A program made the translations under genes and the position numbers. From Mycobacterium colombiense CECT 3035 (GTDB lineage: Bacteria > Actinomycetota > Actinomycetes > Mycobacteriales > Mycobacteriaceae): a stretch of DNA of 64,000 nt. The DNA lies in contig NZ_CP020821.1 in NCBI RefSeq assembly GCF_002105755.1, positions 5,394,001 through 5,458,000 of the forward strand, given 5' to 3'. The notes below the pieces were generated by a model. That model had not been told where the DNA came from and ran no database searches. It saw only the letters and a list, made by a program, of their open reading frames with translations. Of the stretch, positions 1-64,000 are shown one piece after another; position 1 is the stretch's first letter; each line of letters begins with the position of its first letter.

Positions 1-428
1 GCCTCGCGTTCGGCGTCGCTGTCGGGCACCGCCGATGCCTGCGGGGTGAAGGAGTCCAGGCCGCCCTTGCCGGCCGCGCCGACTCCCACGGACACCCTGC
101 TGTCCGCCCCGGCCTGCGTGCGTTCTGCGATGAAGATGACCGCCATCACCGCGACCAGCAGCACGGTGCCCTGCAGATACAGCGTCGGGCGGTCGATGGC
201 CATGGCGCCCAGCACCGCGACCCGGCCCGAGCTTTGGATCGAGCGGCTCACGGCGATGACCGCGACGAACGCCGCGATCAGACCGGCGAGTGAGAGCGTC
301 ACCTGCCCGGCGTAACGAATTCGCCTGGGCAGGAACGCTTCTGCGAGGACACCCAGCACGGCGACGCCGAACACGATGAGCGTCGGGCACAGCAGGAAGT
401 ACTGAATGCTCGGGGTAGGCAGGGTCAT
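1..428 (-). CDS. nuoN: NADH-quinone oxidoreductase subunit N (5' part, truncated by window edge)
   Basis: Antiporter-like membrane subunit of respiratory complex I. Only the first 142 residues are in the window; the frame stays open to base 1. The translation starts MTLPTPSIQYFLLCPTLIVF and shows two hydrophobic segments (about residues 10-30 and 40-62) and a third near 85-100, as in mycobacterial NuoN, followed by a Gly/Ser-rich hydrophilic loop. The ATG at 428 overlaps the nuoM stop by four bases (ATGA), so it is translationally coupled as the last gene of the nuo operon. Identification rests on position after nuoM and the N-terminal sequence. Confidence 0.93.
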   Translation of the reverse strand, partial: MTLPTPSIQYFLLCPTLIVFGVAVLGVLAEAFLPRRIRYAGQVTLSLAGLIAAFVAVIAVSRSIQSSGRVAVLGAMAIDRPTLYLQGTVLLVAVMAVIFIAERTQAGADSRVSVGVGAAGKGGLDSFTPQASAVPDSDAERE

Positions 429-2008
429 CGCGGTCCTTCGGCGGTCCGGTGCAGGTCGGCCGGTCTGGGTGTTCCCATCGGGACGGCCGGCTTGGGGTCG
501 TGCTGGCCGATGGTGGTCATGGTGTTCTCGACGGCGGGATTGATGATGTCGAGCACGGGCCTGGGATAGATGCCGAGCACCAGCAGCAGCGCGATCAGCG
601 GTGCGACGACGACCAATTCGCGTGCGCGCAGATCGCCGATCCTCTCGTTGCCCTTGAGCACCGGCCCGGTCATCACACGCTGGTACAGCCACAACATGTA
701 GACCGCGGAGAGCACCAATGCGGTGACCCCGAATGCGGCGGCCAGCCAGTACCGGTTGAAAGTGCCCAGCAGCACCAGGAATTCGCTGATGAACGGCGCC
801 AGGCCGGGCAGCGACAGGGTGGCCATCGCCGAGACCAGGAAGGTGCCGGCCAGTATCGGCGCCACCTTCTGCACGCCGCCGTAGTCGGCGATCGCCCGGC
901 TGCCGTGCCGCGATATCAGGAATCCCGCGATCAGGAAGACCGCGGCCGTGGACAGGCCGTGGTTGAGCATGTACAGCGTCGACCCGCTCTGCCCCTGGCT
1001 GGTCATCACGAAGATGCCCAGGATGATGAACCCGAAGTGCGAGATCGAGGTGTAGGCGATCAGCCGCATGATGTCGGTCTGGCCGATGGCCACGATCGCG
1101 CCGTAGATCACCCCGATGACCGCCAGCACGACGATCAGCGGACGGAAATACGTTGAGGCGCCGGGGAACAGCTGCAGGCAATAGCGCAACATCCCGAAGG
1201 TGCCGACCTTGTCCATCACCGCCATCATCAGCACCGCGGTCGCCGGGGTGGCCTCGACGGCGGCGTCGGGCAGCCAGCGGTGAAACGGCCAGAGCGGGGC
1301 CTTGATCGCGAACGCGAACATGAAGCCCAGGAACAGGGCCTTGAACACCGCCGAGTCCGCGCCGTACCGACCCGAGGCGACGCCCGCCACGATCTCGCGG
1401 AAGTCGAAGGTGCCCGAACCGTGCTCGGAGGTCACCACGTACAGCCCGATCACCGCGGCCAGCATGATCAGACCGCCGAACAGGTTGTACAGCAAGAACT
1501 TCACCGCCGCGCGCGACCTGCCCGTTCCGCCGCCGAAGCCGCCGATCAGGAAGTACATCGGGACGAGCATGGCCTCGAAGAACACGTAGAACAGCAATAC
1601 GTCCAGGGCGATCACCGAGATCAGCACCATGGATTCGATGGCCAGCGTCAGCGCGATATAGGCCTGCACTCCGCGGCTGCGCTCACCGCCGTCGTTCCAG
1701 CCGGCCACCTGCAGCACCGGAATCAGCACCGCGGTCAGCAGCACCAGCACCACCGCGATGCCGTCGACGCCCAGGGTGTAGCCGGCGCCGAACGCCGGGA
1801 TCCACTGATGGCTTTCGACGAATTGGTATGGCGCGCCGCCGGTCTTGAACCCGAGGGTGACCACGACGGCGATCGCCAGGGTCAGCGCGCCGAAGACCAG
1901 GCCGGTCCACTTGGCGAGCTGCCGCAGCCCGGGCGGCATCAGGATGATCAGCACGGAACCGGCCAGCGGCACCAGCCACAGCACGCTCAACCATGGAACG
2001 CTATTCAC
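425..2008 (-). CDS. nuoM: NADH-quinone oxidoreductase subunit M
   Basis: Proton-pumping, Mrp-antiporter-like membrane subunit of complex I, 527 residues, about 14 hydrophobic segments. Family hallmarks are visible: the stretch KAPLWPFHRWLPDAAVEATP (about 237-256) with the conserved charged and proline residues of the antiporter fold, and the lysine/histidine-containing segment MRLIAYTSISHFGFI further on. Starts with GTG at 2008, inside a MIRU-like element that separates it from nuoL; the minicistron of that element ends TGGTGA, so its stop overlaps the nuoM start. The 3' end overlaps nuoN by four bases. Confidence 0.97.
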   Translation of the reverse strand: MNSVPWLSVLWLVPLAGSVLIILMPPGLRQLAKWTGLVFGALTLAIAVVVTLGFKTGGAPYQFVESHQWIPAFGAGYTLGVDGIAVVLVLLTAVLIPVLQVAGWNDGGERSRGVQAYIALTLAIESMVLISVIALDVLLFYVFFEAMLVPMYFLIGGFGGGTGRSRAAVKFLLYNLFGGLIMLAAVIGLYVVTSEHGSGTFDFREIVAGVASGRYGADSAVFKALFLGFMFAFAIKAPLWPFHRWLPDAAVEATPATAVLMMAVMDKVGTFGMLRYCLQLFPGASTYFRPLIVVLAVIGVIYGAIVAIGQTDIMRLIAYTSISHFGFIILGIFVMTSQGQSGSTLYMLNHGLSTAAVFLIAGFLISRHGSRAIADYGGVQKVAPILAGTFLVSAMATLSLPGLAPFISEFLVLLGTFNRYWLAAAFGVTALVLSAVYMLWLYQRVMTGPVLKGNERIGDLRARELVVVAPLIALLLVLGIYPRPVLDIINPAVENTMTTIGQHDPKPAVPMGTPRPADLHRTAEGPR

Positions 2009-2096
2009 CAGCGCCCGCTCCTTTTCGTTTCGCCGCCGGAGGTCATGCGCCGCTCCTCCTCGTCGCTTCGCTCTGCATCGTCGCCGCCGCGAGTCA
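2005..2096 (-). repeat. MIRU-like element between nuoL and nuoM with a 13-codon minicistron
   Basis: About 90 bases beginning at the nuoL stop (2096-2094) and ending in the nuoM start. Read on the minus strand it contains GCAGAGCGAAGCGACGAGGA followed by GGAGCGGCGCATGACC, which matches what I remember of mycobacterial interspersed repetitive units. From the ATG at 2046 a minicistron reads MTSGGETKRSGRW and stops at 2007-2005, overlapping the nuoM GTG. This is the classical MIRU arrangement, linking the upstream stop to the downstream start inside an operon. Family assignment is from memory; a full consensus alignment was not possible. Confidence 0.65.
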
Positions 2097-3980
2097 CCAC
2101 AGTCGCACCGCCAGGATCAGCGCGACCACCAGCACCGCGCCCGTCAGCATCGACAGTGCGTAGTTGCGGGCGAAGCCGGTTTGCAGCCCCCGCAGCCGAT
2201 TTGACGTCGAACTCACCAGCGCGGCCAGGGCGTTGACCGAGCCGTCGACACCCGCGTTGTCGACGTCGACCAGCGCGCGGGTCAGTTGCGCGCCGGGGCG
2301 CATGAAGACCTCTTCGTTGAAGGCGTCGCCGTAGAAGTCCTTGCGCACGGCCGTCGTCAGCGCCGAGACGGACAGCGGCGCCACCCGCGGGATGGGTCTG
2401 GTCGCATACAACCGGTAGGCCACCGCGATGCCGATGACCACGACGCCCAGCGCCAGCGCGGAGCTGACCCAGACCGGGAACGCGTGCGTGACCTCTTCGT
2501 GCTTGCCGACGACGGGCTCGAGCCAGCGCTGCAGGGTGCCGCCCACCGCCAGCAGGCCACCGGAGAACACCGAGCCGACGGCGAGCAGGATCATCGGCCA
2601 CGTCATCAGCCCGGGCGCCTCATGCGGGTGGGCGCCAGGGGCCCAGCGCTTCTTGCCGAAGAAGGTCATCAGCATCACGCGCGTCATGTAGAACGCGGTG
2701 ACGCCGGCGCCCAGCAGCGCGGCGCCACCCAGCAGGTACCCCTGCAGGCCGCCCGAGGCCAGCGCCGCCTCGATGATGGCGTCCTTGGAGAAGTAGCCCG
2801 CGAAGGGCGGCACGCCGATGATGGCGAGGTAACCCAGGCCGAAGGTGACGAACGTAATGGGCAGCGCCGCACGCAAACCGCCGTAGCGGCGCATGTCCTG
2901 CTCTTCGTGCATCGCGTGAATCACCGCGCCGGAGCCGAGGAACAGCCCGGCCTTGAAGAAACCGTGGGTGAGCAGGTGCATGATCGCGAAGGCGTAGCCG
3001 GCCGGGCCGAGGCCCGCCGCCAGCACCATGTAGCCGATCTGGCTCATCGTCGACGCCGCGAGCGCCCGCTTGATGTCGTCCTTGGCGCAGCCGATGAACG
3101 CCCCGAGCAGCAGCGTGACCGCACCCACGATGACCACGGCCAGCCGTGCCTCGGGGGACAGGTTGTACAGCGGATTCGACCGCACGATCAGGTACACACC
3201 GGCCGTCACCATGGTGGCGGCGTGGATCAGCGCGGACACCGGGGTGGGGCCCTCCATCGCGTCACCCAGCCAGGCCTGCAGCGGGACTTGGGCGGACTTG
3301 GCGCAGGCGCCCAGCAGCAACAGCAATCCCATGGCGGTCAGCGCACCGTGGCCGGCGGCGGGCGCGCCGGCGAACACCCCGGCGTACGACAGGGTGCCGA
3401 AAGTGCTGAACATCAAGAACATTCCCAGCGCCAGCCCGGCGTCGCCGACCCGGTTCATCACGAAGGCCTTCTTGGCCGCGGTGGCCGCGGTCGGCTTGTG
3501 GTACCAGAAACCGATCAGCAGGTAGGACGCCAGGCCGACGCCCTCCCAGCCGACGTAGAGCACCACGTAGTTGTCGGCGATCACCAGCAGCAGCATCGAC
3601 GCCAGGAACAGGTTGAGGTAGCCGAAAAACCTTCGGCGGTCGACGTCTTCGGCCATGTAGGCGACCGAATAGATGTGGATCAGCGACCCGACCCCGGTGA
3701 TCAGCAGTACGAAACACACCGACAGTTGGTCTATTTGCAGCCCGAGGTCGACCTGGAGCTGGCCGACCGGGATCCAGCTGAACACCTTCTGGTGAATGAA
3801 GCGGTCGTCGCCCGCGCGGCCGAGCAGCTCCGAGAGCAGGCTCAGGCCCACCCCGAACGCCGCGAGGGCGGTGGCGCAGCCCAGCCAGTGCCCCCACCGG
3901 TCGGTGCGTCGCCCGCCGAACAGCAGGATTGCGGCGCCCGCCAATGGCAGCGCGACCAGCAGCCAGGTGTTTTGAGTCAT
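2094..3980 (-). CDS. nuoL: NADH-quinone oxidoreductase subunit L
   Basis: Distal antiporter-like subunit of complex I, 628 residues, around 16 hydrophobic segments with the long C-terminal region that forms the lateral helix in this family. Visible conserved blocks are [19 protein letters not shown] (about 142-160), the [20 protein letters not shown] block (about 238-257) and [19 protein letters not shown] at 3980, ten bases after the nuoK stop. The stop runs directly into the MIRU-like element. Length and order fit mycobacterial nuoL. Confidence 0.97.
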
Positions 3981-3990
3981 CGTGGCGTCT

Positions 3991-4290
3991 TCAGCCTTTG
4001 AGTAGGTTCGCGTCGTCGACGGACGCCGATTTGCGGGTACGGAAGATGGTCATGATGATGGCCAGTCCGATGACCACCTCGCAGGCGGCGACCACCATCG
4101 TGAAGAACGCGATCATCTGCCCGTCCAGGTGGCCGTGCATCCGCGCGAACGTGACGAACGCGAGATTGACCGCGTTGAGCATCAGCTCGACGCACATGAA
4201 CATCACGATGGCGTTGCGGCGCAACAACACACCGGAGGCCCCGATGGTGAACAGCAGCGCCGAGAGGTACAGGTAATTGGCCGGATTCAC
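3991..4290 (-). CDS. nuoK: NADH-quinone oxidoreductase subunit K
   Basis: Small membrane subunit of complex I, 99 residues, three transmembrane helices. The second helix carries the conserved glutamate in [16 protein letters not shown] and the third the acidic residue in [12 protein letters not shown], both needed for proton transfer in the family. An upstream in-frame extension to 4614 is open but has no coding character. The GTG at 4290 gives the standard length and overlaps the nuoJ stop by four bases (GTGA), so I chose it. Confidence 0.95.
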
Positions 4291-5111
4291 GACGTACCGC
4301 CTTGGGAGAGAGTCGGGCTCGGCTCGGGGGACGGGGACGGGGTCTTCTTGCCGTCGGCGCCGCGGCTTTGCAGCATCGGCGAGACCGACAGCTTCGAGTA
4401 CGAGCCGTCCGGCAGCAACGCGGCCACGTCGACGGCGTTGTGGCGTGCGTACACACCGGGGCTGGGCATGGGGGTGGGGTGTCCGCCCGAGCGGAACCGT
4501 TCCTGCGAGAGCTCGCGCTGCGTCTTGCGGCGCTCGAAGCGCTCGCGGTGCGCCAGCACCATCGCGCCGACGGCGGCGGTGATCAGCAGCGCGCTGGTGA
4601 GCTCGAACGCCCACAGGTACCGCGAAAAGATCAGTGCCGCCAGCCCTTCCACGTTGCCGTTGGCGTTGGCGGTGGTCAGGCCCGCGAAGCCGCCGGTGGT
4701 CAGGTTGCCGATGGCGGCGATCAGCAGGATGCCGAACCCGACACCGGCGGCGACTCCGGCGATACGCTGACCGCGCAGCGTCTCCTTGAGCGATTCGGCG
4801 GAGTCCACACCGATGAGCATCAGCACGAACAAGAACAGCATCATCACCGCGCCGGTGTAGACCACAACTTGAACCACACCCAGAAACAGCGCGTCCTGGA
4901 TCATGTAGAAGATCGCCAGGATGATCATGGTCATCGCCAGGAACATCGCCGAGTAGACGGCGTTGACGGCGGTGACCACGCCGATCGCGCCGATCACCGC
5001 CAGGACGCCCAGCACCCAGAAGGCGACCGCTTCGCCGGTGGAGGTGCGGACGATGGTGTCCTGCGCAAAACTTGACGCCACGACGACGGCGTGGCCGGTC
5101 AATCCGGTCAC
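4287..5111 (-). CDS. nuoJ: NADH-quinone oxidoreductase subunit J
   Basis: Membrane subunit of complex I, 274 residues. Five hydrophobic helices lie in the first 180 residues, including the conserved [20 protein letters not shown] segment (about 83-102). After residue 190 there is a hydrophilic Arg- then Pro/Ser-rich tail ending [13 protein letters not shown]; such a tail is known in mycobacterial NuoJ but not in short enterobacterial forms. GTG at 5111 overlaps the nuoI stop by four bases; the 3' end overlaps nuoK by four. Confidence 0.95.
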
Positions 5112-5653
5112 CGGGAGTCTCCGGCTTGCTGGGTCTGCCGCAACCCGTGTGCGGTCACATTGCCTTGGTAGTAGTCCTTATCGGTGGCGCCTTCGGCCCT
5201 GGGGTGCGGCGGCGCGAGCATGTCCTGCAGCAGCGGCGCCAGCAGCCGGTCCTTCTCGTAGATCAGGTCCGCGCGGTTGTCGTCGGCCATCTCGTAGTCA
5301 TTGGTCATCGTCAGCGCCCGGGTGGGGCACGCCTCGATGCACAGCCCGCAACCGATGCACCGCAGATAGTTGATCTGGTACACGCGGCCGTAGCGTTCCC
5401 CCGGCGAATACCTGAGTTCCTCGGTGTTGTCCGCGCCCTCGACGTAGATCGCGTCGGCCGGGCATGCCCAGGCGCACAATTCGCAGCCGATGCACTTCTC
5501 CAGACCGTCCGGGTAGCGGTTCAGCTGGTGGCGGCCGTGGTAGCGCGGCATGACGGGGCCCGGCTTTTCCGGATACTCCTCGGTGACATTGCGTTTGAAC
5601 ATCGACCCGAAGGTCACGCCGAACCCGGCTATGGCGTCCAAGAATTTAGCCAC
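5108..5653 (-). CDS. nuoI: NADH-quinone oxidoreductase subunit I, 2x[4Fe-4S] ferredoxin-like
   Basis: Peripheral-arm subunit of complex I, 181 residues, carrying clusters N6a and N6b. Two ferredoxin motifs are intact: [12 protein letters not shown] (about 54-65) and [12 protein letters not shown] (about 99-110). The C-terminal 50 residues form a hydrophilic tail. GTG start at 5653 overlaps the end of nuoH by eight bases, and the stop overlaps nuoJ by four. It passes electrons from NuoG towards NuoB at the quinone site. Confidence 0.97.
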
Positions 5654-6926
5654 GGGCTTTCTCCTTGCTCGCCGCCGCCAGGGATTTCTGGGCCGTCGAT
5701 GGCAGCGGCGGTGTCGGGAATACGGGTGTGGAGTCGAGTGCGGTCGGTAGCTTCTTCGCCTCGCGGCGCAGCTGTTTCTCCAGCGCGCGAATACCCGGCG
5801 CGCTGAACGGTTTTCGCAGCAACAGCACGAGCGCGGTGGCGAACACGGCGCTGCTGACCACCAGGATCGGGGTCCAGTGCGCGTAGCCCTGGTTCTGCAG
5901 CGTGCGGATGACGGCGGCGATCAGCACCCAGACCAGCGAGGCGGGGATCAGCAGCTTCCAGCCCAGCCCCATGAACTGGTCGTAGCGCAGCCGGGGCAGC
6001 GAGGCCCGCAACCAGAAGTAGACGAACAGGAAGGTCCACATCTTCGCGGTGAACCAGAGCACCGGCCACCAGCCGGTGTTGGCGCCCGCCCACATGTTCA
6101 GCGGCCACGGCGCGTGCCAGCCGCCGAAGAACAGGACGGTGGCCAGCGACGAGACCGTCATCATGTTGACGTACTCGGCCAGCATGAACATCGCGAACTT
6201 CAGCGACGAGTACTCGGTGTGGAACCCGGCGACCAGCTCACCCTCGGCCTCGGGCAAATCGAAAGGCGCCCGGTTGGTTTCACCGACCATCGAGATGAGG
6301 TAGATGACGAACGACGGCAGCAGCAGGAACGCGTACCAGACCCGGTCCTGCGCGGCGACGATCTGCGACGTCGACATCGTTCCGGCGTAGAGGAAGACCG
6401 CCGCGAACGACAGCCCCATCGCCACCTCGTAGGAGATGACCTGGGCCGTCGAGCGCACCCCGCCCAGCAGCGGGTAGGTGGACCCGGAAGCCCAACCGCC
6501 CAGCACGATTCCGTAGACGCCGATCGCCGACAACCCGAGGATGAACAGCACCGCGACCGGCAGATCGGTCAACTGCAGCGGCGTGCGGTGGCCGAACACC
6601 GACACCACCGGACCGAACGGGATGAACGCGAAGGCGGTGAACGCCGGAATCGTGGAGATGACCGGCGCCGCGAAGTAGACGAACTTGTCCACCCCACCGG
6701 GAGTGATGGTTTCCTTGAGCGCCAACTTGATTCCGTCGGCCAGGCTCTGCAGGACGCCCCACGGTCCGGCTCGGTTGGGCCCGGGCCGCCGCTGCATCCA
6801 GCCGAGGATCTTGCGTTCGAGCAGAATCGCCACGAGCACGTTGAGCATGAGAAAGACGAAGATCGCCAGCGCCTTGCCGAGCACCAGCCACCAGGTGTCG
6901 TGTCCGAAAACGGTCAAGCCGGTCAT
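5646..6926 (-). CDS. nuoH: NADH-quinone oxidoreductase subunit H
   Basis: Membrane subunit that forms much of the quinone channel of complex I, 426 residues with about eight helices. Conserved family sequences are visible: [20 protein letters not shown] (about 44-63) after the first helix and the acidic loop [20 protein letters not shown] (about 217-236). The last 50 residues are a hydrophilic extension. ATG at 6926 overlaps the nuoG stop by four bases. Confidence 0.97.
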
Positions 6927-9331
6927 GAACCAACTCCGATCTTGACTGTGCTGCCGACCGATACGCCGAGCTGGCGATGCACCGCCGAGGCGGGCGAGTT
7001 CACCGGAAGCCAGACCACCCGGTCGGGCATGTCGGTGATCATCAGCGGCAGGCTGATGGATCCGTGTGACGTGCTGACCGTGATCGCGTCGCCGTCGGCG
7101 GCGCCGATCTCGGCGGCCGTGTCGGCGGATAGCCGGGCGACGGGTTTGCGGGCGGTGCCCGCCAGATGCGGCTCGCCGTCCTGCATCCGGCCGTTGTCCA
7201 GCAACATCTGCCAGCCGGCCAGCACCGCCTCGCCCGAGGCGGGTTGGGCCGGCTCCGGGGCCGCGACGTCCGGGTTCGCGGCGCGCTTGCCGTCCCAGTG
7301 TCGCAGCGCGTTCAGTTCTTCGCGGGCCGCGGCGACGGTGGACATGCCCAGGTACACGCCCATCTCATCGGCCAACGTGTCGAGCACCTGATGGTCGGAT
7401 TGGCCGGCGTCCTGGGTGTTGCGCAGCGCCGGGTCGAACGGCCGGAAACGGCCCTCCCAGTTGACGAATGCACCGGCCTTCTGCGTCGTCGACGCGACCG
7501 GGAAGACGACGTCGGCGCGTTCGGTGACGGCGCTGTGCCGCAACTCCAGGCTGACCACGAAGCCGACGGCGTCCAGCGCCGCCAGCACCGCTTGCGGGTC
7601 GGTGAAGTCGTTCGGATCGACACCACCCACCAGCAGCGCGCCCAGCGTGCCGTCGGCGGCGGCGGCCAGCATCGCGTCGGCGTCACGTCCACTGCCGGAA
7701 GGCAATTCGGACACGTTCCACGCCTGGGCGACCTGCGCCCGGGCGGTCTCGTCGTCGACCGGACGGCCGCCGGGCAGCAGGCCCGGCAGCGCACCGGCCT
7801 CCAGCGCGCCGCGCTCGCCGGCGCGACGCGGCACCCAGGCCAGGCGGGCACCGGTGGTGTCGGCGAGCCGTGCCGCCGCGGACAATCCGCCCGGCACCGT
7901 GGCCAGGCGCTCGCCGACCATGATGACCGCACCCGGCGTGGAGAGCAGGTCGCCCACCTCGCCGGTGGCCAACCCGTCGAGCGCCGAAGCTTCGGCGCCG
8001 GGAACGGTTTTGATCAGCCGCCCGGCCATCTTGGTCAGCGCGCGGGTGGCGAACGGCGCGATGGCGTAGACCGGCAACCCGTGCTTGCGGGCCGCCTTGC
8101 GCAGCCGCAGGAACACGATGGGCGACTCGTCCTCGGGCTCGAAGCCGACCAGCACGACGACCGGGGCGGATTCCAGGTCTGCGTAGCTGACCGTGATCGG
8201 CTTGCCGGCGATGCGGGCGGCCAGGAAGTCGGCCTCCTCGGCCGAGTTCGGCCGGGCGCGGAAGTCGATGTCGTTGCTGTCCAGCACGATTCGCGCGAAT
8301 TTCGAGTAGGCGTAGGCGTCTTCCAGGGTCGCCCGGCCGCCGACCAGCACGCCCGCGCGGCCGCGCGCCGCTTCGAGGCCCTTGGTCGCGACGGCGATCG
8401 CGTGCGACCACGACGCCGGTTGCAGCGAGCCGTCGGCGTCGCGGATCAGGGGAGTGGTGAGCACGTCGGGCTGGGTCGCGTAGGTGAACGCCCACCGGCC
8501 CTTGTCGCAGTTCCACTCCTCGTTGACCTCGGGGTCGTCGCCGGCCAGCCGGCGCAGTACCTTGCCGCGGCGGTGGTCGGTGCGCTGCGCGCAGCCGGAC
8601 GCGCAGTGTTCGCAGACGCTGGGGCTGGAGACCAGGTCGAACGGGCGGGCCCGGAACCGGTACGACGTCCCGGTCAGCGCGCCCACCGGGCAGATCTGCA
8701 CGGTGTTGCCCGAGAAGTAGGAGTCGAACGGTTCGTCGGCGTAGATGCCGACCTGTTGCAGGGCGCCCCGCTCCTGCATGTCGATGAAGATGTCGCCGGC
8801 GATCTGCTCGGAGAACCGGGTGCAGCGCGCGCACAGGATGCAGCGCTCGCGGTCCAGCAGCACCTGCGAGGAGATGTTGATCGGCTTGGCGAACGTGCGC
8901 TTGACGTCGGTGAAGCGAGAATCGGCGCGGCCGTTGGACATTGCCTGGTTCTGCAGCGGGCATTCGCCGCCCTTGTCGCACATCGGGCAGTCCAGCGGGT
9001 GGTTGATGAGCAGCAGTTCCATCACGCCGTGCTGGGCCTTGTCGGCGGCCTCCGACGTGAGCTGGGTGCGCACCACCATGTCGTCGGTGGCGACCGTCGT
9101 GCACGACGCCATCGGCTTGCGCTGACCCTCGACCTCGACCAGGCACTGCCGGCACGCGCCGACCGGCTCCAGCAGCGGGTGATCGCAGAACCGGGGAATC
9201 TGGATGCCCATCAACTCGGCGGCCCGGATCACCAGAGTTCCCTTGGGAACGCTGATCTCGTTGCCGTCGATGGTCAGCGTCACCATCTCCGGCTGGTCTA
9301 CCTTCTTTTCCGTGTCGGCGGCCTGCGTCAC
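6923..9331 (-). CDS. nuoG: NADH-quinone oxidoreductase subunit G
   Basis: Large Fe-S subunit of the peripheral arm, 802 residues. In order: an N-terminal 2Fe-2S ferredoxin domain with Cys at [15 protein letters not shown] and ASC (about 45-75), the His/Cys motif [17 protein letters not shown] (about 111-127), [10 protein letters not shown] (about 160-169), [20 protein letters not shown] opening the molybdopterin-oxidoreductase-like domain (about 240), and a C-terminal molybdopterin dinucleotide-binding-type domain. GTG start at 9331 overlaps the nuoF stop by four bases. Confidence 0.96.
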
Positions 9332-10671
9332 GCCTTACCTCCGTCCGCCGTCAGCATGGAGTCTCGGGGATCGAAGGGGCATCCGCCGCCCTCGACGTGT
9401 GCGACGTATTCGTCGCGGAAGTACTTGATCGACGACATCACCGGGCTGGCGGCGCCATCGCCCAACGCGCAGAACGATTTTCCGAGAATGGTGTCGGAGA
9501 TGTCCAGCAGCTTGCCGATGTCCTCGCTGGTGCCCCTGCCGGTTTCCAGCCGCTCGTAGATCTGGTCGAGCCAGAAGGTGCCCTCGCGGCACGGCGTGCA
9601 CTTTCCGCACGACTCGTGCTTGTAGAAGTAGGTCCAGCGCCGCACGGCGCGCACCACGCAGGTGGTCTCGTCGAAGATCTCCAGCGCCTTGGTGCCCAGC
9701 ATCGAGCCGACGCCGCCGACGCCCTCGTAATCCAGCGGCACGTCGAGGTGCTCGTCGGTCAGCAGCGGGGTCGACGAGCCGCCGGGCGTCCAGAACTTGA
9801 GCCGATGCCCGGCGCGCACACCGCCTGCGTAGGCGAGCAACTCCCGCAAGGTGATTCCCAGCGGCGCCTCGTACTGGCCGGGCCGGGCCACGTGGCCCGA
9901 CAGCGAATACAGCGTGAAGCCAGGGGATTTCTCGCTGCCCATCGAGCGGAACCAGTCCACGCCGTTGCCGATGATCGACGGCACGCTCGCGATGGTCTCG
10001 ACATTGTTGATCACCGTGGGGCAGCCGTACAGCCCGGCGACGGCGGGGAACGGCGGGCGCAGCCGCGGCTGGCCGCGCCGGCCCTCCAGCGAGTCCAGCA
10101 GCGCGGTTTCCTCACCGCAGATGTAAGCACCGGCACCGGCGTGCACCACCAGCTCGAGGTCGAAGCCGGATCCGTTGATGTCGCGGCCCAGGTAGCCGGC
10201 GGCGTAGGCCTCGGCCACCGCGTTCTGCAGGCGGCGCAGGACCGGCAGCACCTCCCCGCGCACGTAGATGAAGGCGTGGCTGGCGCGGATCGCGTACGCG
10301 GCGATGATGACGCCCTCGAGCAGGACGTGCGGGGTCGCCAGCATCAGCGGAATGTCTTTGCACGTACCGGGTTCCGACTCGTCGGCGTTGACCACCAGGT
10401 AATGCGGCTTGGCGGCCGCCCCGGTGTCGCCCTGCGGGATGAACGACCACTTCGTGCCGGTCGAGAATCCCGCGCCGCCGCGCCCGCGCAGTCCGGAGTC
10501 TTTCACCAGCCCGATCACCGCGTCGGGCTCCATCGCCAGTGCCTTCTTCATCGCCTCGTAGCCGCCGTGCCGGTGGTAGGTGTCGAGGGTCCACGACTCG
10601 GGGTCGTCCCAGAAGCGGCTGATGACCGGGGTCAGCGGTGTCGCCTGCGAAGTGTCAGAAGTCGTTGTCAT
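9328..10671 (-). CDS. nuoF: NADH-quinone oxidoreductase subunit F (NADH/FMN-binding)
   Basis: Entry site for NADH into complex I, 447 residues. [16 protein letters not shown] (about 56-71) is the NADH/FMN-binding glycine-rich motif, [20 protein letters not shown] lies in the flavin domain, and [14 protein letters not shown] near residue 355 ligates the N3 [4Fe-4S] cluster. The frame is open upstream to 10824, but the ATG at 10671 ([13 protein letters not shown]) overlaps the nuoE stop by one base (TGATG) and gives the normal length, so it is preferred. Confidence 0.96.
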
Positions 10672-11426
10672 CACTGGCTTTCCGGCGCGCTGGGCGCCTG
10701 CATGCCGTGTTCCTTGGCTACCTTCAGGCCGGCCAGGGTGGCCGCCCCGGCGCCGCCCTGGCCCTGGTCGGGACGCTCGTCCGGCAGGCCGGCCAGGATG
10801 CGCGACGTCTCGCGGAAGACGCACAGCGGGGCGCCGCGGGTGGGCGGCTGCGGCTCACCGGAACGCAGCGAGTCGACGAGTTCGCGCGCGGACTCCGGCG
10901 TTTGGTTGTCGTAGAACTCCCAGTTCACCATCACCACCGGTGCGTAATCGCAGGCGGCGTTGCATTCGATGTGTTGCAGAGTGACCGAGCCGTCCGCGGT
11001 GGTCTCGTCGTTGCCGACGCCCAGGTGTTCTTTCAGGGAGTCGAAGATGGCGTCGCCACCCATGATGGCGCACAACGTGTTTGTGCAGACACCCACCAGG
11101 TAGTCGCCGGTCGGGCCGCGCCGGTACATGGTGTAGAAGCTCGCCACCGCGGACACCTCGGCCCCGGTGAGTCCGAGCTGCTCGCCACAGAACTCCAGGC
11201 CCGCCGGTGTCAGGTAGGAATCCTGCGATTGCACCAGGTGCAGCAACGGCAACAGCGCCGAACGCTTGTTGGGGTAGCGGCCGATGATCTCCTTGGCGTC
11301 GACCTCCAGCCGGGCCCGCACCTCGGGCGGGTACGTCTTGGGCGCGCCTTCGACGACGAACGCGTTGGGTTCGTCGGGTGGCGGACCGAGGCGGAGGAAG
11401 ACCGGCTGCCCCTGCGGCCCGGTCAC
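10671..11426 (-). CDS. nuoE: NADH-quinone oxidoreductase subunit E, 2Fe-2S
   Basis: Thioredoxin-fold 2Fe-2S subunit (cluster N1a) of complex I, 251 residues. The cluster ligands are seen in [12 protein letters not shown] and in [17 protein letters not shown]. After the core fold (about 25-185) there is a C-terminal extension rich in Pro, Gly and Ala. The long open frame upstream to 11852 is not coding. The GTG at 11426 overlaps the nuoD stop by four bases and gives the family start [17 protein letters not shown]. Confidence 0.95.
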
Positions 11427-12748
11427 CGGTCCACCCCGCCCATGACCGGGTCGATGCTGGCGACCGCGGTGATCAGGTCGGCGACCATCCCGCCTTCGCA
11501 CATCGCCGCCACCGACTGCAGATTCGTGAACGAGGGGTCTCGGTAGTGCACCCGGTAGGGCCGGGTGCCGCCGTCGCTGACCATGTGCACCCCAAGCTCC
11601 CCGCGCGGCGATTCGACCGCGGTGTAGACCTGGCCGGCGGGCACCCTGATGCCCTCGGTGACCAGTTTGAAGTGGTGGATCAATGCCTCCATCGAGCCGC
11701 CCATGATTTTGGCGATGTGTTCCTGTGAGTTGCCCATGCCGTCGGGGCCCACCTTCAGGTCGGCCGGCCAGGCGATCTTGCGGTCCTCGACCATGGTCGG
11801 GCCCGGCTTCAGCTTGTCCAGACACTGCTCGACGATCTTGATCGACTCCCACATCTCGTTGACGCGAATCATGTAGCGCCCGTAAGCATCACACGTGTCT
11901 TCGGTGATTACGTCGAATTCGTAGTTTTCGTATCCGCAGTACGGTTCGCTCTTGCGCAGATCGTGAGGTAACCCGGTGGCGCGCAGGATCGGGCCGGTGA
12001 TGCCCAGCGCCATGCAGCCGGTCAGATCCAGGTATCCGACGTCCTGGGTGCGGGCCTTCCAGATGGCGTTCTCGTTGAGCAGGCCGCTCATTTCGCGCAG
12101 CACCTGCTTGAGTCCCTTGAGGCCCTCGACGATTTCGGCCTCCGCATTAGGCGGCAGGTCCTGCGCCACACCGCCGGGGCGGACGTAGGCGCTGTTCATT
12201 CGCAGGCCGGTGATCGATTCGAAGAGGGTCAGCACGATCTCGCGTCCGCGGAATCCGACGAACATCGGGGTCATGGCGCCCAGTTCCATGCCACCGGTCG
12301 CCAGCGCCACCAGGTGCGACGAGATCCGGTTGAGCTCCATCATCATCACCCGGATGACGTTGACCCGCTCCGGAATCTGATCGGTGATGCCGAGCAGCTT
12401 CTCCACACCCAGGCAGTACGCCGTCTCGTTGAAAAACGGTGAGAGATAATCCATCCGGGTCACGAACGTGACACCCTGGGTCCAGTAGCGGTACTCGAGG
12501 TTCTTCTCGATGCCGGTGTGCAAATACCCGATGCCGCACCGGACGTCGGTGACCGTCTCGCCCTCGATCTCCAGGATCAGCCGCAACACCCCGTGCGTGG
12601 ACGGATGCTGCGGCCCCATGTTGACGACGATGCGTTCGCCGGGATCGACCCCGCGGGCCGCCTCGACGACCTTGTCCCAGTCCTGGCCGCCGGCGACCAC
12701 GAAGGTCTCGCCGGCGCCGTCGTGCGTCGATTCAGTGGTGGTGCTCAT
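11423..12748 (-). CDS. nuoD: NADH-quinone oxidoreductase subunit D
   Basis: Quinone-site subunit related to NiFe-hydrogenase large subunits, 441 residues. Conserved blocks include [15 protein letters not shown] (about 43-57) with the quinone-contacting His, [14 protein letters not shown], and the C-terminal ending DPVMGGVDR typical of the family. ATG at 12748 overlaps the nuoC stop by one base (TGATG). Works with NuoB and NuoH to reduce menaquinone. Confidence 0.97.
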
Positions 12749-13451
12749 CAGTTGTACGCTCTCCGCTCGTCGGGCGGGGGTATCTGTGCGCCTTTGTATT
12801 CGACCGGGATCCCGCCGAGGGGGTAGTCCTTGCGCTGGGGATGCCCGTGCCAGTCGTCGGGCATCTCGATCCGGGTCAGCGACGGGTGCCCGTCGAAGAT
12901 GATCCCGAAGAAGTCGTAGGTCTCCCGCTCGTGCCAGTCGGTGGTCGGATAGATCCGGAACAGCGAGGGGATGTGCGGATCACCTTCGGGCGCAGACACT
13001 TCCAGGCGGACGCGGCGATTGTGCGTGATCGACTGCAACGGATACACCGCGTGCAGTTCGCGTCCCGTCTCGTGCGGGTAGTGCACCCCGCTGACACCCA
13101 GGCACATTTCGAAGCGCAGCCGCGGGTCGTCACGCAACCGGTGGGCGACCTGCTCCAGCGCGTCGCGCCGCACGTGCAGCGTCAGCTCGTCGCGGTACAC
13201 GACGACTTTTTCGATGGCGTCGGTGAATTCGACGTCGGCCTCGCTCAGCGCCGCGGCCAGCGCATCGACCACCTCGTCGAAGTAGCCGCCGTAGGGCCGC
13301 GGGCTGCTGCCGGGGAGCAGGACCTCGCGCACCAGCCGGCCGTAACCGGACGTGTCACCCGAGCCCTTGGCGCCGAACATGCCGCGGCGCACGTCGATGA
13401 CTTCTTCGTCGGCGCGGCTGATCGCTTCTTTGGGATCTTGGTCCGGTGAGC

Positions 13452-13455
<4 letters not shown>
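12748..13455 (-). CDS. nuoC: NADH-quinone oxidoreductase subunit C
   Basis: Peripheral-arm scaffold subunit, 235 residues, separate from NuoD here (fused in enterobacteria). The family signature [20 protein letters not shown] is visible near residue 180-199, followed by [17 protein letters not shown]. The mycobacterial N-terminal extension starts [17 protein letters not shown]. The frame is open upstream to 13923, but ATG 13455 overlaps the nuoB stop by four bases and was chosen. Confidence 0.96.
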
Positions 13456-14006
<551 letters not shown>

Positions 14007-14014
14007 GTCTTACC

Positions 14015-14392
14015 TCAATCCCACGTCAGGCCGCCGCGGCGCCACACATAGGCGTAGGCCACGAAAACCGTCAGCATGAAAATCACCATTTCGACCAGTG
14101 CGAACGTGCCCAGCGCGTCGTAGCTGACCGCCCACGGATACAGGAACACGATTTCGATGTCGAAAACGATGAACAGCATCGCGGTGAGGTAGTACTTCAC
14201 CGGAAAGCGCTGCCCGGCTGTCGCATGCGGGCCGCTCACCGATGTCTCGGTGGGTTCGATTCCGCACTCGTAGGCCGACATCTTCGACTTGTTGAAACGT
14301 GACGGGCCGGCCAGGCTCGCGATAGCCACCGAGCCCACTGCAAAGGCGGTGGCGATGGCGCCTAGCACCAGGATGGGTATGTAGACGTTCAA
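14015..14392 (-). CDS. nuoA: NADH-quinone oxidoreductase subunit A
   Basis: First gene of the nuo operon, a 125-residue membrane subunit with three helices. The conserved loop SAYECGIEP (about 40-48), with its cysteine and acidic residue, and the segment YYLTAMLFIVFDIEIVFLYP are intact. I chose TTG at 14392 (MNVYIPILVLGA), matching the M. tuberculosis start, because GGAG lies seven bases upstream. The frame is open to a GTG at 14479 and a longer product cannot be excluded. Confidence 0.94.
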   Translation of the reverse strand: MNVYIPILVLGAIATAFAVGSVAIASLAGPSRFNKSKMSAYECGIEPTETSVSGPHATAGQRFPVKYYLTAMLFIVFDIEIVFLYPWAVSYDALGTFALVEMVIFMLTVFVAYAYVWRRGGLTWD

Positions 14393-14631
14393 CTCGCTCC
14401 ATGATCCGTCGTACGAGCCGCCTGCAGCGGCCAGGCGGTAACCGGGCTGCTGTGACGAACCGGGCCGCAAGCCCGCCACAGTGATTTACAACATAGCGTC
14501 GCGGCGCGCGGCGCGCTTGCCCGGGGTGGCCGTTTTGCAGTATCCGCGGCGCGATGTCGCGCTGTGCTGCGCAAACTCGAAAGCCGGTACAACCAACGCG
14601 CATCGCCGCGCGGAATCAGCCGGACCAGTCG
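14393..14631 (-). promoter_or_regulatory. Presumed nuo operon promoter/leader region
   Basis: Non-coding stretch upstream of nuoA. On the minus strand TATGTT at 14495-14490 could serve as a -10 hexamer, giving a leader of about 90 bases before the TTG. The direct repeat GCCCGGTT occurs twice within this leader. I see no RNA gene here. Assignment is by position and a weak motif only. Confidence 0.3.
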
Positions 14632-14772
14632 CTAGATGAGCACCAGCAAAGGCGCGGCCGCGCCGATCGCCGCGCCGCTCAAGATCAGGGGCGTCGCCAG
14701 GGCGGATGGCCCGTCGTCAGCAACGTCGCGGCCGACATCGGTCGGGGTGCCGGCGGGGGCCGAAGTGGTCAT
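14632..14772 (-). CDS. Possible 46-residue tail-anchored membrane peptide
   Basis: A short minus-strand ORF from ATG 14772 to TAG 14632 in the gap between the response-regulator-like gene and nuoA. The product begins MTTSAPAGTPTDVGRDVADD, hydrophilic for about 25 residues, and ends with a 20-residue hydrophobic Ala/Leu/Ile segment reaching the stop, the layout of a small C-terminally anchored membrane protein. No family recognised and no strong Shine-Dalgarno. It could be chance in a high-GC sequence, but it is co-oriented with the nuo operon and has a plausible membrane segment. Confidence 0.3.
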   Translation of the reverse strand: MTTSAPAGTPTDVGRDVADDGPSALATPLILSGAAIGAAAPLLVLI

Positions 14773-14793
14773 GACTGCCGCAATCGGCGGCAG

Positions 14794-14879
14794 CGAATCA
14801 ACGGCCGGGAATCAACGGCCGCGGCAAATACGCGGCTGTCAATGAAGTGGGATGAATCAGCGAAGTGGGATGAATCAGC
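14794..14879. repeat. Short tandem repeats between the response-regulator-like gene and nuoA
   Basis: Two tandem duplications lie side by side. GAATCAACGGCCG occurs twice near 14795-14821. The 18-base unit GAAGTGGGATGAATCAGC occurs exactly twice, at 14844-14861 and 14862-14879. The second copy overlaps the last codons of the upstream gene, so the duplication sets its stop codon. Confidence 0.7.
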
Positions 14880-15288
14880 GAACGGGGGCTCGCAGCAGGC
14901 TGAGCACCGTGCGGCCCAGCAGGATGGGATCGATGGGGTGCGGCACCGCGCCCTCGGCGCGCGACCAGGAGGCCAACCACGCATCGTCGGGCCGTCCGGT
15001 CAGCACGACCAGGGGTGGGCAGTTCTCGAGTTCGTCTTTGAGCTGCTTTGCGATTCCCATGCCGCCGGTCGGGGTGGCCTCGCCGTCCAGGATGGCCAAG
15101 TCGATGCCGCCCTTGTCCATCGTCGCCACCACCATGGGGCCGGTCGCCACCTCGACGTAGCTCAACTCGGGCAGATCGGGATGCAGCTGCTTGCCCAGGG
15201 CCCGCATCACCCGTTCGCGGGTTTGGACGTTGCTGCTGTAGACGAGGATCCGCAGGGCGACGCTGGACTGGGGGGTGGAGTCGGACAC
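14875..15288 (-). CDS. Response-regulator receiver-like protein (Rv3143 type)
   Basis: A 137-residue protein resembling a stand-alone CheY-like receiver domain. The N-terminal strand reads LRILVYSSNVQTRERVMRAL, the central block IDLAILDGEATPTGGMGIA holds the position of the phosphoacceptor Asp (about 64-66), and PPLVVLTGRPDDAWLA is the Thr-containing strand. There is no output domain. From memory it corresponds to M. tuberculosis Rv3143, which also lies beside nuoA, so a link to respiratory control is conceivable but unproven. GTG start at 15288; the first acidic pocket (usually DD) is replaced by SS, so phosphorylation is uncertain. Confidence 0.75.
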   Translation of the reverse strand: MSDSTPQSSVALRILVYSSNVQTRERVMRALGKQLHPDLPELSYVEVATGPMVVATMDKGGIDLAILDGEATPTGGMGIAKQLKDELENCPPLVVLTGRPDDAWLASWSRAEGAVPHPIDPILLGRTVLSLLRAPVR

Positions 15289-15343
15289 GGTGCAGATGCT
15301 ACTGGTGCCCCACCGGGTTCACCCGCGGTGCCCGCAGAAATCC

Positions 15344-15880
15344 TTATCGCGATACCCGCACGAAGATGGCGTCGGCCGCGACCGTCGCCGTCGAGCTCAC
15401 CATGCCGAGCCGGTTCCAACCCAGGTCGAACCGGTCCCGATCGAGCTTGGTTTCAGCCGTGATTCGGACCGACCCGTCGTCGAGCTCGCAGATCGTGACG
15501 GGCAGCTGCACCTCCGCGGCGACGCCCTTGATGGTGAACGTGGTGCGCAGATCGGCCGCCTTGCCTTTGGTCGGCTGCACGCCCGTCACGACGACGCTGA
15601 TCTCCGGGAAGCGGTCGGCGTCGAAGAAGTCGGCCGACCGCAGGTGTGTGTCGCGACGGCCGATGCCGGTGTCCAGCGAGGCGGTCCGGATGTCCACTCG
15701 GCCGAAAACCGCTCCCTTGCCGGTCAGTTGGCCGTCGCCGGTGAAGTCGGTGAAGCGGCCCTTGACGTTCACCAGGCCCCACATGTTCCTGATCTTGAAA
15801 GTGATGGTCGAGCGATCCGGGGCCAGGTTCCACACGCCGGCCATGTCGGGATCGTGAAGCAGCGTCTCCAAGGTCGTCAT
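15344..15880 (-). CDS. YceI family lipid-binding protein
   Basis: 178-residue YceI-like protein, a lipocalin-shaped fold that binds isoprenoid-type lipids in characterised members. Family features are the opening GVWNLAPDRSTITFKIRN, the central block SLDTGIGRRDTHLRSADFFD and a C-terminal beta strand. No signal peptide is seen, so this is a cytoplasmic form, common in actinobacteria. A GGGGG run sits six bases before the ATG at 15880; the GTG two codons upstream has no room for a ribosome site, so ATG is preferred. Confidence 0.85.
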   Translation of the reverse strand: MTTLETLLHDPDMAGVWNLAPDRSTITFKIRNMWGLVNVKGRFTDFTGDGQLTGKGAVFGRVDIRTASLDTGIGRRDTHLRSADFFDADRFPEISVVVTGVQPTKGKAADLRTTFTIKGVAAEVQLPVTICELDDGSVRITAETKLDRDRFDLGWNRLGMVSSTATVAADAIFVRVSR

Positions 15881-15929
15881 CGTCACCCCCCAATGTGTCG
15901 TGATCCCATGTGTCGTGGCGAATCTAGCG

Positions 15930-16331
15930 CTAGTTCATCAGCGGCGCGATCCCGGCGGGGTCGAAGTATTCGTCGATCCGCTCGATCAGGCCGTCGGCGC
16001 CCACCCGGATGACGATGCAGACCCGCAGTGAGATCGACTGTCCGGCATGCCCGGTGGCGTGCAAGATGTGCTGCTGGACGAAGCCCCGGGCGGATCCGTC
16101 GTCGAACAGCTGCCGGTCCAGGATTTCGTAGCGACGCTGCGTCGTCGCGCCGATGAACCAATCGATGACGCGCATCGCGCGGGCCTTATCGTCATCGCGC
16201 CGCGAGCCGACGCGCCACACCGCGATCTCGTTGCTCCACATCGCGTCAACCGCGGCGACGTCGCTTCGCTCGATCGCCGTGAACAGGCGGTTGGCCACAT
16301 CGATGACCGTCTCGGTGCTGGAAGCGGGCAT
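15930..16331 (-). CDS. NTF2-like (SnoaL-fold) protein
   Basis: 133 residues with the pattern of the nuclear-transport-factor-2/SnoaL alpha+beta barrel: an N-terminal helix (TVIDVANRLFTAIERSDVAA), a central Trp-rich strand region (MWSNEIAVWRVG, VIDWFIG) and a C-terminal strand RIDEYFDPAG that is highly typical of the family. Substrate unknown; members include isomerases, limonene-epoxide-hydrolase-like enzymes and non-catalytic forms. ATG at 16331. It stands just after the eight-gene catabolic operon on the same strand, 26 bases downstream of it, and may be the operon's last member. Confidence 0.75.
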   Translation of the reverse strand: MPASSTETVIDVANRLFTAIERSDVAAVDAMWSNEIAVWRVGSRRDDDKARAMRVIDWFIGATTQRRYEILDRQLFDDGSARGFVQQHILHATGHAGQSISLRVCIVIRVGADGLIERIDEYFDPAGIAPLMN

Positions 16332-16357
16332 GGGTGGCTCCTTTTCGGTTCGCGAGG

Positions 16358-16696
16358 CTATTCGCTGTCGTATCCGGGATGCGCGACGGCCAATCGGCGT
16401 CGCACCAGGGTGCGCAGGCAGGCGGTGACCTGTTCGGCTTGCCCGTCCAGCTCGCCGGCCCGGATCGCCGCGGCCAGTTGTTCCTCGTCGGCGAAGCCCA
16501 GGCCGGCCAGCGCTATGCGGGATTCCGCCTCGCTCTCGTCGAGCAGTTCGCGCTCGACGATGCGCAGCGCGTTGGCGGCGACCCTGGCGTGGAAGTTGAC
16601 CTGCCCCTCGGTCGCGGCGCGCACATCGCTTTCCAGGAATTCGGCGACCGCGGCCACGAGTTCGGCGGCCAGCGGTCGGCCGTATGCGCCGATCAC
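16358..16696 (-). CDS. DUF6285-like protein (last gene of the catabolic operon)
   Basis: 112-residue, mostly helical, acidic protein. GTG at 16696 overlaps the stop of the phosphotransferase-fold gene by four bases (GTGA). Sequence landmarks are LVAAVAEFLESDV, the FHARVAANALRIVEREL helix (about 34-50) and a C-terminal TLVRRRLAVAHPGY. I associate this with the DUF6285 family, which commonly sits beside phosphotransferase-fold and acyl-CoA dehydrogenase genes; function unknown. A longer frame upstream exists but overlaps the neighbour completely and is not coding. Confidence 0.7.
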   Translation of the reverse strand: MIGAYGRPLAAELVAAVAEFLESDVRAATEGQVNFHARVAANALRIVERELLDESEAESRIALAGLGFADEEQLAAAIRAGELDGQAEQVTACLRTLVRRRLAVAHPGYDSE

Positions 16697-17700
16697 GCGC
16701 TCAGCCCCGAAGCGGGCGCCTCGAGCAGGTTGAGCAGGTCCCACTCCGTCTCGCAGACGCGACGTCCGATCGTGGCCAACTCGACCGAGCGGTTCTGTCC
16801 GCTCAGGTGCCGCTCGGCCTGGAAGCGGCAGATGACACCCCACCGCAGGGTGGCCAGCACCAGCCACCAGTGAAACGCCACCCGGTCGACGGTAGTCCCG
16901 CTGGCCTGCTCGTAGGCGCGCAGGAAGCTTTCGATGCTGCCCAGGCCGCCCGCGCCGAGGCTGGCCGGGGCGCCGAACCGCCAGGCCCGGATGCAGAACC
17001 ACGCCAGGTCCTCGTAGGCCTGCCCGACGTGCACCAGCTCCCAGTCCAGCACCGCGGCGAGGTTGGACCCGTCGACGATGAGGTTGCCCATCCGAAAGTC
17101 GCCGTGCACCAACACCGCCGGCGACGGCTGGGGCCGGTGGGCGGCCAGCCAGCGGAACCCCCACTCGAATGTCGCGGTGGTGTCGCCCATGTCGTCGAGG
17201 CGCTGGCGCCATTCGGCGAGTTGGTCCTCGTCGGTCAGCTCCGGGATGCCGGTGTCGGCCCGGTGAATGGCGGCCATCGCCTGCGCGCACTGCTGCAGCA
17301 ATCGCGTGCGGGAGGCGTGCCCGCCGGCCCCGTCGAGCTGACGCTGGATGCGCCGCACGATGGTCTCGCCCTTGATCTCGTCACAGATCAAAAACGGATT
17401 GCCCAGTGCGGCAGCAGAATTGTCGGCGATCAGCACGTGGGGGACCGGCGCGCCGGCTGCGGCAGCGGCGGCCTGGGCCTTGGCCTCCAATTCCATCCCG
17501 GCATGGACATCGTCGGGTGGCCCGGTGCGCAGGATCAGCGCGCGACGCTGCGCGTTGATGACGGCGTCGAACGCCCAGGTGGTTCTGCTGGCGCCACCGG
17601 TCAGCGCGCGCAGGTTCTCGACCGTGGTGTCGGTGCCGACGGCCGCCGTGAGCACCCCGGCCAGCTTGGCGCCCAGTTCCGCTGCCTCGTCGACGTCCAT
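16693..17700 (-). CDS. Phosphotransferase family protein (APH/ACAD10-type kinase fold)
   Basis: 335 residues with the aminoglycoside-phosphotransferase/choline-kinase fold. VLVHGDFRMGNLIVDG (about 201-216) is the Brenner catalytic motif (His, Asp, Asn), and AAVLDWELVHVGQAYEDLAW carries the metal-binding Asp. Such proteins beside acyl-CoA dehydrogenases resemble the two halves of eukaryotic ACAD10/11, which act on hydroxy-acyl-CoA substrates; that role here is inference. ATG at 17700 shares one base with the dehydrogenase stop (TGATG). No resistance role is implied. Confidence 0.88.
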   Translation of the reverse strand: MDVDEAAELGAKLAGVLTAAVGTDTTVENLRALTGGASRTTWAFDAVINAQRRALILRTGPPDDVHAGMELEAKAQAAAAAAGAPVPHVLIADNSAAALGNPFLICDEIKGETIVRRIQRQLDGAGGHASRTRLLQQCAQAMAAIHRADTGIPELTDEDQLAEWRQRLDDMGDTTATFEWGFRWLAAHRPQPSPAVLVHGDFRMGNLIVDGSNLAAVLDWELVHVGQAYEDLAWFCIRAWRFGAPASLGAGGLGSIESFLRAYEQASGTTVDRVAFHWWLVLATLRWGVICRFQAERHLSGQNRSVELATIGRRVCETEWDLLNLLEAPASGLSA

Positions 17701-18938
17701 CACTTCGTGCCGAATTTGAACAGCCGCTGCGCCACCCGGCGGATCTGGATCTCTTCTGCGCCCTCGGTGATCCGATAGCGACGGTGGTGGCGGTAGATGT
17801 GTTCGAACTGCTCGTGCCGGCTGTAGCCGAGGCCGCCGTAGACCTGCATGGCGCGGTCGGCGGCGTCGCAGACCAGCCGGTTGGCGCGGTAGTTCGCCAT
17901 CGACACCTTGTCGGAGACCTCCATGTGGTGGTCGCGGTCCAGATGCCAGGCGGCGTACTGCACGAGCAGCCGCACCATCTGCGCCTCGGTTGCCAACTCG
18001 GCCAGCGGCCACTGCACGGCCTGGTTCACCGACAGCGGTTTGCCGAAGACCTTCCGGCGGGCCGCGTATTCGGCGGCACGGTCGATACAGTACTGCGCCG
18101 CGCCCAAACTGCTCGCCGCCTGCCGAATCCGGTTCTCGTGCAAGAAGGTTTGGGCGACTTCCAGGCCGCGGTCCACCTCGCCGAGCACCGCGTCGGCGGG
18201 AATTCGAACATCGGTCAACTCGACTTCGCCGTGGTCGGTGGGCATGTTGAACGTCCACCAGTAGTACGGGACGTTGAATCCGGGCGAATCGGTGGGCACC
18301 AGGAACGCGGTGATGCCCACCGCGGCCCCCGGCTCACCGGAGGTGCGGGCGAAGACCAGGTCGTGGGTCGCGCGGTGCACGCCGGTGTTGAACCGCTTGG
18401 AGCCGTTGATCACCCAGTCGTCGCCGTCGCGTTCGGCCCGCGTCTCCAGCCAGGTGGCATCCGATCCGTGCTGCGGCTCGGTCAGGCCGAACGCCATGGA
18501 CCGCTCCCCGGTGATCAGCGCCTCCGACCACTGTCTGCGTTGCTCGTCGGTGCCGAACCGCTCCATCATGATCACCTGCGGGAAGTTCCCGACGATCGAG
18601 GATTCGTTCTGTAGGTCGTTGTGCAGGCCAAGGCCCTTGTGCGCCAGGTGTTCCCGAATGACCGCCATGTCGACGTTGCTGCCGTCGCGCCCGCCCAGCG
18701 CGGCCGGCAGCCCGTAGCGCAGCCAGCCTGCCTTGTCGGCCCGCCGGCGCATCTCGGAGAGCAGATCCTCCCATTCGCGGGTGGGGATGCCGTCGTTGTC
18801 CCAGTCGGTGCGCGCGTGCTCGCGACGCTGGTCGAAGTACTGCATGTTCTCGCGTTCCAGCGGCTTGATCTCGGCCTCGATGAACTCGTCCATCTCGGCG
18901 AGCAGGCCCGGGAGGTGCTCTGGCAGGGTGAAATCCAC
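17700..18938 (-). CDS. Acyl-CoA dehydrogenase family protein
   Basis: 412-residue flavin-dependent acyl-CoA dehydrogenase. Seen are the FAD/substrate motif MAFGLTEPQHGSDATWLET (about 146-164), NGSKRFNTG, the QAVQWPLAELATEAQM helix region and QVYGGLGYSRHEQFEHIYRH close to the C-terminus, then RITEGAEEIQIRRVA. The usual catalytic Glu position in ITEGAEEIQ is compatible with activity on long or branched acyl-CoA. GTG at 18938 is preceded by GGAG with ideal spacing. It sits eight bases after the tetR stop. Confidence 0.9.
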   Translation of the reverse strand: MDFTLPEHLPGLLAEMDEFIEAEIKPLERENMQYFDQRREHARTDWDNDGIPTREWEDLLSEMRRRADKAGWLRYGLPAALGGRDGSNVDMAVIREHLAHKGLGLHNDLQNESSIVGNFPQVIMMERFGTDEQRRQWSEALITGERSMAFGLTEPQHGSDATWLETRAERDGDDWVINGSKRFNTGVHRATHDLVFARTSGEPGAAVGITAFLVPTDSPGFNVPYYWWTFNMPTDHGEVELTDVRIPADAVLGEVDRGLEVAQTFLHENRIRQAASSLGAAQYCIDRAAEYAARRKVFGKPLSVNQAVQWPLAELATEAQMVRLLVQYAAWHLDRDHHMEVSDKVSMANYRANRLVCDAADRAMQVYGGLGYSRHEQFEHIYRHHRRYRITEGAEEIQIRRVAQRLFKFGTK

Positions 18939-18946
18939 GTCTTCTC

Positions 18947-19591
18947 CTACGATTTCGTGAGGCCGCCGTACAGCGTTTTCTTCCAGATCGTCGACAGGGT
19001 CGCGATGGCGTCCTCGTCGCCGATGTCCACGCCCAACCCCACCGGTCCGGACGGTCCGACGAACACGGTGGTGAAATTCTCGAACAGCAACGCGATGGCC
19101 GCCGCGGTGTGCTGGGGGTGCAGCTCGGCGCCGTAGCCCTGATCCTGGGCCCGGCGCACCGATGCCGCCACGAGATCCATTCCGAACCGCCGGAATTCGT
19201 TCTGCACGGCCGCGAAGCGCTGCTGGGTGGCGGCCAGCTGGGCCACGGCGATCATGATGCCGATGTTCTGCTTGAACATGTTCCAGTAGCCGGTGACCAC
19301 CGAGGTGAAGAAGGCGTCGTCGTCGGGAGATTCCGGCAGGTGCACACTCAGGCCCGACGGCGTCACCACCTCGTGCAGGAACGATTCGGCGAGGGCGGCC
19401 AGCAGGTCTTCCTTGTCGGTGAAGTAGCGGTAGAACACCGCGGGCGATTTTCCCGCCGCCGAGGTGATGTCGGCCAGGGTGGTGCCGTGAAAACCCCGTT
19501 CGGCGAACAGCTTCCGGGCGGCCTGCTCGATCGCCTGCCTGGTCTGGCGGCCTTTGGCGGTCAGCTCGCGGTTCGCCTCCGGGGCGGACAT
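18947..19591 (-). CDS. TetR family transcriptional regulator
   Basis: 214 residues. The N-terminal helix-turn-helix spans about 15-60: RQAIEQAARKLFAERGFHGT then TLADITSAAGKSPAVFYRYF, a standard TetR recognition unit. The remaining helical region (70-205) is the ligand-binding domain. It is inside the catabolic operon: ATG shares one base with the HMG-CoA-lyase-like stop, so regulator and enzymes are co-transcribed and probably autoregulated by an acyl-CoA or aromatic intermediate. Confidence 0.9.
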   Translation of the reverse strand: MSAPEANRELTAKGRQTRQAIEQAARKLFAERGFHGTTLADITSAAGKSPAVFYRYFTDKEDLLAALAESFLHEVVTPSGLSVHLPESPDDDAFFTSVVTGYWNMFKQNIGIMIAVAQLAATQQRFAAVQNEFRRFGMDLVAASVRRAQDQGYGAELHPQHTAAAIALLFENFTTVFVGPSGPVGLGVDIGDEDAIATLSTIWKKTLYGGLTKS

Positions 19592-20487
19592 CAGTTGCGC
19601 ATCCGGTCGCCGGCGCGCAACAGGGCGCTCGGCAGGTCGTGTCCCACCAACGACTTCGCCACGCCGGCCGCGGCGATGGCGGCGTGCAGGTCGACGTCCA
19701 CGTCGATGCCGCTGTCACCGAGCAGGTATACGAGATCCTCGGTAGCGATGTTGCCGGTGGCGCCCGGCGCGAAGGGGCAGCCACCCAGGCCGCCGACGGA
19801 GGCATCCAGCCGCGTCACCCCGGAGCTGACCGCGGCGTAGGCGCTGGCCAGACCGGAGCCGCGGGTGTTGTGGAAATGCCCGCCCAGCGGCAGGTCGCCG
19901 ATCACCGGATGCAGTTGTGCGATCAGCGAACTCACCCGGCCCGGGGTGGTGGTGCCGATGGTGTCGGCGATCGACAGGCGGTCGGCGCCGCGGTCGCGGG
20001 CGGCCGCGGCGATCTCCAGCACCCGCTGTGGCGGGGTGGGGCCTTCGAACGGTGAGTCCCATGCGGTGGCGATGACGACTTCGACGGTGACGTCACTGTC
20101 GTGCGCGATCGCGACGATCTCGTCGATCGCCTTGGTGGCCTCGGCGCTGGTGCGCCCGACGTTGGCCTTGCTGAAGGTGTCGTCGGCGGCCACCACATAT
20201 TCGATGGAGCGCAGTCCCGCGGCGACGGCCCGCTTGGCGCCGTTGGGGCTGGCCACCAGGGCCGAGAATTCGATATCGGGGTAGTCGTGCAGATGGGCGG
20301 CCAGCTCGGCGGCGTCGGCCATCGACGGCACCTTGGTGGGGGAGACGAACGCGGTGACCTCTACCTCGCGAACACCGGTGGCCGCCACCGCGGCCAGCAG
20401 CTCCAGCTTGGCCGACAACGGAATCGGTGCTTCGATCTGCAGACCGTCGCGCAGGGCGACCTCACGGATGTCGACGTGGGCGGTCAT
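19591..20487 (-). CDS. Hydroxymethylglutaryl-CoA lyase-like protein
   Basis: 298-residue member of the HMGL/DRE-TIM family. VALRDGLQIEAPIP (about 10-23) is the variant of the DRE motif with Arg-Asp, TAFVSPTKVPSMADAAEL follows, GHFHNTRGSG contains the metal-binding His-X-His and VGGLGGCPFAPGATGNIATE near residue 245 carries the catalytic cysteine of HMG-CoA lyase. Expected reaction: cleavage of 3-hydroxy-3-methylglutaryl-CoA (or a homologue) to acetyl-CoA and acetoacetate. ATG at 20487 overlaps the CoA-transferase stop (ATGA) behind a GGAGG site. Confidence 0.9.
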   Translation of the reverse strand: MTAHVDIREVALRDGLQIEAPIPLSAKLELLAAVAATGVREVEVTAFVSPTKVPSMADAAELAAHLHDYPDIEFSALVASPNGAKRAVAAGLRSIEYVVAADDTFSKANVGRTSAEATKAIDEIVAIAHDSDVTVEVVIATAWDSPFEGPTPPQRVLEIAAAARDRGADRLSIADTIGTTTPGRVSSLIAQLHPVIGDLPLGGHFHNTRGSGLASAYAAVSSGVTRLDASVGGLGGCPFAPGATGNIATEDLVYLLGDSGIDVDVDLHAAIAAAGVAKSLVGHDLPSALLRAGDRMRN

Positions 20488-21689
20488 AGCACCTCCTCGG
20501 CGCGCAGCTCCTCGAGCTCCTCGGCCGTCTTGCCCAGCAGCCCGATGTAGACGTCGTCGTTGTGCTGGCCAGGGCGCGCCGGCCCGGCGTTGCGGACCTG
20601 CCCCGGCGATTCCGAGAGAATCGGTACGATCCCCGGCCCCAACACGTTGCGCTGCACGCGCTCGTCGTAGTGCTCCACGAGCATGCCGCGCGCCCGCAGC
20701 TGCGGGTCGTTGACCACCTCGGCGACGGTGTTGATCGGCCCCGCGATCACGCCTGTGGCGCAGAGGGTTTCGATGATCTCGCCGGGATGCCGCTCCGCGG
20801 CCCACGCCCCGATGATGTTGTCGAGTTCGTCCTGATTACGCCCGCGCGCGACGTGCGTGGCGAACCGGTCGTCCGTGGCCAGCTCCGGACGGCCCATCGC
20901 CTTGCACAGCCGGGCGAAGACGGTGTCCTGGTTGGCGGCGATCACCACCCATGAGCCGTCGGCGCTGCGGTAGATGTTGGACGGGGCGATGCCGTCGAGC
21001 CGGGTGCCCGACGGTCCGCGCACCACGCCGCCGACGTCGTAGTCGGGGATGGTGGATTCCTGTACGGCCAAGCATGATTCGGTCAGCGCGACGTCGACCA
21101 CCTGGCCGCGGCCGGTGACGCTGCGCCGGTACAGCGCGGCCAGCGCACCCTGGGCGCCGAACATGCCGGCGAGGCTGTCGCCGAGCGAGAGCGCCAGCCG
21201 GGGCGGCGGGCCACCCGGAAACCCGTTGAGGTGACGCAGCCCGCTGGCCGCTTCGGCGACCGAGGCGTAGCCGGCCTTGGTGGCGTCGGGTCCGGTCTGC
21301 CCGTAGCCGGACACCCGGACCAGGATGATGCCCGGATTGCGTTCGCTGAGCACGTCGTAACCCAGGTTCCACTTTTCCAGGGTGCCCGGACGGAAGTTCT
21401 CCACCACGATGTCGGACTTCTCGACGAGCTCGCAGAACAGTTCGCGCCCGCGGGGGCGGCGCAGGTCGAGGGTGATCGCCTTCTTGTTGCGTGCGTGCAC
21501 CGTCCAGAAGACGTGCTGCCCGTCGAGCTCGGCCTGACCCCAGGTGCGCAACGGGTCCGGGGTCTTGGGCAGTTCCACCTTGATGACGTCGGCACCCATG
21601 TCGCCGAGCAGCCGCCCGGCGAAGGGCCCGGCGATCAGGGTGCCCAGTTCGAGCACCCGAACGCCGTCCAGCGGGCCGGTGGGAGTCAT
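20484..21689 (-). CDS. CaiB/BaiF family CoA-transferase
   Basis: 401-residue family III CoA-transferase. N-terminal block GVRVLELGTLIAGPFAGRLL and GADVIKVELPKTPDPLR are typical, as is ELVEKSDIVVENFRPGTLEKW. Next to the HMG-CoA-lyase-like gene it probably activates a dicarboxylic acid with CoA from succinyl-CoA or acetyl-CoA. Around the usual catalytic Asp, the sequence reads KAGYASVAEAASGL, so the Asp of formyl-CoA transferase type enzymes is not obvious, a feature also met in other subgroups. ATG 21689 overlaps the hydrolase stop by four bases. Confidence 0.9.
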   Translation of the reverse strand: MTPTGPLDGVRVLELGTLIAGPFAGRLLGDMGADVIKVELPKTPDPLRTWGQAELDGQHVFWTVHARNKKAITLDLRRPRGRELFCELVEKSDIVVENFRPGTLEKWNLGYDVLSERNPGIILVRVSGYGQTGPDATKAGYASVAEAASGLRHLNGFPGGPPPRLALSLGDSLAGMFGAQGALAALYRRSVTGRGQVVDVALTESCLAVQESTIPDYDVGGVVRGPSGTRLDGIAPSNIYRSADGSWVVIAANQDTVFARLCKAMGRPELATDDRFATHVARGRNQDELDNIIGAWAAERHPGEIIETLCATGVIAGPINTVAEVVNDPQLRARGMLVEHYDERVQRNVLGPGIVPILSESPGQVRNAGPARPGQHNDDVYIGLLGKTAEELEELRAEEVL

Positions 21690-22873
21690 CCTTTGTCCGC
21701 GAAATCGTGCCGGATCAGCCAGTCCGTGACGATGTTGACGGCGTCACGCAACGGCCCCCGCTGATCGGGTCCCGCGTAATAGTGTGTGGCGCCGGGGATT
21801 TCGTGCATCTCCTTGTCCTCGTGTCCGATCGCCTGGAACAGCCGCCGGGTGTGGCTGGGGGTGCAGGCGTCATCCGCCAGGTTACCGATCACCAGCGCGG
21901 GGATCGCGATGTCGGGTCCGCAGGCCACCGCGTCGCCGCGGGCGTCGTCGTAGCTCCACTGCGACAGCCAGCCGCGCAGGGTGCTGAACCGGGCCAGCCC
22001 GACGGGGCTCATGTTCACCACCTGAGGATCCCCCAGGTAGCAGGTGCCGGGAACGCGTTCGTTGGGATCGACGGCCGGGTCCAGCCAGCGCGGGTCGGCC
22101 ATGGTGCCGTGCACGACGAAGCCGAACTCGTCGTCGGGCCGGCCGGCGGTTTTCAACTCGGCCAGCTTGCCCCTGACCCATGCGGTGATGCGGCGGTTGC
22201 GGTCGATCTGCGCCTGCCGGTAGCGGTCCAGGAATTCCTGGCTGTAGGGCGGCTGATTGGGGTTGTCGGGGTTGTACAGATCCAGCTCGGGATCGCGCTT
22301 GGTGGGGTCGGACTCGTCGAGGATCGACGCGTCCAGCCATTCGGTCAGCGTGCCGTGCCTGCTGATGTGCGCGGCCAGCAGCATGATGCCGTCGGCGGCG
22401 GGCAGGTCGAGCTTGGTCAGGTCGGGGCCGTCACCGGTCGGGCTGCACGTGATGGTCGGATTCTGCGCCTGCTGCTGGTAGAACACCGACAGCGAACCGC
22501 CGCCGCTCCACCCGGCCAGCACGACCTTCTGATAGCCCAGCCGCTTCTTGGCGTCCTTGATGCACTCGCCGAGATCCTCGACCACCTTCTCCATCAGCAG
22601 CGCCGAGTCGGTGCCGCGGAAGCGGCTGTTGCAGTAGATGACGTGATGGCCGGCCCGCGCCAGTGCGTTGATCATCGGCAGGTAGGCGCCCCCGCCGATG
22701 GGATGCATGAACACCAGCACGGTGTCCGACGGCCTGTCCTTCGGCTTGAGCAGGTAGCTCTCCAGGACGGTGATCTCGGCCAGGCCGCCGTAGACGTCCC
22801 GGACCCCGGAATTGTTCTGGAAGGCAACGAGATAGGGGATTCGCTCGTATTCGTGCTTAACCGCGTGCGTCAT
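21686..22873 (-). CDS. Alpha/beta hydrolase
   Basis: 395-residue alpha/beta-hydrolase-fold protein. VLVFMHPIGGGAYLPM (about 52-67) forms the oxyanion region, LAGWSGGGSLSVFY near 118-131 is the nucleophile elbow with Ser, and HEIPGATHYYAGPDQRG near the C-terminus provides the His. No signal peptide. A long insertion between nucleophile and acid (about 140-330) carries the cap. It could hydrolyse an ester, thioester or a C-C bond of the ring-fission product made by the neighbouring dioxygenase. ATG 22873 shares one base with the dioxygenase stop; a longer open frame exists but is not coding. Confidence 0.86.
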   Translation of the reverse strand: MTHAVKHEYERIPYLVAFQNNSGVRDVYGGLAEITVLESYLLKPKDRPSDTVLVFMHPIGGGAYLPMINALARAGHHVIYCNSRFRGTDSALLMEKVVEDLGECIKDAKKRLGYQKVVLAGWSGGGSLSVFYQQQAQNPTITCSPTGDGPDLTKLDLPAADGIMLLAAHISRHGTLTEWLDASILDESDPTKRDPELDLYNPDNPNQPPYSQEFLDRYRQAQIDRNRRITAWVRGKLAELKTAGRPDDEFGFVVHGTMADPRWLDPAVDPNERVPGTCYLGDPQVVNMSPVGLARFSTLRGWLSQWSYDDARGDAVACGPDIAIPALVIGNLADDACTPSHTRRLFQAIGHEDKEMHEIPGATHYYAGPDQRGPLRDAVNIVTDWLIRHDFADKG

Positions 22874-23982
22874 CAATGTTGTCCTAGGTCGTGGGCCAGT
22901 ACCTCTGCCGACGGGGTGAGCCGCCGGCGCGTGTCGATGGCGATTACCTGCCAGTCGACGCGGGAGTAGTCGTCGAACTTGCGGCGCGCCCGTTCGCGTG
23001 CCTTCTCCGGTGCACCGTGGTGAACCCCTTGCGGCGCATGGGAAATCAAACCAGGCGGCATCGGGATGCCGTACAGCGAGCCGCCGTGGAAGAAGGCGAT
23101 CTCGTCGTAGTCGACGTTGCGGTGATACCACGGCGTGCGTTCGGTACCCGGGATACCCTCGGCGGGCTTGGGCAGGAAGTTCATCACGTAAACGCCGGTG
23201 GCCTGCATGAACAGGTGCACCGTCGGCGGCAGGTGGACGCTGTCGGAGGTCACCACGTTGTAGTCGGCGATGTTGAATGTGAACGCGAAGTTGTCGCCAC
23301 GCCAGCCCTCGACGTCGAGCGGATTGTGTTGGTAGAACAGCGTTGTCGGGCCGCCCTGGTGGATGAGCCGAACCTCGAATTCGCCATCTGCCTCGTCCGC
23401 CTCGTCGGCCGGCGCCGGCTCGGGGATCACGACCTGCGACGGGTCGAAGGGGAAGTGGCGGCCCAGCGCGCCGGGCGGCGGCACCCGGAACTCGTCGGTG
23501 GCCTCGATCATCAGCATCGTGGTCGCTCCGTCGGCTGAGGGGTCGGGCAGCTGGCGCCAGGTGCATGCCTTCGGGATGTACAGCCAGTCACCCTCCCGAT
23601 AGCGCAGCGGTCCGAATTCGGTTTCGGCCAGGCCGCTGCCCTGGTGCACGAAGCAGAGCAGGTCGCCGTCGACGTGGCGGACGAAGAACGGCATCGGTTC
23701 GTGGCGACGGCTCAACAGGATTCGGCAGTCGTCGTTGCTGAACATCAGCAGCGGACCACCGTCCGCTTCGGTGGCGTCGCTGGGCTTGAGCTCGCTGGAC
23801 AGCACGTCGATGGGCCGCAGCGGACCGACCGAGCGGTACGCGGTGGGGTCGTGGCGCCGGTACATGTTGGCGGTGCGGCCGGTGAATCCGCCCCGGCCCA
23901 ACTCGTCGTCCTTGAGATCTTCGAGGTCGGCGTGCAGGCGACGCGGCGTACGGCCTTTTCGCAGGTGCACAAAGGATTCCAT
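22873..23982 (-). CDS. Homogentisate 1,2-dioxygenase-like cupin
   Basis: 369 residues, double-stranded beta-helix fold. Similarity to homogentisate dioxygenase is seen in FVRHVDGDLLCFVHQGSG, RYREGDWLYIPKACTWRQLP and the C-terminal LPPTVHLFMQATGVYVMNFL, then HRNVDYDEIAFFHGGSLYGI and GVHHGAPEKARE. His and Glu residues for Fe(II) are available. It is shorter than the classical enzyme (about 430-440), and no fumarylacetoacetase or maleylacetoacetate isomerase is nearby, so another substrate is possible. ATG 23982 with GGAGGAG-type site; first gene of the eight-gene operon. Confidence 0.85.
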   Translation of the reverse strand: MESFVHLRKGRTPRRLHADLEDLKDDELGRGGFTGRTANMYRRHDPTAYRSVGPLRPIDVLSSELKPSDATEADGGPLLMFSNDDCRILLSRRHEPMPFFVRHVDGDLLCFVHQGSGLAETEFGPLRYREGDWLYIPKACTWRQLPDPSADGATTMLMIEATDEFRVPPPGALGRHFPFDPSQVVIPEPAPADEADEADGEFEVRLIHQGGPTTLFYQHNPLDVEGWRGDNFAFTFNIADYNVVTSDSVHLPPTVHLFMQATGVYVMNFLPKPAEGIPGTERTPWYHRNVDYDEIAFFHGGSLYGIPMPPGLISHAPQGVHHGAPEKARERARRKFDDYSRVDWQVIAIDTRRRLTPSAEVLAHDLGQH

Positions 23983-24286
23983 GGACGGCTCCTCCGAGGG
24001 GGACCAGCTGGATGGGCGATCAGGGTTGCAAAACTGAAAGTGACATTACTTTTTCTTTTCGAGCCGCACAAGGGCCGCGGGGCTCAACGACACGAGGGCC
24101 GCGGCCGGTCGCCACACAGGGCCGCCGCCGGGCTCAACGACACGAGGGCCGCGGCCGGTCGCCACACAGGGCCGCCGCCGGGCAGGACTGGCTTTGTGCC
24201 CACCTCACAGCGACAACATCGATGCGCAGCTTAGGGGGCGATTGTCGCTACGAGGCGGGCAATCAGGCAGGGGCCGAGCGCAGCGC
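23983..24286 (-). promoter_or_regulatory. Upstream region of the dioxygenase operon
   Basis: 304 bases between fadB4 and the dioxygenase operon, both on the minus strand. An AT-richer patch at about 24030-24060 (minus strand GAAAAAGTAATGTCACTTTC) is the likeliest promoter/operator for the operon. The remainder holds a tandem 50-base repeat. No coding region is supported. Confidence 0.4.
24081..24180. repeat. Two perfect 50-base tandem repeats
   Basis: The unit at 24081-24130 (starting GGCTCAACGACACGAGGGCC) is repeated exactly at 24131-24180, and a degenerate partial copy precedes it from about 24068. It lies in the gap between fadB4 and the dioxygenase operon. Both copies are identical, so the duplication is recent or under correction. 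Such VNTR loci differ between strains. Confidence 0.9.
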
Positions 24287-25258
24287 CTAACCGCGGACGC
24301 GCAGCACGACCTTCCCCTTGGCGCTGCGGTTCTCCAGCGACGCGACGGCGGTCCCGGCTTCCTCCAGCGGGTAGGTCACCGGTTCGGGCGGGGCCAGCTC
24401 CCCGGAGGTCAGCAATCGCTCGAGTCCGGCCCACTGCTCGTCCAGCGCGCCCGGATGCGTTCCCGCCCAGGCACCCCAGCCCACACCGACCACGTCAACG
24501 TTGTTGAGCAGCAACCGGTTTACCTTGACGGTGGGAATCTCGCCGCCGGTGAACCCGACGACCAGCAGCCGCCCACCGGGAGTGAGCGAGCGCAGGGAGT
24601 CGGTGAATCGGTCGCCGCCGACGGGGTCGACGACGATGTCGACGCCGCGGCCATGGGTCAACTCCTTCACCGCGTCCTTGAAACCGTCGGCCAGCACCAC
24701 GTCCGTCGCGCCGGCGGCCGTCGCGATGTCGGCCTTGTCCTGCGTGCTGACCACGGCGATGGTGCGGGAGGCGCCCAGCGCCGGCGCCAGCCGCAGCGCC
24801 GAGGTCCCGATGCCGCCGGCCGCGCCGTGCACCAGAACCGTCTCGCCGCGCTGTAGCCGACCCCGGACGGTCAGGGCGAAGTACACCGTCAGGTCGTTGA
24901 ACAGCAGGCCGGCGCCGGCCTCGAAGCTCACGTTGTCGGGCAGCTTGAACACCCGGTCCGGGGCCAGCACCGCGACCTCGGCCATGCCGCCGGACAGCAT
25001 CGTGAGGCCGACGACCCGGTCACCGGGGCGCACGTGCGCGCCCTCGGGTGCCGATCGGACCACGCCGGCGATCTCGGCGCCGAGCACGAACGGCAACTCC
25101 GGACGGTATTGGTAGAGGCCCCGGGTGAGCAGGGCGTCCGGGAAGGCGACCCCGGCGGCGTGCACGTCGACGACCACCCCGTCGCCCGACGGTTCGTCGA
25201 TGTCGGTCAACTCGACCGCGTCCGGACCATCGAGCCGAGTCACTTGTACCGCGCGCAT
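24287..25258 (-). CDS. fadB4: NADPH:quinone oxidoreductase / zinc-type alcohol dehydrogenase-like (FadB4)
   Basis: 323-residue medium-chain dehydrogenase/reductase of the quinone oxidoreductase class. GroES-like domain (about 1-120) with AAGVAFPDALLTRGLYQY, and VLVHGAAGGIGTSALRLAPA (about 139-158) as the NADPH-binding Rossmann motif; no structural zinc cysteines. Length and sequence closely match my memory of M. tuberculosis FadB4 (Rv3141), which sits beside fadE23 and fadE24. ATG 25258; the open frame upstream to 25375 is not coding. Confidence 0.9.
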   Translation of the reverse strand: MRAVQVTRLDGPDAVELTDIDEPSGDGVVVDVHAAGVAFPDALLTRGLYQYRPELPFVLGAEIAGVVRSAPEGAHVRPGDRVVGLTMLSGGMAEVAVLAPDRVFKLPDNVSFEAGAGLLFNDLTVYFALTVRGRLQRGETVLVHGAAGGIGTSALRLAPALGASRTIAVVSTQDKADIATAAGATDVVLADGFKDAVKELTHGRGVDIVVDPVGGDRFTDSLRSLTPGGRLLVVGFTGGEIPTVKVNRLLLNNVDVVGVGWGAWAGTHPGALDEQWAGLERLLTSGELAPPEPVTYPLEEAGTAVASLENRSAKGKVVLRVRG

Positions 25259-25359
25259 GGCACCAGAGCCTACTGGCCGCTCAAAATCCGCCCTCGACCC
25301 GCACGACGGCCCGGCGACGTCCTTCACGTCGACGTCGCTTTCGACGCTAACCTCACCGT

Positions 25360-26217
25360 ATGGATCCCTTTCCACTCGGTGGGTTTTCGGTCAACCGCCT
25401 CGGCTTCGGGGCCATGCAGCTGCCCGGGCCCAACGCGTTCGGTCCACCGGGCGACCGCGACGAGGCGCTGGCCGTGCTGCGCCGGGCGGTCGAGCTCGGC
25501 GTCGACCACATCGACACCTCGCAGTTTTACGGTCCCGACGTCGCCAACGAACTGATTCGCGCCGCGCTGCACCCCTATCCGCAGAACCTGGCGCTGGTCA
25601 GCAAGGTCGGCGGGCGCCGCGACGACACGGGTGCCTGGCTGCCGGCCGGCTCGCCGGCCGAATTGCGTCGCGACATCGAAACGAACCTGCGCAGCCTCGG
25701 CGTGGAGCGACTGGCCGTGGTCAACCTGCGCCTGTTCGACAGCGACGGGCCGGACCAAGGGTTCGACGACCAGTTGTCGGCCATGATCGAGGCCCGCGAC
25801 CGGGGATTGATCGGCGGAATCGGGCTGAGCAACGTCAACCGCGAGCACCTGTTGCATGCTGTGGGGCGCACCGAGATCGCTTGTGTGCAAAACGCTTTCA
25901 ATCTGGTGCACCGGGAGTCGGCCCCGGTGCTCGAGGAATGCGCGGCGCGGGGGATCGCCTTCGTCCCGTTCTTCCCGCTCGGTGCGGCCTTCGTACAACC
26001 CAACCCGGTGCTGGGCCACCCGGTGGTCCAGGAGATCGCGCAGCGGCTGGCGCGCACACCGGCTCAGGTCGCGCTGGCGTGGACGCTGGGCGTCGCGCCC
26101 AACGTGCTGCTGATCCCCGGCACCTCGTCGCGCAGCCACCTGGAAGAGAACATGGACGTCGCGTCTATCGAACTGGACGACGACGACCGCGGGCGGCTGA
26201 ACGCAATCGCTACTTGA
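25360..26217 (+). CDS. Aldo/keto reductase
   Basis: 285-residue TIM-barrel oxidoreductase. RLGFGAMQLPG opens the barrel, then GVDHIDTSQFYGP (Asp and Tyr of the catalytic tetrad, about 47-59), LVSKVGG with the Lys, and VLLIPGTSSRSHLEEN as the NADPH-binding C-terminal motif. Plus-strand gene inserted between fadB4 and fadE23, which are contiguous in M. tuberculosis as I recall. The last eight bases overlap the 3' end of fadE23 on the opposite strand. Substrate unknown. Confidence 0.9.
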   Translation: MDPFPLGGFSVNRLGFGAMQLPGPNAFGPPGDRDEALAVLRRAVELGVDHIDTSQFYGPDVANELIRAALHPYPQNLALVSKVGGRRDDTGAWLPAGSPAELRRDIETNLRSLGVERLAVVNLRLFDSDGPDQGFDDQLSAMIEARDRGLIGGIGLSNVNREHLLHAVGRTEIACVQNAFNLVHRESAPVLEECAARGIAFVPFFPLGAAFVQPNPVLGHPVVQEIAQRLARTPAQVALAWTLGVAPNVLLIPGTSSRSHLEENMDVASIELDDDDRGRLNAIAT

Positions 26218-27415
26218 GCTCGGCGGAGGACAGACCCAGCAGTCGGCGGGCGACCACCAACTGCTGAATCTGTTGCGTGCCTTCGAAGATGTCCAGGATC
26301 TTCGAGTCGCGCGCCCACTTCTCCAGCAGCAACTGCTCGGAATAGCCTGCGGTGCCTGCCAATTCGACGGTCTTGAGCGTGACGTCGGTGACCATCCGGC
26401 CGGCCTTGGCCTTGCTCATCGATGCTTCTTTGGAGTTGGGGATCTTGTTGTCGGCCTGCCACGCCGCGCGCAGCGACAGCAGATAGGCGGCCTCCCAGTC
26501 GGCCTCCATCCGCAAGAACTCCGAAGCCGCCGCGCTCTGGACGTGCGAGGGCTTGTCGTAGGAGATCTCCACGCCGGCCTCGGTGAGGATCTTGCGAATC
26601 TCCTCCAGCGCGGCGCGGCCGACACCGACCGCCATGGCCGCGACGATGGGACGGGTGTTGTCGAAGGTCTCCATCACTCCGGAAAAGCCCTTGCCCACCT
26701 CGATTTCGGGGTTGCCGAGCAGGTTTTCCTTCGGGATGCGGGCGTTGTCGAACCGGATGACCGCGGTGTCGGAACCCTTGATGCCGAGCTTGTGCTCCAG
26801 CCGTTCGACCGTCACACCGGGGTGCTCGCGCGGGACGACGAACGACTTGATCGCCGCGCGGCCCTGTGACTTGTCGAGCGTCGCCCACACCACGATGTGG
26901 GTGGCGCGCGATCCGGCGGTGACGAAGATCTTCTCGCCGTTGATCACGTACTCGTCGCCGTCCAGGGTGGCGGTGGTCGACACGGCCGCCGAGTCCGATC
27001 CGAAGCCCGGCTCGGTGATAGCCATCGCCGCCCACACCTTGCCCAGGCGTTGCAGCTGCTCTTCGTTGGCGACCGCGGAGATGGCGGCGTTACCCAGCCC
27101 CTGATAAGGCACGGACAGCATCATCGCCAGGTCGCCCCAGCTGGCTTCCAGCGTCTGCAGCAGCGCGGCCATGTTGGCGCCGTTGTGGTTCTTGTCCCGT
27201 TCTTCGTCCTCGCCGCCCAGCGCGTTGGCTCCCGCGAATTCGATTGACTCCGAGGCGCCTTCGAAGAGACTGAACAGCGTGTCCAGCTCGACCGGGTATG
27301 CGTGCTCCTTGAGGTCGTACTTGCGGGCGATCGGTCGCATCAACTCGGCGGCGCCCTGATGCGTCTTCGTCGTCACCGCTTGCATCTTGCGGGGAAGTTC
27401 CAGATTGATTGCCAT
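26210..27415 (-). CDS. fadE23: Acyl-CoA dehydrogenase FadE23
   Basis: 401-residue acyl-CoA dehydrogenase. WAAMAITEPGFGSDSAAVST (about 129-148) is the FAD motif, INGEKIFVTAG follows, and ILDIFEGTQQIQQLVVARRL is the C-terminal signature with the region of the catalytic Glu. Sequence agrees very closely with my recollection of M. tuberculosis FadE23 (Rv3140). ATG at 27415 (MAINLELPRKMQ). It follows fadE24 by 32 bases on the same strand, so loss of fadE24 might expose a heteromeric partner: mycobacterial FadE pairs often act as alpha2beta2 complexes. Confidence 0.93.
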   Translation of the reverse strand: MAINLELPRKMQAVTTKTHQGAAELMRPIARKYDLKEHAYPVELDTLFSLFEGASESIEFAGANALGGEDEERDKNHNGANMAALLQTLEASWGDLAMMLSVPYQGLGNAAISAVANEEQLQRLGKVWAAMAITEPGFGSDSAAVSTTATLDGDEYVINGEKIFVTAGSRATHIVVWATLDKSQGRAAIKSFVVPREHPGVTVERLEHKLGIKGSDTAVIRFDNARIPKENLLGNPEIEVGKGFSGVMETFDNTRPIVAAMAVGVGRAALEEIRKILTEAGVEISYDKPSHVQSAAASEFLRMEADWEAAYLLSLRAAWQADNKIPNSKEASMSKAKAGRMVTDVTLKTVELAGTAGYSEQLLLEKWARDSKILDIFEGTQQIQQLVVARRLLGLSSAELK

Positions 27416-27447
27416 GATTGAACTTTCAGTTCGAGTTGGATAACGAC

Positions 27448-28850
27448 CTAGATGACGACGACGCCCTCGGCGACGCCGATGGCCCGCAGGTCGCGGTACC
27501 AGCGTTCGACCGGGTGCTCTTTCGTGTAGCCGTGGCCGCCGAGCAGCTGGACGCCGTCCAGGCCGATCTGCATGCCCTTGTCGGCGCCGAGCCGCTTGGC
27601 CAGCGCCGCCTCGCGAACGAACGGCAGGCCCTGCTCGGCCCGCGCCGCGCCGCGCCAGGTGATCAGCCGCAGCCCGTCCAGTTCGATGGCGATGTTGGCG
27701 CACATGAAGGCCACCGCCTGCCGGTGAGCGATCGGCTCGCCGAACGCCTCACGCTCCTTCACGTACGGAACGACGTAGTCGAGCACCGCGTGTGAGGTGC
27801 CGACGGTCAGCGCCGCCCAGCCCAGCCGGGCCAGCGCGATCGCTTCGGAATAGTCCTCGTCGGTCGCCTCGTCCTCACCGAGCCGGGCGCTGTGCGGCAC
27901 CGTCACGCCGGACAGTTCCACGTGGCCCAGGGCCGCCGCGCGAATCCCCATGCTCGGATCCGCCTTCACGGTAAGGCCTTTCGTCGAAGACTCGACGATG
28001 AACAGGGCCGGCTTGCCGTCCAGCTGCGCGCCGACGATGAACAGCTCCGCGTCGGCGGCGGCCGGGACCAACGACTTCACCCCGTCGAGGCGGTACCCGC
28101 TGGGGGTGCGCATCGCGGTGGTCTTCAGCCGGGTGGGGTCGAAGAGCGGCTGCGGCTCGGCGATGGCCACGCACGCCTGGGGCACATTCTCGCCGGCGAA
28201 CTCCGGCAGATAGGTGGCCTGTTGGTCGGCGCTGCCCCAATGGGTCAGCGCGGAGGCCACGCCCCCGGCGCCAGCAGTGGCAACGCGAGGCCCATGTCGC
28301 CGTAGGCCAGCGCCTCGGCCACCAGCACGTTGGTCACGCTGGACCGGTGCGCGGCGATGCCGTCGAAGTCCTCGGGGATGTTGATCGCGGTGATGCCCAG
28401 CTCGGCGGCCTTGCTGATCAGCTCGTGCGGGTAGGTCGCCGCCTCGTCGGCGTCGTGCGCGGCGGGGCGCAGCACCTCCGCGGCGAACTCGTCGAGAGTC
28501 TCGACGATCATCTTCTGCTCGTCGTCGGGCGTCAGGTCGAAGTAGTCCTTGCCACTGGACTTGAGCCGGGTCGGCCCGCCGCGCAGGTTCTGGATCCGCT
28601 TGAACTCCCGAGACGACGTGGCGGCCGTGGAGAAGACGGTCTTCGTGCCGTAGCGCAGGGCGCGGTTGAGCGGGTCACGCAGCCGGTATTTGTCCAGGAA
28701 CTCCTGCCCGACGAGGGGGGTGATCAGCGCGATCGCGATGTCGACGCCGGTGCGCTTGTGTGGTTGCAGCCCGACCGCGGACTTATGGTCGCGCCGTTTG
28801 ACGCGGGAGCGGGCGGATTTTGAAGTCTCTTTGGAACCGGAACCGGTCAT
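27448..28850 (-). pseudogene. fadE24: Acyl-CoA dehydrogenase FadE24, frameshifted
   Basis: Two overlapping frames together give a whole FadE24. The N-terminal part from ATG 28850 (MTGSGSKETSK) runs to GDMGLALPLLAPG and then stops after WPPR; the C-terminal part resumes with ASALTHWGSADQQATYLPEF and ends GVAEGVVVI. The break is at 28262-28266, where the minus strand has five G before CGTGG and six would restore LAPGGVASALTHWG. With one base added the product is 467 residues, the length I remember for Rv3139. A real inactivating deletion, slippage-prone tract or a sequencing error are all possible. Translation can also begin at TTG 28877. Confidence 0.88.
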
Positions 28851-28890
28851 TTTCAGCAGCCTCAGGTCGATGGGCAATGCGGATATCGCC

Positions 28891-28912
28891 GATCTTACTC
28901 CGGAGTAAGATC
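28891..28912. promoter_or_regulatory. Perfect 22-base palindrome upstream of fadE24
   Basis: A perfect inverted repeat with no spacer, centred at 28901/28902, core CTTACTCCGGAGTAAG. It lies 41-62 bases upstream of the fadE24 ATG at 28850 and is flanked by an AT-rich stretch, so it is a strong operator candidate for the fadE24-fadE23 unit. Shape and size fit a TetR-type dimer pair; I cannot name the regulator. Confidence 0.7.
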
Positions 28913-28935
28913 GCAGAGAACACTTGTTAACTAAT

Positions 28936-29727
28936 TCACACCCGCGGGCCCGAGAGGCTGGCGAGGACCTGCTGTTGCAGCAGGCCGTTGGTGGCCACGG
29001 CGCTGCCGTGGTGCGGTCCTGCGGTGCCGTCCAGCGCGGTCAGCGCCCCACCGGCTTCGCGCACCAGGATGTCGAGCGCGGCGAGGTCCCACACCGACAC
29101 TTCCGGTTCGGCGGCGATGTCGACCGCGCCTTCGGCAAGCAGGCAGTAGGACAGAAAGTCGCCGAAGGCGCGCACCCGCCACACCGCGTCGGTCAGCGCG
29201 ATGAATCGGTCCCGCACGCCGAGCTGCGCCCACCCGGACAGGCTGGAGAACGACAGGCTGGCCGAATCCAGTTGTGCCACTGACGAAACGGAGAGCCGGC
29301 GCGCGGGCGCGCCGTCGACCGTGACGAACGCGCCCTGGGTGTGCGCGGCCCACCACCGGCGCTGCAACGCCGGGGCGCTGACGACGCCGACGACGGGGAC
29401 GCCGTCGTCCAGCAGCGCGATCAGGGTGGCCCACACCGGCACCCCGCGCACGAAGTTCTTGGTGCCGTCGATCGGGTCGATGATCCATTGCCGCCCGGTG
29501 AAGGTGGTCTCGCCGCCGAACTCCTCGCCGACGATGCTGTCGTCGGGCCGTTCCCGCCCGAGCGCGTCGCGCAGTTCGGTTTCCACCGCACGGTCGGCGT
29601 CGGTGACCGGCGTCAGGTCGGGTTTCGTGTCGACGCGCAGGTCCAGCGCGCCGAAGCGGGCGGACGTCAACCTGTCCGCGCGGTCGGCCAGCGCCAGCGC
29701 CAGCGCCAGGTCGCCGGTGCGATTCAT
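28936..29727 (-). CDS. hisN: Inositol-monophosphatase-family phosphatase (histidinol-phosphatase HisN type)
   Basis: 263-residue Mg-dependent phosphatase. Family motifs are GEEFGGE (about 68-74), [15 protein letters not shown] (about 81-95) with the metal-binding Asp-Pro-Ile-Asp-Gly-Thr, and [17 protein letters not shown] near the C-terminus. The sequence agrees with M. tuberculosis Rv3137, assigned as histidinol-phosphatase, and the gene is next to fadE24 as there, though the pflA-like gene remembered in between is missing here. ATG 29727. Confidence 0.88.
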
Positions 29728-29760
29728 GACGCAGTCTTATCACGGACCTACCATGGCCTC

Positions 29761-30129
29761 GTGTGGGAATTCGGACTGCTGCTCCTGCTGGTGGCGATAT
29801 TGGGCGTATTCCTCGTCCAGCGGTTCGTCCCGCGCGGCCCCCGCGGTGAACTGCTGAGCGGCACGCTGCTGGTGACGGGGATAAGCCCCCGACCCGACGC
29901 CACGGGCGAGCAGTTCGTGACCATCGCCGGCGTGATGAATGGGCCCACCGTCAACGAGCACGCGGTGTATCAGCGCATGGCCGTCGACGTGGATCACTGG
30001 CCGACCATCGGCCAGCTGTTCCCGGTGGTCTATTCGCCGAAGAACCCGGACAACTGGAGGTTCGCGCCGGCGGTACCACCGCCCGGGCCGCCCGCGCCAC
30101 CCGAGGCGCCGCAGCCGCCCGCGGGCTGA
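29761..30129 (+). CDS. Small membrane-anchored protein with Pro-rich tail
   Basis: 122 residues from GTG 29761 (MWEFGLLLLLVAILGVFLVQ): one N-terminal transmembrane helix (about 4-20), a soluble domain rich in beta-prone sequence (30-105) and a tail of repeated Pro/Ala. No family recognised; the middle part TGEQFVTIAGVMNGPTVNEH suggests a small exported or cytoplasm-facing beta domain. It is divergent from hisN with 33 bases between, so promoters overlap and the transcript may be nearly leaderless. Called by sequence bias and clean start. Confidence 0.7.
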   Translation: MWEFGLLLLLVAILGVFLVQRFVPRGPRGELLSGTLLVTGISPRPDATGEQFVTIAGVMNGPTVNEHAVYQRMAVDVDHWPTIGQLFPVVYSPKNPDNWRFAPAVPPPGPPAPPEAPQPPAG

Positions 30130-30136
30130 GTTTCCG

Positions 30137-31245
30137 TCAGCCCGCCGCGAAGGGGCGCGCCATCACCGTGATCCGTCTGCCGTAGCGGGGGACCACGAGC
30201 GCCGCCCGCCGGACCGTGCCGCCCGGGAGCGCGGGGATGCCGGGCGTCGCGGAGGTTCCGGCCCGGGCGACCGCTTCGGTCGCCGTCAGGTCGGACAAGC
30301 CGCCGCCCGGCAGTGCCGCGACTTGGTTGCCGGTCGCGCTGGTCCATCCCGCGGGCACCGACATCGGGCCGATCCGTGCGGCGCGCGCGAGCACCGCGTC
30401 GACGTTGCCCATGCCCGACGTCGCGCCGCTGAGCGCGGGGGCCTTGGGCAGCGCGGCCGGAAGCGCGCCGAGGTTCGGCAGAATCCCTAAGGTCTTGTCG
30501 GCCTGGATGATTCCGGCGGGAGTACCCTCCGCGGTGAAAATGGATCTGAACGTGAACTGGGCGGCCTGGATGGTGTCAAGGATCCGGAAATCGAGCGGGA
30601 TTTCCGACGTCCCGGGTGGCGAGGAATTCGCAACTACCTGCGATCCCGATTGCACCCCCGAGCTCGAGGTGTTCGCGGCAGCTTGCACGACGGCGTCCTG
30701 CTGCGTCGCCACCCCATTGGTGGTCGTGGTCTGGCGCGGGGAAGCGAACGGCGAGAACTGAACGGCCGCAGTCGAACTGGCGGAATAGCCGTACATCGCG
30801 GCGGCATCTTGGGCCCAGTATTCGGCGTACTCGGCTTCGGTGGCCGCGATGGCCGCGGTGTTCTGGCCGAAGAAATTCGTTGCCACCAGCGTGGCCAGCT
30901 GCGTGCGGTTGGCCGCGACCACGGGCGGGGCACGGTCATGGCATGGGCGAGTTCGTAGGCCGCGGCGGCCGCCCGCGCCTGCATGGCCGTCTGCTGTGCA
31001 AGCTCGGCGGTCGAATACAGCCACGCCACGTACGGCGCCGCACTCGCCGCCATCGCCCGGGCTGCGGGCCCATGCCAGTGCAAACCGGTCAGCCCGGACA
31101 GCACCGATTCGTACACCGCGGCCGTGACACCCAGCTCGGCAGACAGCGAATCCCAGCTTCCCGCGGCGGCCAGCAGCGAACCCGACCCGGGGCCCGCGTA
31201 CATCCGCGCAGAGTTCACCTCTGGTGGCAGAAAACCGAATTCCAT
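30137..31245 (-). pseudogene. PPE-SVP family protein (PPE51-like), frameshifted
   Basis: N-terminal PPE domain from ATG 31245 ([20 protein letters not shown]) runs in frame to [10 protein letters not shown] and then shifts. The other frame continues [20 protein letters not shown] through to the C-terminus [18 protein letters not shown]. One base is missing in the GGGG/CGG tract at about 30924-30931 (plus strand), compared with the intact neighbour, where MTVPPPVIAANR is read through. [10 protein letters not shown] is the SVP motif. Repaired length about 369 residues. In the family PPE51 helps small nutrients cross the outer membrane. Could be a sequencing error. Confidence 0.88.
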
Positions 31246-31337
31246 TGTCTTACAGCCCTAAAGGCCGCGTGAAACGAAACTGCATGCGGTGAAAGGTTCG
31301 TCCTATGACCGACTGCAGTTGGAAAAGTGGTGGCACG

Positions 31338-32510
31338 TCACCCGGCGGCCGGCGGGCGTGGCATCACGGTGAGCCGCACGCCGTAGCGTGGCGGGACCCC
31401 CGCGCCGGCCGATCGCGCCGCACCACCGCCCGGCAGGCCGGGGTACCCGGGATACCCGGAGGCAACCGGCTCCTCGGTCCCGGGAATCGTGGTGAAGCCG
31501 GCGGGTTCCAGCGGCGAGATATGGGTGCTCGTGGGTGCGGCCCAGCTTGCGGGGACCGACATCGGCCCGATGGTGCCTGCGTGCGAGAGGGTGGCGGTGA
31601 CGTTGCCCAGGCCACCGCCGAGGCCCGCCGTGGCGCCGCGGAGTGCCGGCGCCGCGATCGCGGGAGCGAGGTTGGCCGCCGCCGCGCCGGGCTTGGCCAG
31701 GATGCCGAGATTGTTCTCCGCCCCGATGATGCCGGACACGAACTGCTCCATGTTGTAGGGAGCGGTGAAGCCGAGGCTCGTTCCCTGAATCGCATCGAGG
31801 ACCCGAAAGGCGTTGGTGCCCGAGCTCGTCGTCGATGCGTCCAGGTAGTAGATGTCGCCAGGGGTGCTCCCCGGTCCGGTTGGACTGGTATCCAACGGTG
31901 AAAACGTCTGCGCGGCAACCTTGGTCGCGCCGGCGTTGGTGTTGGCCGTGGCCACGGCGGCGTTCTGGGCGCTCACGCCGGATTCGGTGGTGGATTTGTT
32001 CGCGGTGGCGAATCGGGGCAGCTGCGCCGTCGCCACGGTCGACGACGCGGAGTAGCCGGCCATGGCGGCGGCGTCCTGCGCCCAGAAGTCGGAATACTGT
32101 GCCTCTGTGTCGGCGATGGCCGCGGTGTTCTGCCCCACGATGTTCGTCGCCACCAGGGATGCCAGCAGCGTGCGGTTGGCGGCGATCACCGGCGGCGGCA
32201 CGGTCATCGAGTACGCCTGCTCGTAGGCCGCCGCGGCCGTCCGCGCCTGCATGGCCGTCTGCTTCGTCTGCTCGGCGGTCGCTTCCAGCCAGCCCATGTA
32301 GCGGGCGGCCGAATACGCCATCGACTCGGCGGCGGGGCCACGCCATTGCAGGCCCAGGCCCACGAGCACCGATTCGTAGGACTCGGCGGTGGAGGCCAGC
32401 TCGGCCGAGAGCGCGTCCCAGCTTCCGGCGGCGGCTAACAGCGAGGCCAATCCGGGCCCGGTGTACATCCGGGCCGAATTGATTTCGGGTGGAACAAAAG
32501 CCCAATCCAT
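31338..32510 (-). CDS. PPE-SVP family protein, PPE51-like
   Basis: 390 residues. PPE domain (about 1-180) with MDWAFVPPEINSARMYTGPG, the WxG position in LGLQWRGPAAESM and many helical Ala-rich repeats. The C-terminal part has [10 protein letters not shown], the Gly-X-X-Ser-Val-Pro-X-X-Trp motif, and ends YGVRLTVMPRPPAAG, much like M. tuberculosis PPE51 (Rv3136). Secreted by an ESX system, probably to the cell envelope. Tandem copy of the frameshifted PPE 92 bases downstream. ATG 32510. No PE gene adjoins. Confidence 0.93.
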   Translation of the reverse strand: MDWAFVPPEINSARMYTGPGLASLLAAAGSWDALSAELASTAESYESVLVGLGLQWRGPAAESMAYSAARYMGWLEATAEQTKQTAMQARTAAAAYEQAYSMTVPPPVIAANRTLLASLVATNIVGQNTAAIADTEAQYSDFWAQDAAAMAGYSASSTVATAQLPRFATANKSTTESGVSAQNAAVATANTNAGATKVAAQTFSPLDTSPTGPGSTPGDIYYLDASTTSSGTNAFRVLDAIQGTSLGFTAPYNMEQFVSGIIGAENNLGILAKPGAAAANLAPAIAAPALRGATAGLGGGLGNVTATLSHAGTIGPMSVPASWAAPTSTHISPLEPAGFTTIPGTEEPVASGYPGYPGLPGGGAARSAGAGVPPRYGVRLTVMPRPPAAG

Positions 32511-32947
32511 CTGTGATACATCCCCTCAATGTGCGGTTTTCGGGCAAACGCCAGTGGCGCCGGCGCTCGCCGCATCGGCGTGTTCGAAAGAAAGGGCCGC
32601 TCCCGGATTCGCTTTGCGATTCGGCAAAGCCCACCCCGCGTCAGGTGAGAGGGCAGCCCGGCGCGATCGCGCTACCGCCGACTGGCGGTCAGCGTGGCGC
32701 GTGTTATCGGGCTGGCGGAGCGTGCGCGCAGGGCATTACAAAAGACCTTCGGTTTTCGGGCCCTTCAAACGTCGCAGGTGCGGCTGACGCGTGCGGGGTT
32801 TTGCCTATTTCCCGATGCCGACCAGGCAGAATTCAGCCTGTGTTCATCTTACGTTTACCTTTCGTTAACCACCGTCCACGCTAGCTTGACGCTTGTTGAA
32901 CAACGAAAGTATCTGACGTGCTTGATAATTGGTGATCCGCGCGGTGG
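32511..32947 (-). promoter_or_regulatory. PPE promoter region with 11-base phased direct repeats
   Basis: 437 non-coding bases upstream of the intact PPE gene, behind the slipin stop. An AT-rich zone at 32835-32935 contrasts with the flanks. Within it GTTCA, GTTTA and GTTAA start at 32842, 32853 and 32864, an exact 11-base period, each followed by pyrimidine-rich sequence; OmpR/PhoB-family regulators (PhoP, GlnR, MtrA) bind repeats of that phase. The site is about 330-355 bases upstream of the ATG, so a long leader or a distal activator site is implied. Confidence 0.4.
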
Positions 32948-33745
32948 TCACCCGCGATGGTTGAGGCTGTCGACCACACCCTGCAGCGCCTCGGGATGCC
33001 GCAGGAACGGCGTGATGATGTCGACCGGCAGCGGGAAGACGACGGTCGAGTTCTGGTCCGCCCCCAGCTCCAGCAGCGTCTGCAGATAGCGCAGCTGCAG
33101 TGATGCCGGACTCTTCGAGAGGGTCTCCGCGGCTTCGCGCAGTTCCTCCGACGCCTGCAGCTCGCCGCGGGCGTTGATGACCTTCGCGCGGCGTTCGCGC
33201 TCGGCTTCGGCCTCGCGGGCCATCGCCCGCTGCATCGACTCGGGAATCTCGACGTCCTTGATCTCCACCACGCGCACCTGTACACCCCAGGGCTCGGTCT
33301 GCTTCTCGATGATCGTGCGCAGGTCGCTGTTGAGGTCCTCGCGATGTGCGAGCAGCGTGTCCAGGTCCGCCCGGCCCAGCAGCGAACGCAGTGTGGTCTG
33401 GGCGATCTGCGACGTCGCCACCGCGTAGTTTTCCACCGCCAGAATCGCTTTCAGCGGTTCCACCACCTGAAACATCACCACGGCGTTGACCCGCGCCGGC
33501 ACATTGTCGCGGGTGATCACCTCCTGCGGTGGAATGGTCAACGTCACCAGGCGCTGGTCGACGCGAATCATCTTGTCCAGCAGCGGGATCAGAAATCGCA
33601 ATCCGGGACCGTACAGCGGGCGCGCGTGGCCCATCCGGAACACGACCCCGCGTTCGTACTCGCGCAGCACGGCAAGCGACCACGTCGCGAGCACGGCTAG
33701 CAGGACCAGCCCGGCGCCGATCAGGCCAACCACAAGGGCAGTCAT
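32948..33745 (-). CDS. Slipin / SPFH (band 7) family membrane protein
   Basis: 265 residues. One N-terminal membrane helix (about 3-24), then the SPFH domain: REYERGVVFRMGHARPLYGP, DKMIRVDQRLVTLTIPPQEV and NAVVMFQVVEPLKAILAVEN, then a charged helical stretch (AREAEAERERRAKVINARGE) and the C-terminal segment typical of slipins. These organise membrane domains. ATG at 33745 overlaps the stop of the next gene upstream by four bases, so it belongs to the nitric oxide reductase operon. A remembered stomatin-like protein often pairs with a NfeD protease partner; none is here. Confidence 0.9.
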   Translation of the reverse strand: MTALVVGLIGAGLVLLAVLATWSLAVLREYERGVVFRMGHARPLYGPGLRFLIPLLDKMIRVDQRLVTLTIPPQEVITRDNVPARVNAVVMFQVVEPLKAILAVENYAVATSQIAQTTLRSLLGRADLDTLLAHREDLNSDLRTIIEKQTEPWGVQVRVVEIKDVEIPESMQRAMAREAEAERERRAKVINARGELQASEELREAAETLSKSPASLQLRYLQTLLELGADQNSTVVFPLPVDIITPFLRHPEALQGVVDSLNHRG

Positions 33746-34368
33746 GTCGTGTTGTCCTCCTTGCTTTTCCACCCACCCCAGCGCGTGGAGTACCGGTCGA
33801 TTGCGGCGGCCACCTGGTCCTCGATCGCGGTGCGGTGCGGCAGGTGGTCGGGCGCGTTGGACGGAGTGTTCCACAGGTGACGGACCAGCGGCAGCCCCAA
33901 CAGCGCGACGATCAACACGGTCGCCGTCAGGACCAGCGCGTCGGCGGCGGAGTGGTTGGCGACCAAGGTCGCCAGCGGCAGCACGATCCCCAGCGCGGCC
34001 ACGCAGCAGGCGATCCCACGGTGGAATCGTCCGGCGTCCGAATGCGGCCACGGGTCGACCTCGCGGCTGATCTCCCGGCCGTGTTCGGAGGTCGTGCAGT
34101 CGGATTTGACGGGACAGCTGTTACACACCACCGGCAGTGCGCGATATCGCATGACCCGGTGCTTCGGATCGAACGAGGTCGGCCACAGCCAATGGTCCTG
34201 CGGACAGACCCACGCGTCATGGTCGGGCCGGTAGGTGAATTGTCCTGTGCGCCAACGTGCCGCGTGCGCCGAAGCCCGCCGGGCCATCACGTCGAAGGAC
34301 CAGCCGACGGCCAGCAGCGCCAGGGAGTATCCGGCGATCATCCACACCGAGGCGGTCGGCGCGGTCAC
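33742..34368 (-). CDS. Cys-containing membrane protein between NOR and slipin genes
   Basis: 208 residues. Hydrophobic segments at about 8-25, 117-136 and 143-162; between the first two lies a soluble loop containing WVCPQDHW and VVCNSCPVKSDCT, so four to five cysteines and a histidine that could bind a metal or an Fe-S cluster. The pattern C-x2-C-x5-C resembles a small zinc or Fe-S knuckle. No family recognised with certainty. GTG at 34368 is three bases after the NOR stop; the 3' end overlaps the slipin ATG by four. Likely a NOR accessory or electron-transfer protein. Confidence 0.75.
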   Translation of the reverse strand: MTAPTASVWMIAGYSLALLAVGWSFDVMARRASAHAARWRTGQFTYRPDHDAWVCPQDHWLWPTSFDPKHRVMRYRALPVVCNSCPVKSDCTTSEHGREISREVDPWPHSDAGRFHRGIACCVAALGIVLPLATLVANHSAADALVLTATVLIVALLGLPLVRHLWNTPSNAPDHLPHRTAIEDQVAAAIDRYSTRWGGWKSKEDNTT

Positions 34369-34371
34369 CGC

Positions 34372-36702
34372 TCAATCCTTCGCCGGCACCGCGGCGCCGG
34401 GCTCCGGCTCCGTCGGTGCCTGGGTGTACAGGGGATTTTCCGGCAATTCGTCGACGGTGGTCCCCGAGCGGAAGTTGAGCAGCGCGGTCAAGGCGATCCA
34501 GACAAACGGCACCACACCACCGACTATCAGGATGACGTCGCCCGGGAGCCGGAGCCACTCCAGGACGGCGTTGCCCGGTTTGGTGATGTAACCCAGCGAC
34601 CGGGCCTCGAAGTAGCCGTCGTTGACCGAGTGGTAGAGCTGCAGCACGCCCAGCGGCAGCAGGGTGGCGAACACCATCCACGCCAGCCCGATGTTCATGC
34701 ACCAGAACGAGATTCGCGCCAGCTTCTCAGGCCATTTGTCGGGCGGGATCACGTAGCGGAAGGCGAACATGGCCAGGCCGACGGCCAGCATGCCGTACAC
34801 GCCCATCATCGCCGCGTGCGCGTGGTTGGCCGTCAGCGCCGTGCCGATCTGGTAGTACGACACCACCGGGAGGTTGATCAGGAACCCGAAGATGCCGGCC
34901 CCCAAGAAGTTCCAGAATCCCACCGCGACCAGGAACATGACCGCCCAGCGGTGCGGGAAGGGGTTGGCGTCGCCGGATTGCTGGCGCGCACCCAGTTGCA
35001 GGAAGGCCCACGCCTCGACGGTCAGGAACGTCAGCGGGATGACCTCGGCCGCCGAGAAGAACGCGCCCAGCGCCATGTGCTCCACCGGGGTGCCGGAGAA
35101 ATACAGGTGGTGCATGGTGCCGATGACACCACCGGCGGAGTACAGGATGACGTCCAGGAAGATCACGCCCAGCGCGATCTTCTCGCGCACCACCCCGAGC
35201 AACACGAACATGTACGCCACCATCACGGTGGTGAACAGCTCGAGGAAATCCTCGACCCACAGGTGCACGACCCAGAACCGCCAGAAGTCCGCGACGGTGT
35301 AGTGGGCGTCGCTGCCCGCCAACAGACCCACGGCGTAGAAGCCGGGGATGGCCAGCCCAGAGAAGAAGAACAGCCAGGGCATGTTCATCTTCGACTCGCC
35401 CCTGAGCCGGCCGCGGATGCCGCGCCAGATGATGGCGATCCAGACGAACATGCCGATGATCAGCAGGATCTGCCACAGGCGCGGCAGGTCGAGGTACTCC
35501 CACTGCTGGGAGAACAGCCCGCCCGCCGGAATCACGCCGTAGATGGACAACGCCTCGCAGATCAACGAGCCGAACACCACCACGGCGACCGCACCCAGCA
35601 GCACGTACGCCAGCAGCGCCTGGCGTTTGGGCTCCCGTCGGGCAATGAACGGCACCAGGAAGATGCCGCCGGCCAGGAAGGCCGCCGCGGTCCAGAACAG
35701 CGACAGCTGCAGATGCCAGGTGCGGGCCAGGTTGTAGGGCAGCACGCGGGCCAGATCCAGCCCGAAGAAGTTGGACAGGTCGGCCCGGTAGTGCTCGGCC
35801 GCGGCCCCCAGCAGCGTCTGGGCCAGGAACAGCACCGACACGACTGCGAAGAACCAGATGCAGGCGCGCTGCGCCGGGGTCAGGCTCACCTCGCCGGGCT
35901 GGCGGAAGGACAGGGTCGAGGACTCGGCGCTGTGCCAGCCGACCTTCTGGCTCCAGCGGCCGTAGACCGCGAACATGATCCCGATGCCGCCCAGCAACGC
36001 GATCAGCGACAGCGCCGACCAGACGATCACCGCCGCGGTGGGCCCGTTGTCGACGCGCGGCTCGGCCGGCCAGTTGTTGGTGTAGGTGTACTTGTGGCCG
36101 GGACGTTCGGCCGCCGCGGCCCAGGCCGTCCAGGCGAAGAACGCCGTGAGGTCACGGATCTGCGCCTTATCGGTGATCATGTGGGGCAGCAGCCCGTATT
36201 TCGTTGAGTTCTCACCGAAGTAGGCGGCGTACTGGCTCTGAATGTGGTCGAATGCCACTGCCTGGCGGTCGGTGAACACCAGCGTCTTGCTGGCGGGGTT
36301 GTAGCGATTGGTGCGGAATTCGGTGACGACGCGTTCGCGCGGATCGGTGACGCCCTGCGCGCGAAGTTGGCCGGCGACGTCCTCCGTGGCGGTCCGCAGG
36401 TATTCGGCGGTGTAGTCGGGTCCGAGGTAGGCCCCGTGGCCGAGCACCGAGCCGTATTCCATCAGGCCGCGGGCCTGGTAGAGCTCCTGGCCCCGGGTGA
36501 TGTCCTGACCGGTGAACAGGAGCTGGCCCGATTCGCTGACGACCTTGTCCGGCATCGGCATCGACGCCGAATACGTGCGGTAGGCCAGAATGCCCATCAC
36601 CAGGAAGCCGAAGATCATGACCAGGGCGACGCCCTGGGCCCAGCCCTTTCCGACCAGGGGCTGTGACGATGACTGTTGAGCGGATGTCTCTTGAGCGGTC
36701 AT
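34372..36702 (-). CDS. Quinol-dependent nitric oxide reductase (qNOR/NorZ-type large subunit)
   Basis: 776-residue membrane haem-copper-oxidase-superfamily enzyme; reduces two NO to N2O using menaquinol. The N-terminal extension, after one helix (about 22-41), contains the periplasmic pseudo-cytochrome c region (GHGAYLGPDYTAEYLR about 88-103) without a CXXCH haem site, as in single-subunit qNOR. Further on come HLQLSLFW, FWVVHLWVEDFLELFTTVMV, MHHLYFSGTP and ANHAHAAMMGVYGML with the haem/non-haem-iron histidines and glutamates, over about 13 helices. ATG at 36702. The divergent usp promoter carries DosR-like boxes, which suggests NO-linked control. Confidence 0.93.
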   Translation of the reverse strand: MTAQETSAQQSSSQPLVGKGWAQGVALVMIFGFLVMGILAYRTYSASMPMPDKVVSESGQLLFTGQDITRGQELYQARGLMEYGSVLGHGAYLGPDYTAEYLRTATEDVAGQLRAQGVTDPRERVVTEFRTNRYNPASKTLVFTDRQAVAFDHIQSQYAAYFGENSTKYGLLPHMITDKAQIRDLTAFFAWTAWAAAAERPGHKYTYTNNWPAEPRVDNGPTAAVIVWSALSLIALLGGIGIMFAVYGRWSQKVGWHSAESSTLSFRQPGEVSLTPAQRACIWFFAVVSVLFLAQTLLGAAAEHYRADLSNFFGLDLARVLPYNLARTWHLQLSLFWTAAAFLAGGIFLVPFIARREPKRQALLAYVLLGAVAVVVFGSLICEALSIYGVIPAGGLFSQQWEYLDLPRLWQILLIIGMFVWIAIIWRGIRGRLRGESKMNMPWLFFFSGLAIPGFYAVGLLAGSDAHYTVADFWRFWVVHLWVEDFLELFTTVMVAYMFVLLGVVREKIALGVIFLDVILYSAGGVIGTMHHLYFSGTPVEHMALGAFFSAAEVIPLTFLTVEAWAFLQLGARQQSGDANPFPHRWAVMFLVAVGFWNFLGAGIFGFLINLPVVSYYQIGTALTANHAHAAMMGVYGMLAVGLAMFAFRYVIPPDKWPEKLARISFWCMNIGLAWMVFATLLPLGVLQLYHSVNDGYFEARSLGYITKPGNAVLEWLRLPGDVILIVGGVVPFVWIALTALLNFRSGTTVDELPENPLYTQAPTEPEPGAAVPAKD

Positions 36703-36837
36703 GCGCGAGGTCTCCCGTCCAGGCGATGGGTGGTAATGCCCCTGTCTCGCTTTTCGAACACACTGGGTTCGTCCGCACCTAATACTCGATCTCCGGCGAC
36801 ACGATGGCAACAGTCAATTCGGTTATGTGAGCGCGAC

Positions 36838-36857
36838 GTAGGGTCCAATGGCACCTA
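36838..36857 (+). promoter_or_regulatory. DosR-like box 1 (weaker)
   Basis: GTAGGGTCCAATGGCACCTA shares the GGGxCCAATGxC core with the box 21 bases downstream. DosR consensus begins TTSGGGACTWWAGTCCC; this is an imperfect match. Tandem boxes are typical before Rv3134c-type genes. Confidence 0.4.
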
Positions 36858-36858
36858 T

Positions 36859-36878
36859 TTCGGGACCAATGCCTCTGG
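36859..36878 (+). promoter_or_regulatory. DosR-like box 2 upstream of the universal stress gene
   Basis: Left half TTCGGGAC is a perfect DosR half-site; the right half is degenerate (GCCTCTGG). A CATAAA hexamer at 36899-36904 would place transcription start near 36911, so the box centre falls near -43, the usual DosR position. Supports hypoxia/NO control of the downstream usp gene and possibly of the divergent NOR operon. Confidence 0.5.
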
Positions 36879-36959
36879 GGGAGCGGGGTTTACGAACCAT
36901 AAAGTTCTAGCTGAACGGTGCAATGAACACCTTTCGACCGCGCAATGAAGGAAGTCGCG

Positions 36960-37757
36960 ATGAGCAACGTGTATCCAGCTCCCGCAGTTTTGGTAGGTGT
37001 CGACGGATCCAGGGCGGCGATACATGCGGCCGTGTGGGCGATCGACGAGGCGGTCAGCCGCGACATTCCGCTGCGATTGGTGTACGTCATCGATTCGCAC
37101 GACGCGTCGGGTGTGCGCGCCGGTGACACCCGCCTTGCCGTCGCCCGTGCCGCGTTGGCCGACGCCCACCGGGCAGTCGACGCGGCGGGCGAACCGGTCA
37201 AGATCGAAACCGAAATCCTCTGGGGCAGGACGGTTTCCAAGCTGCTCGAAGCGTCCAGGTCGGCCGTCATGGTCTGCATCGGGCAGATCGGGCTCAACCA
37301 CGCCTGCCACGGCGGACCCGCCGTCGCGGCTTCCTTGGTCCGCTCCGCGCTGTGTCCTGTCGCCGTCATCCAACAGTCGGCGGGCCGTCCGACGGCGCCT
37401 CGCATCAGCGGCGTGGTCACCGAGGTGGACAACGGCACGGTGTTGCGGCACGCGTTCGACGAAGCGAGGCTGCGCCGAGCGACCCTGCGGGCGGTGTCGG
37501 TATCGAAAGTCGCGAACGTTCGCGACGAGACTCCTGGAAAGGCTTCGGCGCAAGGGCAATTGGATCGCAGGCTGGCGCGATGGATGCGGCTGTATCCCGA
37601 CGTGCAGGCCGAGCCGGTGATCGTGACCGGTGGCGTGGACCGGTATCTGCGTGCCCACCACGATGCCGGCCAGCTGTTGGTCACCGACTCCTATCGGGCC
37701 GAGGCGCTGTGTCACGACGGCCATTCCGTCCTTGCGATACGTTGCGGCAACCTGTAG
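36960..37757 (+). CDS. Universal stress protein, Rv3134c type (tandem USP domains)
   Basis: 265 residues. First USP domain has the ATP-binding start AVLVGVDGSRAAIHAAVWAI (about 8-27) and the block VAASLVRSALCPVAVI near 128-143; the second domain is divergent. Start chosen at ATG 36960 (MSNVYPAPAV), behind a GGAAG site; an ATG five codons upstream also exists. Similarity and length fit Rv3134c, which in M. tuberculosis begins the devR-devS operon; here devR and devS do not follow. Preceded by DosR-like boxes. Confidence 0.9.
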   Translation: MSNVYPAPAVLVGVDGSRAAIHAAVWAIDEAVSRDIPLRLVYVIDSHDASGVRAGDTRLAVARAALADAHRAVDAAGEPVKIETEILWGRTVSKLLEASRSAVMVCIGQIGLNHACHGGPAVAASLVRSALCPVAVIQQSAGRPTAPRISGVVTEVDNGTVLRHAFDEARLRRATLRAVSVSKVANVRDETPGKASAQGQLDRRLARWMRLYPDVQAEPVIVTGGVDRYLRAHHDAGQLLVTDSYRAEALCHDGHSVLAIRCGNL

Positions 37758-37963
37758 CTCGGGCGGCGCCGGACTGTGGTCTGAAACACACTGCTCTGCA
37801 ACAGGTTTCAGCGAAGCCAAGGCGGCATGTACCGGGGATTTCCTCCCGCCGGGCGCCGGTTTCGCCGCGGTGTCAAGGGACCAAGGGCCCTGTTGCGGGC
37901 ACGCGCCTCCGGAGCAAGATGGTGTTACTCTGAGTTGCAGATATATCGGGAGGGTTGCCGACC

Positions 37964-38437
37964 ATGAGCCAGCTGACGACGGCCGAGGCGGGTGTCGACC
38001 TGGTCGACCGCGCCGACGTGGAGGCGTTGCTGCGCCGCTTCTACGGACGGGCCTTGGACGACGAGGTTCTGGCCGAGCCGTTCGCCGGGTTGCGGGCCAC
38101 CGGCCTGGAGGCCCACGTTCCGACGATGTGTGACTTCTGGGAGACCGTGCTGTTCCGCGCGGGGCTCTATCGCGGCAGTGCGCTGCAGGCACACCGCGAA
38201 ATCCACCGGCGTGCCCCACTGTCGGATCGTCACTTCCGGCGCTGGCTCACCTTGTGGCACAACACGGTTGACGAAATGTATCGCGGACCGGCGGCCGATC
38301 GGGCGAAAGTTCAGGCCGGACGGATCGCCTGGGCCATGCACCGGCGACTGACCGGGGCCGATGCGCCCGAGTTGCTCGTCACGCAACCGGCTCGTGCCGG
38401 TCAGGCTCCGGACCGAACCGGAAGTGACGGCCGGTGA
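37964..38437 (+). CDS. Group III truncated haemoglobin
   Basis: 157 residues. The globin core has FYGRALDDEVLAEPF, MCDFWETVLFRAGLYRGSAL and HFRRWLTLWHNTVDEMYRGP, with the proximal His in LWHNTVDE, a pattern I associate with trHb3 proteins. Such globins are linked to NO handling in other bacteria, and the NOR gene is a near neighbour. ATG at 37964 after GGGAGGG. The final 59 bases overlap the 3' end of the convergent PNPOx-fold gene. TATATC at 37942-37947 may be a -10 element. Confidence 0.87.
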   Translation: MSQLTTAEAGVDLVDRADVEALLRRFYGRALDDEVLAEPFAGLRATGLEAHVPTMCDFWETVLFRAGLYRGSALQAHREIHRRAPLSDRHFRRWLTLWHNTVDEMYRGPAADRAKVQAGRIAWAMHRRLTGADAPELLVTQPARAGQAPDRTGSDGR

Positions 38438-38810
38438 CTTCGGCCGGCGTGATGCGCACATAGTGCGGTTTGAGCGTCGCCGTCCACGGCAACAACCGCG
38501 CGCGTTCGGCCTGTTGAATGTCCGTGTCCGCCTTCAGCAGTCGCGCGCGACCGCGCACGATCACGCTCCATCCCTCGACGAGGTTGTGGTCGTCGACCTC
38601 GAAAACCACCGCGTGATTGGCCACGGCCGAGAACAGTTTGGTGCCCTCGGCGGTGCGGAACAGCACGGTGCGATCCTGCACGACGAAGTTGACGGGGAAG
38701 ATCTCGGGCTCACCGGCGAAGTTGGTGACGAGGCGGCCCAGCGAGACACTGCCCAACAGATTCCAGTTCTCGTCTTCGGAAAGCACGGTCACCGGTTGGT
38801 CGCTACCCAC
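38379..38810 (-). CDS. Pyridoxamine-5'-phosphate-oxidase-fold protein (Rv3129-like)
   Basis: 143-residue split-barrel flavin/F420/haem-binding-type protein. Landmarks: LGSVSLGRLVTNFAGEPEIF, VLFRTAEGTKLFSAVANHAV, VEGWSVIVRGRARLL and the end VRITPAEVTGRHFRFGPEP. The C-terminal half is very close to my recollection of M. tuberculosis Rv3129, a DosR-regulon member. GTG at 38810 preceded by GGGG; it follows fprA by 62 bases on the same strand. Tail-to-tail overlap with the truncated haemoglobin gene. Confidence 0.82.
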   Translation of the reverse strand: MGSDQPVTVLSEDENWNLLGSVSLGRLVTNFAGEPEIFPVNFVVQDRTVLFRTAEGTKLFSAVANHAVVFEVDDHNLVEGWSVIVRGRARLLKADTDIQQAERARLLPWTATLKPHYVRITPAEVTGRHFRFGPEPDRHEPVA

Positions 38811-38872
38811 GGCCCCAACGCTACGGAGAATTGTGGGCGTTGAGTAGAGCCATTCGTACTCTCGGGGCGAAC

Positions 38873-40234
38873 TCAGCCGTGGCTGACCCGAAGCAATTTC
38901 GCCAGGCTCGGCAGCTTGACGCGGGGTCGTCCGTGCGGTTCGCCCGCCGCGCGCTCGTGGGCGTCGATGAGGTCCCAATGCGCCGAGGTGACCAGCTTGG
39001 GCTGGCGCGACGCCAGCCAATCGGCCAACTTTTCGGCGTGGTCGCCGGGGAAATCGCCCAGACCTTCGGCGGCGGACAGATCGGCGAGCAGCGTGTCCAC
39101 GGTGTCCTGGGAGTCCTTCTTATTGGTGCCGATGACACCCGTCGGCCCACGCTTGATCCAACCGACCACGTATTCGTTGCGGCTGCCCTCGACCCGGCCG
39201 CCGCTGTTGGGGATCGTCGCGGTCTTCTCGTCGAACGGCAGCCCGGGGGTGGGCACGCCGCGGTAACCGACCGAGCGCACCACCAGCTGGACAGGTAGCT
39301 CTTCGCGCTCGCCGGTGTCGCGGGCGGATACGCGCCCGTTGTCGTCGGTGACCAGCTCGTTGCGGCCGAGCACGATCGCTTCGACCCGCTCGTCGCCCTT
39401 GATCTCGATCGGCGAGGTCATGAAGCGCAGCACGATGCGCCGGTGTCCGGGGCGCGGGTCGCGCTTCGCGTAGTCGCGCAGCACGTTGATGTTCTGCTTG
39501 GCCGTCTTGCCGGCCGCGGCGGCGTCCTCATCGGTCACGCCCTCCAGCTGGGCGGGGTCGACGATCACGTCGACGTTGTCCAGGTCTCCCAGCTCGCGGA
39601 GCTCCAGGGTGGTGAACGCGGTCTGCAGCGGCCCCCGCCGGCCGATGACCACCACCTCGTCGACGCCGCACGGGCGCAGCGACTCCAGCGCGTGGTCGGC
39701 GATGTCGGTCAGTCCCAGCACCTCGGGATCGGTCACCAGAATGCGCGCGACGTCGAGCGCGACGTTTCCGTTGCCGACGACGACGGCCCGGGATCCCGAG
39801 AGATCGGGCGTGGCCTCCTCGAAGTTCGGGTGTGCGTTGTACCAGCCCACGAAGTCGACGGCGGCGATGCTCCCCGGCAGGTCCTCGCCGGGGATGTTCA
39901 GCGCGCGGTCGGATTGCGCCCCGACCGCGTAGACGACGGCGTCGTAGCGCTCGGCGAGTTCGTCGGCCTGCACGTGTTCGCCGACCGAGATGTTGCCGAA
40001 GAAGCGGAAGCGCGGGTCCTGGGACGTCTTCTCGAACTGCTTGCTGATCGACTTGATCTTGGGGTGGTCGGGCGCGACGCCGGAGCGCACCAGCCCCCAC
40101 GGGGTGGGCAGCATCTCCAGCATGTCGACGGCGATATCGATGTCGTCGGACCCGTCGGCCGCCTTCAACAAGGAGGACGCGGCGAAGAAGCCTGACGGTC
40201 CGGAACCAACGATTGCAACGTGATAAGGGCGCAT
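38873..40234 (-). CDS. fprA: Ferredoxin/adrenodoxin-type NADPH reductase FprA
   Basis: 453-residue FAD flavoprotein passing electrons from NADPH to ferredoxins and cytochromes P450. HVAIVGSGPSGFFAASSLLK (about 5-24) is the FAD motif, the block PTPWGLVRSGVAPDHPKIK is a family hallmark, VVVGNGNVALDVARILV binds NADPH, and VVGWIKRGPTGVIGTNKKDS sits in the C-terminal flavin lobe. Close to M. tuberculosis FprA (Rv3106). ATG at 40234; divergent from prfB as in M. tuberculosis. Confidence 0.95.
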   Translation of the reverse strand: MRPYHVAIVGSGPSGFFAASSLLKAADGSDDIDIAVDMLEMLPTPWGLVRSGVAPDHPKIKSISKQFEKTSQDPRFRFFGNISVGEHVQADELAERYDAVVYAVGAQSDRALNIPGEDLPGSIAAVDFVGWYNAHPNFEEATPDLSGSRAVVVGNGNVALDVARILVTDPEVLGLTDIADHALESLRPCGVDEVVVIGRRGPLQTAFTTLELRELGDLDNVDVIVDPAQLEGVTDEDAAAAGKTAKQNINVLRDYAKRDPRPGHRRIVLRFMTSPIEIKGDERVEAIVLGRNELVTDDNGRVSARDTGEREELPVQLVVRSVGYRGVPTPGLPFDEKTATIPNSGGRVEGSRNEYVVGWIKRGPTGVIGTNKKDSQDTVDTLLADLSAAEGLGDFPGDHAEKLADWLASRQPKLVTSAHWDLIDAHERAAGEPHGRPRVKLPSLAKLLRVSHG

Positions 40235-40396
40235 TCTCGACCTTCTATTCGTGCCCGAATGCGCGCGAGGGGCTGGAGCGCGCAAAGCGGGGCGCACATG
40301 ATCGTGACTCGATGCTAAACGCATGACCGCTGGTCGCGACCTGGACACTCGCTGCGAGCGGAAGCTGCCCGGAGGGCCCCGGTAACGTTGTCGGCT

Positions 40397-41509
40397 GTGG
40401 AACCCGACCGTCAAGCCGATATCGCCGCCCTGGACGCCACCCTGACCACGGTGGAGCGAGTGCTCGATGTGGACGGTCTGCGCGCGCGCATCGAGAAGCT
40501 CGAACACGAGGCATCCGACCCCCAGCTGTGGGACGACCAGGCGCGCGCCCAGCGGGTCACCAGCGAGTTGTCGCACGCTCAGGGCGAGCTGCGCCGGGTC
40601 GAGGAGCTGCGGGGGCGCCTGGACGACCTGCCGGTGCTCTACGAGCTGGCGGCCGAGGAGGGTGAGGGCGCCGCGGACGCGCTGGCCGAGGCGGACGCCG
40701 AGTTGAAGGCGCTGCGTGCGGACATCGAAGCCACCGAGGTGCGCACCCTGCTGTCGGGCGACTATGACGAACGCGAGGCGCTGGTCACCATTCGTTCCGG
40801 TGCGGGTGGAGTGGACGCCGCGGACTGGGCCGAGATGCTGATGCGGATGTACATCCGGTGGGCCGAGCAACACAAGTATCCCGTCGAGGTGTTCGACACG
40901 TCCTACGCCGAAGAGGCGGGCATCAAGAGCGCGACGTTCGCCGTGCACGCCCCGTTCGCTTACGGCACCCTCTCGGTGGAGCAGGGCACCCACCGGCTGG
41001 TGCGAATCAGCCCGTTCGACAACCAGAGCCGCCGTCAGACATCGTTCGCTGAAGTCGAGGTGCTTCCGGTGGTGGAGACCACCGACCACATCGACATTCC
41101 GGAAGGCGATGTGCGCGTTGACGTTTACCGCTCGAGCGGCCCGGGAGGCCAATCGGTGAACACCACCGACTCTGCGGTACGTTTAACCCATATCCCAACG
41201 GGTATCGTCGTGACTTGTCAGAACGAAAAATCGCAGTTGCAGAACAAGATCTCGGCGATGCGAGTTCTTCAGGCAAAGTTGTTGGAGCGCAAGCGTTCCG
41301 AAGAGCGCGCTGAGTTAGACGCATTAAAAGGCGAAGGTGGCAGTTCGTGGGGCAACCAGATGCGCTCCTACGTTCTGCAGCCGTATCAGATGGTCAAGGA
41401 TCTGCGGACCGAGTACGAGGTCGGCAATCCTGCGGCCGTCCTGGATGGAGACATCGACGGATTCCTGGAAGCGGGAATCCGTTGGCGCAACCGAAAAGAT
41501 GACGAATAA
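40397..41509 (+). CDS. prfB: Peptide chain release factor 2
   Basis: 370-residue RF2. [15 protein letters not shown] contains the SPF stop-recognition tripeptide (205-207), and [20 protein letters not shown] the catalytic GGQ (250-252). GTG 40397 ([10 protein letters not shown]) matches the orthologue; a TTG three codons upstream is also possible. The gene is read continuously: the programmed +1 frameshift with an internal UGA found in many bacteria is absent, as in mycobacteria generally. Confidence 0.97.
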
Positions 41510-42485
41510 CACAAGTTTTCTCGCCGCGTCCATGACGCACCGCTGGCACGACTTCTGGCGGGGCGAACTCGGCGAGTGGATCATCACCCGGGGTCTACGG
41601 ATCGTCATGATCCTGATCGCCGCGGTGCTGGCGGCCCGGTTCGTCAACTGGGTGGCCCAGCAGGTGACGCATCAGCTCAATTTGGGCTTCGCCGAAAGCG
41701 ACGCGCTGGTGCGCTCGGAAGCGTCCAAGCACCGGCAGGCCCTGGCGTCGGTGATCTCCTGGGTGTCGGTCGTCATCATCGGCATCTGGGTCATCATGCA
41801 GATCTCGTCGGTGCTGCAGTTCTCGGTGGGCGGACTGGTCGCGCCGGCCACCGTGGTCGGCGCCGCCCTGGGTTTCGGCGCGCAACAATTGGTGCGAGAT
41901 CTGTTGGCCGGCTTCTTCATTCTGGTGGAGCGTCAGTACGGTTTCGGAGACCTGGTCACCATCACGGTGGTTTCGGCCACCGAGGCCAGCGGCACGGTCG
42001 AGAACGTGACGTTGCGGGTGACCCGGCTGCGGTCGGCGGATGGCGAAGTGTTGACCATTCCGAACGGGCAGATCGTCAAGGTGGTCAACCTGTCGAAGGA
42101 CTGGGCGCGTGCGGTGGTGGACATCCCGGTGTCGACCAGCGCCGACCTGAACCGGGTCAACGAGGTCCTGCATCAAGAATGCGACCGCGCGATGGACAAC
42201 CCCGTGCTCGGGGAGCTGCTGCTGGATGCGCCCACGGTTATGGGTGTGGAAAGCATCGCGGTGGACACGGTAACGCTGCGTCTGGTCGCGCGGACGCTGC
42301 CCGGCAAGCAGTTCGAGGTCGGCCGGCAGCTACGCGTGCTGGTCATCCGGGCGCTGGCCCGCGTCGGGATCGTGACGGCGGCGGATGCGAGGGTGGGCCT
42401 GGTGGAAGACCCCTCGGTTCCGGTCGCGCAGGCCGCCGAACAGCAAAACGACGATGAAGTCCAAGGTGCGGTGCAGAAGCGTTGA
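41499..42485 (+). CDS. MscS-family mechanosensitive ion channel (Rv3104c-like)
   Basis: 328 residues. Three N-terminal membrane helices (about 27-50, 82-100, 108-128); the third reads [20 protein letters not shown], the pore helix, followed by [20 protein letters not shown] and the beta domain with [23 protein letters not shown] 41499 overlaps prfB by 11 bases; a second ATG at 41532 is a credible alternative. Acts as an osmotic-release valve. Confidence 0.9.
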
Positions 42486-42982
42486 AGTTCACCCTGAACA
42501 TCCTCGAGAAGCGCGGCGACGACTCGGATGCGGAGCATCGCTGGCCGAAGCACATGTTCGGCGGGCGGATGCGCACGTCGACGTTCGTCTTGGTCGTCGC
42601 TTTCTTGGTGGTGTGGTGGGTCTACGACACCTACCGTCCGGAACCGGCGCCCAAGCCCCCGGCCCAGCAGCTGGTGCCACCCGGCTTCGTACCCGACCCC
42701 AACTACACCTGGGTGCCGCGCAGCCGGGTGCAGGCGCCGCCGGCCGTCACCTACACGCCGACGCCGACCAGCACTCCGCCGCCGCCACCACCGCCACCGC
42801 CGCCGCCACCACCGGTGACGACGACCACGACCACCACCACGCCGCCGTTTCAGCTGCCGCAGCTGCCGTGCATCCTGCCGGCGCCGTTCTGCCCGCCCAG
42901 CTCAAGCCCCGCCACACCGCCGCCGCAGCAACCCCAGCCGGGGCCCGGCCCGGTGCCGACTTCCCCGCCACCGGCCAGTTGA
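42482..42982 (+). CDS. Proline-rich single-pass membrane protein (Rv3103c-like)
   Basis: 166 residues from TTG 42482, overlapping the mscS stop by four bases. Cytoplasmic segment (1-30) is basic/acidic, one helix at about 32-47 ([16 protein letters not shown]), then an outer segment ending in 13 consecutive prolines followed by eight threonines and a Pro/Ser-rich tail with a Cys pair. A wall-spanning function is likely. It lies directly before ftsE in the same order as Rv3103c. The low-complexity codon run is prone to length variation. Confidence 0.88.
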
Positions 42983-43025
42983 CTTCGCCTGCCAGCGAAA
43001 TTCACCGCTACACTGGCGTGCCGTG

Positions 43026-43715
43026 ATGATCACCCTGGACCATGTCAGTAAGAAGTACAAAGCGTCGGCCCGCCCGGCGCTGGAAGACGTCAACGTCAAG
43101 ATCGACAAGGGTGAATTCGTCTTCCTGATCGGCCCGTCGGGGTCGGGCAAGTCCACCTTCATGCGGCTGCTGCTCGGCGCGGAGAACCCGACCAGCGGCG
43201 ACGTCCGGGTGTCGAAGTTCCACGTCAACAAGCTGCGCGGGCGGCACGTGCCGAAGCTGCGCCAGGTCATCGGCTGCGTTTTCCAGGACTTCCGCCTGCT
43301 GCAGCAAAAGACGGTCTACGAGAACGTCGCGTTCGCGCTGGAAGTGATCGGCAAACGAACCGACGCCATCAACCGGGTGGTGCCGGAGGTGCTGGAAACC
43401 GTCGGCCTGTCCGGCAAGGCCAACCGGTTGCCCCACGAGCTGTCCGGTGGTGAGCAGCAGCGGGTGGCGATCGCGCGCGCGTTCGTCAACCGGCCGCTGG
43501 TCCTGCTGGCGGACGAGCCGACGGGCAACCTCGACCCAGATACCAGTAAGGACATCATGGATTTGTTGGAGCGGATCAACCGCACGGGGACGACGGTGTT
43601 GATGGCGACGCACGACCACCACATCGTCGACTCGATGCGCCAGCGCGTCGTGGAGTTGTCGCTGGGCAGGCTGGTTCGCGACGAGCAGCGCGGCATCTAT
43701 GGGATGGACCGCTAA
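43026..43715 (+). CDS. ftsE: Cell-division ATP-binding protein FtsE
   Basis: 229-residue ABC ATPase that, with FtsX, activates peptidoglycan hydrolases during division. Walker [10 protein letters not shown] (36-44), signature [14 protein letters not shown] (about 140-153), Walker [14 protein letters not shown], then the switch His in MATHDHH. ATG 43026; a GTG one codon upstream is possible. Immediately followed by ftsX with no gap. Nearly identical to the M. tuberculosis sequence I recall. Confidence 0.97.
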
Positions 43716-44609
43716 GTGCGCTTCGGTTTCCTACTCAACGAGGTCCTGACCGGGTTTCGTCGCAACGTCACGATGACGGCCGCGATGATCCTGACGACCG
43801 CGATCTCCATCGGCCTGTTCGGTGGCGGTCTGCTGGTGGTCCGGCTGGCCGACAACTCGCGCGAGATCTACCTCGACCGCGTCGAGACCCAGGTGTTCCT
43901 GACCGACGACATATCGGCCAACGACACCACGTGTGCGTCCGCGCCCTGCAAGGGGCTGCGCGAGAAGATCGACGCGCGCCAAGACGTGAAATCGGTGCGC
44001 TTCGTCAATCGTCAGGACGCCTACAACGACGCCATCAAGAAGTTCCCGGAGTTCAAGGACGTGGCGGGTAAGGACTCGTTTCCGGCGTCGTTCATCGTCA
44101 AACTGAACAACCCCGAACAGCACGCGGAGTTCGACGCCGCGATGCAGGGCCAGCCGGGGGTGCGCAGCATCCTCAACGAGAAGGACCTCATCGACCGGCT
44201 GTTTGCGGTGCTCGACGGCCTGCGCGACGCCGCGTTCGCCGTTGCTCTGGTGCAGGCCGTCGGGGCAATCCTGTTGATTGCCAACATGGTGCAGGTCGCC
44301 GCGTACACCCGGCGCACCGAGATCGGGATCATGCGGCTGGTGGGTGCCAGCCGGTGGTACACCCAGCTGCCCTTCCTGGTAGAGGCCATGCTGGCGGCGG
44401 CCATCGGTGTGGCGATCGCGGTCCTCGGACTCATGCTGGTGCGCGCATTGTTCCTGGACAATGCGCTCAGCCAGTTCTACCAAGCGCATCTGATCGCCAA
44501 GGTCGACTACGCCGACATCCTCTATATCTCGCCGTGGCTGTTCCTGCTCGGCGTGTCGATGGCGGCGGTGACGGGGTACGCGACCTTACGCCTCTATATA
44601 CGGCGGTAG
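43716..44609 (+). CDS. ftsX: Cell-division protein FtsX
   Basis: 297-residue permease-like partner of FtsE. Four helices: N-terminal (about 20-42), then three in the last 140 residues (about 167-190, 215-240, 268-288). The large outer loop between first and second (43-165) is the extracellular domain that binds cell-wall hydrolase activators; it contains a Cys pair ([11 protein letters not shown]). GTG at 43716 starts on the base after the ftsE stop. Confidence 0.96.
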
Positions 44610-44611
44610 CT

Positions 44612-45121
44612 GTGGCCAAGGGTTCCGGCCGGGCCAAGGCGGCGGGCGGCAAAGGTGGCAGCAAACAAGTCATCGCCACCAATCGCAAAGCGCGGCACAA
44701 CTATTCGATCATCGAGTTGTTCGAGGCCGGCGTGTCTCTGCAGGGCACCGAGGTGAAAAGCCTTCGCCAGGGCCAAGCATCGCTAGCCGACGCGTTCGCA
44801 ACAATCGACGACGGCGAAGTTTGGTTGCGTAACTTGTACATTCCGGAGTATCGGCACGGTAGCTGGACCAATCATGAGCCGCGCCGCAACCGAAAGTTGT
44901 TGTTACATAGGCAACAAATTGACAGGCTGGTCGGCAAGATACGAGATGGTAACCTCGCCTTGATGCCGTTGTCTCTGTATTTCTCCGAGGGCAAGGTCAA
45001 GGTCGAGCTTGCCCTTGCGCGCGGTAAAAGGGCTTACGACAAGCGCCAGGACATGGCGCAGCGCGATGCACAGCGCGAGGTGGTTCGTGAGATGGGACGT
45101 CGAGCAAAGGGCATGACCTGA
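44612..45121 (+). CDS. smpB: SsrA-binding protein SmpB
   Basis: 169-residue partner of tmRNA in trans-translation. Conserved NRKARHNYSIIELFEAGVSL and GTEVKSLRQGQASLADAFAT form the OB core; C-terminal RGKRAYDKRQDMAQRDAQRE is the positively charged tail that enters the mRNA channel. GTG 44612 is two bases after ftsX. ssrA lies about 1.8 kb downstream on the same strand. Confidence 0.97.
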   Translation: MAKGSGRAKAAGGKGGSKQVIATNRKARHNYSIIELFEAGVSLQGTEVKSLRQGQASLADAFATIDDGEVWLRNLYIPEYRHGSWTNHEPRRNRKLLLHRQQIDRLVGKIRDGNLALMPLSLYFSEGKVKVELALARGKRAYDKRQDMAQRDAQREVVREMGRRAKGMT

Positions 45122-45960
45122 TCGGGGCGGCGTACGCCCAGCTGTCTGCCGTCACGTACGGAGTCAGCGATTTCGTGGGCGGTGTCGCAGCTCGGCGGGT
45201 GGCCGCGCTGCGCGTGATGCTCGTCGCCTACCCGATCGAGACGCTGTTGCTGGGCGTGATGGCCGTTTTCGTCGGCGGACCCATCCATGTCGGCGCCGTT
45301 CTGTGGGGATGCCTCTACGGCATCGGAATGGCGTTCGGTATGTGGGCGTTCTTCGCCGCGCTGGGTTCCGGGCCGATTTCGGTGGTCTCACCCTTGGCGG
45401 CCGTGCTCAACGCGGCGGTGCCCGTCGCGGTGGGCATGGCGCTGGGGGAGCGGCCCGGCCAGGCCGCCCTGGTGGGCGTCGTCCTGGCGCTGGGCGCGGT
45501 GATGCTCGTCAGCCGTGAGGCCCCCGTCGAGGGCACCCCGTATCGATTCACGCCAAAAGTGGCCTGGCTCACAGTAGTTGCGGGCTCGGCGATGGGGTTG
45601 AACCTGGTATTTCTGCACCAGGCGCCACACGTGTGCAAGCTTTGGCCCCTGGTCTTCGCCCGGGTGGCGGCAAGCCTGGTGGTGTTCGCCATGGCCAAAA
45701 CCAGCGACAACCTGGTGATGCCGCGCGGACGGCCGCTCAAATTGGCCGTCGCCGTCGCCGTGCTGGACATCTTCGCCAACATCACCATGCTGGCGGCGCT
45801 GCACACCTGGCTGCTGTCGTTGGCCAGCATCCTGATCTCGCTGTATCCGGCCGCGACGGTCGTGCTGGCGATGGTGGTGCTGCGCGAGCGGGTGACCCGC
45901 CTGCAGGGGATCGGCATGGTGCTCGCCATGGGCTCGGTGGCGATGATCGCGTCCGCCTGA
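45118..45960 (+). CDS. EamA/DMT family transporter, apparently starting from CTG
   Basis: About 10 hydrophobic segments, drug/metabolite transporter type. The first in-frame GTG is 45175, but coding similarity clearly continues upstream: after smpB the frame reads IGAAYAQLSAVTYGVSDFVG, the usual first helix and YGxSDFxGG motif of this group, which the GTG start would cut off. No ATG, GTG or TTG exists in frame before a non-coding context; CTG 45118 overlaps the smpB stop as CTGA, like the ATGA overlaps elsewhere. I therefore place the start there, with 45175 as the conservative option. Substrate unknown. Confidence 0.8.
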   Translation: MIGAAYAQLSAVTYGVSDFVGGVAARRVAALRVMLVAYPIETLLLGVMAVFVGGPIHVGAVLWGCLYGIGMAFGMWAFFAALGSGPISVVSPLAAVLNAAVPVAVGMALGERPGQAALVGVVLALGAVMLVSREAPVEGTPYRFTPKVAWLTVVAGSAMGLNLVFLHQAPHVCKLWPLVFARVAASLVVFAMAKTSDNLVMPRGRPLKLAVAVAVLDIFANITMLAALHTWLLSLASILISLYPAATVVLAMVVLRERVTRLQGIGMVLAMGSVAMIASA

Positions 45961-45979
45961 CGGCCTACGATCGGTGACC

Positions 45980-46825
45980 ATGGCCGATCGCCCCGTCACC
46001 AAGCTCGACAAGTCCGCCGTCCTCTCGGCACTCTTCGCGGTGTGGGACGACATCGACGGGTTGCTGGCCGGGCTGTCCGAAGCGCAGTGGCGGGCGGCCA
46101 GTCCGCTACCGGGCTGGGACGTCAAAGCCGTGGTGGCGCACATGATCGGCACCGAGTCGTTCCTTGCCGGCATCGCCGCACCCCAGCCCGACATCGACGT
46201 GTCGACGCTGAAGCATGTGCGCAACGACGTGGGCGTGATGAACGAGTGTTGGGTTCGCCACCTGAGCGCGCACGCCGACGCCGACGTGCTGGAAAGCTTC
46301 CGGGCGATCACCACCGATCGGCGCGAGGCGCTGACGGCCATGTCGGGCGACGAGTGGGACGCGGTGACGATGACGCCCACGGGCCCGGATTCGTATGGCC
46401 GGTTCATGCGGATCCGCGTGTTCGACTGCTGGATGCACGAACAAGACATTCGCGTGGCGTTGGAACGGCCGCCGACCGACGACGAACTGGCCGGCCCCGC
46501 CGCGCCGCTGGCCCTCGACGAGATCGCCGCGACCATGGGCTACGTCGTGGGCAAGCTGGCCAGGGCGCCCGAGGGTTCGCGCGTCCAGTTCGACCTCACC
46601 GGACCGCTGGCCCGCACCATCCGGGTCAGCGTCGACGGGCGCGCCGCGGTGGTCGACGACTTCGCCGGCCGAGACCCGACCGCGACCGTCCGCCTGGACG
46701 GGCTGCAGTTCACCAGGCTCGCCGGCGGCCGCCCGATGTGTCCGGCCCGACCCCAGGACATCGAGCTGGGCGGCGACCAAGACGTGGCCACCCAGGTTGT
46801 GGAGCACCTCAACTTCGTGATCTGA
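45980..46825 (+). CDS. Maleylpyruvate isomerase family mycothiol-dependent enzyme
   Basis: 281 residues. N-terminal DinB-like four-helix domain with LSEAQWRAASPLPGWDVKAV and AHMIGTESFLAG (metal-binding His about 58) and FDCWMHEQDIRVALERP (His 155-ish), then a C-terminal SCP2-like domain (about 200-281) with a strand pattern QFDLTGPLARTIRVSVDGRA. Members use mycothiol, the actinobacterial thiol, as cofactor. ATG 45980 preferred over GTG 45974. Gene lies between the transporter and ssrA. Confidence 0.88.
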   Translation: MADRPVTKLDKSAVLSALFAVWDDIDGLLAGLSEAQWRAASPLPGWDVKAVVAHMIGTESFLAGIAAPQPDIDVSTLKHVRNDVGVMNECWVRHLSAHADADVLESFRAITTDRREALTAMSGDEWDAVTMTPTGPDSYGRFMRIRVFDCWMHEQDIRVALERPPTDDELAGPAAPLALDEIAATMGYVVGKLARAPEGSRVQFDLTGPLARTIRVSVDGRAAVVDDFAGRDPTATVRLDGLQFTRLAGGRPMCPARPQDIELGGDQDVATQVVEHLNFVI

Positions 46826-46913
46826 TCGCCGCCCGGCCGGGAAGACAATCCCGTTGCTGCTGGTTGTTAGGCAGGTACCATTGATATTCCTGCCGAAAGT
46901 CGGCGGGGTGCGA

Positions 46914-47281
46914 GGGGCTGAAAGGTTTCGACTTCGCGCATCGAATCAAGGGAAGCGTGCCGGTGCAGGCAACTGACCACCGTAAGCGTCGTTGCAAACA
47001 GATAAGCGCCGATTCACATCAGCGCGACTACGCTCTCGCTGCCTAAGCGACAGCTAGTCCGTCAGACCGGGAAAGCCCTCGACCCGGACCCTGGCGTCAG
47101 CTAGAGGGATCCACCGATGAGTCCGGTCGCGGGACTTATCGGGACACCAACAGCGACTGGGATCGTCATCCTGGCTTGTTCGCGTGACCAGGAGATCCGA
47201 GTAGAGGCATAGCGAACTGCGCACGGAGAAGTCTTGAGGGAATGCCGTAGGACCCGGGTTCGATTCCCGGCAGCTCCACTA
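46914..47281 (+). ncRNA. ssrA: tmRNA (ssrA)
   Basis: Transfer-messenger RNA of 368 bases. The 5' GGGGCTGAAAGGTTTCG pairs with 3' CAGCTCC; the T-arm GGGTTCGATTCCC is intact. The tag frame GCC..TAA at 47008-47046 encodes ADSHQRDYALAA, the tag remembered for M. tuberculosis. Overall sequence is highly conserved with that gene. The last three bases are CTA, not the encoded CCA expected; the discriminator A is at 47278, so the true 3' end must be trimmed and repaired. SmpB is encoded upstream. Confidence 0.96.
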
Positions 47282-47291
47282 CAGAATGTGC
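47256..47291 (+). other. Left attachment-site repeat (att) at the tmRNA 3' end
   Basis: 36 bases covering the T-arm and acceptor of ssrA plus ten bases beyond. An imperfect copy (31 of 36 identical; differences at positions 7, 18, 24, 26 and 31) lies at 56712-56747. This is the arrangement left by integration of an element into the ssrA 3' end. The left copy holds the functional T-arm. Confidence 0.75.
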
Positions 47292-47296
47292 GGTCA

Positions 47297-48136
47297 TCAG
47301 TGCTTGGCAACGGCCTGGTGACCCACTACAGCGAGCAGGCGCAGCTTGTCTGCTGACGATGTGCCGGCGGGCGGTGTCAGTATTACCAGTGACTGACCGT
47401 CGGTGGTCGCCAGTACTTCGCAGTCCAGCGTGATCGGGCCGACGCGGGTGAGGAATGTCTTGCGCTGCATGCGCCGTACCGCAACCTCGTGCCGGGCCCA
47501 CAACTTGCGGAACTCGTCGCTGTGCTTTAGCAGGCCGTCGACGAGTTCACACATGTCGGCGTCGCGGCGCCGCCGGCCCCACGCCGCGCGTAAGTCCGCG
47601 ACCCGGCTTCGGCTGTGTTGGTCACATTCTTCTGGCGGTATCGCCTCGCGGGCACCTGGATCGGTGAACCACCGCCAGCACATGCTCGCCTGCAGCCCTG
47701 GCTCTTCACTGACCAAGTCGCCCATCAGGAGCTTGGCCATGTCGTTTTGCGCGAGCACGATCTCGGTGTCCGAGCAGACGAAGGCCGCCGCGTCGGTCAT
47801 CTGATCGAGCAGGTACATCAGTGCGGGCCGCACATGAAGTGAACACCCGGTTCGATCCGGCACCGCGTGTCCAGCGAGTCGGTAGAGGTGCTCAGTCTCG
47901 TCAGTGGTGAGGCGAAGTGTGCGTGCGAGCGCGCGCACGATCTGTAGCGACGGCTGAGTGCTTCGAGCCTGCTCAAGCCGGCTGTAGTAGTCAACCGACA
48001 TCCCGGTCAAGTGGGCTATCTCCTCGCGGCGCAGGCCGGCCGCGCGGCGCCGTGCACCCGGCGGGAGTCCTACGTCGGCGGGGCTGATCGATGCTCGGCG
48101 GGTCCGCAGGAACTCAGCCAGCGCGTCAGATTCCAT
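47297..48136 (-). CDS. XRE family regulator with MmyB-like ligand-binding domain
   Basis: 279 residues. HTH region REEIAHLTGMSVDYYSRLEQ (about 37-56) after an Arg-rich start, then the MmyB-type PAS-like domain (about 100-270): MTDAAAFVCSDTEIVLAQND, RWFTDPGARE, DLRAAWGRR and the terminal block VGPITLDCEVL. Members often sit divergently from an oxidoreductase they control, as here with the aldo/keto reductase. ATG 48136. A perfect inverted repeat lies 18-34 bases upstream. Confidence 0.9.
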   Translation of the reverse strand: MESDALAEFLRTRRASISPADVGLPPGARRRAAGLRREEIAHLTGMSVDYYSRLEQARSTQPSLQIVRALARTLRLTTDETEHLYRLAGHAVPDRTGCSLHVRPALMYLLDQMTDAAAFVCSDTEIVLAQNDMAKLLMGDLVSEEPGLQASMCWRWFTDPGAREAIPPEECDQHSRSRVADLRAAWGRRRRDADMCELVDGLLKHSDEFRKLWARHEVAVRRMQRKTFLTRVGPITLDCEVLATTDGQSLVILTPPAGTSSADKLRLLAVVGHQAVAKH

Positions 48137-48153
48137 CTCCCCATTGTCATCGA

Positions 48154-48170
48154 TGGTTAGCGTTTAACCA
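48154..48170. promoter_or_regulatory. Inverted repeat operator between XRE regulator and aldo/keto reductase
   Basis: TGGTTA-GCGTT-TAACCA is a perfect 6+5+6 inverted repeat in the 134-base divergent gap; a further half-site GGTTAA lies near 48185. The probable binding site of the XRE regulator. Confidence 0.55.
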
Positions 48171-48270
48171 GGGACTCTCAGACCCCGGTTAAGTGCGGCC
48201 TGGTCGCACCGTCTGATTCGGCGCAAGAGTGGCCGTACAGACGGAAACGGACATATGGGAGAACACCGCC

Positions 48271-49323
48271 ATGCAATATCGAACGCTGGGTCGAACCGGA
48301 ATCAACGTCAGCCCATATTCCTTGGGGGCCATGATGTTTGGCGGGATGAACACCGATCATGACGACTGCATCCGCATCATCCATCGAGCGCTGGACGCCG
48401 GGATCAACGTCATCGACACCGCGCCCGCGTACTCGGGCGGCGAGTCCGAAGAGATTGTCGGTAAGGCGCTCAAGGGCCGGCGCGACGACGTAATCGTGGC
48501 GACCAAAGTGCACCTTGTCAGGGGCGAAGAGACCATTCAGCGCGGCAACTCCAGGTCATGGATCACGGCCTCCGTCGAAAAATCGTTGCGGCGCTTACAG
48601 TCTGACTACATCGACGTATACCAGCTGCACCGACCCGACCCGCAGACTGACATCGAGGAGACGCTGTCGGTGTTGACGGACTTGGTCCGCTGCGGCAAGG
48701 TGCGAGCCATCGGATCCTCGACGATGCCTGCGTCTGACATGGTGGAGGCTCAGTGGGTCGCTGAACGGCGCGGCTTGGAACGGTTCCGTTGCGAGCAACC
48801 CCCGTACTCCATCCTCGATCGCGGCGTCGAGGCCGAGGTATTGCCCGTTGTCCAGCGTTATGGCATGGGAGCCCTGGTGTGGAGTCCGCTGGCGCAGGGA
48901 ATGCTCACCGGTCGCGTCCGGAAGGGGCAGCAGACGGATCTGCGCCGCGCGGCGCTTTTCAAGCACATCAGTGACGAACGCCGACTCGACGCCGTCGAAG
49001 AGTTGACCGCTTTGGCCGCCGACGTCGGACTGCCACTGCGCCGCCTGGCGATGGCGTTCGTCGTCGCCCACCCGGGGGTCAGCAGCGCCATCATCGGGCC
49101 GCGCACTATGGAGCATCTCGAGGACCTGCTCGCCGGACTCGACGTCGACCTTACTGAGGACATCCTCGATCGAATCGACGGCATCGTGGCCCCTGGAACC
49201 GATGTCGGCACCCTCGACATGGCCTACCGGCCTCCAGCCCTGCTTGAGCCCGGGCTGCGCCGCCGGCCTCGAAGCCCGCAGGCAGGCGCAGGGGGTCGGT
49301 ATAGCCAGGGGTGCAGCCGTTGA
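48271..49323 (+). CDS. Aldo/keto reductase
   Basis: 350 residues. YRTLGRTGINVSPYSLGAMM opening strand, DAGINVIDTAPAYSGGESEE (Asp and Tyr of the catalytic tetrad, about 46-65), VATKVHL (Lys), YQLHRPDP (His), and SSAIIGPRTMEHLEDLLAGL as NADPH motif near the C-terminus. ATG 48271 with GGGAGAA upstream. The C-terminal ~30 residues (PGLRRRPRSPQAGAGGRYSQ) look like an extension running into the convergent LeuD-like gene, with a 100-base tail overlap. Function unknown. Confidence 0.9.
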   Translation: MQYRTLGRTGINVSPYSLGAMMFGGMNTDHDDCIRIIHRALDAGINVIDTAPAYSGGESEEIVGKALKGRRDDVIVATKVHLVRGEETIQRGNSRSWITASVEKSLRRLQSDYIDVYQLHRPDPQTDIEETLSVLTDLVRCGKVRAIGSSTMPASDMVEAQWVAERRGLERFRCEQPPYSILDRGVEAEVLPVVQRYGMGALVWSPLAQGMLTGRVRKGQQTDLRRAALFKHISDERRLDAVEELTALAADVGLPLRRLAMAFVVAHPGVSSAIIGPRTMEHLEDLLAGLDVDLTEDILDRIDGIVAPGTDVGTLDMAYRPPALLEPGLRRRPRSPQAGAGGRYSQGCSR

Positions 49324-49919
49324 TCGCGGGCGCGGTAGGCGTCGATGTTTTTGCGGTGGCGCAGATTGTCATCGATGTCGTCCAGTCCCTCGAGAAGCAG
49401 TTGGCGGGGCCGTTCGTCGATGGGGAAGGAGCGCCAGGGCCCTCCAGTGGCGCGCACGCGGCTGTGTTCGAGGTCGATCTCTGCTTGTGGTGGTTCGCCG
49501 GCGTCGATGTGTAGTTCGGCGACCAGACGGGCGTGTTCGTCTGGTGGGAGGGCCAGCGGCAAGATGGTGTTGTGGTAGCAGTTGGCGGCGAAGATTGACC
49601 CGAAGCTGGGGGCGATGATGGCTTTGATGCCGAATCCGTGTAGCGCCCACACGGCGGATTCTCGGGAGCTGCCGCAGCCGAAGTTTGCGCCGGTGAGAAG
49701 TATGGTCGCGGTCCGGTAAGCTGCCTGGTTCAGGATGAAATCCGGACTTTCGCAACCATTTTCGTCGTAGCGCCAATTGCCGAACAGGATCGATTCGTAT
49801 CCGGTTTTGCCTAGGCCGGTCACCTGAAGGCGGGAAGGTGCGATGACGTCGGTGTCGATGTTGTCGCGCAGCAGAGGCGCGACCACGCCGGCGAGGTGTC
49901 TTAGTGATCGGTCGATCAT
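49224..49919 (-). CDS. LeuD-like hydro-lyase small subunit
   Basis: 231 residues, aconitase swivel domain. LRDNIDTDVIAPSRL (about 18-32) and GANFGCGSSRESAVWAL with the conserved GSSRE block (about 75-91), AIIAPSFGSIFAANCYHN. It pairs with the LeuC-like gene (ATGA overlap). The last 40 residues are an Arg/Pro-rich extension beyond the family core, overlapping the aldo/keto reductase gene. This is not in the leucine operon context, so it may act on another dicarboxylic acid such as methyl- or dimethylmalate. Confidence 0.85.
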   Translation of the reverse strand: MIDRSLRHLAGVVAPLLRDNIDTDVIAPSRLQVTGLGKTGYESILFGNWRYDENGCESPDFILNQAAYRTATILLTGANFGCGSSRESAVWALHGFGIKAIIAPSFGSIFAANCYHNTILPLALPPDEHARLVAELHIDAGEPPQAEIDLEHSRVRATGGPWRSFPIDERPRQLLLEGLDDIDDNLRHRKNIDAYRARDQRLHPWLYRPPAPACGLRGRRRSPGSSRAGGR

Positions 49920-51319
49920 GGCAGGGTCCTGGGATCGGTGATGTGTCCGGTGAGTGCGGAGGCGGCGACGGTGGCGGGGCTGGCCAGGTGTGTGCGCACG
50001 CCGGGGCCTTGGCGACCTTCGAAGTTTCTGTTGGTGGAGCTGATCACGCGCGCGCCGATCGGGAAGCCTTCGCCGCCGCCGAAGAAGCAGAAACCGCAGC
50101 CTGATTCGCGCCACTGAAAGCCGGCGTCGACGAAGATGCGGTCGATGCCCTCGGCTTCGGCAGCGCGCTTGACCGCGCTCGACCCGGGGATGCAGATGGC
50201 GGTGACTCCGTCGGCGACGTGGCGTCCGGCCAGCAGTGATGCCGCGGCTTGCAGATCGGAAAGCCGTGCGTTGGTGCAGGATCCGATGAAGGCGGCGTCG
50301 ATCGGTATACCGGTCATCGGTGTACCGGGGGTCAGGCCGATGTAGGCGAGCGCTTTTGCGGCTCCGGCGGGATCGGCCAGTGTGTCGGGATGCGGTACCG
50401 ATGCGCCGACGCCGACGCAGTGCTGGGGACTGGTGCCCCAGGTGATCCGCGGTGTCAAGGCGGTGACGTCGATGTCAACGGTGCGGTCGAAGCGTGCCCC
50501 GGCGTCGGTGCCCAACGCCAACCATTGCCGGGCGGCGCGCTGCCAGTCACGACCGGTAAGTGCTCCTGGCCTGGTCTTGAGGTAGTCCAGGGTGATGGCG
50601 TCGGGGGAGACGATGCCGGTGAACCCACCGGCTTCGACGGCCATGTTGCACAGCGTCATTCGGCCTTCGATGGGCATCGATTCGATAATCGGCCCGGTGT
50701 ACTCGATGGCGTAGCCGGTGGCGCCTGCGGCGCCGATGGTCGCGATGAGCGCCAGAATCAGGTCTTTGGCGTAGACGCCATCGCCGAGCGATCCGGTGAA
50801 GCGGGCCTGCAGGGTCTTCGGCCGTTTGACGGCCAGCGTCTGGGAGGCCAGGGCGGTCTCGCAGGTGCTCACGCCGACGCCCCAGGCCAGTGCGCCGAGA
50901 CCTCCGTTGGTGCCGGTGTGGCTGTCGGCGCACACCATCGTCATGCCGGGCAGGACTAGCCCCTGCTCGGGGAAGGTGACGTGACAAATTCCTTGGCGGT
51001 CGTCGTCGAGGTCGAAGATCGGTATTCCCGCTTCTGCGGCGGTGGCTCGGAATCCTTCAATGAATTTCTGACTGTCGGGGGCGGGACTGGTGTCGGTGCG
51101 TCCGGGTCGGGTGTCCACCGAATGGTCGATGGTGCCGAATACGGTGTGCGGGTCAAAGACCTGTCGGTGAGCGTCGTGCAGGCTGGTGAGCGCGAACGCG
51201 CCGCTCTTCTCGTGCAGGAAGATCCGGTCGATATAGAGCAGCGCCGTGTCGGCGTCGAGTTGGGATACCGCGTGGGCATCCCAGATCTTGTCGACGACTG
51301 TGCGCGGTTGCGGTGCCAT
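49916..51319 (-). CDS. LeuC-like hydro-lyase large subunit (aconitase family)
   Basis: 467 residues. VCADSHTGTNGGLGALAWGV with the metal-proximal His/Asp, FIGSCTNARLSDLQAAASLL (first cluster Cys) and RESGCGFCFFGGGEG (other two Cys) form the [4Fe-4S] site, ending STNRNFEGRQGPG. Classical LeuC has GCSMCLxMNxD at the second cluster block, whereas this has FFGGGEG, so substrate preference may differ. ATG 51319 shares one base with the lyase stop upstream; a GTG one codon earlier is alternative. Confidence 0.87.
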   Translation of the reverse strand: MAPQPRTVVDKIWDAHAVSQLDADTALLYIDRIFLHEKSGAFALTSLHDAHRQVFDPHTVFGTIDHSVDTRPGRTDTSPAPDSQKFIEGFRATAAEAGIPIFDLDDDRQGICHVTFPEQGLVLPGMTMVCADSHTGTNGGLGALAWGVGVSTCETALASQTLAVKRPKTLQARFTGSLGDGVYAKDLILALIATIGAAGATGYAIEYTGPIIESMPIEGRMTLCNMAVEAGGFTGIVSPDAITLDYLKTRPGALTGRDWQRAARQWLALGTDAGARFDRTVDIDVTALTPRITWGTSPQHCVGVGASVPHPDTLADPAGAAKALAYIGLTPGTPMTGIPIDAAFIGSCTNARLSDLQAAASLLAGRHVADGVTAICIPGSSAVKRAAEAEGIDRIFVDAGFQWRESGCGFCFFGGGEGFPIGARVISSTNRNFEGRQGPGVRTHLASPATVAASALTGHITDPRTLP

Positions 51320-52224
51320 CACTGCCTCCCCCCGTTGGGCACGAGACCGGCGAGGTAGCGCTGCTCGAGCTCGGCGACCAGCGGCGTACCTGCCAGGCCA
51401 TGGACGTCGGCGAAGCTGGCCGTGCGCGGACCCAGATTCCAGGTCCCGTCATCTTCACGAATCTGCTTGAGTGCGTCGGTAATCCCGGTGATCGCGGCGG
51501 CAAACAGGACGCCGGGCAGACTGACCCGGGCCACGCCGAGTGTCTGCAGCTCGGTGAACGTCAGGCGGGTCGGCGACTTGCCGCCCTCGACGATGTTGAT
51601 CCCCACCGGCCCGTCGATACCTGCAACGGCGGCGACGATCTCCTCCCGCGCGTGCAACCCCTCCACGAACACCAGCGTCGCGCCGGCATCGAGGTAGGCG
51701 TTGCCGCGCTCGATCACCCCATCAATGCCCTCCACCGCCAGTGCGTCGGTACGGGCGGTGATGACAAAGTCCGGGTTGTACCTGGCATCGGCGGCGGCAC
51801 GAATCTTGGCCACCGCCTCGTCCAGGTCGATGACGTGTTTGCCGTCGAGGTGACCACACCGTTTGGGCATGACCTGGTCTTCTAAGTTGACCCCCGCGAG
51901 GCCGTGGCGTTCGAAGGTTTGCACCGTGAAGAACGTGTTGACCGCGTTGCCGAATCCGGTATCGGCGTCACCCACCACGGGAATGTCGACCGATCGGGCG
52001 ATCACGCCGCACGCGCCGGCCATCTCGGCCAGAGAGGCGATGGAGTAGTCCGGGACTCCGTAGTGCACCGCGGCGATCCCCAGGCCGCTGCACTGCAGCG
52101 CACTAAACCCGGCTTGCTGGGCCAGTTTGGCGCTGATCGGATCGTATACGCCGGGCATCACGACCAGATCGGGTCCCAGGAACAGTTCTTTGAGTCGGGA
52201 CGGCTTGTCATCTATGGGCGTCAT
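51319..52224 (-). CDS. Isocitrate lyase/PEP mutase family lyase
   Basis: 301 residues, ICL/PEPM TIM barrel. Motifs are GDADTGFGNAVNTFFTVQTF (about 86-105) with the metal-binding Asp cluster, NLEDQVMPKRCGHLDGK (about 115-131, catalytic Cys loop KRCGH) and ITARTDALAVEG. Reactions in the family: C-C cleavage of 2-methylisocitrate or 2,3-dimethylmalate, or oxaloacetate decarboxylation. ATG 52224, eight bases after GGAGG; upstream GTGs possible. First gene of a three-gene operon with the LeuC/LeuD-like pair. Confidence 0.9.
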   Translation of the reverse strand: MTPIDDKPSRLKELFLGPDLVVMPGVYDPISAKLAQQAGFSALQCSGLGIAAVHYGVPDYSIASLAEMAGACGVIARSVDIPVVGDADTGFGNAVNTFFTVQTFERHGLAGVNLEDQVMPKRCGHLDGKHVIDLDEAVAKIRAAADARYNPDFVITARTDALAVEGIDGVIERGNAYLDAGATLVFVEGLHAREEIVAAVAGIDGPVGINIVEGGKSPTRLTFTELQTLGVARVSLPGVLFAAAITGITDALKQIREDDGTWNLGPRTASFADVHGLAGTPLVAELEQRYLAGLVPNGGRQ

Positions 52225-52246
52225 CTCCACCACCTCCTATCTAACT

Positions 52247-52260
52247 TATATAGCTATAAA
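52247..52260. promoter_or_regulatory. Palindromic MarR operator candidate
   Basis: TATAGCTATA at 52249-52258 is a perfect 10-base palindrome within an AT-rich block; ATAGCT repeats at about 52264. It sits between the divergent lyase operon and marR genes, overlapping the likely promoters. Confidence 0.5.
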
Positions 52261-52328
52261 TCATAGCTGTCAACACATTGCCGAGATGCAGCGTTGATTA
52301 ACCGAAGGTGGGATTAGGGTTATTCGAG

Positions 52329-52799
52329 ATGGAACACGAGGAGGCGTCGCGGCTGCGGCGCCAGCTGATGACACTGCAGCGCCGGATTCGCCGGGAGATG
52401 AAAACCGGTCCGGTGGCGCTGTCAGATGCGTTGGTACTGGGCGCAATTGAGCGCCACGGGGGAACGGTGTCTCCGGGGCAACTCGCCGAAGACCTGGTCA
52501 TGACGACATCCAACGTCGCCGCGGCGCTGCGATCGCTCGAGGCGGCGGGGCTGATCAGCCGTAAACGTGACTCCACCGATGCCCGGCGGGTGCATATCGA
52601 GCTCACTGAAGACGGCCGCCGCCTGGTCGTCGACGATCGACGCCGGCGCGACGATTGGCTGCGTGACACCATCAACACCACCCTGAGCCCGCGTGAACAG
52701 CAAATCCTGCAGCAGGCCGGAGAGTTGATGAGCCGCCTGGCCTACGAGGGCCTCGACAATCGCGACGAGCTCGATCGCGGGGACACGGCTGCAGGCTGA
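52329..52799 (+). CDS. MarR family transcriptional regulator
   Basis: 156 residues. Winged helix: GTVSPGQLAEDLVMTTSNVA (helix-turn-helix, about 50-69), AALRSLEAAGLISRKRDSTD and ARRVHIELTEDGRRLVVDDR as wing, then a C-terminal dimer helix. ATG 52329 chosen; a GTG seven codons upstream is in frame. Divergent from the ICL-LeuC-LeuD operon, which it probably represses through the palindrome between them. Confidence 0.87.
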   Translation: MEHEEASRLRRQLMTLQRRIRREMKTGPVALSDALVLGAIERHGGTVSPGQLAEDLVMTTSNVAAALRSLEAAGLISRKRDSTDARRVHIELTEDGRRLVVDDRRRRDDWLRDTINTTLSPREQQILQQAGELMSRLAYEGLDNRDELDRGDTAAG

Positions 52800-52853
52800 G
52801 CCACGCGCTAGGCGCTGCGGCTCGCATTGCCGCGCGGGGCGAAATTCCCAGGC

Positions 52854-53636
52854 CTAGGGAAGAACTGAGGGCAGGTAAGCCACTATGGCTTCGGCGACAG
52901 CGTGGGGTTGTTCGGGGAATAGCGCATGGCTGGCACCCTCGATGATCGTCGTGCTAACGCGGTCACCGTAGCTCTCCCGCAAGTCACCCCATTCAGCAGC
53001 GATGTGGAACGGATCGAGCGCTGCAATGATCTCGAGAATCGGCGCAGCACCGGCACCCCAGTAGCGGCCGACTTCGGTGCGTTGGACACAGTCGACCTGC
53101 ATCGCCAGGGTCGCGGGGTACCAGCCCGTCAACCACGGCGAGGCGTCATGCTCTGGGGCGAAGAACGCCAGGCGCAGCGCATCCATCCGGACGGCATCCG
53201 GCAAGGAAAGGTCACCGGCACGCATCGGAGCCGAAGCCACTTCGGGTGCAACGGTTTTCCCGGACGCGGCCGCCAAGATGACGGCGGCTACCTTGTCGGG
53301 ATGGTGCACCGCCGTTGCGCGGGCGACGAAGTTGCCGAATGCGTGACCCAGTATCACCGCCGGCCCGTCGGCGAGTTCGTCGATCACGCAAGCGATATCA
53401 CCCGCCATGTCTTCAAAGGTGACCGCGCTCATTGGGCCGGCCGAGCGGGCGACCCCGCGCGGTTGGGGCCGCAGCACTTGGTAACCGGCGTCGACGAGCA
53501 CGTCGGTCAGTGCCTCGAAGTCAGTGCCGCCGTCGCGTCCGTAGGACGGGACGATCACTAGCGCTGGGCCGCGCCCGTCGACGTAAGTCTCGATAGAAGC
53601 CGTAGCCGAGTCGATGATTGCGCTGTGCCGGATCAT
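52854..53636 (-). CDS. Alpha/beta hydrolase with Ala at the nucleophile position
   Basis: 260 residues of alpha/beta-hydrolase fold: ALVIVPSYGRDGGTDFEALT (oxyanion region), a long cap, and IIEGASHALFPEQPHAVAEA with the catalytic-type His. At the nucleophile elbow the sequence is ILGHAFGNFVARATAV (about 92-107), where Gly-X-Ser-X-Gly would be expected, so Ser is replaced by Ala. Either the enzyme uses a Ser-independent mechanism or acts non-hydrolytically. ATG 53636 overlaps the beta-propeller stop by four bases. Last gene of the lactone-type operon. Confidence 0.82.
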   Translation of the reverse strand: MIRHSAIIDSATASIETYVDGRGPALVIVPSYGRDGGTDFEALTDVLVDAGYQVLRPQPRGVARSAGPMSAVTFEDMAGDIACVIDELADGPAVILGHAFGNFVARATAVHHPDKVAAVILAAASGKTVAPEVASAPMRAGDLSLPDAVRMDALRLAFFAPEHDASPWLTGWYPATLAMQVDCVQRTEVGRYWGAGAAPILEIIAALDPFHIAAEWGDLRESYGDRVSTTIIEGASHALFPEQPHAVAEAIVAYLPSVLP

Positions 53637-54616
53637 GATTGGTCGCGATGCAGTTCGACGCGCAGCAGCGCCGCGTTTCGAACGATGCCCTTCGGAGGGG
53701 CGGTCGTGCCGCCGTCGGTGGTGACGTACAAAACTCGGCCATGTTCTGCCGGCAGACGTCCCCATGACGCGCTCGACGGTCCGATGAGCGCTTCGTCGAA
53801 CGGGTCGCCGATGAGGTGACGGACTTCGCTGCCGTGACGAGGATGTAGTGGCACCCGGTCGATGGTGTTGGCGCGGTGGCGGGTGACGTAGGCAAACCCG
53901 GTCTCGTCGTCGAGGCAGAAGTCATCGGCATTGTCGATCGCGGCGACGAACTCTGGCGGCCCGTCCGCCTCCAGCGTGGAGGGGTTGACCGGGACGCGCA
54001 TGAACACTTTCTGCGCTGTGGAGGTGTAGTACAGGTAGCCGGTGCGGCGGCTGTAGCGCACACCGTTGACGCCGGGTTGCGGCGGCGGTGGCACGCCGCT
54101 GTCCGGGTCGAAAGCCATGGTGTCGTGAGCCAGCCACACTCGCGCGTTGGCTGTACGGGCCTCGTCGGCAAGGTCGACCCGCCAAATCAGGCCGGCGAAG
54201 CAGTCGGCGATCGCCAACACTCCCTGCCCGAGAACGCAGGTGCCATTGAGTCCGCGAGCGCGGTCGTCGAACCGGTAGATGGTCTTCGCGGTGACCGGTT
54301 GGCCAGGCCTCCAGTCGGTGAGATCGACTTGCACGAGCGAGGATTCGTGGGTGGTGTAGGCCTCGGTGAGGCTCACGACGAACACATCCGGGGCAATCTC
54401 GACGATCCCGGTCACGGGGTGGTCGAAGCGATGCACCAGAACAGGGCCAACTGTCGAGCCGAGGTGTGCGGGCGGGACATACCAGAGTTCTTTCTGCAGC
54501 ACCGCGGTGATCAAAGTGGAGCCGTCAGTGCGCACCGCGAGGTTCTCCAGAAAATAGTTCTTCGGGAAGTAGGCCACGGGTGTCAGCGTGACCGACGGCA
54601 GAGGTGCGATCGGCAT
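53633..54616 (-). CDS. SMP-30/gluconolactonase-like beta-propeller protein
   Basis: 327 residues. Repeated strand blocks (FFLENLAVRTDGSTLITAVL-like, GVLAIADCFAGLIWRVDLAD, NGVRYSRRTGYLYYTSTAQK, ADDFCLDDETGFAYVTRHRA) give a six-bladed propeller with conserved Asn/Asp of the SMP-30/LRE family. No signal peptide. Family includes lactonases and some cyclases or hydrolases. ATG 54616; 38 bases from the next gene. Likely processes a lactone intermediate in the same pathway as the carboxymuconolactone decarboxylase-like partners. Confidence 0.8.
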   Translation of the reverse strand: MPIAPLPSVTLTPVAYFPKNYFLENLAVRTDGSTLITAVLQKELWYVPPAHLGSTVGPVLVHRFDHPVTGIVEIAPDVFVVSLTEAYTTHESSLVQVDLTDWRPGQPVTAKTIYRFDDRARGLNGTCVLGQGVLAIADCFAGLIWRVDLADEARTANARVWLAHDTMAFDPDSGVPPPPQPGVNGVRYSRRTGYLYYTSTAQKVFMRVPVNPSTLEADGPPEFVAAIDNADDFCLDDETGFAYVTRHRANTIDRVPLHPRHGSEVRHLIGDPFDEALIGPSSASWGRLPAEHGRVLYVTTDGGTTAPPKGIVRNAALLRVELHRDQS

Positions 54617-54654
54617 GTTCTAATCTCCTCTCGGCGTGGGCCCGTGCGACGCCG

Positions 54655-55245
54655 TCACGGGGCGGGAATTGCAAACGCGGCCAGGATCGCGCAGACCGTG
54701 TGATAGATACCGGTCAGCACGGTAATGTCGAAAACTCCTGCAGCGCCGAAGATCTGCTCGGCGTGGTCGTACACTGCTTGATCGACGCGGTGGCCGGTGG
54801 ACAGTTGGCGGGCCAAGCGGTGAGCCGCGGTCTGCGCGTCGGACAGTTCTTCGGGCTCACTACCGCGTGTCAGTTCGGCGATCACGGCCTCCGACAGACC
54901 GGCGTGCCGCGCGACCGCGCTGTGCGCATAAAGCTCGTACGGCGCCTGCCACACTGCGCCGACGGTCAAGATGACCACCTGGCGGACCCGCTCGTCGAGA
55001 GAGGTGTGCTGTTGCTCGGCCTCCTGCAGTTGCAGGAATGCCATGGCCAGGGCGGGGCTGAGCAAGCTGGGGTTGAAGGGGCCGATGAGCCGACCGTCCG
55101 GGGTGGTCGCGGCGAAGCCGCTGCGTTGGGCCCAGCGTACGGCGGTGTTTGAGATGTGGTCGAAGAGGCCGCGTTGTGCCACGCTCAACTCATCGCGTTC
55201 GGCCAGCGCCAGTCGTCCGCCCAACCCGTAATCCTTCGCGCTCAC
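54655..55245 (-). CDS. Carboxymuconolactone decarboxylase family protein 1
   Basis: 196 residues, all-helical CMD fold. HTSLDERVRQVVILTVGAVW (about 80-99) and QAPYELYAHSAVARHAGLSE (with His) then IFDITVLTGIYHTVCAILAA. The usual AhpD-like CXXC is absent, so it is not a peroxidase-type reductase. GTG 55245 overlaps the next gene's stop by four bases. Tandem with a second, divergent CMD protein; heteromers are possible. Confidence 0.85.
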   Translation of the reverse strand: MSAKDYGLGGRLALAERDELSVAQRGLFDHISNTAVRWAQRSGFAATTPDGRLIGPFNPSLLSPALAMAFLQLQEAEQQHTSLDERVRQVVILTVGAVWQAPYELYAHSAVARHAGLSEAVIAELTRGSEPEELSDAQTAAHRLARQLSTGHRVDQAVYDHAEQIFGAAGVFDITVLTGIYHTVCAILAAFAIPAP

Positions 55246-55811
55246 TGATCCAAACCCGTTGCGTTAGCGGGCACGTCGAACGCCGCGAGCGTCATGCTGA
55301 CCATGGTGAACCAGCCAAGCAGCACTGCGACGTCGACGATGCCGGCGTCGCCCAGTAGCTCCTTGGCGCGCCGGTACAGCCCCGTCGGGATCACCCGCTG
55401 GCCAACCAGCGCCGAGGCGAGCTCGTAGACCACCTGCTGGCGCGGGTCGTCGAAGGATGTGGGCAACCCGGAGATCAAGGCTTCGACGGAACGTGCCTCG
55501 AGGTGGCCGTCCCGCTCGCCGATGATCTCGTGTTCATAGCTCGCGTACGCGCTGCGCCACCGCGCGCATACCAGGTTGGTCGCGATCTCGATCTCTGCTT
55601 TGGTCAGTGTCGATTCGCGTTGGTAGTAGGCCCCGGTCGGCACGATTGTCTTGGACAGTTTGGGATTGGCCAGCCAGATCCTGTGCGGGCCCGGCACCAG
55701 ACCCCGTAGCGCTTGAGTGAAGTCGTAGGCCTCTTTCATGTCGACCGACATCGCGTCCACCGGTGTCTCCACAAACCGGCCGAAGGTGCCGAAGTCGGCG
55801 TTGTCACTCAT
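55242..55811 (-). CDS. Carboxymuconolactone decarboxylase family protein 2
   Basis: 189 residues of the CMD family: LVPGPHRIWLANPKLSKTIV, TKAEIEIATNLVCARWRSAY, YEHEIIGERDGHLEARSVEA (His/Glu proton relay region), and VVYELASALVGQR. It lacks a CXXC pair. First gene of the four-gene operon (two CMD proteins, beta-propeller, hydrolase). ATG 55811; divergent TetR gene 140 bases away. Confidence 0.85.
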   Translation of the reverse strand: MSDNADFGTFGRFVETPVDAMSVDMKEAYDFTQALRGLVPGPHRIWLANPKLSKTIVPTGAYYQRESTLTKAEIEIATNLVCARWRSAYASYEHEIIGERDGHLEARSVEALISGLPTSFDDPRQQVVYELASALVGQRVIPTGLYRRAKELLGDAGIVDVAVLLGWFTMVSMTLAAFDVPANATGLDQ

Positions 55812-55864
55812 CGATTTATCTCCTTCTCGACGTCACCCGCCAGGATGGCGGTAGATGCTAAAGA

Positions 55865-55935
55865 GAACGGACGCTCATGTTTTTATGATGACCTGTAGCC
55901 GGCCTTGCTGTCAAACGCGAACGTTCATGTTCTTT
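55865..55935. promoter_or_regulatory. Repeated operator sites between CMD operon and tetR
   Basis: ACGCTCATGTTTTTAT at about 55871-55886 and ACGTTCATGTTCTTTG at 55921-55936 are near-identical direct copies 50 bases apart; the second contains GAACGTTC (55919-55926), a perfect 8-base palindrome. Placed over the divergent promoters, they fit TetR dimer sites controlling both units. Confidence 0.45.
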
Positions 55936-55951
55936 GAGATATAGTGTGGAC

Positions 55952-56542
55952 ATGCCGAAGGTGTCAGCGGAGTACCGTGCCGAGCGGCGAGCGCACATCC
56001 TCGCCGCGGCACGCAGATGCTTCGTCCGTGACGGCTTCCACGGCACCTCGATGCAGGATCTTGTCGATGAGGCTGGTGTCTCTTCGGGCGCGGTGTATCG
56101 CTACTTTTCGAGTAAGGGCGCCGTGATCGAGGCGATCGCCGCAGAGAACCTCGATCAGGTTGTCGGCGTCATGCAGAAGTCGGTCGAGGATGGCTTGACC
56201 GCCGACGCGGCTATCGCTGCCGTCCTCAAATTCGTCACAGCCCGTCACTCCGAGGATGGATTCGCGGCGATCGCGCTACTCGTCTGGTCGGAAGCGATGC
56301 GCAACGCCACGCTGGCTCAGCGACTACGCGATGCGATCGGGGCCGCAACGCGGCTACTGGGCACGTCGAATGGCCCGGGCAACGACGAGGGGGTACTGAC
56401 CGACTCGCTGTTGTGCGTTCTGCCTGGCTACTTGATGCAGCTGGCCCTGGGCGGACCGCCAGCTGCCAAGCACATACCCCGGACGGTCGAAAGCGTTTTC
56501 GGCCGCCATTTCGTCGCAAACCAAGAGGCATCAAAGTCATGA
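55952..56542 (+). CDS. TetR family transcriptional regulator
   Basis: 196 residues. HTH: RRAHILAAARRCFVRDGFHG followed by TSMQDLVDEAGVSSGAVYRY (about 12-50), typical TetR. The C-terminal domain is helical with a conserved LPGYLMQLALGGPPAAKH block. ATG 55952. Divergent from the CMD operon; likely its repressor. Last island gene before the right att repeat. Confidence 0.9.
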   Translation: MPKVSAEYRAERRAHILAAARRCFVRDGFHGTSMQDLVDEAGVSSGAVYRYFSSKGAVIEAIAAENLDQVVGVMQKSVEDGLTADAAIAAVLKFVTARHSEDGFAAIALLVWSEAMRNATLAQRLRDAIGAATRLLGTSNGPGNDEGVLTDSLLCVLPGYLMQLALGGPPAAKHIPRTVESVFGRHFVANQEASKS

Positions 56543-56858
56543 TCATCGGCGCCTTACAAAGTGCCGTGGCACCGCTGGCCTGCACAGCAGCCGAAGGCCG
56601 CCGGTGTCGCTGTCAAGACCCGAAACGAACCCGCAAGTAGCGCACTGACTGAACGCGAACGAGAAGTCCGAACCGACAGTTCGCAGGGCAAACGGCCAGG
56701 TAGGGGCGGAGGGGTTCCATTCCCGGCAACTCCAGTGCAGACTGTGCTGCTCAAAGCCAGATCTGTGGTTGGCTTATCCCTGGGGTGACCGGCTTTAATC
56801 GTCATACGACGGCCATGTCGCGTTGTGCACGCCCGAGACCGCATCGCAAGGAGCTCTG
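56543..56858. other. Intergenic stretch with the right att repeat
   Basis: 316 bases without a supported gene between tetR and the secreted protein. It contains the att copy at 56712-56747 and, just before the next gene, an AAGGAG ribosome site. No integrase remnant was found. Confidence 0.6.
56712..56747 (+). other. Right attachment-site repeat (decayed tmRNA 3' end)
   Basis: Copy of the tmRNA 3' end region at 47256-47291, 31 of 36 bases identical, same orientation. Its T-arm reads GGGTTCCATTCCC, which loses the invariant GTTCGA, so it is a displaced, non-functional remnant. The upstream context no longer matches the rest of ssrA. Confidence 0.75.
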
Positions 56859-57314
56859 ATGACCTATCGCCGTTTTGCTTGGGCGCTCGGTGCGGTGGCG
56901 GTGGTGGCGGCGGCCATCATTCCCATCGAGGCCCATGGCGAGCCGCCGACGAAGTGTCTGACCAACACCCCCAAGGGCAAGCAGGTGTACGTGCCCTGCG
57001 ATCTGCTCAACGCCGGAGCTAATTTCCCGCCGGGGCAACGTTGTCCCCCTCCCCTCGAGCAGTATCCGAAAGACGTGGCGGACTGGTGCGGCGAAGGCCC
57101 GGGCCTTGCGAGTACGACGCCCACGACTCCGACGAGCCCGACCACTCCGACGAGCCCGACCACTCCGACGAGGCCTACGAGTCCGACTAGTCGCGCGACC
57201 ACAACCAGTCCCGCGACCACAACCAGTCCCGCGACCACAACAAGTTCTGCAACCCCCACGAGTCCCACGAGCCCGGCGGCTCCGGGCAATGCGCCGAGCG
57301 GCAACGAATCGTAG
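56859..57314 (+). CDS. Secreted Thr/Pro-repeat protein
   Basis: 151 residues. Signal peptide (about 1-31, ending near EAHGEPP) then a compact domain with Cys (CLTNTPKG, YVPCDLLNAG, RCPPPLEQ, WCGEG), then a Thr/Pro/Ser low-complexity tail built from repeated PTSPTTPTSPTT units. At DNA level the tail has 18-base units repeated at 57126-57179 and again at 57194-57247. ATG 56859 with AAGGAG eight bases before. Cell-envelope or surface role; family not recognised. Confidence 0.82.
   Translation: MTYRRFAWALGAVAVVAAAIIPIEAHGEPPTKCLTNTPKGKQVYVPCDLLNAGANFPPGQRCPPPLEQYPKDVADWCGEGPGLASTTPTTPTSPTTPTSPTTPTRPTSPTSRATTTSPATTTSPATTTSSATPTSPTSPAAPGNAPSGNES
57126..57247. repeat. 18-base tandem repeats inside the Thr/Pro tail
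   Basis: Two runs: a unit starting ACTCCGACGAGCCCGACC three times at 57126-57179, and CGCGACCACAACCAGTCC three times (last diverged) at 57194-57247. In-frame, so copy number changes only tail length. A likely strain-variable site. Confidence 0.7.
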
Positions 57315-57790
57315 TGAATCGGCAGTTCGGAAGCCAAAAGCTCTGGTACTGGGTCGGTTTCGATTTTCGGCAGCCGGACTATTGAACATGCGGCACCCGC
57401 ACAACGTCAGACGAGAACCAGCGCGCCTTGTACCGCGAGCTCCGCGTTGAGCACCGCAGCGTAGCGGTCAGCCGCGTGCGAGAACTCGGCTTGTTGTAAT
57501 TCGCCTGCATACGTCTTCGCGGACGGCTCTCGGGCGCGACTTAATTCTCGCCGCCGCAGTAAGCGTTCACGCGATCGACAAAAAGGCGAAAAACACTTGC
57601 AACCGGGTAGTTTGGCGACGCGAGACGGAGACGGCGCACGAGATGTTTTATGTGGGCCGCTGCTGTTGCTGCATCGGTCTGGCGGCCACCCCGGGAATCA
57701 ACCCGGCGACGATGGCGTTCGCCTAGCCGTGGCGCACGCGAAAAGATGGCTTAATATCAGCTCGTCGAGCATTCCTAATCTGGGGGCACG
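57315..57790 (+). promoter_or_regulatory. mmpS-mmpL upstream region
   Basis: 476 bases between the secreted protein and mmpS. Apart from the Cys-codon ORF, TAATAT at 57752-57757 is a good -10 hexamer for a start near 57765, about 25 bases before mmpS. The 57520-57620 segment is AT-richer than its neighbours. Nothing else is recognised. Confidence 0.45.
57643..57726 (+). CDS. 27-residue polycysteine short ORF upstream of mmpS
   Basis: ATG 57643 to TAG 57724-57726, reading MFYVGRCCCCIGLAATPGIN and PATMAFA. Four Cys codons (TGC TGT TGC TGC) lie in a row. Mycobacteria have short ORFs with consecutive Cys codons that act as cysteine-responsive attenuators upstream of operons, so a regulatory role for the mmpS-mmpL transcript is plausible. 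No clear leaderless promoter (no TANNNT about 7 bases upstream); a weak GGAG lies twelve bases before. The stop is 64 bases before mmpS. Confidence 0.55.
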   Translation: MFYVGRCCCCIGLAATPGINPATMAFA

Positions 57791-58216
57791 GTGTTGACGC
57801 TTCTCAAGCGGGCGTGGGTTCCGCTGGTTGTGGCCGTGGCGCTGATCGTCGGCGGTGTCGCAGTGGTGCGACTCAATGGCGTTTTCCCGGGACCGGGCCT
57901 GCCCAAGCCCGATCCCCGGGATGCGACCCCTCCGTACGCGGCCAAGACAGCCATCTACGAAATCCTGGGACCGCCCGGCACAACCGGCGTCGTCAACTGG
58001 ATGGATGCGGAGTCGCTACCGCAGAAGGCGAGCTTCACCACCCTGCCGTGGTCGAAGACGATCGTCGCCCAGATGCCCGGCATCTTCGCCTACGTCGTCG
58101 CCCAGGGTGACAGTCCGTCCATCGGTTGCCGCATCACCGTGGACGGCAAGTTGGTCGATCAACAGCAGGTCAACACCCGGGACGCGCAGGTTTCCTGCTT
58201 GGACAAGTCCGCGTGA
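57791..58216 (+). CDS. MmpS family transport accessory protein
   Basis: 141 residues. One N-terminal helix (about 8-27), then the soluble periplasmic-side domain with TAIYEILGPPGTTGVVNWMD and SPSIGCRITVDGKLVDQQQV plus conserved Cys. GTG 57791 behind GGGGG. The GTGA overlap couples it with mmpL. MmpS proteins assist MmpL export of envelope lipids or siderophores. Confidence 0.92.
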   Translation: MLTLLKRAWVPLVVAVALIVGGVAVVRLNGVFPGPGLPKPDPRDATPPYAAKTAIYEILGPPGTTGVVNWMDAESLPQKASFTTLPWSKTIVAQMPGIFAYVVAQGDSPSIGCRITVDGKLVDQQQVNTRDAQVSCLDKSA

Positions 58217-61149
58217 GCGACGACACGAGCGACACCGACAGAATCCCCGTCGCGCAACCCACCACCGTTGAGCACAAACCGCGGATCGCCCGCACCATGC
58301 GCGTGCTGGCGCTGCCGATCATCGTGATCTGGCTGCTGATCGCGGTGGGCGTCAACGTCTTCGTCCCGCAGTTGGAGAAGGTTGCCGAGGAGGTCTCGGT
58401 GCCGCTCTCGCCGTCCGACGCACCGTCGGTGACCGGGATGAAGCACATCGGGCAGAAATTCAAGGAGTACGACTCCGACAACCTCGTGCTGGTGACGCTG
58501 GTCGGTGACAAACCGCTCGGCGAGGACGCGCACCGGTTCTACGACGATCTGGTCAACAAGCTGCAGCAGGACCACGAACACGTCGAGCATGCGCTGAATT
58601 TCTGGGGGCAGCGATTCACGGCCTCCGGTGTCGAGAGCTACGACCACAAGGCCGCCTATGTCCAGGTCAACCTGCGCGGTGACCAGGGCGGTGCCGTCGG
58701 CGACAAATCCGTTGCCGCCGTTCGTAAAATAGTCGCGGACTCGAAGCCCCCGGCCGGGGTGAAGGCCTATGTCGCCGGCCAGGGAGCCCTGACCGCCGAC
58801 ACGATTGTTGTCGGCGACGCGAGCCTGGCCAAGATGACGATCATCACCATCATCATCATCGCGATCATGCTGATGTTCGTCTATCGATCCATCGGCACGG
58901 TGCTGCTGACGATGGTCATCCTGTTCGTCGGACTGGCCACCGGCCGCGGCGTGGTAGCGCTGCTGGGCGAGACCGGCATCATGGGGCTGTCGACCTTCGC
59001 CGTCAACTTGCTGACGGCACTGGCCATCGCGGCGGGTACCGACTACGCGATATTCATGGTCGGCCGCTACCAGGAAGGCCGCGAACGAGGCCTGGACCGC
59101 GAAGCGGCCTACTACGACACGTTCGCCGGAGTCACCAAGGTGGTGCTGGGCTCGGGTCTGACGATCGTCGGGGCGCTGGCCTGTCTGAAATTCACCCGGC
59201 TGCCGTACTTCAGTTCGCTGGCGTTTCCGTGCGCAGTGGGCCTGCTCGTGGTGGTGGCCGCCGGGGTCACGCTGACGCCGGCGCTGATCGCGTTCGCAAG
59301 CGGCTTCGGCCTGTTCGACCCGAAGCGCGAGTTCAACTACACCCGGTGGCGCCGTTTGGCGACGGCCATCGTGCGGTGGCCCGCGCCCATCCTCGCTACC
59401 TCCGTCATCCTGGCGATCGTCGGCGCAATTGGCTTGATGGGCTTCACTCCGCGCTACAACGACCTGTACTACCTGCCGGAGAGCGCATCGTCAGTGAAGG
59501 CGTACACCGCGGCCGATCAACACTTCACCCAGGCGCGTTTGAACCCGGACCTGCTGATGATCGAATCGGACCACGATCTGCGCAATCCCAGAGACATGCT
59601 GGTCCTGGACAAGATCGCCGGCGCCATCTTCCGGGTCCCCGGCATCGAACGGGTGCAGAGCATCACCAGACCTCTGGGCCCACCGATTCAAGATGGATCA
59701 GTTCCATTCCAGCTCAGCGTGCAAAGCGCGCCGATCCGCAGCAACCTGAACTACCTGAAGGACCGTGTCGGCGACATCAAGAAGATCACCGGTTTCCTCG
59801 ACACTCAGATCGCGCTGTTGGAGCGCCAGTACGCGGTGACCCAGAAGCTCGCAAACGCCGCGGACGACAGCTCGAAAACCACGGCGGAGACGGCGGCCAT
59901 CACGGACGAAATCCGGGACCACATCGCGGATTTCGACGACTTCTGGCGACCGATTCGCAGCTACTTCTATTGGGAGAAGCACTGCTACGACATCCCGATC
60001 TGCTGGTCATTACGAAGCCTGTTCGACGCGCTGGACGGGTTCGACAAGCTCGCCGAAAAATTCCACGCCCTCACCGGCGACCTCACCGACACGGCCAAGG
60101 CCACGCGCGAATTGCTGGCGATCATTCCCGAGAACATCGCGGTCTCCAAGTCGATCCGGGATACGACGCTGACCATCTACAGCACGTTCGACAGTCTGAT
60201 CGATCAGTTCGACCGGCTGACCGACACGAACGCCGTGATGGGCAAGTCGTTCAACGACTCTCAGGTGGAGAGCCTGTTCTACCTGCCACCTGAGATCTTC
60301 CAGAACCCCGACTTCCTGCTGGGGTTGAGCCTGATGGTGTCGCCCGACGGCAAGGCCGCCCGTTTCATCATCACTCACGCGGTGGATCCGGCGACGACAA
60401 AGGGGATCGCATCTGTCGATCAGGAACGCCAAGCGGCCAAGGAGGCGCTGAAGCTCACCTCGCTGGAGAACGCCGACATCTACCTCGGCGGTACGGCCGC
60501 AACGTTTTACGACATCGCCAACGGCGCCAAGTTCGACCTGATGATCGCCGGCGTGGCCTCCATCGTGCTCATCTTCATCATCATGGTGATCGTCACCCGC
60601 GCTTTGGTCGCAGCGGGTGTCATCGTCGGCACCATCGTGCTGTCGTTGGGGGCCGCCTTCGGGTTTTCGACCCTGATCTGGCAGCACCTTGGGAACTTCC
60701 AGCTGCACTGGGTGGCAACCGAATTCGCGTTGATCGTGCTCTTGGCCGTGGGTTCCGACTACAACCTGATGTTGGTGTCCCGAATCGAGGAGGAGATCGG
60801 AGCCGGCCTGAAAACGGGACTCATCCGCGGCATGGGCGTGACCGGGCCGGTGGTGACTGCCGCCGGTGTGGTCTTCGCCGTCACCATGGCCACGATGATC
60901 ACCAGCGACCTGCGGGCGATCGGCCAATTCGGCACGACGATCGGCATCGGTCTGCTGTTCGACACCTTCGTCGTCCGATCGCTCATCACACCATCGATCA
61001 TGACGGTGATGGGGCGCTGGTTCTGGTGGCCGAAGCGGGTACGCGTCCGCCCGGCCAGTCAGATGCTTCGGTCGGTGGGGCCGCGCCCGTTGGTTCGTGC
61101 CCTGTTGTACCACCCGCGGCACGGGGCCCCGCCGGATCCGCAGACGTAG
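58213..61149 (+). CDS. MmpL family RND transporter
   Basis: 978 residues, 11-12 helices. First helix after an N-terminal cytoplasmic tail (about 33-52), then a large loop with the porter domain, a bundle at about 200-390 (DTIVVGDASLAKMTIITIII to GLFDPKREF), the second porter loop (390-740) and a second bundle. TDYAIFMVGRYQEGRERG and SDYNLMLVSRIEEEIGAGLK carry the Asp-Tyr pairs of the proton relay. Export of a lipid or siderophore is expected; substrate not determined. GTG 58213 overlaps the mmpS stop. Confidence 0.95.
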   Translation: MSDDTSDTDRIPVAQPTTVEHKPRIARTMRVLALPIIVIWLLIAVGVNVFVPQLEKVAEEVSVPLSPSDAPSVTGMKHIGQKFKEYDSDNLVLVTLVGDKPLGEDAHRFYDDLVNKLQQDHEHVEHALNFWGQRFTASGVESYDHKAAYVQVNLRGDQGGAVGDKSVAAVRKIVADSKPPAGVKAYVAGQGALTADTIVVGDASLAKMTIITIIIIAIMLMFVYRSIGTVLLTMVILFVGLATGRGVVALLGETGIMGLSTFAVNLLTALAIAAGTDYAIFMVGRYQEGRERGLDREAAYYDTFAGVTKVVLGSGLTIVGALACLKFTRLPYFSSLAFPCAVGLLVVVAAGVTLTPALIAFASGFGLFDPKREFNYTRWRRLATAIVRWPAPILATSVILAIVGAIGLMGFTPRYNDLYYLPESASSVKAYTAADQHFTQARLNPDLLMIESDHDLRNPRDMLVLDKIAGAIFRVPGIERVQSITRPLGPPIQDGSVPFQLSVQSAPIRSNLNYLKDRVGDIKKITGFLDTQIALLERQYAVTQKLANAADDSSKTTAETAAITDEIRDHIADFDDFWRPIRSYFYWEKHCYDIPICWSLRSLFDALDGFDKLAEKFHALTGDLTDTAKATRELLAIIPENIAVSKSIRDTTLTIYSTFDSLIDQFDRLTDTNAVMGKSFNDSQVESLFYLPPEIFQNPDFLLGLSLMVSPDGKAARFIITHAVDPATTKGIASVDQERQAAKEALKLTSLENADIYLGGTAATFYDIANGAKFDLMIAGVASIVLIFIIMVIVTRALVAAGVIVGTIVLSLGAAFGFSTLIWQHLGNFQLHWVATEFALIVLLAVGSDYNLMLVSRIEEEIGAGLKTGLIRGMGVTGPVVTAAGVVFAVTMATMITSDLRAIGQFGTTIGIGLLFDTFVVRSLITPSIMTVMGRWFWWPKRVRVRPASQMLRSVGPRPLVRALLYHPRHGAPPDPQT

Positions 61150-61178
61150 CGGGCGTCGCCGAGTGCGGATTGTCTCGG

Positions 61179-61388
61179 CTACCGCGCCGCCTTGGCGGCC
61201 TCGCGCCGAGCCTTTTCCTTCGCGTGGGCCGAGCAGCAATGCCCCATATCGCAATGGAACCGGTCACTACAATCATGCGAACAATAGACTGATGCGGCCG
61301 GAAGCCATTCCGGATCGGACAGGTCACGCGGCCGGTCATCCGGATCGAACGTATGGCCGCAATGTATGCAGACCTTGGTCCTGGCCAT
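61179..61388 (-). CDS. Small Cys/His-rich protein (zinc-ribbon-like)
   Basis: 69 residues. Cys/His pattern CIHCGHTFDPDD (C7, C10, H12), SVYCSHDCSDRFHCDMGHCC (C36, H38, C40, H45, C46, H49, C51, C52) and SAHAKEKARR suggests one or two zinc sites; the end is helical and basic. ATG 61388. Convergent with mmpL, 29 bases apart. No family named with certainty; a nucleic-acid-binding knuckle is plausible. Confidence 0.6.
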   Translation of the reverse strand: MARTKVCIHCGHTFDPDDRPRDLSDPEWLPAASVYCSHDCSDRFHCDMGHCCSAHAKEKARREAAKAAR

Positions 61389-61693
61389 ACCGCTCAGGGT
61401 ACGCGCTATAGCCCTGATTCGGAGCTGGTTTCAGACCGAGGGCAAACAAACTAGTTTCGCAATGCAATGGCGCGCCATTGAAGATAACCGCCATTTACGC
61501 GGACGAAATTAACAATCTTCACCGCCCTGTTCATTCACGCTTCGCTTGACGGCGGCGTCCTCACTTCACCCGGGTGAACGGGTGGTCGGGGTGATGACAG
61601 CTCACCCCGGCTGGCCGCAGTCTCAGTGCGAGCGCGGCCGGGCGGGATTGTCACTCCGGGTCGATCGGCCCCTTTGCGGCCGGGGAGCGCCGG
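61389..61693. promoter_or_regulatory. Intergenic region with two perfect palindromes and a hairpin
   Basis: 305 bases without a gene. CAATGGCGCGCCATTG (61465-61480, 16 bases) and TTCACCCGGGTGAA (61565-61578, 14 bases) are perfect palindromes; CGGGGTGA at 61587-61594 pairs with TCACCCCG at 61602-61609 around a seven-base loop. The hairpin could end the amidase transcript (no U-tract), and the palindromes may be operators for the small Cys/His protein. Confidence 0.5.
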
Positions 61694-62476
61694 TCAGTTG
61701 CCTGCCTCGATGGACGCCACTCTTGCGGCCGCATCGGGACCACAGAAGCGCTGCAGGTCCACTCCGCCCGCGCCGAGGAGATCGTCAATGCGGCGCTTGA
61801 GGTCGCCCGAGGAGATGTGGGCGTACAGGTTTGCACCGGGGCAGGAGGTTTGGGCCAGGTCCCGATGGCCCGCCAGAGTGTCGGTCGAGACGTGAAAATT
61901 CTGAGCCGCCCACGCGAACGCGCGAGCTGCTCCCTCGAGCTGGGCCTCCGGTACGGCCTCCTGATCGAAGTCTCCCTCGCAGAGGACCAGGAAATGGCCC
62001 GTCGTGTCGTAGTCGGTCGCGGTGTCACCCGCGATCTCGGTGCTGCGCAGTTCGTAGATATTGCCATTGCGGTCGACGCCGACGTGATAGGCGATGTCGA
62101 TCCATCCGTGGTGGTCCTGGTGGTAGCGCTGATCCTGTCGGAGATGGCTTGGAGCATTGCGGTTTTCGCCAAGAAGGACGGCCTCATGGTGCAGAGTCAT
62201 CCGGGTGATGGTCTGGCGCTTGCCTCCGGAGCGCGCCGGTCGCGCGCCCCAGGCGTCCCGGCACAGCAGCAGTGCCGAAGTCGCGGCGGTCAGGCGTGCA
62301 CCGATGGTCGCGGGGGGAACCGTCACCGAGCGGGTCTGCGACGCCGGGGCGGAGTCCGTTCGCGTCGCGCAGCCGCCGACCAGGGACGCCACGCCGGCGC
62401 CGCCGGCCACCTTCAGCAGCTGACGGCGGCTGACGTGACTCGGCCCGCCGCGCGCTGGCTCACACACGGTCCTCAC
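61694..62476 (-). CDS. PGRP/N-acetylmuramoyl-L-alanine amidase, Tat lipoprotein
   Basis: 260 residues. N-terminus HVSRRQLLKVAGGAG (twin-arginine signal) followed by a lipobox ending VGGC, so a membrane-anchored lipoprotein exported folded. Catalytic domain: MTLHHEAVLLGEN (zinc His), YHQDHHGWIDIAYHVGVDRN, and GHRDLAQTSCPGANLY (zinc His and Cys), as in type 2 amidases. Likely cleaves the amide linking MurNAc and L-Ala in peptidoglycan. GTG 62476; 36 bases after the kinase-MurQ gene, on the same strand. Confidence 0.88.
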   Translation of the reverse strand: MRTVCEPARGGPSHVSRRQLLKVAGGAGVASLVGGCATRTDSAPASQTRSVTVPPATIGARLTAATSALLLCRDAWGARPARSGGKRQTITRMTLHHEAVLLGENRNAPSHLRQDQRYHQDHHGWIDIAYHVGVDRNGNIYELRSTEIAGDTATDYDTTGHFLVLCEGDFDQEAVPEAQLEGAARAFAWAAQNFHVSTDTLAGHRDLAQTSCPGANLYAHISSGDLKRRIDDLLGAGGVDLQRFCGPDAAARVASIEAGN

Positions 62477-62512
62477 GATACGGGTGTGACGCCGGACCGC
62501 GGAATGTTTCGT

Positions 62513-64000
62513 TCATGTCCCGCCCAGGGCGTCGCGCACCCGGCCGCGGGCCCGGTTGAGCCGGGCGGCGGCCTCGGTCGCGTCGACGCCCGCGAGCAGG
62601 GCGACGATCGCGGTCTTGGCGTGACCGCCCGCGGCGGCGAGCGCGGCGGTCGCGGTCTCCTCGTCGACACCGGCCGCGTCGCGGACGATCCGCACCGCCC
62701 GGCGGCGCACCTTCGCGTTGGTCGCGCGCACGTCGACCATCCGCGGTCCATACGCCTTACCGAGCGCGATCATCACGCTCGTCGAGAGCGCGTTGAGCAC
62801 CACCTTCTGTGCCGTGCCCGCGGTCAGCCGAGTGGAACCGGCGAGCACTTCGGGCCCGGTCAGCAGTTCGATCACCACCTCGGCGGACGCCTCGCTGCCC
62901 GGGTTGTTGACGATCGCGACGGTCAGCGCGCCCGCCGCCCGCGCGTGTTCAAGCGCCCCGAGCACGTACGGCGTGCGGCCCGACGCCGTGATGCCGACGA
63001 GCGCGTCGGCGGCGGTCAGGTCCGCGAGATCGGTTGGGTCAAAGGCATCTTCGGCGCCCTCGATCGCCTCGGTGAGCGCCGCCGGCCCGCCGGCGATCAC
63101 GCCGCGCACCAGGTCGGTGCCGAACGTCGGCGCGCACTCGGCCGCGTCGAGCACGCCGAGCCGGCCGGGCGTCCCGGCACCGGCGTAGACCAGGCGGCCG
63201 CCGCGCTCGAGCCGCGCGGCGATCGCCTGCGCCGCGGCCGCGATCCGTGGGACGGCCGCCGCCACCGCGCCGTGCGCTTCGGCCTCGGCGGCAACGAGCA
63301 GCGCGACGACCTCCGGGATGGGGCGCGCGTCGAGATCGTCAAGGTCTGGCCGTACCGCCTCGGTGGCGAGCGCATCGAGACCTTGTGGGACAACGGCTTT
63401 CGGACCCGCCTGCAGGCGAATCACGTGTGGCTCGTGGATCGCCCGGAGTTGCAGCGCGCCGTCGAGCGCGTCGCCGGCGGCCGGGATGACGTCGAGCTGG
63501 GCGCGCAGCGCCTGGACTCCCGCCAGTCCGCCGACCATCGCGACGGGGCCGTCCCCGACCGCGCGGGCGGTCGCGGCCAGCGCCTCCGCCGCGGCGCTGC
63601 TGATCGCCAGCGCTGCGGCGTCGTCCCGCGCCGCCAATACATACGGCGCGAACGAGGCGACCTCGGCGGCCCCGCCGAGCCGCGCGGGCCAGGTCTCGGG
63701 AGCGCCGAAGCGGGCCCGGGCGGCGTCGAGCAGCGTGGTCGACGGTCCACGTCCGTCGTGAGCGCGCAACGCCGCGCGCAGCCCGGCGGCGCCGATCCAC
63801 GCGCCGCCGCCCTCGTCGCCGAGCCAGGGACCCCACCCGTCGGCGGTGCGCAGCGCGCCGTTCGCGTCGATCGCGAGCGCCACGACGCCGGTGCCGGCGA
63901 TCAGCACGGCGCCCGGCTTTCCGCCCAGGGCGCCCGCATGCGCGATCACCGCGTCACTGGTGATTCCGGCTCGTTGCGCCCCAAGCGATTTCAGCAACGC
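62513..64000 (-). CDS. murQ: Sugar kinase (BadF/BadG type) fused to N-acetylmuramic acid 6-phosphate etherase MurQ (5' end beyond window)
   Basis: Open to the window edge, so the N-terminal part of the kinase domain is missing. Visible: kinase part with VLIAGTGVVALAIDANG and the phosphate/adenine region GWGPWLGDEGGGAWIGAAGL; then, from about residue 207 of the part seen, a complete MurQ: LVYAGAGTPGRLGVLDAAEC, GITASGRTPYVLGALEHARA, EVLAGSTRLTAGTAQKVVLN and MVDVRATNAKVRRRAVRIV. This order, a MurNAc/GlcNAc kinase then the etherase, would convert MurNAc to GlcNAc-6-P and lactate in one polypeptide. GC content appears higher than its neighbours. Confidence 0.9.
   Translation of the reverse strand, partial: ALLKSLGAQRAGITSDAVIAHAGALGGKPGAVLIAGTGVVALAIDANGALRTADGWGPWLGDEGGGAWIGAAGLRAALRAHDGRGPSTTLLDAARARFGAPETWPARLGGAAEVASFAPYVLAARDDAAALAISSAAAEALAATARAVGDGPVAMVGGLAGVQALRAQLDVIPAAGDALDGALQLRAIHEPHVIRLQAGPKAVVPQGLDALATEAVRPDLDDLDARPIPEVVALLVAAEAEAHGAVAAAVPRIAAAAQAIAARLERGGRLVYAGAGTPGRLGVLDAAECAPTFGTDLVRGVIAGGPAALTEAIEGAEDAFDPTDLADLTAADALVGITASGRTPYVLGALEHARAAGALTVAIVNNPGSEASAEVVIELLTGPEVLAGSTRLTAGTAQKVVLNALSTSVMIALGKAYGPRMVDVRATNAKVRRRAVRIVRDAAGVDEETATAALAAAGGHAKTAIVALLAGVDATEAAARLNRARGRVRDALGGT

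Follow-up and report, generated by a model that had tools for sequence, protein, structure and literature searches.

The window (the whole 64,000-nt stretch of the Mycobacterium colombiense CECT 3035 genome analyzed here) carries an intact tmRNA gene, ssrA, on the plus strand at 46914..47281, where the Rfam model RF00023 matches over its full length (46914-47281, 147.7 bits) and ARAGORN places the gene at 46914-47279. This gene is the target of the integration described below. The 24 nt of its tmRNA 3' end (47256..47279, plus strand) form the left att core, and the core recurs on the same strand, with three mismatched positions, at 56712..56735. Both cores extend into a longer direct repeat of 36 nt (47256-47291 and 56712-56747; family D4). 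A sequence-only reading of this DNA had described a 36-base repeat, identical at 31 of 36 positions, around 9.4 kb of accessory genes, and the description holds: an intact tmRNA gene is followed by the second copy 9,456 bp downstream, measured start to start. When a 22-nt pattern spanning both copies is searched with up to 3 mismatches, it matches twice in the 64 kb, in both cases at the repeat copies, against 0.01 matches expected from 100 dinucleotide shuffles. Nucleotides 1-24 of the repeat are the tmRNA 3' end; nucleotides 25-36 lie beyond the tmRNA and resemble the sequence that follows the core in relatives with an empty site (see below). As in tmRNA-integrated genomic islands, the regenerated target gene and its displaced fragment stand at the two ends of the intervening DNA. 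The right core has diverged, so the insertion is not recent. A third, degenerate D4 copy (72%) lies at 57356-57391, within a second element end. In the genus at large, 17 of 118 genomes carry the ssrA 3' end at least once more as a short copy outside ssrA itself, a count that leaves out G067, whose ssrA is split across two contigs.

Gene content of the island

Eleven genes lie between the repeats. Next to the left core is an MmyB-like helix-turn-helix regulator (47297..48136, minus strand), followed by an aldo/keto reductase (48271..49323, plus; open reading frame from 48229), a LeuD-type small subunit (49224..49919, minus), a LeuC-type large subunit (49916..51322, minus) and a lyase of the PEP-mutase/isocitrate-lyase superfamily (51319..52233, minus). 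Beyond these are a MarR regulator (52329..52799, plus; open reading frame from 52308), an alpha/beta hydrolase (52854..53636, minus; open reading frame to 53765), a protein of unknown family with no Pfam match, whose solved relative, 2p4o, is a hypothetical protein (53633..54616, minus), a carboxymuconolactone-decarboxylase (CMD) family protein (54655..55245, minus), a protein without a Pfam match that is CMD-like by eye only (55242..55811, minus) and a TetR regulator (55952..56542, plus). The three regulator types announced by the sequence-only reading are thus confirmed as MmyB-like, MarR and TetR. All 11 frames are open, with no stops, and dN/dS against homologues is 0.07-0.32. The MmyB-like regulator stops 14 residues short of its close homologues in L085 and L087, and a distant one in L100 (36%) is shorter still; the comparison suggests that this border regulator may have been trimmed at the island junction. 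Among the solved relatives of the lyase are oxaloacetate acetylhydrolase, 2,3-dimethylmalate lyase and methylisocitrate lyase; LeuC has homoaconitase and isopropylmalate/citramalate isomerase as its solved relatives. The cargo could accordingly encode a hydratase-plus-lyase route for a branched dicarboxylic acid.

The island does not look like a phage. In PHROGs, 10 of the 11 proteins (LeuC was left out) matched nothing but regulators, an esterase and families of unknown function, with no structural or replication gene among them, and we rejected a cluster K1-like prophage remnant as its identity. Base composition, which the sequence-only reading had proposed to check, deviates only mildly: the GC content is 0.645, below all 150 upstream windows of the same size (0.655-0.687). 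As a main argument for foreign origin this is weak, and we do not use it as one.

By homology, the cargo falls into three blocks. G134 and G055 have block 1 (MmyB-like regulator and aldo/keto reductase) at 74-80% identity; block 2 (LeuD, LeuC, lyase and MarR) is 93% identical in G060, 92% in G134 and 91% in G143; and block 3 (hydrolase, unknown protein, CMD protein, CMD-like protein and TetR) is 88% identical in G060 and ~72-79% in others. Two stretches of G134 and G060 are missing from the window: ~0.76 kb that separates block 1 from block 2, and ~1.4 kb, with one open reading frame, that separates block 2 from block 3. In G060, which is another species, the cargo parts lie at 0.50-0.51 Mb and ssrA at 3.16 Mb. 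Because these cargo relatives lie outside ssrA, the cargo was also moved or assembled by other means.

Empty sites and a conserved element end

We compared 40 ssrA stretches from members of the genus, one of them a duplicate of another. The 9.4 kb is absent from two relatives that are collinear with the window on both sides, L091 (genome G118) and L095 (M. colombiense GF28), and both therefore show the uninterrupted site that a tmRNA-integrated genomic island calls for. In L091, window positions 45961-47295 correspond to 1254-2584 and 56712-57292 to 2545-3141; both window cores therefore map to one core. MmpS-MmpL and then PGRP follow the second match. L095 has the same layout, its ssrA is identical to that of the window (366/366), and both window repeats fall on its single ssrA core. 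The 200 nt before that core are identical to the window (200/200). The 120 nt after it match the right side of the window at 98 positions (best of 200 shuffles, 78) and the left side at 76, which is within the shuffle range (best, 80). The proposal that an island had integrated at the ssrA 3' end, and the related expectation that the right copy should resemble empty-site sequence, are both borne out, the latter by the sequence beyond the repeat.

The distribution of the cargo is patchy. Uniform gene content among relatives, which the sequence-only reading had named as evidence against integration, is not what we found: 10 of the 11 genes are absent at all 49 other ssrA loci, and the MmyB-like regulator has one match, at 37% identity, while the blocks occur elsewhere in other species. 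In this test matches below 35% identity or 40% coverage were dropped, and because several stretches are short contigs or stop ~18.6 kb past ssrA, more distant cargo is missed.

A further sign of integration is the sequence that precedes the right repeat. The 82 nt at 56630..56711 (plus strand) form an element end, here called type A, that is common to other ssrA inserts and to integrase-bearing elements; the same sequence to the left of the right core resembles that to the left of the distal cores in L011, L018, L027, L034 and L040. A profile built from these five rows, with the window excluded, matches 56630-56735 (E 2.3e-10; 5.9e-6 without the core). Unexpectedly, it also matches 57274-57379 (E 4.5e-13; 5.7e-7 without the core), a second type-A end on the plus strand with a degenerate core at 57356-57379. 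Between the two right-hand cores begins secP (56859..57314, plus), which encodes a small protein with a Thr/Pro-rich tail, secreted by eye and without a Pfam match. Because of the second end, we regard secP as the cargo of a second unit in tandem behind the island. This gene lies directly 3' of ssrA in several of the stretches, going by positions (L014, L019, L020, L023 and L027), and is present at 18 of the 49 non-window loci under the same thresholds. MmpS-MmpL comes after secP in the window, L091 and L095, and before it in G061 and M. vulneris L094.

The model R1, made from all six rows, has matches in 30 of the 238 genus genomes (E <= 1e-4) and so can detect more such modules. The window's own genome yields three matches: two strong ones, both at this locus, and a third (E 0.002) that coincides with the ssrA core. 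Other kinds of end are also present at ssrA, and some type-A ends lie away from it, in G132 at a core that by eye resembles a tRNA-Ala 3' end. A phage source for the arm was rejected: a distant-mode search of a phage collection gave 96 records, in none of which did one place cover 80% of the 106-nt query, and among the matches listed 24-30% was covered, at the core end only. A plasmid source fared likewise, with a single match, to the core only. The conserved element end, the second unit, the third repeat copy, the 12 nt by which the repeat runs past the tmRNA and the count of integrase-less modules given below all go beyond the sequence-only reading.

Integrases and other modules at ssrA

The island has no integrase, as had been noted from the sequence. 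The genome's six PF00589 matches are all elsewhere, none in or beside the island, and the nearest is ~40 kb to its right, beside a tRNA-Ala gene; PF00239 has no match in the genome, and eight ssrA-adjacent integrases gave no tblastn match in the window. With no integrase of its own, the island departs from the usual tmRNA-integrated genomic island, and for this reason we do not class it as autonomous. The eight integrases come from seven genomes in which a PF00589 protein lies directly 3' of ssrA (G065, G107, G042, G233, G220, G228 and G129), and they are 47-94% identical to one another. Their nearest relative in the window's own genome is 41-46% identical to them but adjoins the tRNA-Ala gene, and we rejected it as a resident integrase acting on ssrA. 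In G233 and G220, an integrase-led element directly 3' of ssrA closes with a type-A arm and core, which ties type A to a tyrosine integrase. The G233 integrase is ~51-52% identical to phage integrases among the matches listed and so, within these, points to no close phage.

Modules without an integrase are common behind ssrA. Taking a module as the interval between successive cores or type-A ends, we counted 45 att-bounded modules in 50 stretches (the window included), 38 without a detectable integrase, six with an integrase match spanning 300 or more aligned residues and one with a partial match (G091); this sample is not unbiased, having been chosen partly for extra cores, and it includes short contigs and stretches ending ~18.6 kb after ssrA, where integrases farther away are missed. 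Cores resembling tRNA-Ala and intervals below 200 bp were dropped, and G220, with two integrase-bearing elements, is outside the 50. The integrase match in G074 looks interrupted. In G132, five type-A ends stand in a row, all less than 70 kb from ssrA, and neither PF00589 nor PF00239 has a match there. By eye, the G132 modules contain an mce-like gene set, P450 and SDR genes, a large membrane-transport ATPase-like gene and a 2,068-aa PKS-like open reading frame. Island callers that rely on integrases may overlook the modules behind ssrA, as many of these show none.

The left ends of these elements differ in their arm sites. We reduced 94 left ends to 87 distinct ones, excluding those with less than 300 nt after the core. 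A pair of TCAACAT-like heptamers, one near +50 and one near +62, is present in 5 of 10 left ends of integrase-bearing elements and, by exact match, in 0 of 77 integrase-less ones; a single heptamer within 170 nt occurs in 14 of these 77, in eight of them near +49-59. The left ends in L012 and L015 have a degenerate two-site look by eye. At the window's own left end the 170 nt beside the core lack any arm-like heptamer, and a simple scan of 47200-47500 gave no terminator-like site.

Origin of the island and relation to known systems

Taken together, these features make it very probable that the island is cargo akin to a cis-mobilizable element (CIME) that entered by site-specific recombination of the tyrosine-integrase type at the ssrA 3' end. 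In this scheme, the 9,456 bp would have entered by recombination between the ssrA 3' end (attB, with the 24-nt core) and a matching attP. The right arm of attP would persist at 56630-56711, the left core, arriving with the element, would have restored the tmRNA, and the old 3' end would have been pushed to 56712. The enzyme was presumably a tyrosine integrase of the ssrA family; it and a left arm with a terminator, which integrase-bearing elements carry, were probably deleted after insertion. What would remain is a LeuCD-type hydro-lyase, the PEP-mutase/isocitrate-lyase-type lyase, other enzymes and three regulators, apparently kept under purifying selection, in a decayed CIME-like unit that sits ahead of an older one, secP, whose end is likewise of type A. 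The cargo is probably now fixed, and would move only if an ssrA-specific integrase arrived or through homologous recombination in the flanks. Among the observations that count against this reading, neither an integrase nor a remnant of one lies here, so that the former integrase is presumed; the right core has diverged; the border regulator ends early relative to two of three homologues only; cargo relatives lie outside ssrA; and type-A arms are absent from the phages and plasmids searched.

Several other explanations could, in principle, account for the locus. If the repeat had arisen by chance, or if the region were native and relatives had lost it, there would have been no integration at all, which would suit the mild GC deviation and the intact, selected genes. 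However, the repeat is not expected by chance, the element end is conserved, the exact empty sites contradict this view, and the cargo is 88-93% identical at a place away from ssrA in G060, a genome whose ssrA is only 92% identical to that of the window. We therefore reject it as highly improbable. A less distant possibility is that the site-specific event took place in another lineage, and that a donor segment running from ssrA through the island to secP was imported by homologous recombination in the conserved flanks. With no known ssrA-specific integrase in this genome, such an import has some appeal, and the similarity between the window and L095 does fall to 0.844 in secP, from 0.917 in the 1.3 kb left of the core and 0.925 in MmpS-MmpL. 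But the two empty-site relatives dip alike (0.878 versus 0.945), so the fall gives no support to import; secP is simply faster-changing, and this control led us to discard the dip as a sign of an imported flank. Moreover, the identity with L095 over the 200 nt before the core and the lack of a donor with the island at ssrA among the 49 loci speak against import, which seems quite unlikely.

It is also conceivable, if unlikely, that the module never had an integrase of its own and that resident elements supplied the ssrA-specific integrases that inserted it in trans, as for a whole class of integrase-less cargo modules. The large share of modules without a detectable integrase (38 of 45), the integrase-less row in G132 and the heptamer pattern, in which eight of 77 integrase-less left ends have one site near +50-60 and none has two, against two in 5 of 10 integrase-bearing ones, speak for trans insertion. 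On the other side, the modules were selected in part for extra cores, the heptamers were matched exactly and would pass over degenerate two-site ends such as those in L012 and L015, the partial integrases in G091 and G074 show that decay occurs too, and the window's left end has no arm site.

Integration at tmRNA genes has clear precedents. In cluster K1 mycobacteriophages the common core measures 24 bp and lies at the extreme 3' end of the tmRNA; on the integrase side, a terminator separates it from the arm site (PMC3203893). The 24-nt core here is alike, whereas the island has no phage genes in the 10 of 11 proteins searched, and its type-A arm is absent from phage records. Mycobacterial prophage attB sites at tmRNA have also been published (PMC10654092). 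CIMEs, by definition, have lost their integration and transfer genes and kept attL and attR (PMC5704250). The island likewise is att-bounded, has no integrase and no transfer gene among the Pfam matches of its 11 proteins, and stands in tandem accretion with a related unit, the second type-A end; a CIME proper would have functional attL and attR, whereas the sites here are putative, with three differences in the right core and no arm-like heptamer at the left end, and no resident ssrA-specific integrase was found.

The closest parallel is in Dehalococcoides, where ssrA islands also stand in tandem, 16 of them with an integration module and 15 lacking one, and where cis-mobilizable elements and accretion have been suggested (PMC3146451). 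In both systems islands integrate at the ssrA 3' end, are marked by direct repeats, line up in tandem downstream of the gene, occur with and without an integration module, and carry catabolic cargo. They differ in that the recombinase there is a serine recombinase, in contrast to the tyrosine integrases and cluster K1-like core here, and in phylum. Insertions of this kind are well known, and for mycobacteria their arrangement in rows seems to have been described less fully; we found no description of integrase-less ssrA arrays in mycobacteria in the literature searched, mostly outside subscription papers. These arrays may be the part that repays follow-up.

For the present locus, the result is a precisely bounded cargo island in Mycobacterium with named empty sites. 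More broadly, the region behind ssrA looks like a recurrent entry port for metabolic genes, as relatives, judged by eye, have genes for P450 and SDR enzymes there, together with an mce-like gene set and a PKS-like gene. A bolder generalization, which we advance tentatively and think unlikely, is that cargo modules without integrases line up at the mycobacterial ssrA 3' end, which would act as their docking site. Resident prophages or islands would provide the ssrA-specific integrases that add them in trans, each new module next to ssrA; the outcome would be a cassette array outside integrons, with the window island as a decayed unit. On this docking-site reading, a module would consist of core, terminator, one arm site, cargo of ~0.6-38 kb, type-A arm and core. 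If new units always insert next to ssrA, the order of units would be the order of their acquisition.

The unit behind the island

The small protein gene secP, judged by eye to encode a secreted product, lies to the right of the island (56859-57314 on the + strand). Behind it, at 57274-57391, is a second type-A end, the combination of conserved ~82-nt element arm and 24-nt att core, here with a degenerate core, and its position behind secP indicates that this gene forms a separate unit of 0.64 kb. In M. colombiense GF28 and in G118, another genome of the genus, the interval from ssrA to MmpS-MmpL holds the secP unit alone.

MmpS-MmpL, at 57791-61662 in the window, follows secP here and in the stretches from G118 (L091) and GF28 (L095); M. 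vulneris (L094) and G061 (L008) show the opposite order, with MmpS-MmpL ahead of secP.

The junction of the cargo blocks

Within the island, about 0.76 kb of G134 at the junction of block 1 (MmyB-like regulator and aldo/keto reductase) and block 2 (LeuD, LeuC, lyase and MarR) is absent from the window. Exactly at this meeting point, the 3' ends of the convergent aldo/keto reductase and LeuD reading frames share 100 bp (49224-49323).

Related ends in other genomes

In G132 (L069, L070, L049, L050 and L051), five successive type-A ends are spread over ~70 kb behind ssrA, a stretch without a match to the integrase and recombinase families PF00589 and PF00239; by eye, the array includes an mce-like gene set and a PKS-like ORF of 2,068 aa. 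The ssrA locus of G220 (L088 and L089) carries a tandem pair of elements of ~54 kb each, both beginning with their own integrase, and these integrases are 57-58% identical to each other.

Type-A-like ends also occur elsewhere than ssrA in several genomes (L053-L059 and L068). The core in L068 resembles a tRNA-Ala 3' end, and tRNA-Ala may be a target of related elements.
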